A DNA stretch of 38,582 bases from Gammaproteobacteria bacterium (GTDB lineage: Bacteria; Pseudomonadota; Gammaproteobacteria; Steroidobacterales; PWYM01), in assembly GCA_007693855.1 (NCBI GenBank), contig RECU01000023.1, positions 1 through 38,582 on the forward strand. The letters run 5' to 3'. Below are positions 1 through 38,582 of this stretch, piece after piece. Below the pieces are notes generated by a model. It was not told where the DNA came from. It made no database searches and was given only the letters and a program-made list of their open reading frames with translations. The position numbers were made by a program, and so were the translations under genes. Numbering within the stretch: the first letter of the stretch is position 1; every line of letters starts with the position of its first letter.

Positions 1-133
1 GCGAATCATCCTCTCGCGGCCGGAACAGGTTGCTGGTGCGTTTGCGCAGGCGCACGGGACCATCACTGCCGCGCAGTGCTGCAGCCAGCCGCTCGACGCG
101 TGCGGCATGGGCTTCGCGGGTCGTGGTTTTCAT
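1..133 (-). CDS. FAD-binding oxidoreductase, N-terminal fragment (cut by window edge)
   Basis: Only the first 44 codons are inside the window, reading leftwards from an ATG at 133. The visible N-terminus ends in the stretch VRLRKRTSNLFRPRED, which resembles the start of FAD-linked oxidoreductases that sit beside Cfa-type methyltransferases. That resemblance is from memory and the FAD domain itself lies outside the window. The start follows the stop codon of the cfa-like gene by four bases (134-137), so the two are almost certainly one transcript. In actinobacterial and some proteobacterial systems such an oxidoreductase works with the methyltransferase to make 10-methyl fatty acids (TmsA/BfaA) or furan fatty acids (UfaO). 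That role here is inference from the pairing. Confidence 0.5.
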   Translation of the reverse strand, partial: MKTTTREAHAARVERLAAALRGSDGPVRLRKRTSNLFRPREDDS

Positions 134-137
134 GCCC

Positions 138-1268
138 TCAGCGTACCGGCACGTAACGCGGCACGTCGCCCCGGCTCAACACCAGCTGCCAGAGGTTGAG
201 CGTGCGCGCCCGAAACGCCCCCGCGCAGCTGTTCAGGTAATAGCGCCACATGCGATAGAACCGCTCGTCGAAGCTGCCGTCACGACTGAGCTCCGGCCAC
301 GCGACCAGGAAATTCGCCTCCCAGGCCATCAGCGTGCGGTCATAGTCCGGACCGAAGTTATGCCAGTCCTCGAGCACGAACAGGCCTTCCGCCGCGGCGG
401 CCAGCTGGCGCGCCGAGGGAATCACGCCTCCGGGGAAGATGTATTTCGCGATCCATGCATCGGTGGCGCGCTTGCTGATGCGCCCGCCGATGGTGTGGAC
501 CAGCGCCAGTCCGCCGGGCGCGAGGCGCGAGGCGGCCAGCTCGAAGAACCCACGGTAGTTGTCCGGGCCGACGTGCTCCATCAGCCCGACGCTGACCACG
601 CGGTCGTAATGGGTGTTGTCGTCCGCTGCATCCCGGTAGTCCGCCAGCCGGAATTCCACCGGCAAGTCCTGGCAACGTGCCCGACCGAAAGCGACCTGCT
701 CGCGGCTGATGTTGTAGCTGACCACGCGGCAGCCGTGTTCGGCGGCGAGGTGGCGTGCGAGTTCGCCGAAGCCGCCGCCGAGTTCGAGCACCGTCATGCC
801 GGGCTCGAGATGCAGCTTGCGGGCGACGAGCTCGAGCTTGGCCCGCTGCGCCTCATCCAGCGACCGCGCCTCGCCGGCAGCGCCGTAGTAGGCGCAGGTG
901 TACTGCATGGTGGGCCCGAGCATGGCCTCATACAGCGGGTTGGACAGGTCGTAATGCTGCTCGGCCACGCGCCGCGAGCGGCGGCGGCTCTGCGCGTTGA
1001 ACAGACGGCTGACAAGCATCTGCGCGAGCATCGGCAGGGTGCGCAGGCGGCGATCCAGCCGCGCACGGTGGACCCGCGTGAAACATTCGTCGAGGCGTGC
1101 GGCATCCCACCAGCGGTCCATGTAGGCTTCGCCAATGGCCAGCGAGCCACCGCTGAATACGCGATCGTAAAGGCGATCATCGTGCACAACGAGGTCCCAG
1201 GGTCGAGTGCCCCCGACCTCGATGCCTGCCTCCCCAAGCAGGGAGACGACTCTGTCTCGCGCTGACAT
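138..1268 (-). CDS. cfa: Cyclopropane-fatty-acyl-phospholipid synthase family methyltransferase
   Basis: This 376-residue protein is close in length to E. coli Cfa (382) and keeps its hallmarks. These are HYDLSNPLYEAML at about 105-117, an SAM-binding loop LELGGGFG at 161-168, the EHVG active-site motif at 231-234, YIFPGG near 276, and CAGAFRAR at 348-355 with the conserved Cys. It transfers a methylene or methyl group from S-adenosylmethionine to the double bond of membrane phospholipid acyl chains. The Gly in the third place of the SAM loop replaces the Cys often seen there. I chose the ATG at 1268 because a G-rich ribosome site lies about nine bases upstream and E. coli-type homology starts there; the frame stays open further upstream. 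The oxidoreductase start follows directly, so a 10-methyl or furan fatty-acid product is possible instead of cyclopropane. Confidence 0.92.
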   Translation of the reverse strand: MSARDRVVSLLGEAGIEVGGTRPWDLVVHDDRLYDRVFSGGSLAIGEAYMDRWWDAARLDECFTRVHRARLDRRLRTLPMLAQMLVSRLFNAQSRRRSRRVAEQHYDLSNPLYEAMLGPTMQYTCAYYGAAGEARSLDEAQRAKLELVARKLHLEPGMTVLELGGGFGELARHLAAEHGCRVVSYNISREQVAFGRARCQDLPVEFRLADYRDAADDNTHYDRVVSVGLMEHVGPDNYRGFFELAASRLAPGGLALVHTIGGRISKRATDAWIAKYIFPGGVIPSARQLAAAAEGLFVLEDWHNFGPDYDRTLMAWEANFLVAWPELSRDGSFDERFYRMWRYYLNSCAGAFRARTLNLWQLVLSRGDVPRYVPVR

Positions 1269-1474
1269 GCGCGACGGCCCCCCTTTCCGGCCACGCACCA
1301 CGGCCGGTCTTTTGACCATACTCGCCAAAACGCCGTCGCCCTGCAAGCCGCCCCCGAAAACCATCACCCGGGCCACCACGCGCTAGACTGGCGCATCAGC
1401 AGGCACGCCAGTCAGCCTGCGCGCCGGCATCATGGTCTATGTCGCAGACTGGGCGCTGGATCGAGACGCTACGC

Positions 1475-2641
1475 TCAGGGGGCCAGCTCTGCCAGACTGT
1501 CGCGCGCAAGCCGGACGCTCGGACCGCGGATGCCCCCGCGACCCCCGGCATAGCGCGCGTCACGAAAGTGCACCAACACGACCTCGCCATCCACCTCCAC
1601 CTCGGCGTAGGGAAAGCGCGACCAGGCCAGGAAATCGCGCGCTGGCCGTGCCTGCGCGGCGGCAGCGACTTCGGTGCGATCGAGCTGGGCCGGAAGTGCA
1701 TTCTCCCGCAGGGTGAAACGCGGCTGGCCGCGCCAGTGCCAGTCGCCCAACACATAGCCCGCGTCCGTCTCGGCAACCACGAAACCGGCCAGCGGCCGGC
1801 CCGGCACCGGCGCAATCATGACCTGCGCCGACGCGCCGATGCCCTCGCTGGCAAGCGTCGCGGCGACCTCGCGGCGCGCGGGTCCGTTGGCCGCCACCGC
1901 CAGCAGCACATAGGCCGCGGCCAGCACCACACCGGCGCGTGCCAGCCCCTCACGCCACCGCGCCAGACGCGCCGCCTGGCCTGAGGAGACACCGTCCGTG
2001 TCTGACGCGCCGACGGCAGGCTGCCGCCCGAGGCGCCAGCGAATGACAACCAGGCCGATCAGCCCGATGACCCACAGTGCCCGCACGGAGGCGCCGACGA
2101 GTTCGCTCGTGAACACCGGCCAGGACAGCAGCAGCCACAACACCGCCCAGGCCGCCAGGGCTGCCCTGCGGGCCGACCAGGCAACGAAACTGACTCCGCC
2201 CAGCAGCAGCCACAGCCAGGGGTCGATCACGAACAGCGCATCGCCGTAGAACCAGCGCCCATCGAAAGGCATGAGCAGGCGCACGCCATAGTTGTTGATC
2301 CAGTCGAACGCGAGGTGCAGGGCGACCGCGGCCGCCGCCAAGCCGTACAGGACGAGGGGCCGCGCCGGCCGGGCGACCGGATCGCGCACCCGGCGCACCC
2401 GATAATCCCATGCCATCAGCAAGGGCACGATGAACAGCGGCAGCACGAATACCGCCGCGATCCCATGGGTCAGGCCCCGACGGTGGGCCAGCGCGGTAAA
2501 CTCGTCGCCGAACATCAGCAGCCCGTCGATGTCCGGCGCCACCGCACCCAACACCAGCGCGGCCGTGGCCAGGGGGGTGATCCGGCGCAGGCCGGCGGCA
2601 GCCGCCGCGCTGCCGCTGAAGGCGTGGGCGATGGGATCCAT
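1475..2641 (-). CDS. YdjM-type metal-dependent hydrolase, integral membrane protein
   Basis: A 388-residue membrane protein that opens with MDPIAHAFSG. It carries the His and Asp clusters of the YdjM/DUF457 (PF04307) family: HAFSG at the start, APDIDGL around 35, HRRGLTHG around 55, and a DWINNYG motif after the second hydrophobic stretch. Several transmembrane helices follow, and the last third is a soluble domain rich in beta-type sequence. Family members are annotated as predicted zinc-dependent hydrolases, but no substrate is established. The start at 2641 is set by the conserved MDPIAH beginning; the open frame runs on upstream without family similarity. A gap of about 200 bases separates it from cfa on the same strand, so co-transcription is possible but not shown. 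Confidence 0.8.
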   Translation of the reverse strand: MDPIAHAFSGSAAAAAGLRRITPLATAALVLGAVAPDIDGLLMFGDEFTALAHRRGLTHGIAAVFVLPLFIVPLLMAWDYRVRRVRDPVARPARPLVLYGLAAAAVALHLAFDWINNYGVRLLMPFDGRWFYGDALFVIDPWLWLLLGGVSFVAWSARRAALAAWAVLWLLLSWPVFTSELVGASVRALWVIGLIGLVVIRWRLGRQPAVGASDTDGVSSGQAARLARWREGLARAGVVLAAAYVLLAVAANGPARREVAATLASEGIGASAQVMIAPVPGRPLAGFVVAETDAGYVLGDWHWRGQPRFTLRENALPAQLDRTEVAAAAQARPARDFLAWSRFPYAEVEVDGEVVLVHFRDARYAGGRGGIRGPSVRLARDSLAELAP

Positions 2642-2733
2642 GGGCTGCGATGATAGACCAGCTCGCTGACAGGGCGCTGGAGATGCGCCGGGCAGGCCAG
2701 TATCATGCCGTCCCTTGGCCCACCCAGACTGCC

Positions 2734-2739
2734 GGAGGG
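2734..2739 (+). promoter_or_regulatory. Shine-Dalgarno site fixing the ABC ATPase start
   Basis: GGAGGG ends five bases before the ATG at 2745. It therefore favours that start over the upstream GTG-type opening at 2715, which would add ten residues with no family similarity. Confidence 0.6.
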
Positions 2740-2744
2740 AAAGG

Positions 2745-3719
2745 ATGACCCCGCAGGATGCCAGTGCGCCCGGGGAGGCCAGCCCACCTGCGCTGTCCAT
2801 CCGTGGCCTGACCAAGACCTACGATACGGGCTTCCAGGCCCTGCGGACGGTGGATCTCGAGATCCAGCGTGGCGAAATCTTCGCGCTGCTCGGCCCGAAT
2901 GGCGCAGGCAAGACCACCCTGATCAGCATCGTCTGCGGCCTGGTCCGTCCCAGCGGCGGGCGGGTCGAAGTCAACGGTCACGATATCGTCCGCGACTGGC
3001 GCCGCGCGCGCAGCCTGATCGGCCTGGTGCCCCAGGAGCTCTCCACCGACTCCTTCGAGACGGTGCGCGATACCGTGACCTTCACCCGCGGCCTGTACGG
3101 GCGGCGGCGCAATCCTGCGCATATCGAACAGGTGCTGCGTTCACTGTCGCTCTGGGACAAGCGCGACGCCCGGATCCGCACGCTCTCCGGCGGCATGCGC
3201 CGCCGGGTGCTGATCGCCAAGGCGCTGGCGCACGAACCGGAGCTGCTGTTTCTCGACGAGCCCACGGCAGGCGTCGACGTGGAACTGCGTCGCGAGATGT
3301 GGGCGCTGGTGCGCGAGCTGCGTGACCAGGGTGTCACCATCGTGCTCACCACGCACTACATCGAGGAGGCCGAAGACATGGCCGATCGGGTGGGCGTGAT
3401 CAACCACGGCGAGATCATCCTGGTCGAGCGCAAGGATGCGCTGATGCACAAGCTCGGTCGCAAACGCCTTACGCTTCACCTGCCGACACCGCTCACCGAG
3501 GTCCCCGCGTTGCTCACCCATCTCGACCTCGAGCTTGCCGACGAGGGCCACCAGCTGATCTACACCTTCGACACCCAGGCCGAACGCACCGGCATCACCC
3601 GCCTGCTGCAGGACCTCTCCAGTGCCGGGATCCGCTTCAGCGACATGCATACCGAACAGAGCACCCTCGAGGAGATCTTCGTCGACCTCGTGCACGGCGC
3701 AGAGGAGCCACGTCCATGA
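2745..3719 (+). CDS. ABC transporter ATP-binding protein (YadG/CcmA type)
   Basis: This 324-residue ATPase has a Walker A loop GPNGAGKT at about 50-57, a Q-loop at Gln97, the signature LSGGM at 147-151, Walker B LLFLDEP from 167, and the switch His at 204. A C-terminal extension of about 100 residues follows the nucleotide domain, as in DrrA/YadG-type exporters. It should power the membrane partner encoded next, whose ATG overlaps this stop codon by four bases (ATGA), a classic translationally coupled pair. The closest model I recognise is E. coli YadG, whose substrate is unknown. An exported lipid, polysaccharide or drug is possible, but nothing in the neighbourhood decides this. Confidence 0.92.
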
Positions 3720-4477
3720 ACCTGATCGGTGTCCGTGCCATCTACACCTTTGAGATGGCCCGCATGTTCCGGACACTGGCGCAGAGCATCATCTCGCCGG
3801 TCGTGACCACCTGCCTGTACTTCGTGGTGTTTGGCGCAGCCATTGGCGGGCGCATCGACCAGATCGACGGCGTCGGCTACGGCGCCTTCATCGTTCCCGG
3901 GCTGATCATGCTGCTGGTGCTGACGCAGAGCACCCAGAACGCCTCTTTCGGTATCTATTTCCCGAAATTCTCCGGCACCATCTACGAAGTGCTCGCGGCA
4001 CCGGTCTCGGCGTTCGAAGTGGTGACCGGCTACGTGGGGGCCGCGGCCACCAAATCGGTGATCCTGGGTCTGCTGGTCCTGGCGACGGCCACGCTGTTCG
4101 TCGACTACCAGATCGCCCACCCGGTGTTCATGCTGCTGTTTCTGGTCCTGACCGCAGTGACCTTCAGCCTGCTCGGGTTCATCGTGGGTATCTGGGCTGA
4201 CGGCTTCGAGAAACTCGGCTTCGTGCCGACCCTGGTGGTCCTGCCGCTGGTCTTCCTCGGTGGCACGTTCTACTCGATCGACATGCTCCCGCCGGTCTGG
4301 CAGACGGTGACCCTGTTCAATCCGGTGTTCTACCTGGTCAGCGCCTTCCGCTGGAGTTTCTTCGGCACCAGCGATGTCAGCGTTGGCGTGAGTCTGGCGA
4401 TGATCGCGCTGTTTCTCACCGTCGCGCTCGCGGTGGTGGCCTGGATCTTCCGCACCGGCTACCGGCTGCGCGACTGA
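3716..4477 (+). CDS. ABC-2 type transporter permease (YadH type)
   Basis: A 253-residue inner-membrane permease with about six hydrophobic segments. Its [19 protein letters not shown] and [13 protein letters not shown] stretches closely match the ABC-2 permease YadH of E. coli (256 residues). It forms the transmembrane channel of the exporter powered by the upstream ATPase. The start overlaps the ATPase stop by four bases, so the two products are probably made in equal amounts. Its role is inferred from family membership only; no substrate is known for YadGH. Confidence 0.92.
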
Positions 4478-4543
4478 GGCGGCGCATCGAGCGCGCGCCG
4501 CGGCCCCTGCCAAACCCCACGTGACACCTTTAACCTCGGTGTA

Positions 4544-4559
4544 ATACCCGTACTGGTAT
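4544..4559. promoter_or_regulatory. 16-bp near-palindrome upstream of phoX-like gene, candidate operator
   Basis: ATACC-c-GTAC-t-GGTAT has matching arms and a palindromic GTAC core; 14 of 16 positions are symmetric. It lies about 57-72 bases before the phosphatase start, in a short AT-richer stretch that also holds plausible promoter elements. It does not look like the PhoB box (direct repeats of CTGTCAT). Which regulator binds, if any, is unknown. Confidence 0.3.
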
Positions 4560-4615
4560 CTTTATGGACCGGTACACGCGCACGGCAGGATGTCGTGCAA
4601 TGGATAGCCTCCCCG

Positions 4616-6673
4616 ATGTCTGCCCACACGCAAAACGTCGATCTGCTCGCCTTCGCGCGCAGCAGTGAAGACGACGACCCGATCTGCAACCCCCTGGTGT
4701 CCCGCCCCTTCGCGGACCTCCTCGCCGAGGCACAGCTGGCTCGGCGCGGCTTTCTGCGCGGCGGGCTTGGTGCCGCCGTCGCGTTGATGCTCAGCCCTGG
4801 TGCCGCCACGCTCGCCCAGGCGCGACCCGCCCGGGGCCAGGGCAGCCCGCTGCTCGGATTCAGCGCCGTTCCCACCAGCGAGGCCGACACCGTCGTGGTA
4901 CCGGAAGGCTACCGTGTACAGGTCATCCTGCCCTGGGGCGAGCCGATTACCGGGCGCCATCCGGTGTTCGACGCGCTCGGCGCGACCAACAGCGCCGAGG
5001 ACCAGGCCCAGCAGATGGGCATGCACCACGACGGGATGCATTTTTTCCCGGCACTGGACGACGACGGCCAGCCCCGCTCGGACGAGGGCCTGCTGGTGAT
5101 GAACCACGAATATGCCGACTGGCTGTTCCTGCACCCGGAGGGTCCGGTACTGACGGCACCACGGCCGCGCGAGCAGGTGCAGAAGGAAATGGCTGCGCAT
5201 GGCGTCGCCGTGGTCGAGATCCGGCGTGACTCGCTCGGTCAGTGGAGCGCGATGAGAAGCCCGCGCAACCGGCGTATCACCGCCATGACGCCGATGCGTA
5301 TTGCCGGACCTGCCGCCGGTCACCCGCTGCTGCAGACCCACTACAGCCCGGACGGCACCTGGGCCCGTGGAACCATGAACAACTGCGCCCATGGGGTCAC
5401 GCCATGGGGCACCTATCTGGCCTGCGAGGAAAACTGGGCGAACTATTTCTGCAACCGCGAGGCCCATCCCCCGCGCGAGCACAGCCGCTATGGCGTGCGC
5501 AGTACGCCTGGACGGCTCGGCTGGTACAGCATCCCCGGCTGGCACACGGTCGCCGCCGAGGACGACGCCGACGAGCAGTGCAGACGCTTTGACGCCACGC
5601 CCCATGGTGAGACGGCCCATGCCGACTACCGCAACGAGCCGAATACCTACGGCTGGATTGTCGAAATCGACCCCCGCGACCCGAACAGCGTCCCGGTCAA
5701 GCGCACCGCGCTGGGGCGCTTCGCGCACGAAGGCATGGTCTTCCAGCCCGCCGAGCGCGGCAAGCGCCTGGTGGGCTACTCGGGCGACGATGCACGCTTC
5801 GAGTACATCTACAAGTACGTCAGCCGCGAGGCCTACGACCCCGAGACCGCCGGCGGCCACCTGCTCGATGAGGGCACACTCTACGTGGCACGCTTCGACG
5901 CTGGCGGACGCGGGCGCTGGCTGGCCCTGGAGCACGGGCGCAACGGCCTCACCCGGACAGCCGGCTTCCGCGACCAGGCGGAGATCCTGGTCAACGCCCG
6001 TGCCGCCGCCGACCGCGTCGGCGCGACGCCGATGGACCGGCCCGAATGGGGCGCGGTCCACCCGCAGACCGGCGAGGTGTACTTTACGCTCACCAACAAT
6101 GCCAGCCGCGATGCGGCCGGCACCGACGCCGCCAACCCCCGGGGGCCCAACCGCTTCGGCCATATCATCCGCTGGCGCGAGGACGTTCCAGTGCCCGCCG
6201 AGGGCGAGGAGGCCCTGGGCTTCAGCTGGGACATCTTCGTGTTCGGTGGCGACCATGCCAGCGGCAGCGTGCAGGGGCGACCACTGGACGACAGCAATAT
6301 CTTCGCCGCCCCGGATGGCCTGTGGATCGACCCTGACGGGCGGCTGTGGATCCAGACCGACATCAGCAATGACGTGATGAACCGGGGTGACCATGCCGTC
6401 TTCGGCAACAACCAGATGCTCTGTGCAGACCCCGAGACCGGCGAGATCCGCCGCTTTCTCACCGGGCCGGTCGGCCAGGAGATCACCGGGGTGGTGGCCA
6501 CCCCGGACCAGACCACCCTGTTCGTCAATGTGCAGCATCCCGGCGAGACCACCACCGGGCCGCAGTTCGTCCGCGGCGAATGGACCTCGCACTGGCCGGG
6601 CGGGGGACCGACCCGTCCGCGCTCGGCGACGCTGGCGATCAGCCGCCTCGATGGGGGCAAGGTCGGCACGTGA
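4616..6673 (+). CDS. phoX: PhoX family (DUF839) alkaline phosphatase, Tat-exported
   Basis: A protein of about 685 residues matching the PhoX/DUF839 family. PhoX enzymes are Ca2+/Fe3+-dependent periplasmic phosphatases that release phosphate from organic esters. The N-terminal DDPICNP and RPFADLLAE stretches are typical. They are followed by a twin-arginine signal, ARRGFLRGG and then a hydrophobic AAVALMLSP run, so it should be exported folded through Tat. Conserved family blocks include MGMHHDGMHFFP, GLLVMNHEY, NNCAHGVTPWGTYLACEENW, FAHEGM, GYSGDDARFEY, RPEWGAVHP and LTNN. The start is uncertain. A GTG at 4595 has AGGA just upstream with tight spacing, while the ATG at 4616 gives a more usual N-terminus; I prefer the ATG. 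No PhoB box is evident. Confidence 0.9.
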   Translation: MSAHTQNVDLLAFARSSEDDDPICNPLVSRPFADLLAEAQLARRGFLRGGLGAAVALMLSPGAATLAQARPARGQGSPLLGFSAVPTSEADTVVVPEGYRVQVILPWGEPITGRHPVFDALGATNSAEDQAQQMGMHHDGMHFFPALDDDGQPRSDEGLLVMNHEYADWLFLHPEGPVLTAPRPREQVQKEMAAHGVAVVEIRRDSLGQWSAMRSPRNRRITAMTPMRIAGPAAGHPLLQTHYSPDGTWARGTMNNCAHGVTPWGTYLACEENWANYFCNREAHPPREHSRYGVRSTPGRLGWYSIPGWHTVAAEDDADEQCRRFDATPHGETAHADYRNEPNTYGWIVEIDPRDPNSVPVKRTALGRFAHEGMVFQPAERGKRLVGYSGDDARFEYIYKYVSREAYDPETAGGHLLDEGTLYVARFDAGGRGRWLALEHGRNGLTRTAGFRDQAEILVNARAAADRVGATPMDRPEWGAVHPQTGEVYFTLTNNASRDAAGTDAANPRGPNRFGHIIRWREDVPVPAEGEEALGFSWDIFVFGGDHASGSVQGRPLDDSNIFAAPDGLWIDPDGRLWIQTDISNDVMNRGDHAVFGNNQMLCADPETGEIRRFLTGPVGQEITGVVATPDQTTLFVNVQHPGETTTGPQFVRGEWTSHWPGGGPTRPRSATLAISRLDGGKVGT

Positions 6674-6832
6674 CGCCGGCGCCGTCCGAGTATCTGGACG
6701 AACCGCCGCGATTCGGTCGTTAAAGTTTTTGCCGTATCCGCCGATAGTGCCCCTGCAGTCAGACGCTTAGACTGTCGCCCCGGCGGCCCTGCGGTGACCT
6801 CCAACCCCACCGGCAGTGTGTCGCACGGGGCG

Positions 6833-6863
6833 TTTTAATGCCTGTGGCCCGGGCGCGTATACT
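6833..6863 (+). promoter_or_regulatory. Candidate sigma-70 promoter for the DUF2237 gene
   Basis: A good -10 element TATACT sits at 6858-6863. A TTTTAA that could serve as -35 lies at 6833-6838, with a long 19-base spacer. The -10 ends about 33 bases before the ATG at 6897, giving a short leader. The -35 match is weak. Confidence 0.4.
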
Positions 6864-6896
6864 CTGTGCAGGTTCGAGCGTGCGGAGTATGTGCAG

Positions 6897-7289
6897 ATGG
6901 ATGGAGGCCCCCCGGGCGGCGAGTCGCCACTGAATGTCCTCGGCGAGATGCTCGCCTCATGCTCGACCGCGCCGATGACCGGCTTCTACCGCGACGGCTG
7001 CTGCAATACCGGCGCCGACGACCTCGGTCTGCACGTGATCTGCGCGCGGATGACCGCCGATTTCCTGGCCTTTTCGAAAGCCCGCGGCAACGATCTGTCC
7101 ACGCCCCGCCCGGAATTCGGCTTCCCGGGTCTGCAGCCGGGCGACCAGTGGTGCCTGTGTGCGTTGCGCTGGCGCGAGGCGCTGGAGGCGGGCTGCGCGC
7201 CCCAGGTGGTGCTCGCGGCCACCCACCGCAACGCCCTGGCGGTCGTCAGCCTGGAGGATCTCAGGCGCCACGCGCTGGACGCGCACTGA
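6897..7289 (+). CDS. DUF2237 family protein
   Basis: A 130-residue soluble protein that matches the DUF2237 family almost end to end. It contains NVLGEML, CSTAPMTGFYRDGCCNTG, DLGLHVICA, FLAFSKARGNDLSTP, FGFPGLQPGDQWCLCA and the closing LEDLRRHALD. The several conserved Cys residues (the CC pair and the CLC motif) suggest a metal-binding or redox function, but none has been established to my knowledge. The start is the ATG at 6897, nine bases after GGAG. The frame is open upstream to 6816, but that part shows no family similarity. It is a single-gene unit between phoX and a convergent lipoprotein gene. Confidence 0.88.
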   Translation: MDGGPPGGESPLNVLGEMLASCSTAPMTGFYRDGCCNTGADDLGLHVICARMTADFLAFSKARGNDLSTPRPEFGFPGLQPGDQWCLCALRWREALEAGCAPQVVLAATHRNALAVVSLEDLRRHALDAH

Positions 7290-7292
7290 ACG

Positions 7293-7309
7293 GCCCCCGC
7301 CTGCGGGGC
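7293..7309. terminator. Small GC hairpin between convergent genes
   Basis: GCCCC and GGGGC arms flank a seven-base loop in the 26-base gap between the DUF2237 stop and the stop of the opposite lipoprotein gene. There is no T-run, so termination activity is only suggested by its position. Confidence 0.3.
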
Positions 7310-7315
7310 AACCCT

Positions 7316-8395
7316 TCAGCGGCGGGCGATGAGCGTGCGGCCGTCCGGGGCATGCAGCACCAGCGCGCCGGACGCGTCGATATCGAAACGATAGACCGCG
7401 CGCAGCAGCGAATGGAAGGTCTCTTCCTGGTCCATCCGCGCGGGCGTGCAGGCCATCATGGTACTGGCCAGATCCCCGATGCCAAGACCCTCACCGCTCA
7501 GCGAGTAGGGCCCGGTATAGCGGTTACACGGTCCGCTGCCGGCCAGCCGACCGTCGGCCGCAAACTGCAGGCTGACCTCGGCGTCCTCGACCGGTGCCGC
7601 CCCGGCAATCGTCTCGACCTGCCAAGACTCGCCGAGCAGCAGGCTTCTCGGCTCGCCGCCGCAGCCGGCGAACGGCTCACCGTCGAGCACCAGCGCCACG
7701 CTCAGCGGATGAGGCATCCCTGTCATGGTGTCCCGGCAGATCTCCTCACGCGCCACGGCCTCCAGCGTCATGCCCTCGAGGGCCTGGCGCCAGCGACGCC
7801 CCCCCTCGGGCGTCTCCTCGGTGGCAGGTGCGGGGGCCTCGAGCACCCGCTGGCCATACTCCAGCGTCAACTCGAGTGTGGTCTCGTCGATCACCAGCAG
7901 CCACGGGGGCTCGTTGCCGGTCGCACGCAGCACCGGCGCCGATGCGGCCTCGGTCGCTGGCATCACGGACACGGCCTGCAGCCAGACCGTGCCGATGTCG
8001 TGGCGACCTGAGGCCGGCAGGATCGTCAGCGGCTCACTCGACCAGATCACGGTGTCATCCACCAGCACAGCGCTGCTGAGCAGATATTCCTCCAGCGGAT
8101 CGAGCTGATCGGCCTCGACCACGAGTTCAAAGGCGAACGGCAGCGACTGGCCGTCGAGTGGCGCCCGGGATGCCGCAAGCACCCGGGCACCGTTGTTGCC
8201 CGTCTCGGTCAGCTCCACCCGGACCACGCTGCCCTCCGGCAGCGTCACGCGCTGGCGCGCCGACAGCTCGCCCGTGAGCACCAGAGGGCCTGCGCGCGGC
8301 GGCACCTCCGCCCCGGGTTCCGGGGTCTCGCAGGCGGTCAGCGTGACGGTCAGCACGACCATCGCTACGGAACGGATTAACATACGCATGGTCAT
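7316..8395 (-). CDS. Multidomain lipoprotein: YbaY-like, COG3650-like and META domains
   Basis: A 359-residue predicted lipoprotein. The signal peptide ends in the lipobox LTAC, so it should be lipid-anchored. Three parts follow. A YbaY-type domain (GELSARQRVTLPEGSVVRVEL, ending in IGTVWL) covers roughly residues 35-130. A middle block with CRDTMTGMPHPLSV and GCGGEP resembles the COG3650 group. The C-terminal META/HslJ domain contains GSGPCNRYTGPYSL, STMMACTPARMDQEETF and LLRAVYRF. Separate YbaY, COG3650 and META proteins occur in many proteobacteria; META proteins are linked to stress resistance, but the molecular role is unknown. The ATG at 8395 directly precedes the signal peptide. The gene diverges from the RND efflux operon across about 160 bases. 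Confidence 0.85.
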   Translation of the reverse strand: MTMRMLIRSVAMVVLTVTLTACETPEPGAEVPPRAGPLVLTGELSARQRVTLPEGSVVRVELTETGNNGARVLAASRAPLDGQSLPFAFELVVEADQLDPLEEYLLSSAVLVDDTVIWSSEPLTILPASGRHDIGTVWLQAVSVMPATEAASAPVLRATGNEPPWLLVIDETTLELTLEYGQRVLEAPAPATEETPEGGRRWRQALEGMTLEAVAREEICRDTMTGMPHPLSVALVLDGEPFAGCGGEPRSLLLGESWQVETIAGAAPVEDAEVSLQFAADGRLAGSGPCNRYTGPYSLSGEGLGIGDLASTMMACTPARMDQEETFHSLLRAVYRFDIDASGALVLHAPDGRTLIARR

Positions 8396-8556
8396 TTGGA
8401 TATCACCCTTGGACGGGCTGCTGCGCATCGCAGCTGTGCCCCGCACGACTCCGGTGGTCCGTCGGCAGGAGGGGGTAGAGCCTCTCACAAACATCCAACG
8501 GCCATCTGTGCAGCGTACAACAACAACAAGACCTATAGGGAGTCAGTCAGATCGTC

Positions 8557-9666
8557 ATGGATGCACTCGCCCGTCGGTCCGCCGGCCAGCCCATCGTCTC
8601 GGCAGCGCTCGCCCTGCTCCTTGCCCTCGTACTGGTCGGCTGCAATGACACGCCATCGGGCCCGGGGAGCGCGCCTGGCGGACGGCCGCAGGCGCGACCT
8701 GCCCTGCCGGTCCAGGCCTACGCGGTCGAACGTCAGGACCTCTCGCGCAGCGTCGTGGTTTCCGGGACGGTCGAGCCGCTGCGCAGCGTACGCCTGGCCG
8801 CCCGCACCTCCGGCATCATCACCCGCCTGGACGTCGAGGAAGGCGACCGCGTGCGCGAAGGCCAGCGGGTCGCGCTCATCGATGTGCGTGAGCAGCGCGC
8901 GGAGCTCCGGCGCGTGCGTGCGGCGCTGCTGGAGGAGACGGCCAACCTCGAGCGCCTGGAGGCGCTGGCCATGCGCGGCCAGATCGACACGGCCAGCGTC
9001 GAACGGGCCGCCTCGCAGCTCGAACGTACCCGCGCCGAGGTCGAGCTCTGGGAGACGCGTGTCGCCTTCGGTGAGCTGGAGGCCACCCTCGACGGCGTGG
9101 TCACCGAGCGCCTGGCCGAGCCCGGGGAGGCCGTCTCGCAGTTCCAGTCGCTGCTGACCATCGCCGACACCAGCACGCTGGTCGTGCGCTTCGGGTTCTC
9201 CGAACTCGACGTGGCGAGTCTCGCACCCGGCATGGAAGTACCGGTGCGCATCGACGCGTTGCGCGGCCAGCCGCCCCTGCCCGGCCGCGTGCGACGCATC
9301 ATGCCGGCCACGGACGGGCCGTCGCGACTGGTGACCGTGGAAGTCGAGCTCGCGCCACCAGCGGAGACTGTCCTGCGCCTGGGGTTCCTGGCACGGGCCG
9401 AGGTCATGGTGGAACGGCGCCAGGGGGTGCTTGCCGTGCCGCTGGGCAGCATCGGGGTGGGTGCCCAGGGCAGCCACGTCATGGTCATCGATGACGAGCA
9501 GCGCCTCAGGCGACGTCCCGTCGTCACCGGTCCTTCACGCGGCACCTGGCGGGAAATTCTTGAAGGTCTCGCGCCCGGCGAGGTGATCGTCAACGCCAAC
9601 CCCACGGACTTCGGCGAAGGTCAGGTCGTACGGGTGGTCAGCTGGCTCGACGGGGCGGACGGATGA
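8557..9666 (+). CDS. RND efflux periplasmic adaptor (membrane fusion protein), lipoprotein
   Basis: A 369-residue adaptor of the AcrA/HlyD type. It begins with a signal peptide ending in the lipobox LVGC (Cys29), so it is probably anchored to the inner membrane by lipid. The lipoyl half-motifs flank a short coiled coil: RLAARTSGIITRLDVEEGDRV before and ELEATLDGVVTERLAEPG after, with an arginine- and leucine-rich helical hairpin between. Beta-barrel and membrane-proximal domains follow. It would bridge the pump to an outer-membrane channel. The short hairpin is more typical of pumps outside the AcrAB drug-efflux core group. The gene overlaps the pump gene by four bases (ATGA). No outer-membrane factor is encoded nearby, so TolC or another channel must be borrowed. 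Confidence 0.9.
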   Translation: MDALARRSAGQPIVSAALALLLALVLVGCNDTPSGPGSAPGGRPQARPALPVQAYAVERQDLSRSVVVSGTVEPLRSVRLAARTSGIITRLDVEEGDRVREGQRVALIDVREQRAELRRVRAALLEETANLERLEALAMRGQIDTASVERAASQLERTRAEVELWETRVAFGELEATLDGVVTERLAEPGEAVSQFQSLLTIADTSTLVVRFGFSELDVASLAPGMEVPVRIDALRGQPPLPGRVRRIMPATDGPSRLVTVEVELAPPAETVLRLGFLARAEVMVERRQGVLAVPLGSIGVGAQGSHVMVIDDEQRLRRRPVVTGPSRGTWREILEGLAPGEVIVNANPTDFGEGQVVRVVSWLDGADG

Positions 9667-12600
9667 GCATATCCAAGGAAGAACCCACCCGCGGCGCGCA
9701 GGTCTTCAAGGGGCTGTCGCGCATCGCCATCGACCGCCCCCTGGGGACGCTGTCGGTCACGGCCATGATCCTGGTGATCGGCGTGTTCGCCTCCGGACGC
9801 ATCGCGGTGAACCTGCTGCCCGAGGTGGTCTTCCCGCTGATCACCATCAGTGTGAGCTACCCGGGGGCAGCGCCGACGGTGGTCGAGGAGCAGGTCACCC
9901 GTGTGCTCGAGCGGCAACTCGCCTCGACCGAGAACCTGGTACTGCTGACTGGCGAGGCCCGCGAAGGCCGGGCCGAGGTCGACCTGGTGTTCAATTACGG
10001 GGTCGATCTCGACACCGCCCTCCAGGACGCCGCACGGCTCCTGGAACGCGCGCGGCCACAGTTGCCGCCGGATATCGAGACGCCGCGGATACGCAAGCGT
10101 GACCCCGGCAGTGCCGCGGTACTCCAGGGCGGCTTCTCCTCCAGCGCGCGCGCGCCGCGGGAGGTGCGCGACTGGGTCGACAACGTGCTCGCACCACAAC
10201 TCCAGTCGATTCCAGGCGTCTCCACCATCGATACCGTAGGCGGCCAGATCCGCGAGATGGAGGTCATCCTGGATCCGCAGCGCCTGGCAGGCTATGGGCT
10301 GTCGCTGCGCGAGGTGGCCGACCGGATTGCCCGGGAGAATCGCAACATCGGCGCTGGCAACATCACCGCGCCGGGATTCGACGTACTGGCCCGTACCGAT
10401 GGGCGTTTCAGCTCGGCCGCCGACGTCGAGCAGGTGCTGATCGCCTTGCCGGAGGGTGGCAGCGTGCGCCTTGGCGACCTCGCTGAAATCCGTGATGGCT
10501 TCCAGGAGCAGCGCGTCTTCGTCCGTCTGGACGGTGTACCGGCCACGCAGCTGTCGGTGTTCAAACAGCCTGATGCCAACACCGTTGAGGTGGTCGATGC
10601 GGTCAACGCGCGCCTCGACTCGCTGGCCGCCTCGGGCTTCATTCCGGCGGACATCCAGTGGCAGAGCACCCGCGACGAATCGTTCTTCGTGCGCGGTTCC
10701 GTTCAGGCCGTGGCACAGGCCGCCATCCTCGGCGGCCTGCTCGCCTTGCTGATCGTCCTCGCGTTTCTCGGCAGTTTCCGCAAGGGGCTGATCATCGGGT
10801 TGTCGATCCCGATCGCGATCATTGCCACCTTTGCGCTGATGGGCTTCGGCGGCCTGACGCTCAATGTGATGAGTCTTGGCGGCCTCGCCCTCGGCGTCGG
10901 TCTGCTGCTCGACAATGCCATCGTCATGCTGGAGAACATCTCGCGTCACCAGGACCGGCTTGGGAAGGCGCCCCGTCAGGCCGCCGGTGACGGCGCCGAT
11001 GAGGTCGCCTCGGCCATCGTCGCAGGCACGCTGACCAACCTCGCAGCGGTCGTACCCTTCCTGCTGGTCCTCGGTTTCGCGGCCCTGCTGTTCCGCGAAC
11101 TCATCATCACCATCTCCTTTGCCGTGGTCGCCTCGCTGGCGGTCGCGCTCACGCTCGTACCGATGCTGGCGGCGCAGTTCTCGCGGTTGCGTTTTCGCTC
11201 GGGTTTCTCCGAGACCAGGGTCTACCGCGGCATCGACCGCGGCATGCTGGCCCTGGCGGATGGCTACGCCTGGCTGCTGCGCGGCGCACTCAGGCTGCGC
11301 TGGCTGGTGATCGCCGCCGCCCTCGCCGCGCTCGCCGGGTCAGTGACCCTGTTCAACAACCTGGGGACCGAGTTTCTACCCCAGCTCGACAATGCCGAAG
11401 TGCGGATTTTCATGCGCCTGCCACGGGGCTCGACGCCGGAGCAGACCGACCAGGCGGCCCGCCAGGTCGAGGCGGCGCTGCGCGAACTGCCGCACCTCGA
11501 CAACGTGTTCACGATCGCCGGCGGCGCGCTGTTCGGGGGGGTGGTCACCGAGTCATCGGGACTGGTGATCATGGAACTGCGGCTCGCGCCGGCGGCCGAG
11601 CGCCCGGACTGGCCGGCAGGACGCTGGGTGGTCGAGGCCCGCCGGCAGTTGGCGGCCCTGGATATCCCCGGCGCCCGCATCGGCGTGGCGCCCCCGCGCA
11701 TCCGCGGGCTGAATTTCGGTGTCTCCGGCGAGGATCTGGACCTGCTGCTCATCGGTGACGATCTCGATCTGATGGAAGCGGAAGCGCGGCGTATCGTGCG
11801 CCTGATCGAGGACATCCCCGGCCTCGAGAACGTCGATGTCGCGGGCGGCGACCGCAGTCCGCAGATCGGTATCAATGTCGACCGCGAACGCGCCGCTGCA
11901 CTGGGGGTCAGTGTCGAGCAGGTCGGCTCGGCGCTGCGAGACGCGATCACCGGCGCGCTGCCCACGCGTTTCTCCAGCGGACAGTTCGACTACAACCTGC
12001 GCGTGCGCCTGCCGCGCGAGCGGCTCGACAATCCGGATCTGCTCTACGACGTGATCGTCGCCAGCGGCGAGCGCGGCATGGTGCGCCTCGGTGATGTCGC
12101 GCGGCTGGACATCGAGGAAGGCCCGGCGCGGATCCAGCGACAGAACCAGGTCCGCGTACAACGCGTCACCGGCAGTTTCAATACGGCCATCGCGGATGTC
12201 GACAGCATCCTCTCGGAGTTGCAGACACGTCTCGCGGAGTACCGGACACGCGACGACATCTCGCTCATCATCGGCGGACAGGCCGAGGCTGTGGAGGAGA
12301 GCAGGCGCGAGACCCTGCAGGTGATACTGCTGGCGGCATTCCTGGTGTTCGCCGTGCTCGTGGTCCAGTACGAGCGACTCAGCAACCCGCTGGTGATCAT
12401 GCTGACGGCACCGTTTGCGCTGATCGGGGTGGCACTGGCGCTGTGGGCCACAGGGACAGCCGTCAGCGCGCCCGCCCAGCTCGGGCTGATCCTGCTGATC
12501 GGGATCGTGGTGAACAACGCGATTCTGCTGGTCGAGTACATCGAGCGGGGCCTGCGCCGCGGCGTCGAACTGGTCGAGGCGGTCGTCGAGGCCGGCCGGG

Positions 12601-12845
12601 TTCGCCTGCGTCCGATCCTGATGACGGTGCTGACCACCATTGGCGGCATGTTGCCGCTGGCACTCGGCATGGGCTCAGGTGCCGAACTCATGCGCCCTCT
12701 GGCGATCGCCGTGGTCGGCGGGCTGGCTGTCTCGACGGTGCTGACGTTGTTCCTGGCGCCCTGTCTGTTCGTGATCGTCCGCGGCGCGAGCAACTGGCTG
12801 GGGCGCACGCTGGTGGGTCAACCGGACGCCAGCCCCGTGCGGTGA
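9663..12845 (+). CDS. RND efflux pump, inner-membrane transporter subunit
   Basis: A full-length 1060-residue RND transporter of the AcrB/MdtB superfamily. The first helix near 30-45 is followed by a large periplasmic loop, a helix bundle at about 345-520, a second periplasmic loop, and a final bundle near 880-1045. In TM4 the motif GLLLDNAIVMLENI gives Asp417-Asn418 where AcrB has Asp-Asp. In TM10, GIVVNNAILLVEY has Asn where AcrB has the relay Lys. The proton-relay set is thus reduced, a pattern I recall from many non-AcrB RND families, so it is probably functional. Substrate is unknown; lack of an E-rich metal motif argues against heavy metals. It is translationally coupled to the adaptor gene upstream. 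Confidence 0.92.
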   Translation: MSISKEEPTRGAQVFKGLSRIAIDRPLGTLSVTAMILVIGVFASGRIAVNLLPEVVFPLITISVSYPGAAPTVVEEQVTRVLERQLASTENLVLLTGEAREGRAEVDLVFNYGVDLDTALQDAARLLERARPQLPPDIETPRIRKRDPGSAAVLQGGFSSSARAPREVRDWVDNVLAPQLQSIPGVSTIDTVGGQIREMEVILDPQRLAGYGLSLREVADRIARENRNIGAGNITAPGFDVLARTDGRFSSAADVEQVLIALPEGGSVRLGDLAEIRDGFQEQRVFVRLDGVPATQLSVFKQPDANTVEVVDAVNARLDSLAASGFIPADIQWQSTRDESFFVRGSVQAVAQAAILGGLLALLIVLAFLGSFRKGLIIGLSIPIAIIATFALMGFGGLTLNVMSLGGLALGVGLLLDNAIVMLENISRHQDRLGKAPRQAAGDGADEVASAIVAGTLTNLAAVVPFLLVLGFAALLFRELIITISFAVVASLAVALTLVPMLAAQFSRLRFRSGFSETRVYRGIDRGMLALADGYAWLLRGALRLRWLVIAAALAALAGSVTLFNNLGTEFLPQLDNAEVRIFMRLPRGSTPEQTDQAARQVEAALRELPHLDNVFTIAGGALFGGVVTESSGLVIMELRLAPAAERPDWPAGRWVVEARRQLAALDIPGARIGVAPPRIRGLNFGVSGEDLDLLLIGDDLDLMEAEARRIVRLIEDIPGLENVDVAGGDRSPQIGINVDRERAAALGVSVEQVGSALRDAITGALPTRFSSGQFDYNLRVRLPRERLDNPDLLYDVIVASGERGMVRLGDVARLDIEEGPARIQRQNQVRVQRVTGSFNTAIADVDSILSELQTRLAEYRTRDDISLIIGGQAEAVEESRRETLQVILLAAFLVFAVLVVQYERLSNPLVIMLTAPFALIGVALALWATGTAVSAPAQLGLILLIGIVVNNAILLVEYIERGLRRGVELVEAVVEAGRVRLRPILMTVLTTIGGMLPLALGMGSGAELMRPLAIAVVGGLAVSTVLTLFLAPCLFVIVRGASNWLGRTLVGQPDASPVR

Positions 12846-12892
12846 GACCACTGGGGCAGAGACGCGATGACTGTCCAGCGCGACTGCGGCGA

Positions 12893-12905
12893 GTTATAGT
12901 ATAAC
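12893..12905. promoter_or_regulatory. Zur box (zinc uptake regulator operator)
   Basis: GTTATAGTATAAC is a perfect palindrome with six-base arms around one central G. It matches the core of the gammaproteobacterial Zur operator (GTTATAnTATAAC type). It ends 29 bases before the DUF1826 start and embeds TATAGT, a likely -10 element, so Zn-Zur binding would block transcription directly. The downstream genes, DUF1826 and a CobW GTPase, are known companions in Zur regulons, which supports the call. Confidence 0.85.
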
Positions 12906-12934
12906 GATACGCATGTCCGCTTTCCGGAACCCCC

Positions 12935-13597
12935 ATGGCCGCCCAACCGAACATCACGCGCACCGCGATCGCGCCCAGCAGCCGTATCGTCGAGGCCGTT
13001 GCCGATCTCGCGCTGATCTATGAGCCAGACGTCAACCTCTGCCTCCTGCCACGCGAACTGTCCCCCGAAGTCCAGGCCTTCACAGCAGCCGCGCGGACAC
13101 TGCCCATCGCGCTCAACGGCGTGCTGCCGGCACACGATGCCGACTGGGCGGCCTGGCTCGCCGGCTACGCCAGGCTGCCGGGCCATGCCGCCTTCATCCG
13201 GGACGTGGCCGCACTTGCAGAGCTCTACGCAAGCCTCCTCGAGCCTGATGCGTTAGGCGCGCGCCTGCACCAGCTCTCCGGACCGATGTGTCCGCGTCTG
13301 CATGTGGATCGCGTCGGTATCCGGCTGCTGTGCACCTACGCGGGGCCGGGCACCGAGTGGCTTGACGATCCGTTGGCCGAGCGCCAGCTGCTTGGCCCGG
13401 GCGCAGGCGGGCTTAGCGATGAGGCCTCGGGGCTGATCCGCGAGCCGGCAGACCTGCGCGTGATCCCCGCCGGGGCGATCGCCCTGCTCAAGGGCGAGGC
13501 GTTTCCCGACAATGTCGGCGGTGGCGTCATCCACCGCTCACCCCATGACCCCGCGCCGCGGCTGCTGTTCAGCCTGGATGCCGTGTGGCAGGACTGA
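12935..13597 (+). CDS. DUF1826 domain protein, predicted Zur-regulon member
   Basis: A 220-residue soluble protein of the DUF1826 family. Conserved blocks are [21 protein letters not shown]... interrupted by [11 protein letters not shown], then a [11 protein letters not shown] and a VIHRSP motif near the end. The HxD (LHVDR), the later His in VIHRSP and Cys residues are candidate metal ligands. The fold hints at a cupin or 2OG-oxygenase-like protein, but no activity is established. Family members are repeatedly found beside CobW GTPases under Zur control, as here. It should be made when zinc is scarce. The ATG at 12935 lies 29 bases after the Zur box; the ribosome site is weak (GGAA). The CobW gene follows after 17 bases. 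Confidence 0.88.
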
Positions 13598-13614
13598 CCC
13601 TGGAGCCCCTGAGC

Positions 13615-14832
13615 ATGTCCGAGACCCCAACCCGCCTGCCCGTTACCGTGCTCTCCGGCTTTCTTGGCGCTGGCAAGACCACCCTGCTTAACCATGTCCT
13701 GAACAACCGCGAAGGCCGCCGCGTCGCCGTGATCGTCAACGACATGAGCGAGGTGAACATCGACGCCGCGCTGGTACGCGAGGGCGATGCAAACCTCTCG
13801 CGCACCGAGGAGCGGCTGGTCGAGATGTCCAACGGCTGCATCTGCTGCACGCTGCGCGAGGACCTGCTGCGCGAGGTGGCCGGGCTCGCCCGCGAGGGCC
13901 GTTTCGACTACCTGCTGATCGAGTCCACCGGCATCTCCGAGCCCCTGCCCGTCGCCCAGACCTTCACCTTCGCCGATGAAGACGGGATCAGCCTCGGCGA
14001 CGTCGCGCGCCTCGACACCATGGTGACCGTGGTCGATGCGCTGAATTTTCTGCGCGACTACGCCACGGCCGATTTCCTCGCCGACCGCGGCGAATCCCTC
14101 GGCGAGGAGGATGACCGCACCGTCGTCGATCTGCTGATCGACCAGGTGGAGTTCTGCGACGTGATCGTCGTCAACAAGCTCGACCTGGTGAACACGGCGG
14201 AGGCCGAGCGGCTGATGTCGCTGCTCGCCACCCTGAATCCCGGCGCGCACATCGTCCCGGCCCACTTTGGCCAGGTGGCGCTCGGGGAGGTGCTGGACAC
14301 CGGGCGCTTCGATTTCGAGCGGGCCCAGGCCTCGCCCGGCTGGGTTCGCGAACTCGCTGGCGAACATGTGCCGGAGACCGAGGAATACGGCATCGCGAGT
14401 TTCGTCTACCGGGCGCGCAGGCCGTTTCATCCCGCCCGCTTCCACGCCCTGATCAGCCGCGAATGGCCGGGCGTGGTGCGCTCGAAGGGATTTTTCTGGC
14501 TCGCCTCGCGTAACGACATGGCCGGAAGCTGGTCGCAGGCAGGCGGGGCCTGCCGCCATGGCCCGGCCGGCTACTGGTGGGCGGCGACGCCCCGCCAGCA
14601 CTGGCCGGAGGACGACGCCGCACTCGGCCCCCTGCTCGACCGCTTCGAGGCCCCGTGGGGCGATCGGCGCCAGGAGCTGGTGCTGATCGGTATCGGCATG
14701 GAGCGGGCGCGGCTCACCGCGATGCTCGATGCCTGCCTGCTGAGCGATGCCGAGTTCGCCGGCGGCCCGGACGCCTGGCGTCTGCTGGCCGACCCGTTCC
14801 CCGACTGGACCGGTGAGGCGCTGGCCTCGTGA
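13615..14832 (+). CDS. CobW/COG0523 family GTPase, predicted zinc metallochaperone
   Basis: A 405-residue P-loop GTPase of the COG0523 group. Walker [10 protein letters not shown] lies at 15-23, the metal-binding CICC motif ([12 protein letters not shown]) at 75-78, [11 protein letters not shown] follows, and VNKLDL is the guanine-specificity motif. The C-terminal CobW_C domain runs from about 270, with a HPARFHALI segment and tryptophan-rich blocks. Such proteins (ZigA/YeiR type) use GTP binding to hand zinc to client enzymes during starvation. The ATG at 13615 has GGAG nine bases upstream. Position directly after DUF1826 and the Zur box places it in a zinc-responsive operon. Cobalt or nitrile-hydratase-type delivery is less likely, since no such client is nearby. 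Confidence 0.93.
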
Positions 14833-14940
14833 CGCGACGGCCAGTCCCGGGGACGCACTGACCAGGTGGCGCCTTGTTCCGGCTCATCCCGATGGGGTAG
14901 CCTCGGTAACCCTCTGCAACGACCACCCCAGGGGGACACC

Positions 14941-16227
14941 ATGATCACTGCCCGAAGCCTCGTCATCGCCGGGCTCGTGTGTGGCCTGAGCTTCGCGGCG
15001 CCTGCGAAAACCGCGCAGGCGCAATCGATCTTCGAGCGGGCGCTCGACCGGGCCGAGCGCTCCGTGGAGCGCCGCGCCGAACGGCGGTTGTCCGCCTCGG
15101 TCGAGGCGGCCCTCGACCGCGTCGAGAACGGCGTGGTGTGCGCGGTCACCGATCAGAACTGTATCGATGGGGCGCGCAACGAAGGCCGTCCCGTGGTGCT
15201 CCAGGACGCAGACGGCGAACTCGTGGAAGTGCGTGACACCGCCCAGCATGCGGGCGACGCCCCCGCCACGCCAGGTGAGGGCGTCTGGGCCAACTACGAC
15301 TTCGTGCCGGGCGATCGCATCCTCTTCTACGAGGACTTCTCCGCCGAGCGGGTCGGGCGGTTTCCCAGGCGGCTGGAGTTTCTTGGCGGCATGATGGACG
15401 TGGTCGAATGGGAAGGACGGAGACTTCTGCAGTCCACCGACACGAGCAGCATGTTCCGCGTGTCGTTGAGCGAAACACTGCCCGAGCGGTTCACGATCGA
15501 GTTCGATGCCTACATCTCTGGCAGCATCACGCGCTCGCGGCTCGGCGTCTTCACCACCGAGATGGCGTCTCCCGACCGCTGGGACCACTACGACGGAGCG
15601 TTTTTCGCGCTTGGCAGAGCCGATGCGGGCGTTCAGGGACCGATCGAGAGCACCCGGGCCCGCACCGACTACCGGGACCGGCTCACGCCCATTCGTATCG
15701 CCGTCGACGGCAACTACGCGACCATGTATGTCGAGGAAGAGCGCGTCGCCAACATCCCGAACATGCAGCTGGTGCGTAACGACTTCCTGACTTTCGTCCT
15801 GGGCGGGCGCAGTGAACAGCCGAGCTACATCGGCAACCTCAGGATCGCCGCCGGCGGACTGGAGCTCTACGACCGGCTGATGGCGGACGGCAGGGTCTCG
15901 ACGCAGGGCATTTACTTCGATACCGGGAGCGCGGCGATCCGGCCGGAATCCACCGGCACCCTGACTGAAATCGGCTGGACGCTGGAGCAGCATCCGGGGC
16001 TCCGAGTGCGCATCGAGGGCCACACCGACAGCGTCGGCGATGCACAGGCCAATCTGCAGCTGAGCGAGCAACGCGCCCGGGCCGTGATGGACTATCTCGT
16101 CTCAGGCTACGGCATTGCCGCCGAGCGGCTGGAATTCACCGGTCGTGGCGAGGAAGCACCGGTCGCCGACAACGCCACTGCGGAGGGTCGCCAGGCCAAT
16201 CGACGCGTGGAGCTCGTGCGGCTCTGA
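14941..16227 (+). CDS. Exported protein with C-terminal OmpA-like peptidoglycan-binding domain
   Basis: A 428-residue protein with an N-terminal signal peptide ending AQA-QS near residue 28. A charged helical stretch rich in Arg and Glu (about 30-65) comes next. The central region of about 200 residues is beta-rich, with FYEDFSAERVGRFP and FTIEFDAYISG segments that look like a jelly-roll or LamG-type domain. The C-terminal 110 residues are an OmpA/MotB domain: GIYFDTGSAAIRPES, IEGHTDSVGDAQANLQLSEQRA and RRVELVRL. It probably tethers to peptidoglycan in the periplasm. The two Cys in CAVTDQNC may form a disulfide. The start follows AGGGGGA. What the central domain binds is unknown; a carbohydrate or outer-membrane partner is possible. 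Confidence 0.85.
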   Translation: MITARSLVIAGLVCGLSFAAPAKTAQAQSIFERALDRAERSVERRAERRLSASVEAALDRVENGVVCAVTDQNCIDGARNEGRPVVLQDADGELVEVRDTAQHAGDAPATPGEGVWANYDFVPGDRILFYEDFSAERVGRFPRRLEFLGGMMDVVEWEGRRLLQSTDTSSMFRVSLSETLPERFTIEFDAYISGSITRSRLGVFTTEMASPDRWDHYDGAFFALGRADAGVQGPIESTRARTDYRDRLTPIRIAVDGNYATMYVEEERVANIPNMQLVRNDFLTFVLGGRSEQPSYIGNLRIAAGGLELYDRLMADGRVSTQGIYFDTGSAAIRPESTGTLTEIGWTLEQHPGLRVRIEGHTDSVGDAQANLQLSEQRARAVMDYLVSGYGIAAERLEFTGRGEEAPVADNATAEGRQANRRVELVRL

Positions 16228-16252
16228 GGTCTCAGCTGCCGATCCGCGTGGC

Positions 16253-16282
16253 CCAGCGTTGATCACGGAGTGACTACGCTGG
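16253..16282. terminator. Hairpin between OmpA-like gene and tRNA-Met, candidate bidirectional terminator
   Basis: Arms CCAGCGT (16253-16259) and ACGCTGG (16276-16282) pair perfectly. Inside them TCAC and GTGA pair around a GGA loop. It lies 25 bases after the stop of the OmpA-like gene and just past the 3' end of the opposite-strand tRNA, the right place to end both transcripts. No T-run follows on either strand, so this is suggestive only. Confidence 0.4.
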
Positions 16283-16296
16283 TGCGGCTGAAGGGA

Positions 16297-16373
16297 TGGT
16301 GGTGATGGGTGGAATTGAACCACCGACCTGCGGGTTATGAATCCGCCGCTCTAACCAACTGAGCTACATCACC
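16297..16373 (-). tRNA. tRNA-Met (anticodon CAU)
   Basis: Read on the minus strand, it folds into a standard cloverleaf. The acceptor GGTGATG pairs with CATCACC, the D-arm contains AGCTCAGTTGGTTAGAGC, the anticodon loop is TTCATAA, and the T-arm contains GGTTCAATTCC. The 3' CCA is encoded (16297-16299). The anticodon stem has a C-A mismatch next to the loop. The features fit elongator tRNA-Met: initiator tRNA normally has a C1-A72-type acceptor mismatch and three G-C pairs at the anticodon stem, not seen here. A tRNA-Ile(CAU) that needs lysidine cannot be fully excluded by eye. Confidence 0.93.
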
Positions 16374-16580
16374 ACTCGAAAATCGCCATACCGGCCGGCA
16401 CGGGGCCGCAAATTCTCCGGCCTGCCCTCCCGGCTGTCAAGCAAGCACGCCCGCACCTGCCGGCAAATCGGCCGGGCCGCTTGCATCGTCAAGCATTTCC
16501 CCCGACCCTTGAGCCGCACGCCCCGTCGCGCGCGGCTGGCCGCCGTGACCGGGCCAGTCCAGGGACACGGAGGTGCGATG

Positions 16581-17882
16581 ATGAGTGATACCCAGGCCGG
16601 AACCGCCCTGTTCGACGACGCCCAAGGGCGCCTGGAGGCGATTTTCCAGCGCCTGGAGGCCAACGGCGAGGTCAGACGACGTCTCGCCCAGCCGGCGCTC
16701 TCCCTGGAGGTCTCCATCCCGCTGCGCCGTGACGACGGCTCACTCGAAGTCTTCCGCGGCTGGCGCGTGCAGTACGACAGCATCCGCGGGCCGGCCAAGG
16801 GTGGAATCCGCTTTCACCCGCAGGTCGACCAGGGCGAGGTGACGACACTGGCCTTCTGGATGGCGGTGAAGTGCGCAGTCGTCGGCCTGCCGTTCGGCGG
16901 CGGCAAGGGCGGTGTCTGCGTCGACCCCAAGACACTCTCGCCGCTGGAACTTGAACGGCTCTCGCGGGGGTACCTGCGGGCCATCGCCGATGTCATCGGG
17001 CCGGACCGCGACATCCCGGCGCCGGACGTCAACACCAATGAGACGATCATGGGCTGGATGGCGGACGAATACGCCATCATTGCGCGGCGCCAGGTGCCGG
17101 GGGTGATCACCGGCAAACCCCTGCCGCTGGGGGGCTCGCCCGGCCGGGTCGCCGCCACGGGCCGGGGGGCATTGAGTGTGCTTGACATGTGGGCCAAGCA
17201 TGCGCGGCGGGAACCGGGAGATCTGCGCATTGCGGTGCAGGGCTTCGGTAACGGCGGCTATCACTTCGCCCGGCTGGCGCATGCACGTGGCTATCGCATC
17301 GTCGCCATCGCCGATTCCAGGCGCACCCTGCATCACCCGGAGGGTCTGGACCCGACGCCGATCTGGGAGGAGAAGCAGAAAAGTCGTGAACTCAAGGGGC
17401 TGGTGTACTGCGAGGAGGCCGTGCGCTGCGAACAGGCCGGCACCCGCAGCGGCGACGCGGAGGACATCCTCTCGCTGGACTGTGACGTGCTGGTGCTCGC
17501 GGCGCTGGAAAATGCCGTGGATACCGGGAACGTCGAGGCCATCCGCGCCGAGGTGATCCTCGAGATCGCCAACGGCCCAGTCAGCAGCGAGGCCGATCGT
17601 GCACTCGAATCGCGCGAGGTGACCGTCATCCCCGATGTGCTGGCCAATGCCGGCGGAGTGATCGTCAGTCACCTCGAATGGGTGCAGAATCGCTGTGGTG
17701 AATACCGCGACGAGGAGGCGGTCAACCGCCTGCTCGAGGAACGCCTGGCGGCCGAGGCCGCAGGCGTCTTTGCGCTGGCGGAACGTGAGGGCGTGACCCT
17801 GCGCACGGCCGCCTATATGCAAGGCATCGGCCGCCTGGCCAGGGCCATCCAGGCGCGCGGCAACTGCCAGGAAGCCGGTTGA
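16581..17882 (+). CDS. Glu/Leu/Phe/Val dehydrogenase family enzyme (GudB-like glutamate dehydrogenase)
   Basis: A 433-residue amino-acid dehydrogenase, close to the usual length of GudB/RocG-type glutamate dehydrogenases. Substrate-side motifs are RGPAKGGIRFHP (Lys73), FWMAVKCAVVGLPFGGGKGG with Lys97 and the catalytic Lys109, and IPAPDVNT with Asp149. The C-terminal half is a Rossmann domain with QGFGNGG near 222. It should interconvert glutamate and 2-oxoglutarate plus ammonium with NAD(P); family assignment alone cannot fully rule out another amino acid. GGAGG precedes two adjacent ATG codons; the second (16581) has the better seven-base spacing. The stop codon overlaps the start of the cation ATPase gene, so both are likely expressed together. 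Confidence 0.88.
   Translation: MSDTQAGTALFDDAQGRLEAIFQRLEANGEVRRRLAQPALSLEVSIPLRRDDGSLEVFRGWRVQYDSIRGPAKGGIRFHPQVDQGEVTTLAFWMAVKCAVVGLPFGGGKGGVCVDPKTLSPLELERLSRGYLRAIADVIGPDRDIPAPDVNTNETIMGWMADEYAIIARRQVPGVITGKPLPLGGSPGRVAATGRGALSVLDMWAKHARREPGDLRIAVQGFGNGGYHFARLAHARGYRIVAIADSRRTLHHPEGLDPTPIWEEKQKSRELKGLVYCEEAVRCEQAGTRSGDAEDILSLDCDVLVLAALENAVDTGNVEAIRAEVILEIANGPVSSEADRALESREVTVIPDVLANAGGVIVSHLEWVQNRCGEYRDEEAVNRLLEERLAAEAAGVFALAEREGVTLRTAAYMQGIGRLARAIQARGNCQEAG
17869..17881 (+). promoter_or_regulatory. Ribosome site and TTG start inside the dehydrogenase stop
   Basis: AGGA (17869-17872) is followed six bases later by TTG (17879-17881), which overlaps the dehydrogenase TGA as TTGA. This favours translational coupling and the TTG start for the ATPase. 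In-frame ATG codons at 17891 and 17900 are alternatives with poorer or more distant ribosome sites. Confidence 0.45.
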
Positions 17883-20626
17883 ACAAGGCAATGTCAGAAA
17901 TGAGCACAAGCAGCACAGACGAGCGGATCGCCGCCCAGGCACATAGTCGCGACGCCGATACCGTCCTCGCGGACTTCGGTAGCGGCGAGCAGGGCCTCGC
18001 GGCAGAGGAGGTCGATGCGCGACTGCAGCGCTACGGCCGCAACGAGCTGCCCGTGGCCGCACGCGACAGCTGGTTCAAGCGTTTCGCACTGCAGTTCCAC
18101 AACGTGCTCATCTATATCCTGCTGATCGCCGCGGCCGGCACGGCGGTGCTGCAGGAGTGGGTCGACACGGGCGTGATTCTCGCGGTGGTGCTGATCAATG
18201 CGCTGATCGGCGTCATCCAGGAGGGCAAGGCCGAGAAAGCGCTGGATTCGATTCGCGCCATGCTCTCGCCCAAGGCCAGTGTGCTGCGCGACGGCGAGCG
18301 CCTGAGCATCGACGCCGCGGAACTGGTGCCAGGCGATCTCGTGCTGCTCAAGGCCGGCGACCGCGTGCCCGCCGATCTTCGGCTGATCAAGAGCCAGAGC
18401 CTGCGCATCGACGAAGCCGTACTGACCGGCGAATCGATGGCCGTCGACAAGGAGACGGACCCTGTCCAGGAGGACGCCGGGCTCGGGGATCGCCTGTGCA
18501 TGGCGTTCTCCGGCACGCTGGTGACCTACGGTCGCGGCAGCGGCGTGGTGATGGCCACCGGTACCGGCACCCAGATCGGCAAGGTCAGCGAGCTGCTTTC
18601 GGATGTGCAGGCGGTGACCACCCCCCTGCTCCGCGACATGGCCCAGTTCGGACGCTGGCTGAGTCTGGCCATCGTGCTGCTGGCCGGCATCACCTTCGCC
18701 TTCGGCCTGTGGGTGCGGGACTACGCCGGCATGGAGATGTTCCTCGCCGCGGTGAGCCTGGCGGTGGCGGCCATCCCGGAGGGTCTGCCAGCCATCATGA
18801 CCATCACGCTCGCGATCGGCGTGCAGCGCATGGCCCGCAGAAACGCCATCATCCGCCGATTGCCCGCGGTGGAGACGCTGGGCGCGGTCACCGTCATCTG
18901 CTCCGACAAGACCGGCACGCTGACCCGCAACGAGATGACCGCGCAGACCGTGGTCACTGCCAACCACCACTATCACGTCTCAGGGGTCGGCTATGCCCCC
19001 GAAGGCCGCTTCAGCCTGTGGGACGACGATATCCAGCCAGGCGATGGCCATGAGGTGCTCCAGGCCCTGCTCGAAACCGGGGCGCTGTGCAACGAGGCGG
19101 AAGTCTCACGCCGCGACGGGCAGTGGCAACTCAACGGTGAGCCCACGGAAGGCGCGCTGACGGTGCTGGCGATGAAAGCCGGACTAAGCCGGCGCGAACT
19201 CGAAGCCGAGCGCCCACGCGTCGCCACCCTGCCCTTCGACTCGGCGCACAAGTTCATGGCCACGCTGCACGATTCCGACGACGGCCGCGTCGTGCTGATG
19301 AAGGGCGCACCCGAGGCGGTGCTCGACGCCTGCAGCCACGAACGCCACGCAGACGGCGACCACGAACTCGATCGCGATCGCTGGGAAGAGCGGATCCACG
19401 AGGTCGCGGGGCGCGGCCAGCGGCTACTGGCGCTGGCCAGCGGACCCGCCGGCCACGATGGCGAGGTGCTCGACTTCGAGCATGTCCGCGACGGCCTCGT
19501 TCTGCTCGGGGTGATTGGCATCGTCGACCCGCCGCGCAGCGAGGCCATCGAAGCCGTGGCGGCCTGCCGGGATGCCGGTATTCGCGTCAAGATGATCACC
19601 GGCGACCATGGGGTCACTGCACGCGCCATTGGCCAGCAGCTCGGCATTGGCGATGGCGAGACCGCCATGAGCGGCCCGGAGATCGAACGCATCGACGACG
19701 AGGCCCTGCAGGAGAAGGCGGCGACCATCGACGTCTTCGCCCGCACCACGCCGGAGCACAAGCTCCGGCTGGTCCGCGCGCTGCAGGCCCGCGGCAACGT
19801 GGTCGCGATGACCGGCGACGGGGTCAACGACGCGCCAGCCCTCAAGCGCGCCGATGTGGGCATCGCCATGGGCATCAAGGGCACGGAGGCCTCCAAGGAG
19901 GCCTCGGCCATGGTGCTGGCCGACGACAACTTCGCCTCCATCGAGCACGCCGTCGAGGAAGGCCGCACCGTCTACGACAACCTCAAGAAGGCCATCCTGT
20001 TCATCCTGCCGACCAACGGCGGGCAGGCGTTCACCATCGTCGCCGCCATTCTGCTGGGCCTGACGCTGCCGCTGACCCCGGTCCAGGTGCTGTGGGTGAA
20101 CATGGTCACCGCCGTGACGCTTGCCCTGGCACTCGCCTTCGAACCGCCTGAGCCCGGACTGATGGAGCGCCCGCCCCGGGACCCGGCAACCCCACTGCTC
20201 ACGCCCTTGCTGATCTGGCGCATCGCCTTTGTCTCGGCGATCCTGGTCGCGGGCACCTTCGGCCATTACCTGTGGCTGACCTCGACACCCGGCGTGAGCG
20301 ACGAGTTCGCGCGCACGGTGGCCATCAACACCCTGGTCATGGGCCAGGTGTTCTACCTCTGGAACAGCCGTTACATTCTCGCGCCGGTGTTCAACTTCCA
20401 GGGCTTGTTCGGCAGCCGCCCGGTGCTCTACGCGGTGGCGCTGCTGCTGGTCCTGCAGGGGCTGTTCACCTACGCCCCGCCGATGCAGACCCTGTTCTCA
20501 ACCGCCGCCATTGGCGCCGAGGACTGGTTACGCATCCTGGCCTTCGGCCTGGTGCTGTTCGTGCTGGTCGAGACGGAAAAAGCGGTGTTCCGCAGGCTGC
20601 TTGGGCGCGCCGGGGCCAACGTCTAG
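17879..20626 (+). CDS. P2-type cation-transporting ATPase
   Basis: A 915-residue P-type ATPase with the full set of domains. An N-terminal cation-ATPase domain comes first. The actuator loop carries LTGES (182-186), TM4 has IPEGLPA (299-305), and the phosphorylation motif DKTGTLTRNEMT starts at 343. The KGAPEA nucleotide site and the hinge MTGDGVNDAPALKRAD follow, then six C-terminal helices. It belongs to the Ca2+/monovalent-cation (PacL/PMA1-like) group. In M6 the sequence is VNMVTA (Asn741, Thr744, Ala745), where SERCA has Asp800, and in M5 TNGGQ replaces the NVGE of SERCA. A canonical two-site Ca2+ pump is therefore unlikely; H+, Na+, K+ or Mg2+ are open possibilities. It is coupled to the upstream dehydrogenase. 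Confidence 0.9.
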   Translation: MNKAMSEMSTSSTDERIAAQAHSRDADTVLADFGSGEQGLAAEEVDARLQRYGRNELPVAARDSWFKRFALQFHNVLIYILLIAAAGTAVLQEWVDTGVILAVVLINALIGVIQEGKAEKALDSIRAMLSPKASVLRDGERLSIDAAELVPGDLVLLKAGDRVPADLRLIKSQSLRIDEAVLTGESMAVDKETDPVQEDAGLGDRLCMAFSGTLVTYGRGSGVVMATGTGTQIGKVSELLSDVQAVTTPLLRDMAQFGRWLSLAIVLLAGITFAFGLWVRDYAGMEMFLAAVSLAVAAIPEGLPAIMTITLAIGVQRMARRNAIIRRLPAVETLGAVTVICSDKTGTLTRNEMTAQTVVTANHHYHVSGVGYAPEGRFSLWDDDIQPGDGHEVLQALLETGALCNEAEVSRRDGQWQLNGEPTEGALTVLAMKAGLSRRELEAERPRVATLPFDSAHKFMATLHDSDDGRVVLMKGAPEAVLDACSHERHADGDHELDRDRWEERIHEVAGRGQRLLALASGPAGHDGEVLDFEHVRDGLVLLGVIGIVDPPRSEAIEAVAACRDAGIRVKMITGDHGVTARAIGQQLGIGDGETAMSGPEIERIDDEALQEKAATIDVFARTTPEHKLRLVRALQARGNVVAMTGDGVNDAPALKRADVGIAMGIKGTEASKEASAMVLADDNFASIEHAVEEGRTVYDNLKKAILFILPTNGGQAFTIVAAILLGLTLPLTPVQVLWVNMVTAVTLALALAFEPPEPGLMERPPRDPATPLLTPLLIWRIAFVSAILVAGTFGHYLWLTSTPGVSDEFARTVAINTLVMGQVFYLWNSRYILAPVFNFQGLFGSRPVLYAVALLLVLQGLFTYAPPMQTLFSTAAIGAEDWLRILAFGLVLFVLVETEKAVFRRLLGRAGANV

Positions 20627-20636
20627 GCGGCAGGAT

Positions 20637-20651
20637 ACCGCCCACGGCGGT
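20637..20651. terminator. Hairpin between convergent ATPase and ychF genes
   Basis: ACCGCC-CAC-GGCGGT is a perfect six-base-pair stem with a three-base loop. It lies in the 36-base gap between the ATPase stop and the ychF stop. A short GCTTTCC follows on the plus strand. It may serve both transcripts; the T-run is weak. Confidence 0.45.
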
Positions 20652-20662
20652 GCTTTCCGGGC

Positions 20663-21754
20663 TCAGACATTGAACCGGAAATGCATCACGTCGCCCTCGC
20701 GGACGATGTACTCCTTGCCCTCCAGGCGCAGCCGCCCGGCCTCCTTCGCGCCCTGCTCGCCGTGGTGGGCGATGTAGTCGTCATAGGCGATCACCTCGGC
20801 GCGGATGAAACCCTTCTGGAAGTCGGTGTGAATCTCGCCGGCGGACTGCGGTGCGGTGGCACCGACCCGCGTGGTCCAGGCCCGGACTTCCTTCTCGCCG
20901 GCGGTGAAAAAGGTCTGTAACCCGAGCAGGCTGTAGGCGGCGCGGATCACGCGATGCAGACCCGGCTCGTCCTGGCCGAGCTCGGCCAGGAACTCGGCCT
21001 TGTCGGCCTCCTCCAGCTGGGCGATCTCGGCTTCGATGGCCGCGCACACGGCAACCATCTCCGCACCCTCGCGGGCGGCCAGCGCGGCCAGCCGCTCGAG
21101 GTAGGCGTTGTTCTCGAACCCGTCCTCGTTGACGTTGGCCACGTACATCACCGGCTTGGCCGTCAGCAGATGCAGCTCCTTGAGCCAGGGACGCTCCGCC
21201 TCCGAGGTCTCGGCGGTGCGCGCCGGCAGGCCCTCGGCCAGGTGATCATGCAGACGCTTGAGGAAGTCGCGCTTCAGGAGGGCCTCTTTCTGCCCGGTCT
21301 TGGCGGTTTTCTCGGCGCGCTGCAGGTTGCGCTCGACAGTCTCGAGATCGGCGAGCGCGAGTTCGGTATTGATCACCTCGGCGTCGTCCACCGGGTCTAC
21401 CCGGCCCTCGACATGGATCACATCGTCGTTCTCGAAGCAGCGCACCACGTGCGCGATCGCGTCGGTCTCGCGGATGTTGGCCAGGAACTGGTTACCCAAC
21501 CCCTCGCCTTTCGAGGCGCCCTTCACCAGGCCGGCGATATCCACGAACTCCACCGTCGTGGGCAGGATCCGCTGTGGATGGACGATATCCGCCAGCGCCT
21601 GCAGACGCGGGTCGGGCACCGGCACCACCCCGACATTCGGGTCGATGGTGCAGAACGGATAGTTCTCGGCGGCGATCTCGGCCGCAGTCAACGCGTTGAA
21701 CAGGGTGGACTTGCCGACGTTCGGCAGCCCGACGATCCCGCATTTGATTCCCAT
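20663..21754 (-). CDS. ychF: Redox- and ribosome-associated ATPase YchF (Obg family)
   Basis: A 363-residue protein, exactly the usual YchF/OLA1 length. GLPNVGKST at 9-17 is the P-loop, followed by [11 protein letters not shown], the switch [17 protein letters not shown], and VRCFEND. A coiled coil is inserted before the C-terminal TGS domain, which contains [18 protein letters not shown] and [10 protein letters not shown]. YchF prefers ATP over GTP, binds the ribosome and influences the oxidative-stress response. In many gammaproteobacteria it sits directly downstream of pth. Here pth is about 12 kb upstream on the same strand, and an extended -10 promoter lies just before ychF. The ATG at 21754 opens directly on the conserved [13 protein letters not shown]. 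Confidence 0.97.
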
Positions 21755-21848
21755 GATCCTGCCTTGCTTGGGTTTACCGATGGGCTGTGCGATGCTCCGG
21801 ACACTGGCCGCACAGCGGCCGGAGTCGCCTGCCCGACCGAGGCGCGCG

Positions 21849-21857
21849 ATTGTAGCA
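21849..21857 (-). promoter_or_regulatory. Extended -10 promoter for ychF
   Basis: On the minus strand the sequence reads TGCTACAAT: a near-consensus -10 (TACAAT) preceded by the TGn extension. It lies about 95 bases upstream of the ychF ATG. No convincing -35 is visible, as expected for extended -10 promoters. Confidence 0.5.
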
Positions 21858-21922
21858 GTTCGTCCGCCCTGCCCGCGTGGCCGGCGGTCGACTCAGCCAC
21901 GGGGCAACCTGGAGGGGGAAAC

Positions 21923-22807
21923 ATGTTTCAGAAGGATCTGTTGCAGGGGAAGCGCTTCCTGGTCACCGGCGGGGGGACCGGACTCGGCAAGACCATGACC
22001 GAGCATTTCGCCGCCCTCGGTGCCGACGTGGTCATCTGCGGCCGGCGCGAAAACAAACTCGTCGAGACGGCCGAAGAAATCAACGCGCGCGGCGCCGGCC
22101 AGGTCAGCATCCGGGTGCTGGATATCCGCGACCCGGAAGCGGTGGATGCCGTCATGACCGCCGTCTTCGCCGAAGGCCCACTCGACGGGCTGGTCAACAA
22201 TGCCGCCGGCAATTTCATCAGCCCGACCAAGGACCTCTCGCCGCGCGGCTTCGACGCGATCGCGAGCATCGTCTTCCACGGCACCTTCTACGTCACCCAT
22301 GCCTTCGGCAAGCGCCTGATCGAGGCCGGCCGCAAGGGTTCGATCCTCTCGATCACCACCACCTGGGTATGGAGCGGCTCGCCCTTCGTCGTGCCCTCGG
22401 CGATGTCCAAGGGCGCGGTCAACATCATGACCAAGTCGCTGGCCGCCGAGTGGGGGCGCTATGGCATCCGGGTGAACTGCATCGCCCCGGGCCCCTTCCC
22501 CACCGAAGGCGCCTCGGCGCGGCTGTCACCGGGCAAGATGATCGGCGACGGCGATTACACCGATGATATTCCACTCGGGCGGGCCGGCAAGCTCGAGGAA
22601 CTCGGCCACCTGGCCGCCTACCTCATGGCCGATCAGAGCGAGTACATCACCGGCCAGACCATCGCCATCGACGGTGGCTCGATGCTCGGTGGCAACGGCG
22701 GCACCTTCTGGGGGCTGCAGAAGCTCTCCGACGACGACTGGGAAAACATCCGCAACATGATCAAGTCGGCCAACCAGAAGGACAAGGCGGCGCGCAGCAC
22801 CGGCTGA
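21923..22807 (+). CDS. SDR-family 2,4-dienoyl-CoA reductase (DECR-like)
   Basis: A 294-residue short-chain dehydrogenase. The cofactor loop is TGGGTGLGK at 15-23, and NNAAGNF lies at 92-98. The active-site stretch is VPSAMSKGAVNIMTKSLA, in which Lys163 is kept but the usual Tyr of YxxxK is Ser159. This is the pattern of mitochondrial-type 2,4-dienoyl-CoA reductases, as is the rest of the block: AAEWGRYGIRVN, PGPFPTEGASARL, and the unusual extended C-terminus ending near WENIRNMIKS. It should reduce 2,4-dienoyl-CoA intermediates with NADPH during beta-oxidation of unsaturated chains. A long GGAGGGGGAA ribosome site precedes the ATG at 21923. It diverges from ychF and converges on the CoA-transferase gene. 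Confidence 0.87.
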   Translation: MFQKDLLQGKRFLVTGGGTGLGKTMTEHFAALGADVVICGRRENKLVETAEEINARGAGQVSIRVLDIRDPEAVDAVMTAVFAEGPLDGLVNNAAGNFISPTKDLSPRGFDAIASIVFHGTFYVTHAFGKRLIEAGRKGSILSITTTWVWSGSPFVVPSAMSKGAVNIMTKSLAAEWGRYGIRVNCIAPGPFPTEGASARLSPGKMIGDGDYTDDIPLGRAGKLEELGHLAAYLMADQSEYITGQTIAIDGGSMLGGNGGTFWGLQKLSDDDWENIRNMIKSANQKDKAARSTG

Positions 22808-22820
22808 GTCTGCCGCCGGG

Positions 22821-24002
22821 TCAGTGTGCGACGCCCGCCTCGCGCAGCCCGGTGATCGCCGCCGGCGTGAACCCCGCCTCGGTCAGCACCGCATCGGTAT
22901 GTTCGCCAAGCCCCGGGGCATCATGCCGATGCACGGCAGGTGTGCCACCGAAGCGCAGCGGGTGACGCGGCAGGCGGATCCGCCCGGCGGCGGGATGCTC
23001 AGTCTCGACCAGCGTGGCGTTGTGCACGATCTGCGGCGCCTCATGCAGATTCGCCCGCGTGTTGACCACACTGAAGGGCACCTCTTCGGCGACCAGGCGG
23101 GGCGCAAGGTCAGCAACCCGCCATTTCGCGGCCTCGGCGTCCAGCGTCTCCACCAGCGCCATGGCGTTTTTCATGCGTGCGGCCAGCGTCACGAAGCGCT
23201 CGTCGGTGAGCATGTCCTCGCGCCCATAGGCCCGGCAGATGCCGGCGAACTCCTTCTCGGAGACCGACAGAATCACCATCTCGCCGTCGACCAGTCGGGT
23301 GATCCGATAGATCTCGCCGAGATTCGGCAGTGGCGGTGAGGGATCGTCCACCAGCGTGTGGTTCCACATCGCATCCGGCCACAGAAAGGCCACGCCGGCG
23401 TCGAGCATGGAAAGCCTGAGATGCTGCCCACCCGCGCCTCGCTGCCGCGCATACAACGCGGCGGTGATGCCCTGGGCCGCCATCAACGCCGTACTCTTGT
23501 CGCAGACCAGCGTGCGCATGATCCGGGCCTCAGTCCCCAGCCCCCGCTGGGTGTCGCAGTAGCCGGCCGCGGCCTGGATCAGCGGATCGTAAACGCGCTT
23601 GCTCGACTCCGGGCCGTCCTGACCGAAGCCATAGACCGAGGCGTAGATCACCTCCGGATTCACTGCACGCACGGCTTCGTAGTCCACACCCATGCGCTCG
23701 ACCGCACCGGGCCGGAAGTTCTGCACCACGACGTCAACGCAGCGTGCGATCTCCAGCAGCACCTCGATCCCCTCAGGCCTGGAAAGATCCAGCACGACCG
23801 AGCGCTTGTTGCGGTTGGCGGCAAGGAACAGCGCGGCCACGCCCTGGTGGAGCTTGCCGAGCTGGCGGGTGATGTCGCCCGTGCCGGGCGGCTCCACCTT
23901 GATGACATCGGCACCCTGGTCGGCCAGCACCTGCGTGGCCAACGGGCCGGAAATCACCGCACTCAGATCCAGCACCCGCACCCCGTGCAACGGTCCGTTC
24001 AT
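22821..24002 (-). CDS. CaiB/BaiF family (class III) CoA-transferase
   Basis: A 393-residue class III CoA-transferase. The N-terminal GVRVLDLSAVISGPLATQVLADQGADVIKVEPP motif family block is present, NFRPGAVERMGVDYEAV follows, and the catalytic Asp is Asp139 in RVYDPLIQA. These enzymes move CoA between acids, or act as CoA-linked racemases (AMACR type), which share the fold. The Asp139 context fits a transferase. A poly-G ribosome site precedes the ATG at 24002. It is the last gene of a minus-strand run whose other members cleave, oxidise and activate a carbon skeleton, so it probably activates or exchanges an acid from that pathway. The donor and acceptor are unknown. Confidence 0.9.
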   Translation of the reverse strand: MNGPLHGVRVLDLSAVISGPLATQVLADQGADVIKVEPPGTGDITRQLGKLHQGVAALFLAANRNKRSVVLDLSRPEGIEVLLEIARCVDVVVQNFRPGAVERMGVDYEAVRAVNPEVIYASVYGFGQDGPESSKRVYDPLIQAAAGYCDTQRGLGTEARIMRTLVCDKSTALMAAQGITAALYARQRGAGGQHLRLSMLDAGVAFLWPDAMWNHTLVDDPSPPLPNLGEIYRITRLVDGEMVILSVSEKEFAGICRAYGREDMLTDERFVTLAARMKNAMALVETLDAEAAKWRVADLAPRLVAEEVPFSVVNTRANLHEAPQIVHNATLVETEHPAAGRIRLPRHPLRFGGTPAVHRHDAPGLGEHTDAVLTEAGFTPAAITGLREAGVAH

Positions 24003-24041
24003 CGCATCCCCCCAAGCTGAAGAAACACCTCACATCGGCAG

Positions 24042-24656
24042 CTACCACCCTCCGCGGGTGAGCCATTCATCGACGAGCGCGAGCCGGTCGGCACCCCACC
24101 AGAGCTCGCCATCGACCGCGAACGTCGGTGTCCCCCAGACACCGCGCGAGGCGGCGTACTCGGTGGCCGCCGCGAGTTTGCCCTTGAGTGCGGCTGTGCC
24201 GAGCGCCGCGCGCAGGGCGGCGCCATCCATGCCCACCCGGGCGGCCTCCGCCGCCACGGCCTCAGGCGCGGACAGGTTCCGCGCCTCGCCAAAAGTGGCC
24301 CGATACACGTTTTTCGCAAACTGTCGCGCAGCGACAGGATCGCGTTCGTCGATCCACAGAAAGGCCCGTTCGGCGGCCAGCGGATTGAAATCGAGCACGC
24401 TCACCGGATCGTAGGGCAGGTCGAAGTAACGCGCCATGCGCGGCACGTCCTGGCGGAAATACTCGCCCTTGATCGGCAGCAGAAAAATCGGCGTATCGAT
24501 ACCGAGTTTCTCCTGCACCAGGCCGCGCATGAAGAACACCCGCCAGCGCACCTCACGACCATGTTTTTCAGCCAGCGCATCGATACGCGTGCTCGCGTAG
24601 TACCCGTAGGGCGAAATGAAATCGAAGAAAAACTCGATCGGCCTGGCCGCCGCCAT
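24042..24656 (-). CDS. 2-hydroxychromene-2-carboxylate isomerase family (DsbA/GST-kappa fold)
   Basis: A 204-residue thioredoxin-fold protein with FFFDFISPYGYYAS at 9-22. It has the SPY triad, with Ser15 in the glutathione-activating place, rather than a CxxC disulfide motif. The C-terminal GVWGTPTFAVDGELWWGADRL block is typical of HCCA isomerase / kappa-class GST. NahD-type enzymes use glutathione to isomerise a naphthalene intermediate; many relatives occur in unrelated CoA or aldehyde pathways. It starts two bases before the aldehyde dehydrogenase stop, so the genes are tightly linked. With no ring-cleavage dioxygenase here, I read it as a glutathione-dependent cis-trans isomerase or transferase of unknown substrate. 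Confidence 0.88.
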   Translation of the reverse strand: MAAARPIEFFFDFISPYGYYASTRIDALAEKHGREVRWRVFFMRGLVQEKLGIDTPIFLLPIKGEYFRQDVPRMARYFDLPYDPVSVLDFNPLAAERAFLWIDERDPVAARQFAKNVYRATFGEARNLSAPEAVAAEAARVGMDGAALRAALGTAALKGKLAAATEYAASRGVWGTPTFAVDGELWWGADRLALVDEWLTRGGW

Positions 24657-24658
24657 GG

Positions 24659-26146
24659 CTATTTCTTGATCTCGCGGCGCAGCGTCGCCTTCAGGCGTTC
24701 GCCGTAAGGCGGACGCAGGCCCGCAAGCTTCGCGAGATTGAAGCGACTCTGGCGGAACACGCTCTTGGCGTGACTGAACTCCCGAAAGCCATCGATCCCG
24801 TGGTAGACGCCCATGCCGCTGGGACCGATGCCCCCGAAGGGCAGATTTTCCTGGCCGACATGCCAGATCACGTCATTCAGGGTGACCCCACCGGAGACCG
24901 TGGTGTCGAGCACCTGGCGCTCCTCGCCGCGGTCCTTGCCGAAAAAGTACAGCCCAAGCGGTCGCGGCCTTGAGTTGATGAACTCGATCGCCGCGTCCAG
25001 CGAGTCGTAGCCCAGCACCGGCAGCAACGGTCCGAAGATCTCGTCCTGCATCACCGCGAGACCGGGATCGGGCTCCACCAGCAGCGTGAGTGCCATGCGG
25101 TGCCGGGCCGCCTCGTCCAGGCGCTCGCCTGCAGGATTGACCTCGCGGATCGTCGTGCCCGCCGCGCGCGCCTCGTCGAGATAGCCTCGCAGCCGCCGGA
25201 CATGACGCTCGTGGATCACGGAGGTGTAGTCGGGGTTACCCGCGATCGTGGGATAGAGCTCGCCCGCCACGCGCATGATGCGCTCCACCAGCGCGTCGCG
25301 CTGGGCCCGTGGCACCAGCACGTAGTCCGGCGCGAGACAGATCTGCCCGGCATTCATCATCTTGCCGATCACCAGGCGTTCGGCGGCGGTGTCAAGATCG
25401 GCATCGGTGCCGATCACCACCGGCGACTTGCCGCCGAGCTCCAGCGTGAGCGGCACCAGGTTCTCGCTGGCCGCACGCATGACGTGCCGGGCGACCGAGG
25501 TGGCGCCGGTGAACAGCAGGTGATCGAAGGGCAGCGCACTGAAGGCCTCGCCCACCTCGGGCCCGCCGGTGAACACGGCCACCTCGGTCTCGTCGAAGTG
25601 TGCCGCAAACAGCTCGGCCATCACCTCGGAGGTCGCGGGCGTGTATTCCGAAGGCTTGATCATCACCGCGTTGCCGGCGGCAAAGATGCCGGCCAGCGGC
25701 GTGAACGTCAGCGTGACCGGAAAATTCCACGGGCTGATCACACCGACCACGCCCTTGGGCTGGTATTCGACGTGCGCGCGGGCTCCGAACAGACCCATCG
25801 GAAACTCGGGCTTTCTGCGCTCTGGCTTCATCCAGCGGCGCAGGCTTGCCGCGGCGTGTTTCAGCGGCTTGACCGAGCCCATGATGTCGGTCACCCGGGA
25901 CATGTCGCGCGAGCGGCCGGCAAAGTCGGCATCCATCGCCTCGACCAGCCGCTCGCCATGGTCCACCAGCAGGGCGACGGCGCGGCGCAGCCGGTCGATC
26001 CGGCGCTCGGCGGGCACGGGCAATGCAGCCGCTACCGCGGCGCGCTGGCGCTCGAGTGTCTCGCGCATGGCCTGGGCACTCTCGCCACCGGCAGACTTCG
26101 CCGCCGCAACGGAAGCCTCGGCCGGCTGTTCGGACGCTGCGCTCAT
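24659..26146 (-). CDS. Aldehyde dehydrogenase, coniferyl-aldehyde-dehydrogenase-like
   Basis: A 495-residue NAD(P)-dependent aldehyde dehydrogenase. ISPWNFP at 137-143 and IKPSEYTP at 163-170 form the cofactor cleft, Glu236 lies in ELGGKSP, and the nucleophile Cys270 lies in NAGQICLAPDYVLV. The QICLAPDYVLV block is typical of the membrane-anchored or coniferyl aldehyde group, which oxidises bulky aromatic or isoprenoid aldehydes. An unusually Ala-rich leader precedes the catalytic core at about residue 27. It follows the carotenoid/stilbene oxygenase gene by only 17 bases, so it is well placed to oxidise the aldehyde released by that enzyme. GAGGAG precedes the ATG at 26146. Confidence 0.92.
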   Translation of the reverse strand: MSAASEQPAEASVAAAKSAGGESAQAMRETLERQRAAVAAALPVPAERRIDRLRRAVALLVDHGERLVEAMDADFAGRSRDMSRVTDIMGSVKPLKHAAASLRRWMKPERRKPEFPMGLFGARAHVEYQPKGVVGVISPWNFPVTLTFTPLAGIFAAGNAVMIKPSEYTPATSEVMAELFAAHFDETEVAVFTGGPEVGEAFSALPFDHLLFTGATSVARHVMRAASENLVPLTLELGGKSPVVIGTDADLDTAAERLVIGKMMNAGQICLAPDYVLVPRAQRDALVERIMRVAGELYPTIAGNPDYTSVIHERHVRRLRGYLDEARAAGTTIREVNPAGERLDEAARHRMALTLLVEPDPGLAVMQDEIFGPLLPVLGYDSLDAAIEFINSRPRPLGLYFFGKDRGEERQVLDTTVSGGVTLNDVIWHVGQENLPFGGIGPSGMGVYHGIDGFREFSHAKSVFRQSRFNLAKLAGLRPPYGERLKATLRREIKK

Positions 26147-26163
26147 GCTCTGCTCCTCGGCGA

Positions 26164-27567
26164 TCAGGCCGGCGGGGACAGGCCCTCCGCCCAGTTGGCG
26201 TGGAAGCCGTTGGGCACCCGGGTCGGGATATGGATCCTGGCGACAGGATCGGCTGCCGGTTGCGCGGCATCGAGCACGACCAGGCTGCTCTTCCCCTCTG
26301 CCGTCACGAAAGCCATGACGTAGCCGTCGGTCTCGCTCTCACCATGCGGCACGAACACCGGCTCGCCGGCATTGGCATCCTCGCCGTAGTCGTGCAGCAC
26401 GACCTCGCCGGTGTCGAGATCGAAGCGGGCGGTGGCATTGTAGCCGTGGTATTCGCTCTGCTTGGCCATGGTACTCGCTGCGGCATAGCCATAGCGGTAG
26501 CGCTGGCCACAGCGGCGATCATCGACGCGCGTGAACTCGCAGAAGAGCTCGTCGACACACTCGTTGCGGATTTCACCGGTCGCGGTATCGAGCGTGAGGC
26601 GATACAGGCGCCGCGGCTGTGACTCCACGCCCGTGCCCATCTCCATGGCGAACGGCAGCTTGGCAATCCAGACATAGTCGATGACGATACGACTGCCGTC
26701 CTCGAAGCCGTTGCAGAAGTGCCAGCTGAAAAACGGCTCGGCTTCGAACCAGCGCGCAGCGCCGCCGGCGCGTGGGATCACGCCGATCTTCATCGGCAGG
26801 TCCTCGCGCCATTGCATGGGGAACTTCCCCTGCATCAGCAGCGCGGGGTTGGTGACCACCGGCGCGCAGAAGATCACCACGTGGTTCCGAGTGATCTGCA
26901 GGTCGTGGATGATGCCCTTCCAGGGCAGCGCCGCCTCGATGCTCCTGACATGCCGGCCGGCCCGGTCGAACACCTGGACGATGTACAGCGGCCGGTCGAA
27001 TGGCTGTGAGCAGGTGATCATCTCGCCGGTGTCCGGGCAGACTTTCGGGTGGGCCGAGAGGTTGTCGCCGGGTTTCAGCAGCCCGCCGGCGGAATACGGC
27101 CCGACGGTGTCCAGTGCCGGCGTCAGCTCGTGCGGCCAGCCACCCTCCCAAAGCGCGAGCAGGTGTCCGCCGTGCTGGAGGATATTGGTATTCGCGGTGT
27201 TCTTGTAGGGACTGGGATCGCCGCCATCACGAACAATCTCCCCCGGCACCGGCAGCGGTCGGCCGATGCTGCCGTAGATGCGCCGTCCGGCACGGCGCTC
27301 GGCCTTGAGCGCCGGGGTATGCACCCAGCGGTTGCGGTAGTGCACCCGGCCGCCGTCGAAATACACGCCGTGCACCATGCCGTCGCCATCCAGCGGGTAG
27401 ACGTAGTGGTTGGGCTCGTAGGCCGGATTCGGCCCATTGCGCAGGAACGCGCCCTTGAGCGTGTCCGGCACACGCCCCTCGATCCGCAGCTGGTCATGGG
27501 TCCAATCGCACTCTTCGGCGACCGGCGCGTAGTTGCCCTGCAGATAGGGAAAACGACTGAGATCCAT
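26164..27567 (-). CDS. Carotenoid oxygenase family (carotenoid or lignostilbene cleavage)
   Basis: A 467-residue non-heme iron oxygenase of the carotenoid cleavage family. The four iron-binding His residues are visible: His173 (SAHPKV), His221 (IIHDLQIT), His283 (WHFCNGFED) and His456 (GFHANW). The family opening FLRNGPNPAYEP and DGDGMVHGVYF is present. Members split a conjugated C=C bond with O2 into two aldehydes or ketones; bacterial ones act on apocarotenals or on lignin-derived stilbenes. No signal peptide is seen, so it is cytoplasmic. GGGGGAGGT precedes the ATG at 27567. Neighbouring aldehyde dehydrogenase and acyl-CoA synthetase genes suggest the products are oxidised and activated. 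Substrate cannot be decided from sequence. Confidence 0.92.
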   Translation of the reverse strand: MDLSRFPYLQGNYAPVAEECDWTHDQLRIEGRVPDTLKGAFLRNGPNPAYEPNHYVYPLDGDGMVHGVYFDGGRVHYRNRWVHTPALKAERRAGRRIYGSIGRPLPVPGEIVRDGGDPSPYKNTANTNILQHGGHLLALWEGGWPHELTPALDTVGPYSAGGLLKPGDNLSAHPKVCPDTGEMITCSQPFDRPLYIVQVFDRAGRHVRSIEAALPWKGIIHDLQITRNHVVIFCAPVVTNPALLMQGKFPMQWREDLPMKIGVIPRAGGAARWFEAEPFFSWHFCNGFEDGSRIVIDYVWIAKLPFAMEMGTGVESQPRRLYRLTLDTATGEIRNECVDELFCEFTRVDDRRCGQRYRYGYAAASTMAKQSEYHGYNATARFDLDTGEVVLHDYGEDANAGEPVFVPHGESETDGYVMAFVTAEGKSSLVVLDAAQPAADPVARIHIPTRVPNGFHANWAEGLSPPA

Positions 27568-27632
27568 GGCACCTCCCCCGAGACGGCCAGACCGAAAGAC
27601 CGCGCCCCCAGCGCAGCCCACCGAAAAACAGA

Positions 27633-29261
27633 TCAACCTGTCTGCTTTTGTACCATAACGGCTTCCAGCGTGACACGCGCCTCGCGGTAGTCGGCCTTGC
27701 CGTTGGCGCCGCGCGGCACCTCGGTAGTGAACACCACGCGCTTGGGGGTCTTGTAATCGGCGAGCAGCCCCCGGACATGCTCGCGCAGCGCCTGTTCAGA
27801 GGCCTCCGCGCCTTCGCGCAGCTGCACCAGAGCGTTGACGCTCTGGCCCCACTGGGGATCGGGCAGCCCGACCACCAGCGCATCGGCCACGGCCGCATGG
27901 GCCTTCAGGGTCTCCTCGACCTCCTCGACGTAGACTTTCTCGCCACCGGTATTGATGACCATGTTGCCGCGGCCGAGCAGGACCAGCGTGCCGTCGGCCT
28001 CGACCCGGGCCTGGTCGCCCGGCATGGTGTAGCGCACGCCGTCGATCTCGGGAAACGTCCGCGCGCTTTTTTCCGGATCCTTGTAATAGCCCAGCGGCAC
28101 CGGGCCGGAGCGGGCGATGTAGCCGGTCTCGCCGCTGCCGGGCGTGACCTCGCGGAAGTCCTCGGTGAACACCTTGACGTTCTGGCCGAGCATGAACTTC
28201 GCCGCGGCAGGCGGCGCCTGGACCGTGCTGACCGACATGCCGAACCCGGTCCCCTCGGACGAACCCAGCGCATCCATCAGCATCAGCTGCGGGCACTGCT
28301 CGAGCAGCGCCGCCTTGACCGGCGGACTCCACATCACGCCGGTGGACACCACCGTGCGCAGCGCCGAGAGATCGTAGGCACCGGGCGCCTGTTGCATGGC
28401 CTCGACCAGCGGCCGGGCAAAGGCATCGCCCACGATGGAGATGGCGTTGACCTTGTGCGCCGCCAGGGTCTCCAGCGCCCTGGCCGGATCGAAGCGTCGC
28501 CCGCCGAGGGTCACCACGCAGCCGCCCTGCAGCAGCGTCATCAGCGCGGTCATCAGCCCCGCGCCGTGCATCAGCGGCGACAGCGGCATCTGCCGGGCAC
28601 GGAACGGGGCGGCCGCGACGTTGGCGACATGCGCCTCGAGATCGGCCGGGGGCGGGATATTCAGCACCGGGTTGCCACCGCCGCCGAGCGTGTACCAGAG
28701 ATCTTCCTGGCGCCACATCACGGCCTTGGGCATACCGGTGGTGCCGCCCGTATAGATGAACAGCAGGTCATCCGGCGAGCGCTCGACGTCGAGCGGCGAG
28801 GCGTCGCCGGTGATGGCCAGGGTGTCGTAGTCTGCCGCGTAATGCGCGGGGGCGTCGTCCGGCCCACGCACCTCGATCCAGTCTTCTACGGCGACATCGG
28901 CCTCGCGCAGGCCTGCGACCTCCTCGGCGAACTCGGCTGCGAACACGATGGCCCGGGCGTCGGAGTTCTCGATGATGTATTTCAACTCGCCGCGACGGTA
29001 GCGGTAGTTGATATTGACGTGCACCAGGCGCGCCTTGAACAGCGCGATCACCGTCTCGAGATATTCCGGACAGTTGCGCAGGTACACGCCGATCTTGTCC
29101 CCCGGCTGCGCGCCGGTGGCGAGCAGCGCGCGCGCCAGGCGATTGCTGCGGGCGTCGAGCTCGCCCCAGCTGATCATGCGGTCTTCGTGAATCAGTGCGG
29201 GCGCACCGCCCGGCACGACCTGCGCCAGCCCGTCGAACAGGTCACCGAAATTCCAGCTCAT
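27633..29261 (-). CDS. Acyl-CoA synthetase (AMP-forming), FadD3/FadD19-like
   Basis: A 542-residue ANL-family adenylating enzyme. The phosphate loop YTGGTTGMPKAVMWRQED is at 170-187, SSEGTG binds AMP, and GDQARVEADG and GRGNMVINTGGEKVY form the hinge. The C-terminal catalytic Lys lies in PRGANGKADY. The KAVMWRQED variant recalls ligases of steroid or branched side-chain degradation (FadD3/FadD19 type), so a bulky acid substrate is likely. It forms the acyl-CoA thioester from ATP, CoA and acid. The ATG at 29261 has a poly-G ribosome site. It lies 65 bases before the oxygenase gene on the same strand and probably activates the acid that the oxygenase and aldehyde dehydrogenase generate. Confidence 0.92.
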   Translation of the reverse strand: MSWNFGDLFDGLAQVVPGGAPALIHEDRMISWGELDARSNRLARALLATGAQPGDKIGVYLRNCPEYLETVIALFKARLVHVNINYRYRRGELKYIIENSDARAIVFAAEFAEEVAGLREADVAVEDWIEVRGPDDAPAHYAADYDTLAITGDASPLDVERSPDDLLFIYTGGTTGMPKAVMWRQEDLWYTLGGGGNPVLNIPPPADLEAHVANVAAAPFRARQMPLSPLMHGAGLMTALMTLLQGGCVVTLGGRRFDPARALETLAAHKVNAISIVGDAFARPLVEAMQQAPGAYDLSALRTVVSTGVMWSPPVKAALLEQCPQLMLMDALGSSEGTGFGMSVSTVQAPPAAAKFMLGQNVKVFTEDFREVTPGSGETGYIARSGPVPLGYYKDPEKSARTFPEIDGVRYTMPGDQARVEADGTLVLLGRGNMVINTGGEKVYVEEVEETLKAHAAVADALVVGLPDPQWGQSVNALVQLREGAEASEQALREHVRGLLADYKTPKRVVFTTEVPRGANGKADYREARVTLEAVMVQKQTG

Positions 29262-29343
29262 GGCATCCCCCCCAGGATAGTTTTCGTGTGTAACGTCCTC
29301 GCGTCGCACTGAACAGAAACAGAGGTCTTCCCGCCAACCACAT

Positions 29344-29754
29344 TCAGGGCGTGGACGCACCCCGCTCCAGCAGCGGCGCGGTTCGCTCGAGGTACACCTG
29401 CCCCCTCTCGCGGACAGTGTTGGCGTCGACGTCCTCCGAGGCCACATGCACCTCTTCCAGAATCTCCGCGATCTCGACCACTTCCAGGCTGAGCCGCGCG
29501 ATCGCATTCTCGAGCGTATAGGTCAGACGGTGGATGGTATCCAGGTCACGCGCATCCAGCGTCTCCTGGGCGAGCAGCGCCGCCAGCTGGCTGTTATGCG
29601 ACTGCAGATGGGTCAGTGCCGCCTGCAGCGAGTCGGCCGCGAGGCCCTGATAGTGGCTCGGCATGGTCTCGGCCGCAGCGGGCAAGGGGTAACTCGCCAT
29701 GGCGAGCCCAAGCAGCTTGCACACCATGAGCGCATGAATCGTTGGCACAGACAT
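29344..29754 (-). CDS. Small exported helical protein (DUF6746-like)
   Basis: A 136-residue protein with a cleavable signal peptide: a hydrophobic stretch ending in PAAAET near residue 29. The mature part is almost all helix, with IHRLTYTLENAI, LEEVHVASED and VYLERTAPLL, and no Cys or heme motif. It resembles the small periplasmic DUF6746 proteins, a recollection I hold with modest certainty. Function is unknown; a four-helix bundle is the likely fold. GGGAG precedes the ATG at 29754. It lies between the synthetase and GST genes on the same strand with gaps near 80 bases. Why a periplasmic protein sits in this catabolic block is unclear. Confidence 0.72.
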   Translation of the reverse strand: MSVPTIHALMVCKLLGLAMASYPLPAAAETMPSHYQGLAADSLQAALTHLQSHNSQLAALLAQETLDARDLDTIHRLTYTLENAIARLSLEVVEIAEILEEVHVASEDVDANTVRERGQVYLERTAPLLERGASTP

Positions 29755-29832
29755 GTGATCTCCCAGGAAGTGAATCCGTGTTGGAGAGATCGAGTATAGC
29801 GGCCCGCACGGCGTCGGGCACCCCCGGCAGCC

Positions 29833-30552
29833 TCAGCGCTGCTTGAACGCCGGCACATCCCCGCGCTTCTGGGTATAGAGCACCCGCTTGGCCTCCTCCG
29901 GAATATCCCCCGGCGTCAGCGCCGTCTCGGCCTGCAGGGCATGACCCCGCTGCACGGCCTCGCGCGCCCCCATGCGCTCGAACCAGCGCTTGAGATTGGG
30001 GCAGGCCTCGAGATCCTGGCCGAGCTTCTCGGCCAGCGTGATCCAGCCCCACAGCGCCATGTCGGCGATTGAATAGGTGTCGTTGGCCAACCAGTCCTCG
30101 CCCTCGAGCTGGGCGTCGAGCACGCCCCAGAGCCGGGCGAGTTCATTGGTGAAACGCGCGATGGCGTAGGGCAGCTTCTCGGCGGCGTAGTGGCCGAAGT
30201 GAAACACCTGGCCCGACATCGGGCCGATCCCGCCCATCTGGAACATCAGCCACTGCAGCACGCGCGCTCGCGCGAAGGGCTCCGTGGGCAGAAACCGGCC
30301 GGTTTTCTCGGCGAGATGGATGAGAATGGCACCGGACTCGAACAGCGCCAGCGGCTGCCCGGCCGGGCCGATGACGTCGTGATCGACGATCGCCGGCACC
30401 CGGTTGTTCGGGCAGATCTGCAGGAACTCCGGTGCGAACTGCTCACCCTTGCCGATATCGACGGGAATGACCCGGTATTCCAGACCGCACTCCTCGAGCA
30501 TGATCGCCACCCGCCAGGTGTTCGGTGTCGGGAAATAGTAAAAATCGATCAC
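29833..30552 (-). CDS. Glutathione S-transferase family protein (YfcG/Ure2-like)
   Basis: A 239-residue GST. The N-terminal thioredoxin domain carries FPTPNTWRVAIMLEE (Thr/Asn near residues 9-11), NNRVPAIVD with the cis-Pro, and LFESGAILIHLAEKTG. The all-helical C-terminal domain contains YSIADMALWGW. These features match nu-class, YfcG/YghU-like GSTs, which act as glutathione-disulfide reductases more than classical transferases. It starts with GTG at 30552, eight bases after AAGGA. It belongs to the minus-strand run with a second GST-like gene. Glutathione chemistry fits the kappa-type isomerase downstream and the oxygenase in the same block, which would generate reactive aldehydes. Confidence 0.9.
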   Translation of the reverse strand: MIDFYYFPTPNTWRVAIMLEECGLEYRVIPVDIGKGEQFAPEFLQICPNNRVPAIVDHDVIGPAGQPLALFESGAILIHLAEKTGRFLPTEPFARARVLQWLMFQMGGIGPMSGQVFHFGHYAAEKLPYAIARFTNELARLWGVLDAQLEGEDWLANDTYSIADMALWGWITLAEKLGQDLEACPNLKRWFERMGAREAVQRGHALQAETALTPGDIPEEAKRVLYTQKRGDVPAFKQR

Positions 30553-30612
30553 TCGCGGTGTCCTTGTGCTGTGTAGATCGGCCGCTGGGCGCGGCTGCCT
30601 GCGGGCCGTCGC

Positions 30613-31395
30613 TCAGAACTGCAGCGGCAGCGCGAGATGCTCCCGATAGATGCGGTCCCGGTGCGCGATCAGCGCAGGATCCAGCGCCTCGGCCGCGGGG
30701 CCGAACACGTCCTCATACAGCGCGCGGATCTGGGTCGGCATGGGGTTGTCCGCCTCCGGCAGCGGCTCGACCATGTTGGAAAAGGCCGCCCAGTAGATGT
30801 CCGCGGCACTCAGCGCATCACCGACCAGGTAGGCCGATCCCGCAGCCTGCTGCGACGCGAGTCGCGCCGCAAGCATCCGGAGGATATCGGCGACGCGTTC
30901 CGGCGCACGGGCCACCTCGTCGGCCTGGACGCGATAATCCGCCAACATTCTGGCCGCCCCTGCGGGCAGCGCACTTCGATCACCCTCGAGCATGCCGTCG
31001 AACATCTTGCCGAGAATCATCAGCCGGCGGCTCCAGCCAAAGCCCGACTCCCCACAGATCTCGTTGCCGATGCCAATGCACTCGGCCCGCAGCGCAGAAT
31101 CGGTGGGCAGCAGTGATGGGCCGCTGCCGATCCGCTCGATGAGCATGAGGATATCGAGCCAGCCCACCCGCGGCGGCTCGTCCGCCCACACCGCCACCGG
31201 TGCATTGCGCACGCCAGTCCAGGCATACAGCGCGTCGTTCGACTCACCGGCCAGCTGGGCCACCGGCGTGTACTCGATCTGGCGTACGTGGCACAGCGCC
31301 TTCGCCGCCTCGCCCCATGGCGCGGGGACGCCGACAGTCAGGGCAAGACGCAGGCCGCCAAGTTCGCGGGCGCGTTCGGGGGTTTCGTAGTGCAT
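30613..31395 (-). CDS. Glutathione S-transferase-like protein, divergent
   Basis: A 260-residue protein with the overall GST layout but weak N-terminal conservation. LRLALTVGVPAPWGEAAKALCHV is the first part of a thioredoxin-like domain. NAPVAVWADEPPRVGW occupies the cis-Pro region, and YLVGDALSAADIYWAAF is the standard GST C-terminal motif. The catalytic Ser/Tyr/Cys position is not obvious (Pro-Trp in place). Function is probably in glutathione handling or structural. I chose the ATG at 31395 because AAGGAG lies nine bases upstream; the ATG at 31401 is only three bases from it. It is the first gene of the minus-strand catabolic run and diverges from the thiolase-like gene. Confidence 0.75.
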   Translation of the reverse strand: MHYETPERARELGGLRLALTVGVPAPWGEAAKALCHVRQIEYTPVAQLAGESNDALYAWTGVRNAPVAVWADEPPRVGWLDILMLIERIGSGPSLLPTDSALRAECIGIGNEICGESGFGWSRRLMILGKMFDGMLEGDRSALPAGAARMLADYRVQADEVARAPERVADILRMLAARLASQQAAGSAYLVGDALSAADIYWAAFSNMVEPLPEADNPMPTQIRALYEDVFGPAAEALDPALIAHRDRIYREHLALPLQF

Positions 31396-31522
31396 GCGCA
31401 TGGGCTCCTTGGCAGCGGGTGGCGGGTGGCGCGTTGCACTGCGACTGGCGCCGCCAGCGTCTCTGGGCTCAGTGCATCATAATCAAATTCCCGACAGCCC
31501 GATCACTGGTGGACACTCTCCA

Positions 31523-33067
31523 ATGCACCGACTCAACGCCACCACCCCCGTCATCGTCGGCGCCGGACAACTCACCCAGCGCGAGGGCGATCCACAGCAG
31601 GCCCTGGCGCCTATGGCGCTGGCCGCCGAAGCCGCGCGACTTGCCCTGGCCGACAGCGGCGCGGGGACGGCACTGACAGCGCAGCTCGACAGTCTCGTCG
31701 TGACACGGCTGTTTTCGGACTCCACCCCTCGCCGGGCACACGGTCATGGCCGCGCGGACAATCCCCCGGGTGCCGTGGCGGCGCAACTCGGGGCCACCCC
31801 CCGCTCGCGGCTCTACGCGGAAATCGGCGGTAACACCCCGCAGAAATATCTCCACCTCATGGCCGAGCGCATCCGCCGGGGGGAGGCGGCGGCCGTACTG
31901 CTGACCGGCGCGGAATGCATGGCGACAGCACGTGCCGCCGTGCGCGCAGGCCTCACACTCGACTGGCAGCGTCATGATGCGGGTGAGTTCGAGGACCGCG
32001 GCTTCGGTGAACGGCTGGTCACGCCGCACGAACTGGCCCACGGCCTCGGGATCCCGATCAACACCTACCCGCTGTTCGAACAGGCGCTGCGGGCCGCGCG
32101 GGGCTTGAGCGTGCAGGATCACCTCGTCCGCATGGGCCGCCTGCTCGCCTCGCTCAATGCCGTGGCGCGACACAACCCCCATGCAGCCTGGCCTTCACGC
32201 CTGGCGGCTGACGCGCTGGTCACGCCCTCAGCGCAGAACCCCTGGCTGGGCTTTCCCTATACCCGCCTGGTCAACGCCCGCGACAACGTCGACCAGGCGG
32301 CTGCCCTGGTCCTGACCTCGGCAGGACTGGCCCGCGAACTTGGCATCGCGGCCGAGCGGCAGGTATTCCTGCACGGCGCCTGCGATCTGAACGACAGGAT
32401 GCTCATGCTTGATCGCGTGGACTACGCGCGAAGCCCAGCCATGGCACGCACCGGGCAAGCGGCACTGGCGATGGCGGGGCTCGGCCTGGATGACATCACC
32501 TGGTTCGACCTCTACAGCTGCTTCGCCTCGGCCGTGGAGATCGCCTGCGAGTCGCTGGGCCTGGCCGAGGACGACCCGCGTGGGCTCACGCTGACCGGCG
32601 GGCTGCCGTTCTTCGGTGGGCCCGGTAACAACTACTCGATGCACGCGCTGGTGGAGGCCGTCACCCGCCTGCGAGAGGCCCCGGAGACCTATGCGCTGGT
32701 CACAGGCAACGGCGGGGTGCTCTCCAAGCACACCGCAAGCGTGCTGTCGGCGCGGCCACCGCACCGGCCCTGGCAGCCCCCCGATTCACGACGCCTGCAG
32801 AGCGAGATCGACGCCGAGGCCGCTCCGCCGGTGACGGAGACCCCTGAGGGAGAGGCGCGCATCGAGACCTGTACCGTCATGCACGGCCGCGAAGGGCCGC
32901 AACTCGGGATCGTCATCGCCCGACTGCTGGACTCCGGCGCACGCTTCGTCGCCAACACGCCGGCCGGCGATCCCGCCGCCTGCCAAGCCCTGATGACGGA
33001 CGACGCCATCGGCAGCCGCGGGCGGGTAAGCCCTCAGGACGGGCGCAATACCTTCATCCCTCACTGA
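31523..33067 (+). CDS. Thiolase-like protein (acetyl-CoA acetyltransferase family, TLP type), no active-site Cys
   Basis: A 514-residue thiolase-fold protein. TPVIVGAGQLTQREGDP opens it, RIRRGEAAAVLLTGAECM follows, then WFDLYSCFASAVEIACESLGL and GGLPFFGGPGNNYSMHALVEA with the conserved His. At the place of the nucleophile Cys (NxxCGSG) the sequence is GGNTPQKY. The C-terminal CxG is GNGGVLSKHT, so both catalytic Cys are absent. About 90 extra C-terminal residues (ETPEGEARIETCTVMHGREG) form an added domain, as in bacterial TLP/SCP2-thiolase-like proteins. Such proteins are often found with acyl-CoA metabolism of bulky or steroid-like chains, where they may work in partnership with other enzymes. 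GGTGGA precedes the ATG at 31523. It diverges from the GST genes. Confidence 0.87.
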   Translation: MHRLNATTPVIVGAGQLTQREGDPQQALAPMALAAEAARLALADSGAGTALTAQLDSLVVTRLFSDSTPRRAHGHGRADNPPGAVAAQLGATPRSRLYAEIGGNTPQKYLHLMAERIRRGEAAAVLLTGAECMATARAAVRAGLTLDWQRHDAGEFEDRGFGERLVTPHELAHGLGIPINTYPLFEQALRAARGLSVQDHLVRMGRLLASLNAVARHNPHAAWPSRLAADALVTPSAQNPWLGFPYTRLVNARDNVDQAAALVLTSAGLARELGIAAERQVFLHGACDLNDRMLMLDRVDYARSPAMARTGQAALAMAGLGLDDITWFDLYSCFASAVEIACESLGLAEDDPRGLTLTGGLPFFGGPGNNYSMHALVEAVTRLREAPETYALVTGNGGVLSKHTASVLSARPPHRPWQPPDSRRLQSEIDAEAAPPVTETPEGEARIETCTVMHGREGPQLGIVIARLLDSGARFVANTPAGDPAACQALMTDDAIGSRGRVSPQDGRNTFIPH

Positions 33068-33107
33068 ACCCCCTCGCGACAGCGCCCCGAGAGATACCAC
33101 CTCAGGC

Positions 33108-33914
33108 CTAGCGCCCCTCGAACCGCGGCGCGCGCTTCTCCAGAAACGCGCTGATGCCTTCGGCGAAGTCCGCGGTATCGCCCAGTTCGCCCTGTGCCTC
33201 GGCCTCCAGCGCGAGCTGTTCCGCGAGGCTCGTGCCCTGGGAGGCGGCGACCAGGGTCTTGATGCGACGGAACGCCCGCGTGGGGCCGGTGGCCAGGCGC
33301 GCGAGCAGCGACTCGGTATGCGGCGCGAGCTCGTCGTCATCGACGCAGGCCCAGATCAGCCCCATCGCGGCGGCCGCTGTCCCGTCGAGCGGCTCACCCA
33401 GCAGCATCAGCCCGAGCGCCCGCGCATCACCCACGCGTCGCGGCAGCGCCCAGCTGCAGCCGAGATCCGGCGCGAGTCCGAGCCGCGGGCCGAACACCTG
33501 CACGAACGAGGCCGAGCGGGCGGCGACCACGATGTCGCCGGTCAGGGCGAGACCGACGCCGCCACCGGCGGCGACACCGTTGACCGCCACCACCACGGGG
33601 ACCGGCAGCCCACTCCACGCCTCGATCATCGGGTTGTAGCGGGTGACCAGGCGCCGGGCGATGTTCTCGCCGCGGCTCAGCGAAGGATCGGCCGGCAGGT
33701 CGCCGGCGGCGAGATCCGCCCCGGAGCAGAACCCGCGGCCTTCGGCCCGCAGCAGCACCGCGCGCACCGTGTCGTCCTCGCCGATCCGCGTGGCCACCTC
33801 GCGCAGCTCGTCGATCATCCGCCCGTTCAGCGCATTCAGCGACGATGGTCGCGCCAGCGTCACGCGCACGGCGCCGTCAGTCGCCTCGTAGCGCAGCGTC
33901 GCGAAGTCGCTCAT
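33108..33914 (-). CDS. Enoyl-CoA hydratase/isomerase family, PaaG-like
   Basis: A 268-residue crotonase-fold protein. The oxyanion loops are GFCSGADL at 61-68 and [10 protein letters not shown] near 115. Both catalytic Glu residues of true hydratases are missing: the first is replaced by Gly in GGGVG, and the second lies in a [10 protein letters not shown] stretch without it. Instead Asp150 in [12 protein letters not shown] matches the catalytic Asp of PaaG-type isomerases, and [13 protein letters not shown] also follows PaaG. It should shift a double bond or open an epoxide in an acyl-CoA. Its ATG overlaps the pth stop codon by four bases (ATGA), so it is translationally coupled to pth, an unexpected partner. 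No other paa genes are present. Confidence 0.88.
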
Positions 33915-34531
33915 CCGCCGGTCGCCTCCGGTTTGCGGTATGGCCTGGCCTGCACGCCGCGGCTGTGCAGCTGATGCATGGCGCGCTCGGCGCCCTGGGA
34001 GAGCATCTGCTCCACCGCATCGGCGGCCTCGGCGAGACTCTCGCGAATCAGTGTCTCCTCGGCCGCCGGCGCACGGGTGAGCACGTAATCGGTCACCTGA
34101 TCGCGGTGACCGGGGTGTCCGATACCCACCCGCAGCCGCCAGAAGTCCGCGCCAATATGGCGGATAAGGTCGCGCAGCCCGTTATGCCCGCCGTGCCCGC
34201 CGCCGCGCTTGAGCCGGGCCGTGCCGGGCGGCAGGTCGAGCTCGTCGTGGGCGACCAGCACCTGCTCGGGGGCGAGCTTGAAAAACCGTGCCACGGCGCC
34301 GGCCGACTGGCCGCTCAGGTTCATGAAGGTCTGCGGCTTGAGCAGCCGCAGTTCATCGCCGACCAGGACGATGCGCACGAGCTCACCCTGGAACTTCGCT
34401 TCCATGGCGAAACGCCCGCCCGCGCGTTCAGCCAGCAGGTCGGCGAACCAGAAGCCCGCATTGTGGCGGGTCTGCTCGTAGCGGGGCCCTGGGTTGCCGA
34501 GCCCGACAATCAGTTTGAGGGGACTGCTCAT
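33911..34531 (-). CDS. pth: Peptidyl-tRNA hydrolase
   Basis: A 206-residue peptidyl-tRNA hydrolase, near the usual length. [22 protein letters not shown] contains the catalytic His23 region, [12 protein letters not shown] and [11 protein letters not shown] carry the conserved Asn and Asp, and [12 protein letters not shown] binds the substrate. It releases tRNA from peptidyl-tRNA that drops off the ribosome and is normally essential. The start at 34531 is set by the conserved opening; the upstream frame to 34708 shows no family match and holds a vapC remnant on the other strand. In many gammaproteobacteria ychF follows directly. Here a PaaG-like gene follows with a four-base overlap and ychF is about 12 kb away. 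Confidence 0.96.
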
Positions 34532-34610
34532 GGGACGGGAGTGTAGCTGAACGGGCGCGGTGACCGGATCGACAACCGCAGCGCAAGGCACTCTGCAGCG
34601 CGACGGCGGG

Positions 34611-34715
34611 CGTATGCTGGCTGTCCTGCATGGCGGTCGTCTGGTCACCTTCGACCGCAACATTCCGATGGCCGCCGCAGAGGGCGCCGAGGCCCAGCAT
34701 CTCGTCACCCTGTGA
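34611..34715 (+). pseudogene. VapC-type PIN-domain toxin, C-terminal fragment
   Basis: In the 296-base gap between pth and the alpha/beta-hydrolase gene, the plus strand reads [14 protein letters not shown] and then [18 protein letters not shown] before a TGA at 34713. This is the C-terminal end of a VapC/PIN-domain toxin, with the last acidic residue of the nuclease site (FDR). The upstream part of the gene, with the other catalytic Asp residues and the antitoxin gene, is missing: upstream codons (from about 34563) show no PIN similarity and pth is transcribed the other way. It is a dead remnant about 33 codons long. The rest of the gap shows nothing I can assign beyond the ribosome site GGGAG before 34828. 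Such remnants mark past insertion or deletion. Confidence 0.7.
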
Positions 34716-34827
34716 CGCCGCGCGTTCGAGACCTGACCACGCGACGGTCAACAGGCGCCTGCGGCACCCGGTCCCACCGTGATCTCCCGCATCATGCGAC
34801 GCTGCTTACAGCACGTGGGAGACGCGC

Positions 34828-35634
34828 ATGATCCAGGGGATTCGCAAGGGCTACGTCGATGGCCCCTTTGGCCAGATTCACTATCGCGAGGCAGGTGAAG
34901 GGGCGCCGCTGGTGCTGCTGCACCAGAGCCCCAGCTCCTCGGAGATGTTCCTGGAAGCCTATCCGCGGCTGGCTGGCCACGGCCTGCATGCCGTCGGTCT
35001 GGACACGCCGGGCTTCGGCCTCTCCGACCTCCCGGGCGACGTGCCCAGCATCGGCGACTATGCCGATGCGCTGATTGCGGCGCTGCGTGGTCTGGGCCTG
35101 GGCCCCGTGGCCCTGCTGGGTCACCACACGGGCGCCTCGATCGCCGCGGAGATGGCCGTGCGCGCGCCCGAGCAGGTCAGTCGGCTGGTGCTCAACGGCC
35201 CGCCCGTGCTCACTGCCGAGGAACGCGAACACTTCCGCACGGCACTGGCCAACGCGCCGAAAATCGGCATCGAGGCCGACGGCTCGCACCTGCTGGACCT
35301 CTGGAACCGCCGCGTGTTCTTCACGCCCGGCTGGAGCAATCTCAAGGCCATGCACCGCGGCGTGGTGCAGATGCTGCTGGCCGGCGAGACCGAGTGGTAT
35401 GGCCATCACGCCGCCTTCGCCCACGACATCGCCGAGCCCCTGGCCCGCGCCACCCAGCCCACACTGATCCTCACCAACACCGGGGATGACATTTACGCAG
35501 CCGTGCAGCGCGCCCGCGAGCTGCGCCCGGATTTCGCCTACCTGGAACTCGAGGGCGGCACCCACGACATCGTCGACGAGCAGCCGGACGCCTGGTGTGA
35601 GGCCGTGGCCAGGTTCGTGTTGGCGACACCGTAG
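34828..35634 (+). CDS. Alpha/beta-hydrolase-fold protein with His in the nucleophile place
   Basis: A 268-residue protein of the alpha/beta-hydrolase fold. FGQIHYREAGEGAPLVLLHQSP is the strand and oxyanion region, and LDTPGFGLSDLPG follows. The nucleophile elbow, usually G-x-S-x-G, reads G98-H99-H100-T101-G102, so the expected Ser/Cys/Asp is His100. A C-terminal TNTGDDIY supplies a possible acid and GGTHDIVDE the general-base His. I recall GYHTG/GHHTG elbows in a subgroup of uncharacterised hydrolase-like proteins, so this is probably a lineage feature and not a sequencing error. It may be a non-hydrolytic lyase, C-C bond enzyme or binding protein. GGGAG precedes the ATG. It lies alone on the plus strand. 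Confidence 0.85.
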   Translation: MIQGIRKGYVDGPFGQIHYREAGEGAPLVLLHQSPSSSEMFLEAYPRLAGHGLHAVGLDTPGFGLSDLPGDVPSIGDYADALIAALRGLGLGPVALLGHHTGASIAAEMAVRAPEQVSRLVLNGPPVLTAEEREHFRTALANAPKIGIEADGSHLLDLWNRRVFFTPGWSNLKAMHRGVVQMLLAGETEWYGHHAAFAHDIAEPLARATQPTLILTNTGDDIYAAVQRARELRPDFAYLELEGGTHDIVDEQPDAWCEAVARFVLATP

Positions 35635-35680
35635 CCGGACAACGCCGACAGCGTGCTGCCGGGCCCTGCTCGGGAAGCGT

Positions 35681-36865
35681 CTACCCCAGCAGCGACGCCG
35701 GCCCCGGCGCGAACAGCTCGCGCGTGCGCATTGCCGCGTCGCCCGAGAAACGCGTCTCGTCCTGCCCCGGCTCGTGGAAGCGCCGCCCGGCCTCGCGCGA
35801 CTCCAGCAGCACCCAGCGCGCACGCGCGACCCGACGGGCTTGGTAGTCGGCCAGGGCATCGGCAGGCTCATCGTGCTGACCGAGCACGCCGGCGAGCACC
35901 CAGGCGTCTTCGATGGCCATCGCCGCACCCTGGCCCAGATAGGGCAGCATCGGATGGGCCGCATCGCCCAGCAGCACGAGCCGTCCGCGCACCCACTCAT
36001 CCACCGGCTCGCGGTCGTACAGCGCCCACTTGAACAGCTCGTGTCCTGCGAAATGGCCGAAGATCTCGGTGGCCTCATCGCAGAACCCCGCGAACTGCGC
36101 GGTCAGCTCGGAGAGCTCCGCGCGCTCGTGCCAGCCCTCGCGATCCCAATCGACGTCACTGACAAACGCCACCACGTTCAGGGCGCGCCCATGGTTCAGC
36201 GGATAGTGCACCAGCTGTCGACGCTCGCCGAGCCACACCACCGACCGGGGCTCGCGGTAGCGCTCGGGCAGGCCCTCCATCGGCAACACGCCGCGAAAGG
36301 CGATATGGCCGGTGAAGCGCGCCGGTTCGTCGACAAAACGCTTGGCGCGCACCACCGAGCGTGACCCGTCCGCGGCGATCACCAGCGAGGCCGCCTGCCG
36401 CGCGCCGTTGGCGAACACCAGCACCGGGGCCTCGTCCGGGCCCTCGATGTCGACCAGCCGGTGATCGAGGTGGAAGGCCTCCGGCGCAAGCCGCCGCACC
36501 TCGCCGACCAGCAACGCATGCAGATCCGGCCGCAGCACCTGGTAGTAGGGCGAACCGAACAGCTGTTCCAGCACCTCGCCCAGCGGCTGGGACTGGATGA
36601 CCTCGCCGGTGATGCCGTTCAGGATATTGCCGGTGCGCGGTATGCTGGCCATGGCAGCCAGCGCGTCCCCCAGCCCCCAGGCGGCCAGAATCTTGCTCGC
36701 GTTCGGCGACAGGGAGATGCCCGCGCCGACCTCGCCAAAGGCCTCGGCCTGCTCGAAGACCTGCACGCGAAAGCCCTGCTTCAGCAGCCCGATGGCTGCG
36801 GCCAGCCCACCCAGGCCGGCGCCCACCACGGCCACCGGGGCCGCCTCGTCGCGCAATCTGCTCAT
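35681..36865 (-). CDS. FAD-dependent aromatic monooxygenase (salicylate-hydroxylase-like)
   Basis: A 394-residue class A flavoprotein monooxygenase. VAVVGAGLGGLAAAIGL is the FAD GxGxxG motif at the start, ADGSRSVVR is the DG motif, and GDAAHPMLPYLGQGAAMAIEDAWVL is the GD motif. It resembles salicylate 1-hydroxylase and 3-hydroxybenzoate 6-hydroxylase, which use NAD(P)H and O2 to hydroxylate an aromatic acid. The start is the ATG at 36865 with GGGGAG seven bases upstream; a GTG at 36871 is too close to that site. It is the last gene of a minus-strand set after an aldehyde dehydrogenase and an FAD oxidase. That order suggests alcohol or aldehyde to acid to hydroxylated product. The true substrate is unknown. 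Confidence 0.9.
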   Translation of the reverse strand: MSRLRDEAAPVAVVGAGLGGLAAAIGLLKQGFRVQVFEQAEAFGEVGAGISLSPNASKILAAWGLGDALAAMASIPRTGNILNGITGEVIQSQPLGEVLEQLFGSPYYQVLRPDLHALLVGEVRRLAPEAFHLDHRLVDIEGPDEAPVLVFANGARQAASLVIAADGSRSVVRAKRFVDEPARFTGHIAFRGVLPMEGLPERYREPRSVVWLGERRQLVHYPLNHGRALNVVAFVSDVDWDREGWHERAELSELTAQFAGFCDEATEIFGHFAGHELFKWALYDREPVDEWVRGRLVLLGDAAHPMLPYLGQGAAMAIEDAWVLAGVLGQHDEPADALADYQARRVARARWVLLESREAGRRFHEPGQDETRFSGDAAMRTRELFAPGPASLLG

Positions 36866-36891
36866 GGCCACGCTCCCCGTTGCGCCATCGG

Positions 36892-38415
36892 TTACAGCCG
36901 TACGCTGACGGCCTTGGTCTTGAGATAGGCGTCGAGGCTCTCGCGCCCCATCTCCCGGCCCCAGCCGGACTGGCGATTACCGCCAAAGGGGGTCTCGGGG
37001 CTGACCGCGGCATGCGCGTTCACCGCCACCTGGCCGGAGTCGATCAACCGCGCGAAGCCCAGCGCGGTACTCAGATCACGGCTCCAGACACTGCCCGAGA
37101 GGCCGAAAATGGTGTCGTTGACGCGGGCGGCGAGCGCCGCCACATCTTCGCTGCCGAAACGCTGCACGGTCAGCACCGGACCAAAAATCTCCTCGCGCAC
37201 GATCCGCATGTCGGCGTGGCAGTCGCTGAACACCACTGGCGCGACGAAGTGACCGGGCCCGTCGAAGGCCTGCGGGGGCGTCGCCCGGCGAGCGCCTTCG
37301 GCCTCACCCAGGGCGATGTAGTCCAGCACCCGGCGACGCTGGGCGGCCGAGATCAGCGGGCCCAGGACGGTGTCCGGCTCGAGGCCATCGCCGACTTTCA
37401 GTGCCTGGGCCATCCCGCTGACCCCGGCGACGAACTGGTCGTGGATGCTTTCGTGCACGAACAGCCGCGTGCCGGCCATGCAGTTCTGTCCGCTCAGGAA
37501 AAAACACGCCATCGCGGCAGTCGGGATGGCCTCCTCGAGATCGGCATCCGGAAACACCACCATCGGCGACTTGCCGCCAAGCTCCAGGGTGACCTTCTTC
37601 AGGTTGCCGGCAGCGGCGCGCACGATGCTTCGACCCACTTCGGTGGAGCCGGTGAAGCTGATCTTGTCGACCCCGGGATGCTCGGCGAGCGCAGCACCAA
37701 CCTCCTCGCCGCGACCCTGCACGAGATTCAGCACGCCGTCGGGCAGGCCCGCCGCCTGTGCCAGGCGCAGCAGCAGCTCGGCGGTCAGCGGCGTGAGCTC
37801 GGCGGGCTTGAGCACCACCGTGCACCCCGCCGCCAGCGCCGGTGCCAACTTGAGCAGGATGATGTTCAGCGGCGCATTCCACGGGGTGATCGCACCGACC
37901 ACGCCGATCGGCTCACGCTCGGTGTAGACCAGCCAGTCCAGGGCTTCGCGGCCGGCCGGCGCGGCCGGTACCGTCTCACCCGTAAGCTTGGTGGGCCAGC
38001 CGGCGTAATAGCGCAGCAGCTCCGGCATCAATCCCCGGGTCGAGTTCAACGAGAGCGCAAATGGCGTGCCGTTCTCCAGCGTCTCAACGCAGGCGAGCAG
38101 TTCTGCATTCCGCTCCACCTGGTCGGCGAAATCGAGCAGCATCCGTGCCCGCTGGAAGGCCTTGAGGCGCCCCCAGGGACCCGCCAGGGCCTCGCGCGCC
38201 GCGGCGACTGCTGCATCGACTTCGGCGCGCGTGCCAAGCACCACCTCGCTGATCACCGCCTCGGTCGCCGGATTCTCCACTGGCAGCGTGACGCTCGAGC
38301 TGCCCTGGGTCCAGCGTCCACCAATGCAGTGCAGATGCGGCTCGGACAGGAAGGCATCCGCCTGTGCGCGAAGCTCCGGCGTGACCGCTGGAGGCTGTCC
38401 GTGCTGCGCCGACAC
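36892..38415 (-). CDS. Aldehyde dehydrogenase family protein
   Basis: A 507-residue NAD(P)-dependent aldehyde dehydrogenase. ITPWNAPL at 176-183 and LKPAELTPL at 202-210 form the cofactor site, Glu278 lies in LELGGKSP, and the nucleophile Cys312 lies in SGQNCMAGTR. FGGNRQSGWGREMG closes the C-terminal part. It belongs to the broad AldA/betaine or salicylaldehyde-type group and differs clearly from the coniferyl-type enzyme at 24659-26146. The gene starts ten bases after the FAD oxidase stop and ends 26 bases before the monooxygenase start, so the three are probably one operon. It likely oxidises the aldehyde made by the oxidase; the substrate is not visible. Confidence 0.93.
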   Translation of the reverse strand: MSAQHGQPPAVTPELRAQADAFLSEPHLHCIGGRWTQGSSSVTLPVENPATEAVISEVVLGTRAEVDAAVAAAREALAGPWGRLKAFQRARMLLDFADQVERNAELLACVETLENGTPFALSLNSTRGLMPELLRYYAGWPTKLTGETVPAAPAGREALDWLVYTEREPIGVVGAITPWNAPLNIILLKLAPALAAGCTVVLKPAELTPLTAELLLRLAQAAGLPDGVLNLVQGRGEEVGAALAEHPGVDKISFTGSTEVGRSIVRAAAGNLKKVTLELGGKSPMVVFPDADLEEAIPTAAMACFFLSGQNCMAGTRLFVHESIHDQFVAGVSGMAQALKVGDGLEPDTVLGPLISAAQRRRVLDYIALGEAEGARRATPPQAFDGPGHFVAPVVFSDCHADMRIVREEIFGPVLTVQRFGSEDVAALAARVNDTIFGLSGSVWSRDLSTALGFARLIDSGQVAVNAHAAVSPETPFGGNRQSGWGREMGRESLDAYLKTKAVSVRL

Positions 38416-38425
38416 CGCCGGCCGC

Positions 38426-38582
38426 CTACAGCCCGAGGGCGCCGGGGTTCAACCGGCGCTCGGGATCCACCGCCTGCTTGATGTCGCGCAGCAACTGCTC
38501 GGCCGCCGGATTGCGATCGGCGAGATAGGGATAGAGCTTGCCGATCTGGAAGTGTGCGCCGCCGTGCTGGTGCATCAGGTCG
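38426..38582 (-). CDS. FAD-linked oxidase, C-terminal fragment (cut by window edge)
   Basis: The last 51 codons of a minus-strand gene, ending in TAG at 38426-38428. The visible part contains HGGAHFQIGKLYPYL, then a helix leading to VDPERRLNPGALGL. The DPxxxLNPG ending is the signature of the C-terminal domain of FAD-linked oxidases (GlcD, vanillyl-alcohol oxidase or 4-cresol dehydrogenase types). Which substrate class it belongs to cannot be told from the fragment. It lies ten bases before the aldehyde dehydrogenase start, so an alcohol- or hydroxyacid-oxidising role feeding that enzyme is plausible. Confidence 0.65.
   Translation of the reverse strand, partial: DLMHQHGGAHFQIGKLYPYLADRNPAAEQLLRDIKQAVDPERRLNPGALGL

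Follow-up and report, generated by a model that had tools for sequence, protein, structure and literature searches.

A predicted alkene-cleaving oxygenase cassette between pth and ychF in a Steroidobacterales genome

Gene content of the locus

The window, the whole stretch of DNA that was analysed, comprises 38,582 nt of contig RECU01000023.1 from assembly GCA_007693855.1 (Gammaproteobacteria bacterium; Steroidobacterales; PWYM01), here termed genome G000. The record names of the sister MAGs resemble sample labels and suggest that its genus comes from soda lakes. The locus consists of a run of five genes on the minus strand: an AMP-forming acyl-CoA ligase (27633..29261); a four-His Fe(II) oxygenase of the RPE65/CCO family, predicted to cleave alkenes (26164..27567); a class-3-type aldehyde dehydrogenase (ALDH, 24659..26146); a protein of the kappa-GST/2-hydroxychromene-2-carboxylate (HCCA) isomerase type (24042..24656); and a class III CoA-transferase (22821..24002). 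The genes are separated by gaps of 65, 17, 2, and 39 nt, and all five show the codon-position GC of coding DNA. Open reading frames, family matches, and the spacings of 17 and 2 nt confirm the gene set and placement given by an earlier, sequence-only reading of this DNA.

The neighbours named in that reading are likewise present, two of them below their model cut-offs: a DECR-like short-chain reductase (SDR; 21920..22807, plus strand; PRK07677, 243.6 bits, cut-off 318) and a PaaG-like enoyl-CoA hydratase/isomerase (33108..33914, minus strand; TIGR02280, 264 bits, cut-off 345). A TLP1 thiolase-like protein with an additional C-terminal domain is encoded on the plus strand (31394..33067; PF18313, 65.9 bits; 4egv, 347.9 bits). 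Between the ligase and TLP1 lie three further minus-strand genes, for a DUF6746 protein (29344..29754; PF20531, 125 bits), a glutathione transferase (29833..30552; PF02798), and a divergent GST C-domain protein (30613..31401; PF00043, 26.7 bits, cut-off 20.7). The top NCBIfam match of the glutathione transferase is a GSH-dependent disulfide bond oxidoreductase, below cut-off (NF010579, 231 bits, cut-off 332). The borders of the interval are pth (33911..34708, minus strand; TIGR00447, 206.9 bits, cut-off 100), whose domain begins near 34513, and a gene that we take to be ychF (20663..21754, minus strand), with orthologues of 73–96% identity in seven of the eight genomes searched. Beyond pth, a 3-hydroxybenzoate-monooxygenase-like flavoprotein and a StyD-like ALDH are found at 35681–38415, both below their family cut-offs. 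A promoter scan yielded one site compared with 1.0 expected, i.e., chance level. Twelve terminator-like sites (5.8 expected) were set aside because all lie within genes or at gene edges.

The oxygenase

The oxygenase matches PF03055 with 400 bits and retains all four iron His and all three second-shell Glu residues of the RPE65/CCO family, whose fold is a seven-bladed propeller; the carotenoid-family oxygenase predicted 17 nt from an ALDH is thus borne out. Its open reading frame starts with TTG at 27636, but the true start is most likely the ATG at 27567 (MDLSRFPYLQ), as relatives show matching sequence words at, or close to, the beginning of their proteins. The nearest solved sequence is Synechocystis apocarotenoid-15,15'-oxygenase (ACO, 2biw; 206 bits). 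The oxygenase scores 233.8 bits with the NCBIfam model for lignostilbene dioxygenases (LSD; cut-off 800) and 306.4 bits with NF052295, the model for 8'-apo-carotenoid 13,14-cleaving dioxygenases (cut-off 675).

The AF2 model (pLDDT 90.8) gives Z-scores above 45 with both ACO and LSD. The structural comparison proposed earlier as a way of telling the two apart ends in a tie at the level of the fold—45.6 for ACO and up to 46.6 for the stilbene enzymes. The key residues of LSD4 are Phe59, Tyr101, and Lys134, as given in PMC8191317. At the aligned places the window oxygenase carries Leu, Ile, and Trp, and hence the stilbene triad is absent. This Trp, located before the first Glu, is the Trp149-type residue of ACO. 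Tyr and Lys occur together in 7 of 96 alignment rows, which are exactly the seven rows of the stilbene clade, and all four labelled stilbene-type rows retain both. Among the 31 rows from the sister loci described below, 30 feature Trp and none Lys; the exception, L056_1 (Glu), falls outside the clade.

The tree was computed from these 96 rows by a quick method and midpoint-rooted, with several long branches including that of ACO, which has no firm position, and with NOV1 in neither tree nor alignment; it places the window oxygenase with those of Halieaceae and Microbulbifer (SH-aLRT 100; identity 54–59%) and outside the stilbene clade (SH-aLRT 100). Seven of 80 loci (L074, L076, L089, L094, L109, L111, and L126) gave no stop-free piece of at least 380 aa and were dropped. 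Among more distant relatives, the best plasmid-borne oxygenase (Martelella, 43% identity) has no cassette partner beside it, and a relative of 43% identity in G186 is accompanied by no other window gene on its 9.2 kb contig.

The partner enzymes

The ALDH (PF00171, 275 bits) had been described as coniferyl-type, which does not hold: the nearest solved ALDH is the steroid aldehyde dehydrogenase Sad (9nxl; 448.8 bits, 47% identity), and the next match scores 312 bits. With the model of benzaldehyde dehydrogenase MdlD, it reaches 322 bits at a cut-off of 550.

The ligase comprises an AMP-binding domain (185 bits) and a C-terminal domain (67 bits), and starts with an ATG at 29261 preceded by a G-rich run. 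Of the FadD3/FadD19-like synthetase proposed earlier, the ligase class stands, but by its scores the protein is neither FadD3 (165 bits, cut-off 657) nor CasG, which we take to be a FadD19-type steroid ligase (170 bits, cut-off 750). The NCBIfam subfamily PRK07798 fits, with 671.7 bits at a cut-off of 543.

The kappa-GST-type protein (PF01323 DSBA, 117 bits) contains no cysteine at all and hence no CxxC disulfide motif in its DSBA fold. Its top solved matches are HCCA isomerases (3fz5, 129 bits; 2imd) and GSTK1, so that the isomerase expected 2 nt past the ALDH is found in both class and spacing. The CoA-transferase (PF02515, 341 bits) is closest among solved structures to succinate-HMG CoA-transferase (191 bits), and the viral contigs searched contain no relative of it.

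Distribution within the genus

In the sister MAG G001, gene order is unchanged from the oxygenase through the ALDH and the isomerase-like gene to the CoA-transferase, at 88–91% identity; of its ligase, the last 66 residues are present at a contig end (95% identity). Its preservation in G001 indicates that the arrangement is not a product of chance. In G004, a third genome of the genus, the ALDH is reduced to 12 codons on a contig of 3,029 bases. The ALDH step would therefore be dispensable in G004 or the module would be decaying there, an assembly error being another possibility. A search at E ≤ 1e-100, in which 14 of 26–27 candidates in these draft MAGs were scored, returned no ligase in G004 and no further piece of it in G001. 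Within the order, the isomerase-like protein occurs at an identity of at least 89% in 3 of 97 genomes, all three from the window genus.

The pth–ychF interval is a variable slot that houses the cassette. The two genes lie less than 40 bp apart, as measured between match ends, in G048, G013, and G006, and 8–12 kb apart in G000, G002, and G003, with differing contents in the latter two. An SDR 77% identical to that of the window adjoins ychF in G003, a genome without the oxygenase module. The oxygenase occurs together with a 68–69% orthologue of the thiolase from the sister cluster and a 47–48% Rieske relative in G000, G001, and G004; at those identity levels, all three are missing from G002 and G003.

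The oxygenase cluster of Halieaceae and Microbulbifer

Sister loci were counted over 26 loci (L050–L073, L075, and L105; 14 with full 10 kb flanks) and compared with 52 control loci of other oxygenases; the window-genus loci L049 and L074 were excluded. A thiolase is present in 25 of the 26, an OB-fold protein in 25, an SDR in 24, and a Rieske oxygenase in 20, compared with none of the control loci. The sister clade is thus fixed in a catabolic cluster that is strongly conserved and differs from the window cassette. No description of this cluster was found in the open-access literature searched, and five terms looked for in a Halieaceae genomics paper (PMC10100682) do not occur there.

A Sad-like ALDH lies near the oxygenase in 3 of the 26 sister loci and in none of the 52 controls; these ALDHs, 52–55% identical to that of the window and 8–10 kb from the oxygenase, come from three of four Microbulbifer loci. 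The fetched flanks of the other 23 hold no relative at 40% identity or above. PRK07798-type ligases (38–40%) and TLP1 relatives (40–42%) lie 9–13 kb from the oxygenase in Seongchinamella and 24–29 kb in HTCC2148; TLP1 relatives in that identity range are near it in Halioglobus NAT121 as well. The sequence-only reading had staked its pathway on co-occurrence across genomes. This holds within the genus, where G001 keeps the order, but not for the ligase and isomerase beyond it: in the fetched flanks of the 26 sister loci, the window's ligase, isomerase, and CoA-transferase have no counterpart that reaches 40% identity. Among the genomes searched, the set is limited to one genus, which refutes the earlier proposal in part; the Microbulbifer ALDHs, the PRK07798-type ligases, and the TLP1 relatives speak against a full refutation.

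The F420 gene cofD is found in 25 of 26 Halieaceae/Microbulbifer carriers (24 above cut-off), whereas the three oxygenase carriers of the window genus gave no match. The two pathways are hence predicted not to be the same, and F420 was rejected as a shared feature for the window genus.

Proposed function and alternatives

The cassette may cleave an isoprenoid-type (terpenoid- or apocarotenoid-like) C=C bond to an aldehyde, which would be converted to the acid, activated with CoA, and passed to β-oxidation-like steps—a plausible, though tentative, reading of the genes. The oxygenase would add O2 across the alkene and release carbonyl fragments, at least one of them an aldehyde, as its family and intact Fe site suggest. 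The Sad-like ALDH would oxidise this bulky aldehyde with NAD(P)+, and the ligase would form the acyl-CoA, with the CoA-transferase as a candidate for a second or recycling activation. The kappa-GST-type protein would provide glutathione-dependent double-bond isomerisation. The DECR-like SDR, the PaaG-like isomerase, and TLP1 could, less certainly, serve in double-bond reduction or shift and in chain cleavage. The logic of cleaving, oxidising, and activating had been put forward before and is supported by enzyme classes, order, and spacing. The enzyme families are known; for their combination no description was found in the open-access literature searched, in line with the earlier remark that no such pathway was known.

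Alternatively, the slot could gather unrelated cargo of which only some genes cooperate. Its variable length and contents, the lack of a conserved set outside the genus among the genomes searched, the deletion of the ALDH in G004, and the SDR of G003 speak for such an assembly. The tight spacing of five genes on one strand, their conservation in G001 together with functional coherence, and the independent presence of a related ALDH near the same oxygenase clade in Microbulbifer argue against it, and we consider it unlikely.

Still less probable is a broader version of the isoprenoid reading, according to which the window and the Halieaceae/Microbulbifer clusters would be two versions of one undescribed aerobic pathway: a distinct oxygenase clade would cleave an isoprenoid or sterol side chain, neither carotenoid nor phenolic stilbene, straight to the aldehyde for a Sad-type dehydrogenase, with the marine version being F420-linked and the soda-lake version not.

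Catabolism of lignostilbenes or stilbenoids, in which a phenolic stilbene would yield benzaldehydes, then benzoate through the ALDH and benzoyl-CoA through the ligase, is improbable. The partial LSD and MdlD scores, a whole fold that matches LSD and NOV1 as well as ACO, and the flavoprotein and StyD-like ALDH beyond pth are compatible with it. Stilbene cleavage, one of the substrates considered earlier, is nevertheless disfavoured because the pocket triad is absent and the tree places the oxygenase outside the stilbene clade, and the route was rejected on these grounds; the LSD cut-off is also far off.

Carotenoid tailoring, with the oxygenase producing retinal or apocarotenals for a pigment or rhodopsin and the ALDH the acid, would have a purpose other than catabolism. 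It draws on ACO as the nearest solved sequence, with the same Trp, but conflicts with the CoA-dependent catabolic neighbours in the window and in the sister clade and with a score below the apocarotenoid equivalog cut-off, and is very doubtful.

Highly unlikely is a steroid or sterol side-chain route, in which the oxygenase would open a side-chain alkene (e.g., Δ22) and the Sad-like ALDH oxidise the C22-type aldehyde: the nearest solved ALDH and the thiolase with a ChsH2-type OB pair, present in the sister cluster and in G000 (C61), point to it, but cleavage of an isolated alkene would be unusual for the carotenoid-oxygenase family, and the Rieske protein matches Ring_hydroxyl_A with no KshA-named model among its matches. 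The partly annotated Rieske-rich regions C41, C29, and C25 of G000 contain no steroid model above cut-off, one C41 ligase reaching 232 bits with CasG (cut-off 750). Halieaceae do include an isolate reported to grow on cholesterol (PMC5790920), but the sister-clade thiolase, inspected by eye, retains Cys at the nucleophile place, unlike Sal/Ltp2, which are said to be without it (PMC8399759).

Comparison with known systems

Bacterial oxygenases of the carotenoid family are usually named to stilbene or carotenoid cleavage. The clade described here lacks the stilbene pocket, falls below the apocarotenoid cut-off, and is embedded in a conserved marine catabolic cluster on the one hand and in a different, presumably soda-lake, cassette on the other. 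Identification of its substrate would extend the known routes for degrading isoprenoid-type matter and supply a new biocatalyst for alkene cleavage.

The Halieaceae/Microbulbifer cluster resembles the window in its same-clade oxygenase, its ALDH and SDR classes, and, in some genomes, a ligase and TLP1 nearby. It features in addition the Rieske oxygenase, the thiolase with its OB partner, 2-oxoacid dehydrogenase E1/E2 (in about half), and genomic F420 genes, none of which is present among the window ORFs scanned. The bile-acid Sal–Sad module of Pseudomonas stutzeri Chol1 and Comamonas shares the Sad-type ALDH (47% to 9nxl) and, with loci related to that of the window, the thiolase-like and OB-fold proteins. 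It differs in that the candidate aldehyde maker of the window is an alkene oxygenase and not a retro-aldolase. LSD4, TMY1009 LsdA, PbLSD, and NOV1 share fold (Z 45.9–46.6) and Fe site, whereas the window oxygenase is without their Phe/Tyr/Lys phenol pocket and outside the clade of lignostilbene dioxygenases, in a tree that does not hold NOV1. ACO features the same four His, three Glu, and the Trp preceding the first Glu; it is approximately 30% identical, sits on a long separate branch, and differs from the window oxygenase in that the latter has CoA-dependent catabolic partners.

The five-gene run and its genomic slot

The five-gene run lies on the minus strand at 22821-29261 and consists, in order, of a ligase (27633-29261), a carotenoid-family oxygenase (26164-27567), an aldehyde dehydrogenase (ALDH; 24659-26146), a kappa-GST/HCCA-isomerase-type protein (24042-24656), and a CoA-transferase (22821-24002). 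The first gap along the run, between the stop codon of the ligase and the ATG of the oxygenase at 27567, is 65 nt; the next three are 17, 2, and 39 nt. The oxygenase ORF as listed opens at a TTG 69 nt upstream of this ATG. The ATG itself, the likely start, is preceded by a G-rich run and begins the peptide MDLSRFPYLQ, and the same words are found at or near the starts of the relatives' oxygenases. ORF calls and family matches confirm the coordinates and spacings of the sequence-only reading, whose observation of an oxygenase next to a dehydrogenase, a ligase, and an isomerase was correct and whose pathway logic is sensible.

The cassette occupies a variable slot between ychF (20663-21754) and pth (33911-34708). 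Judged by match ends, the two border genes are less than 40 bp apart in G048, G013, and G006. The distance is 12.2 kb in the window and, in two further genomes of its genus, 9.0 kb (G002) and 8.2 kb (G003). The slot contents of G002 and G003 differ from those of the window, except for the DECR-like reductase (SDR; 21920-22807), which is kept in G003 (77%). The stretch 21754-33911 is a variable insertion slot; the three genomes in which pth and ychF are neighbours come from other families within the order. Beyond pth, the window carries at 35681-38415 a 3-hydroxybenzoate 6-monooxygenase-like flavoprotein (289 of 459 bits) adjoined by a StyD-like ALDH (490 of 850 bits).

Conservation was assessed in 97 genomes: five belong to the genus (the window's own, G000, included), and the others to the same order. 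Only G000, its sister MAG G001, and G004 have the isomerase-like protein at 89% or above and the CoA-transferase at 90% or above; matches elsewhere are at 35-41% and about 40%, respectively. The oxygenase is found at 90% or more in the same three genomes, the G004 copy being a 223-residue piece; the G004 contig stops within the gene. The ligase is complete in G000 only; in G001 a contig end carries the final 66 residues of it, and no further piece was found in G001 or G004 at E <= 1e-100, with 14 of 26-27 candidates scored in these genomes. In the 26 sister-clade genomes (Halieaceae/Microbulbifer), the best relatives reach 48% for the ligase and 34% for the isomerase. From this distribution, the combination as seen is genus-level, its conservation being limited to one genus among the 97 genomes. 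On its 3,029-base contig, G004 retains, as read by eye, 12 codons of the ALDH from its start and end. This remnant (L034:2311-2361) lies between the oxygenase and the isomerase-like gene and, also by eye, is joined across a short shared stretch.

The oxygenase

A PF03055 match of 400 bits places the window oxygenase squarely in the RPE65/CCO family; all four His and all three Glu are conserved in the alignment, and the predicted model is confident (pLDDT 90.8). The best solved sequence match is apocarotenoid-15,15'-oxygenase (ACO; 206 bits), followed by PbLSD (182), NOV1 (160), and LsdA (158); the solved chains behind the match names are 5v2d, 5j53, and 6ojr. In a whole-fold comparison with the model, ACO and lignostilbene dioxygenase (LSD) tie, so the fold cannot decide between them. 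Phe59, Tyr101, and Lys134 are described as key phenol-binding residues of the stilbene enzymes (PMC8191317), and the window oxygenase has Leu, Ile, and Trp at these places. In the labelled stilbene-type rows of the alignment, Tyr and Lys are present in 4/4 and Phe in 3/4. Among the 31 sister-locus rows (L049, of the window's genus, and second copies counted), 30 have Trp and none has Lys at the Lys place; the sole non-Trp row, L056_1, is placed outside the clade.

A tree of 96 sequences was built by a quick method with a midpoint root; the branch of ACO in it is long. It groups the oxygenases of the window and of Halieaceae/Microbulbifer into a single clade of 31 rows (SH-aLRT 100) and places the stilbene rows in a separate clade of seven (SH-aLRT 100), identical with the seven Tyr + Lys rows. 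With this pocket and this placement, the stilbene option of the sequence-only reading is not supported. G000 has a second carotenoid-family oxygenase (C18:62147-63499, L001), which scores 428 bits and is about 37% identical to that of the window; a Met is aligned at its first second-shell Glu place, beside a gap, and may be misaligned there.

The aldehyde dehydrogenase

The nearest solved relative of the ALDH is 9nxl, named as a steroid aldehyde dehydrogenase (Sad), at 449 bits and 47% identity versus 312 bits for the runner-up, and the former assignment as coniferyl-type gives way to Sad-like. In bile-acid degraders, Sad is described as acting on the C3-side-chain steroid aldehyde, which it oxidizes (PMC8399759). 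Microbulbifer L052, L054, and L073 each have an ALDH relative (52-55% identity) no more than 10 kb away from the oxygenase; these three loci are close kin and together count as about one event. None was found near the oxygenase in the other 23 sister loci or in the 52 loci of other oxygenases.

Halieaceae/Microbulbifer clusters

The genome scan retained 80 of 109 loci and relied on two degenerate peptide patterns, which implies undersampling. Two loci are of the window's genus, 26 have oxygenases at 54-58% identity, and 52 at 43% or less, leaving an identity gap between the latter groups. Neighbourhoods were counted by ORF clustering in the 26 loci and a control search at 40% identity over 60% of length. 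The sister loci carry an SCP2-type thiolase (25/26), a ChsH2-type OB-fold protein (25/26), a SnoaL-like protein (24/26), an SDR (24/26), a curcumin-reductase-like MDR (23/26), a Rieske oxygenase (20/26), a molybdopterin oxidoreductase (19/26), ABM (18/26), and, in about half, 2-oxoacid dehydrogenase subunits (E1/E2; 13-15/26); each is found in 0/52 of the other-oxygenase loci. No description of this strongly conserved catabolic cluster (L050-L073, L075, L105) was found in the literature searched; it lies outside the window and is the most interesting lead.

In wider stretches of four genomes, the oxygenase is accompanied by PRK07798-type ligase, LLM-type, and TLP1 genes, at a distance of 9-13 kb in Seongchinamella and of 24-29 kb in HTCC2148. 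These ligases are 38-40% identical to the window's, the HTCC2148 one reaching 485 of the 543 cut-off. HTCC2148 also has two tandem, more distant carotenoid-family oxygenases (L186:13129-16004), which are 31% identical to that of the window. They are located about 14-17 kb away from the first oxygenase, and further Rieske genes adjoin them.

Two Microbulbifer carry a second oxygenase copy (49-53% to the window's) with F420 synthesis genes downstream (L183:13896-19678, L185), named in L183 as CofD, CofC, CofGH, and NpdG. CofD is found in 25/26 sister genomes, 24 over the cut-off; the genome search gave no CofD match in G000, G001, or G004, and CofD is present in G003, a genome without the oxygenase module.

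G000 itself has a thiolase (70%) and OB-fold (55%) pair of sister-cluster type on contig C61 and a Rieske relative on C18. A thiolase (68-69%) and a Rieske relative (47-48%) are common to the three oxygenase-bearing genomes and were not found at those levels in G002 or G003. This co-distribution across five genomes is suggestive only.

Predicted pathway

By their families, the neighbours of the oxygenase are predicted enzymes of CoA-dependent catabolism. The oxygenase would form an aldehyde, which would then be oxidized and activated with CoA. A version of this pathway acting on a sterol side chain is attractive because the Halieaceae include a cholesterol-growing isolate (PMC5790920), and is given low weight. 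The predicted substrate is isoprenoid-type, to which both the loss of the phenol pocket of the stilbene enzymes and the likeness of the ALDH to Sad point.
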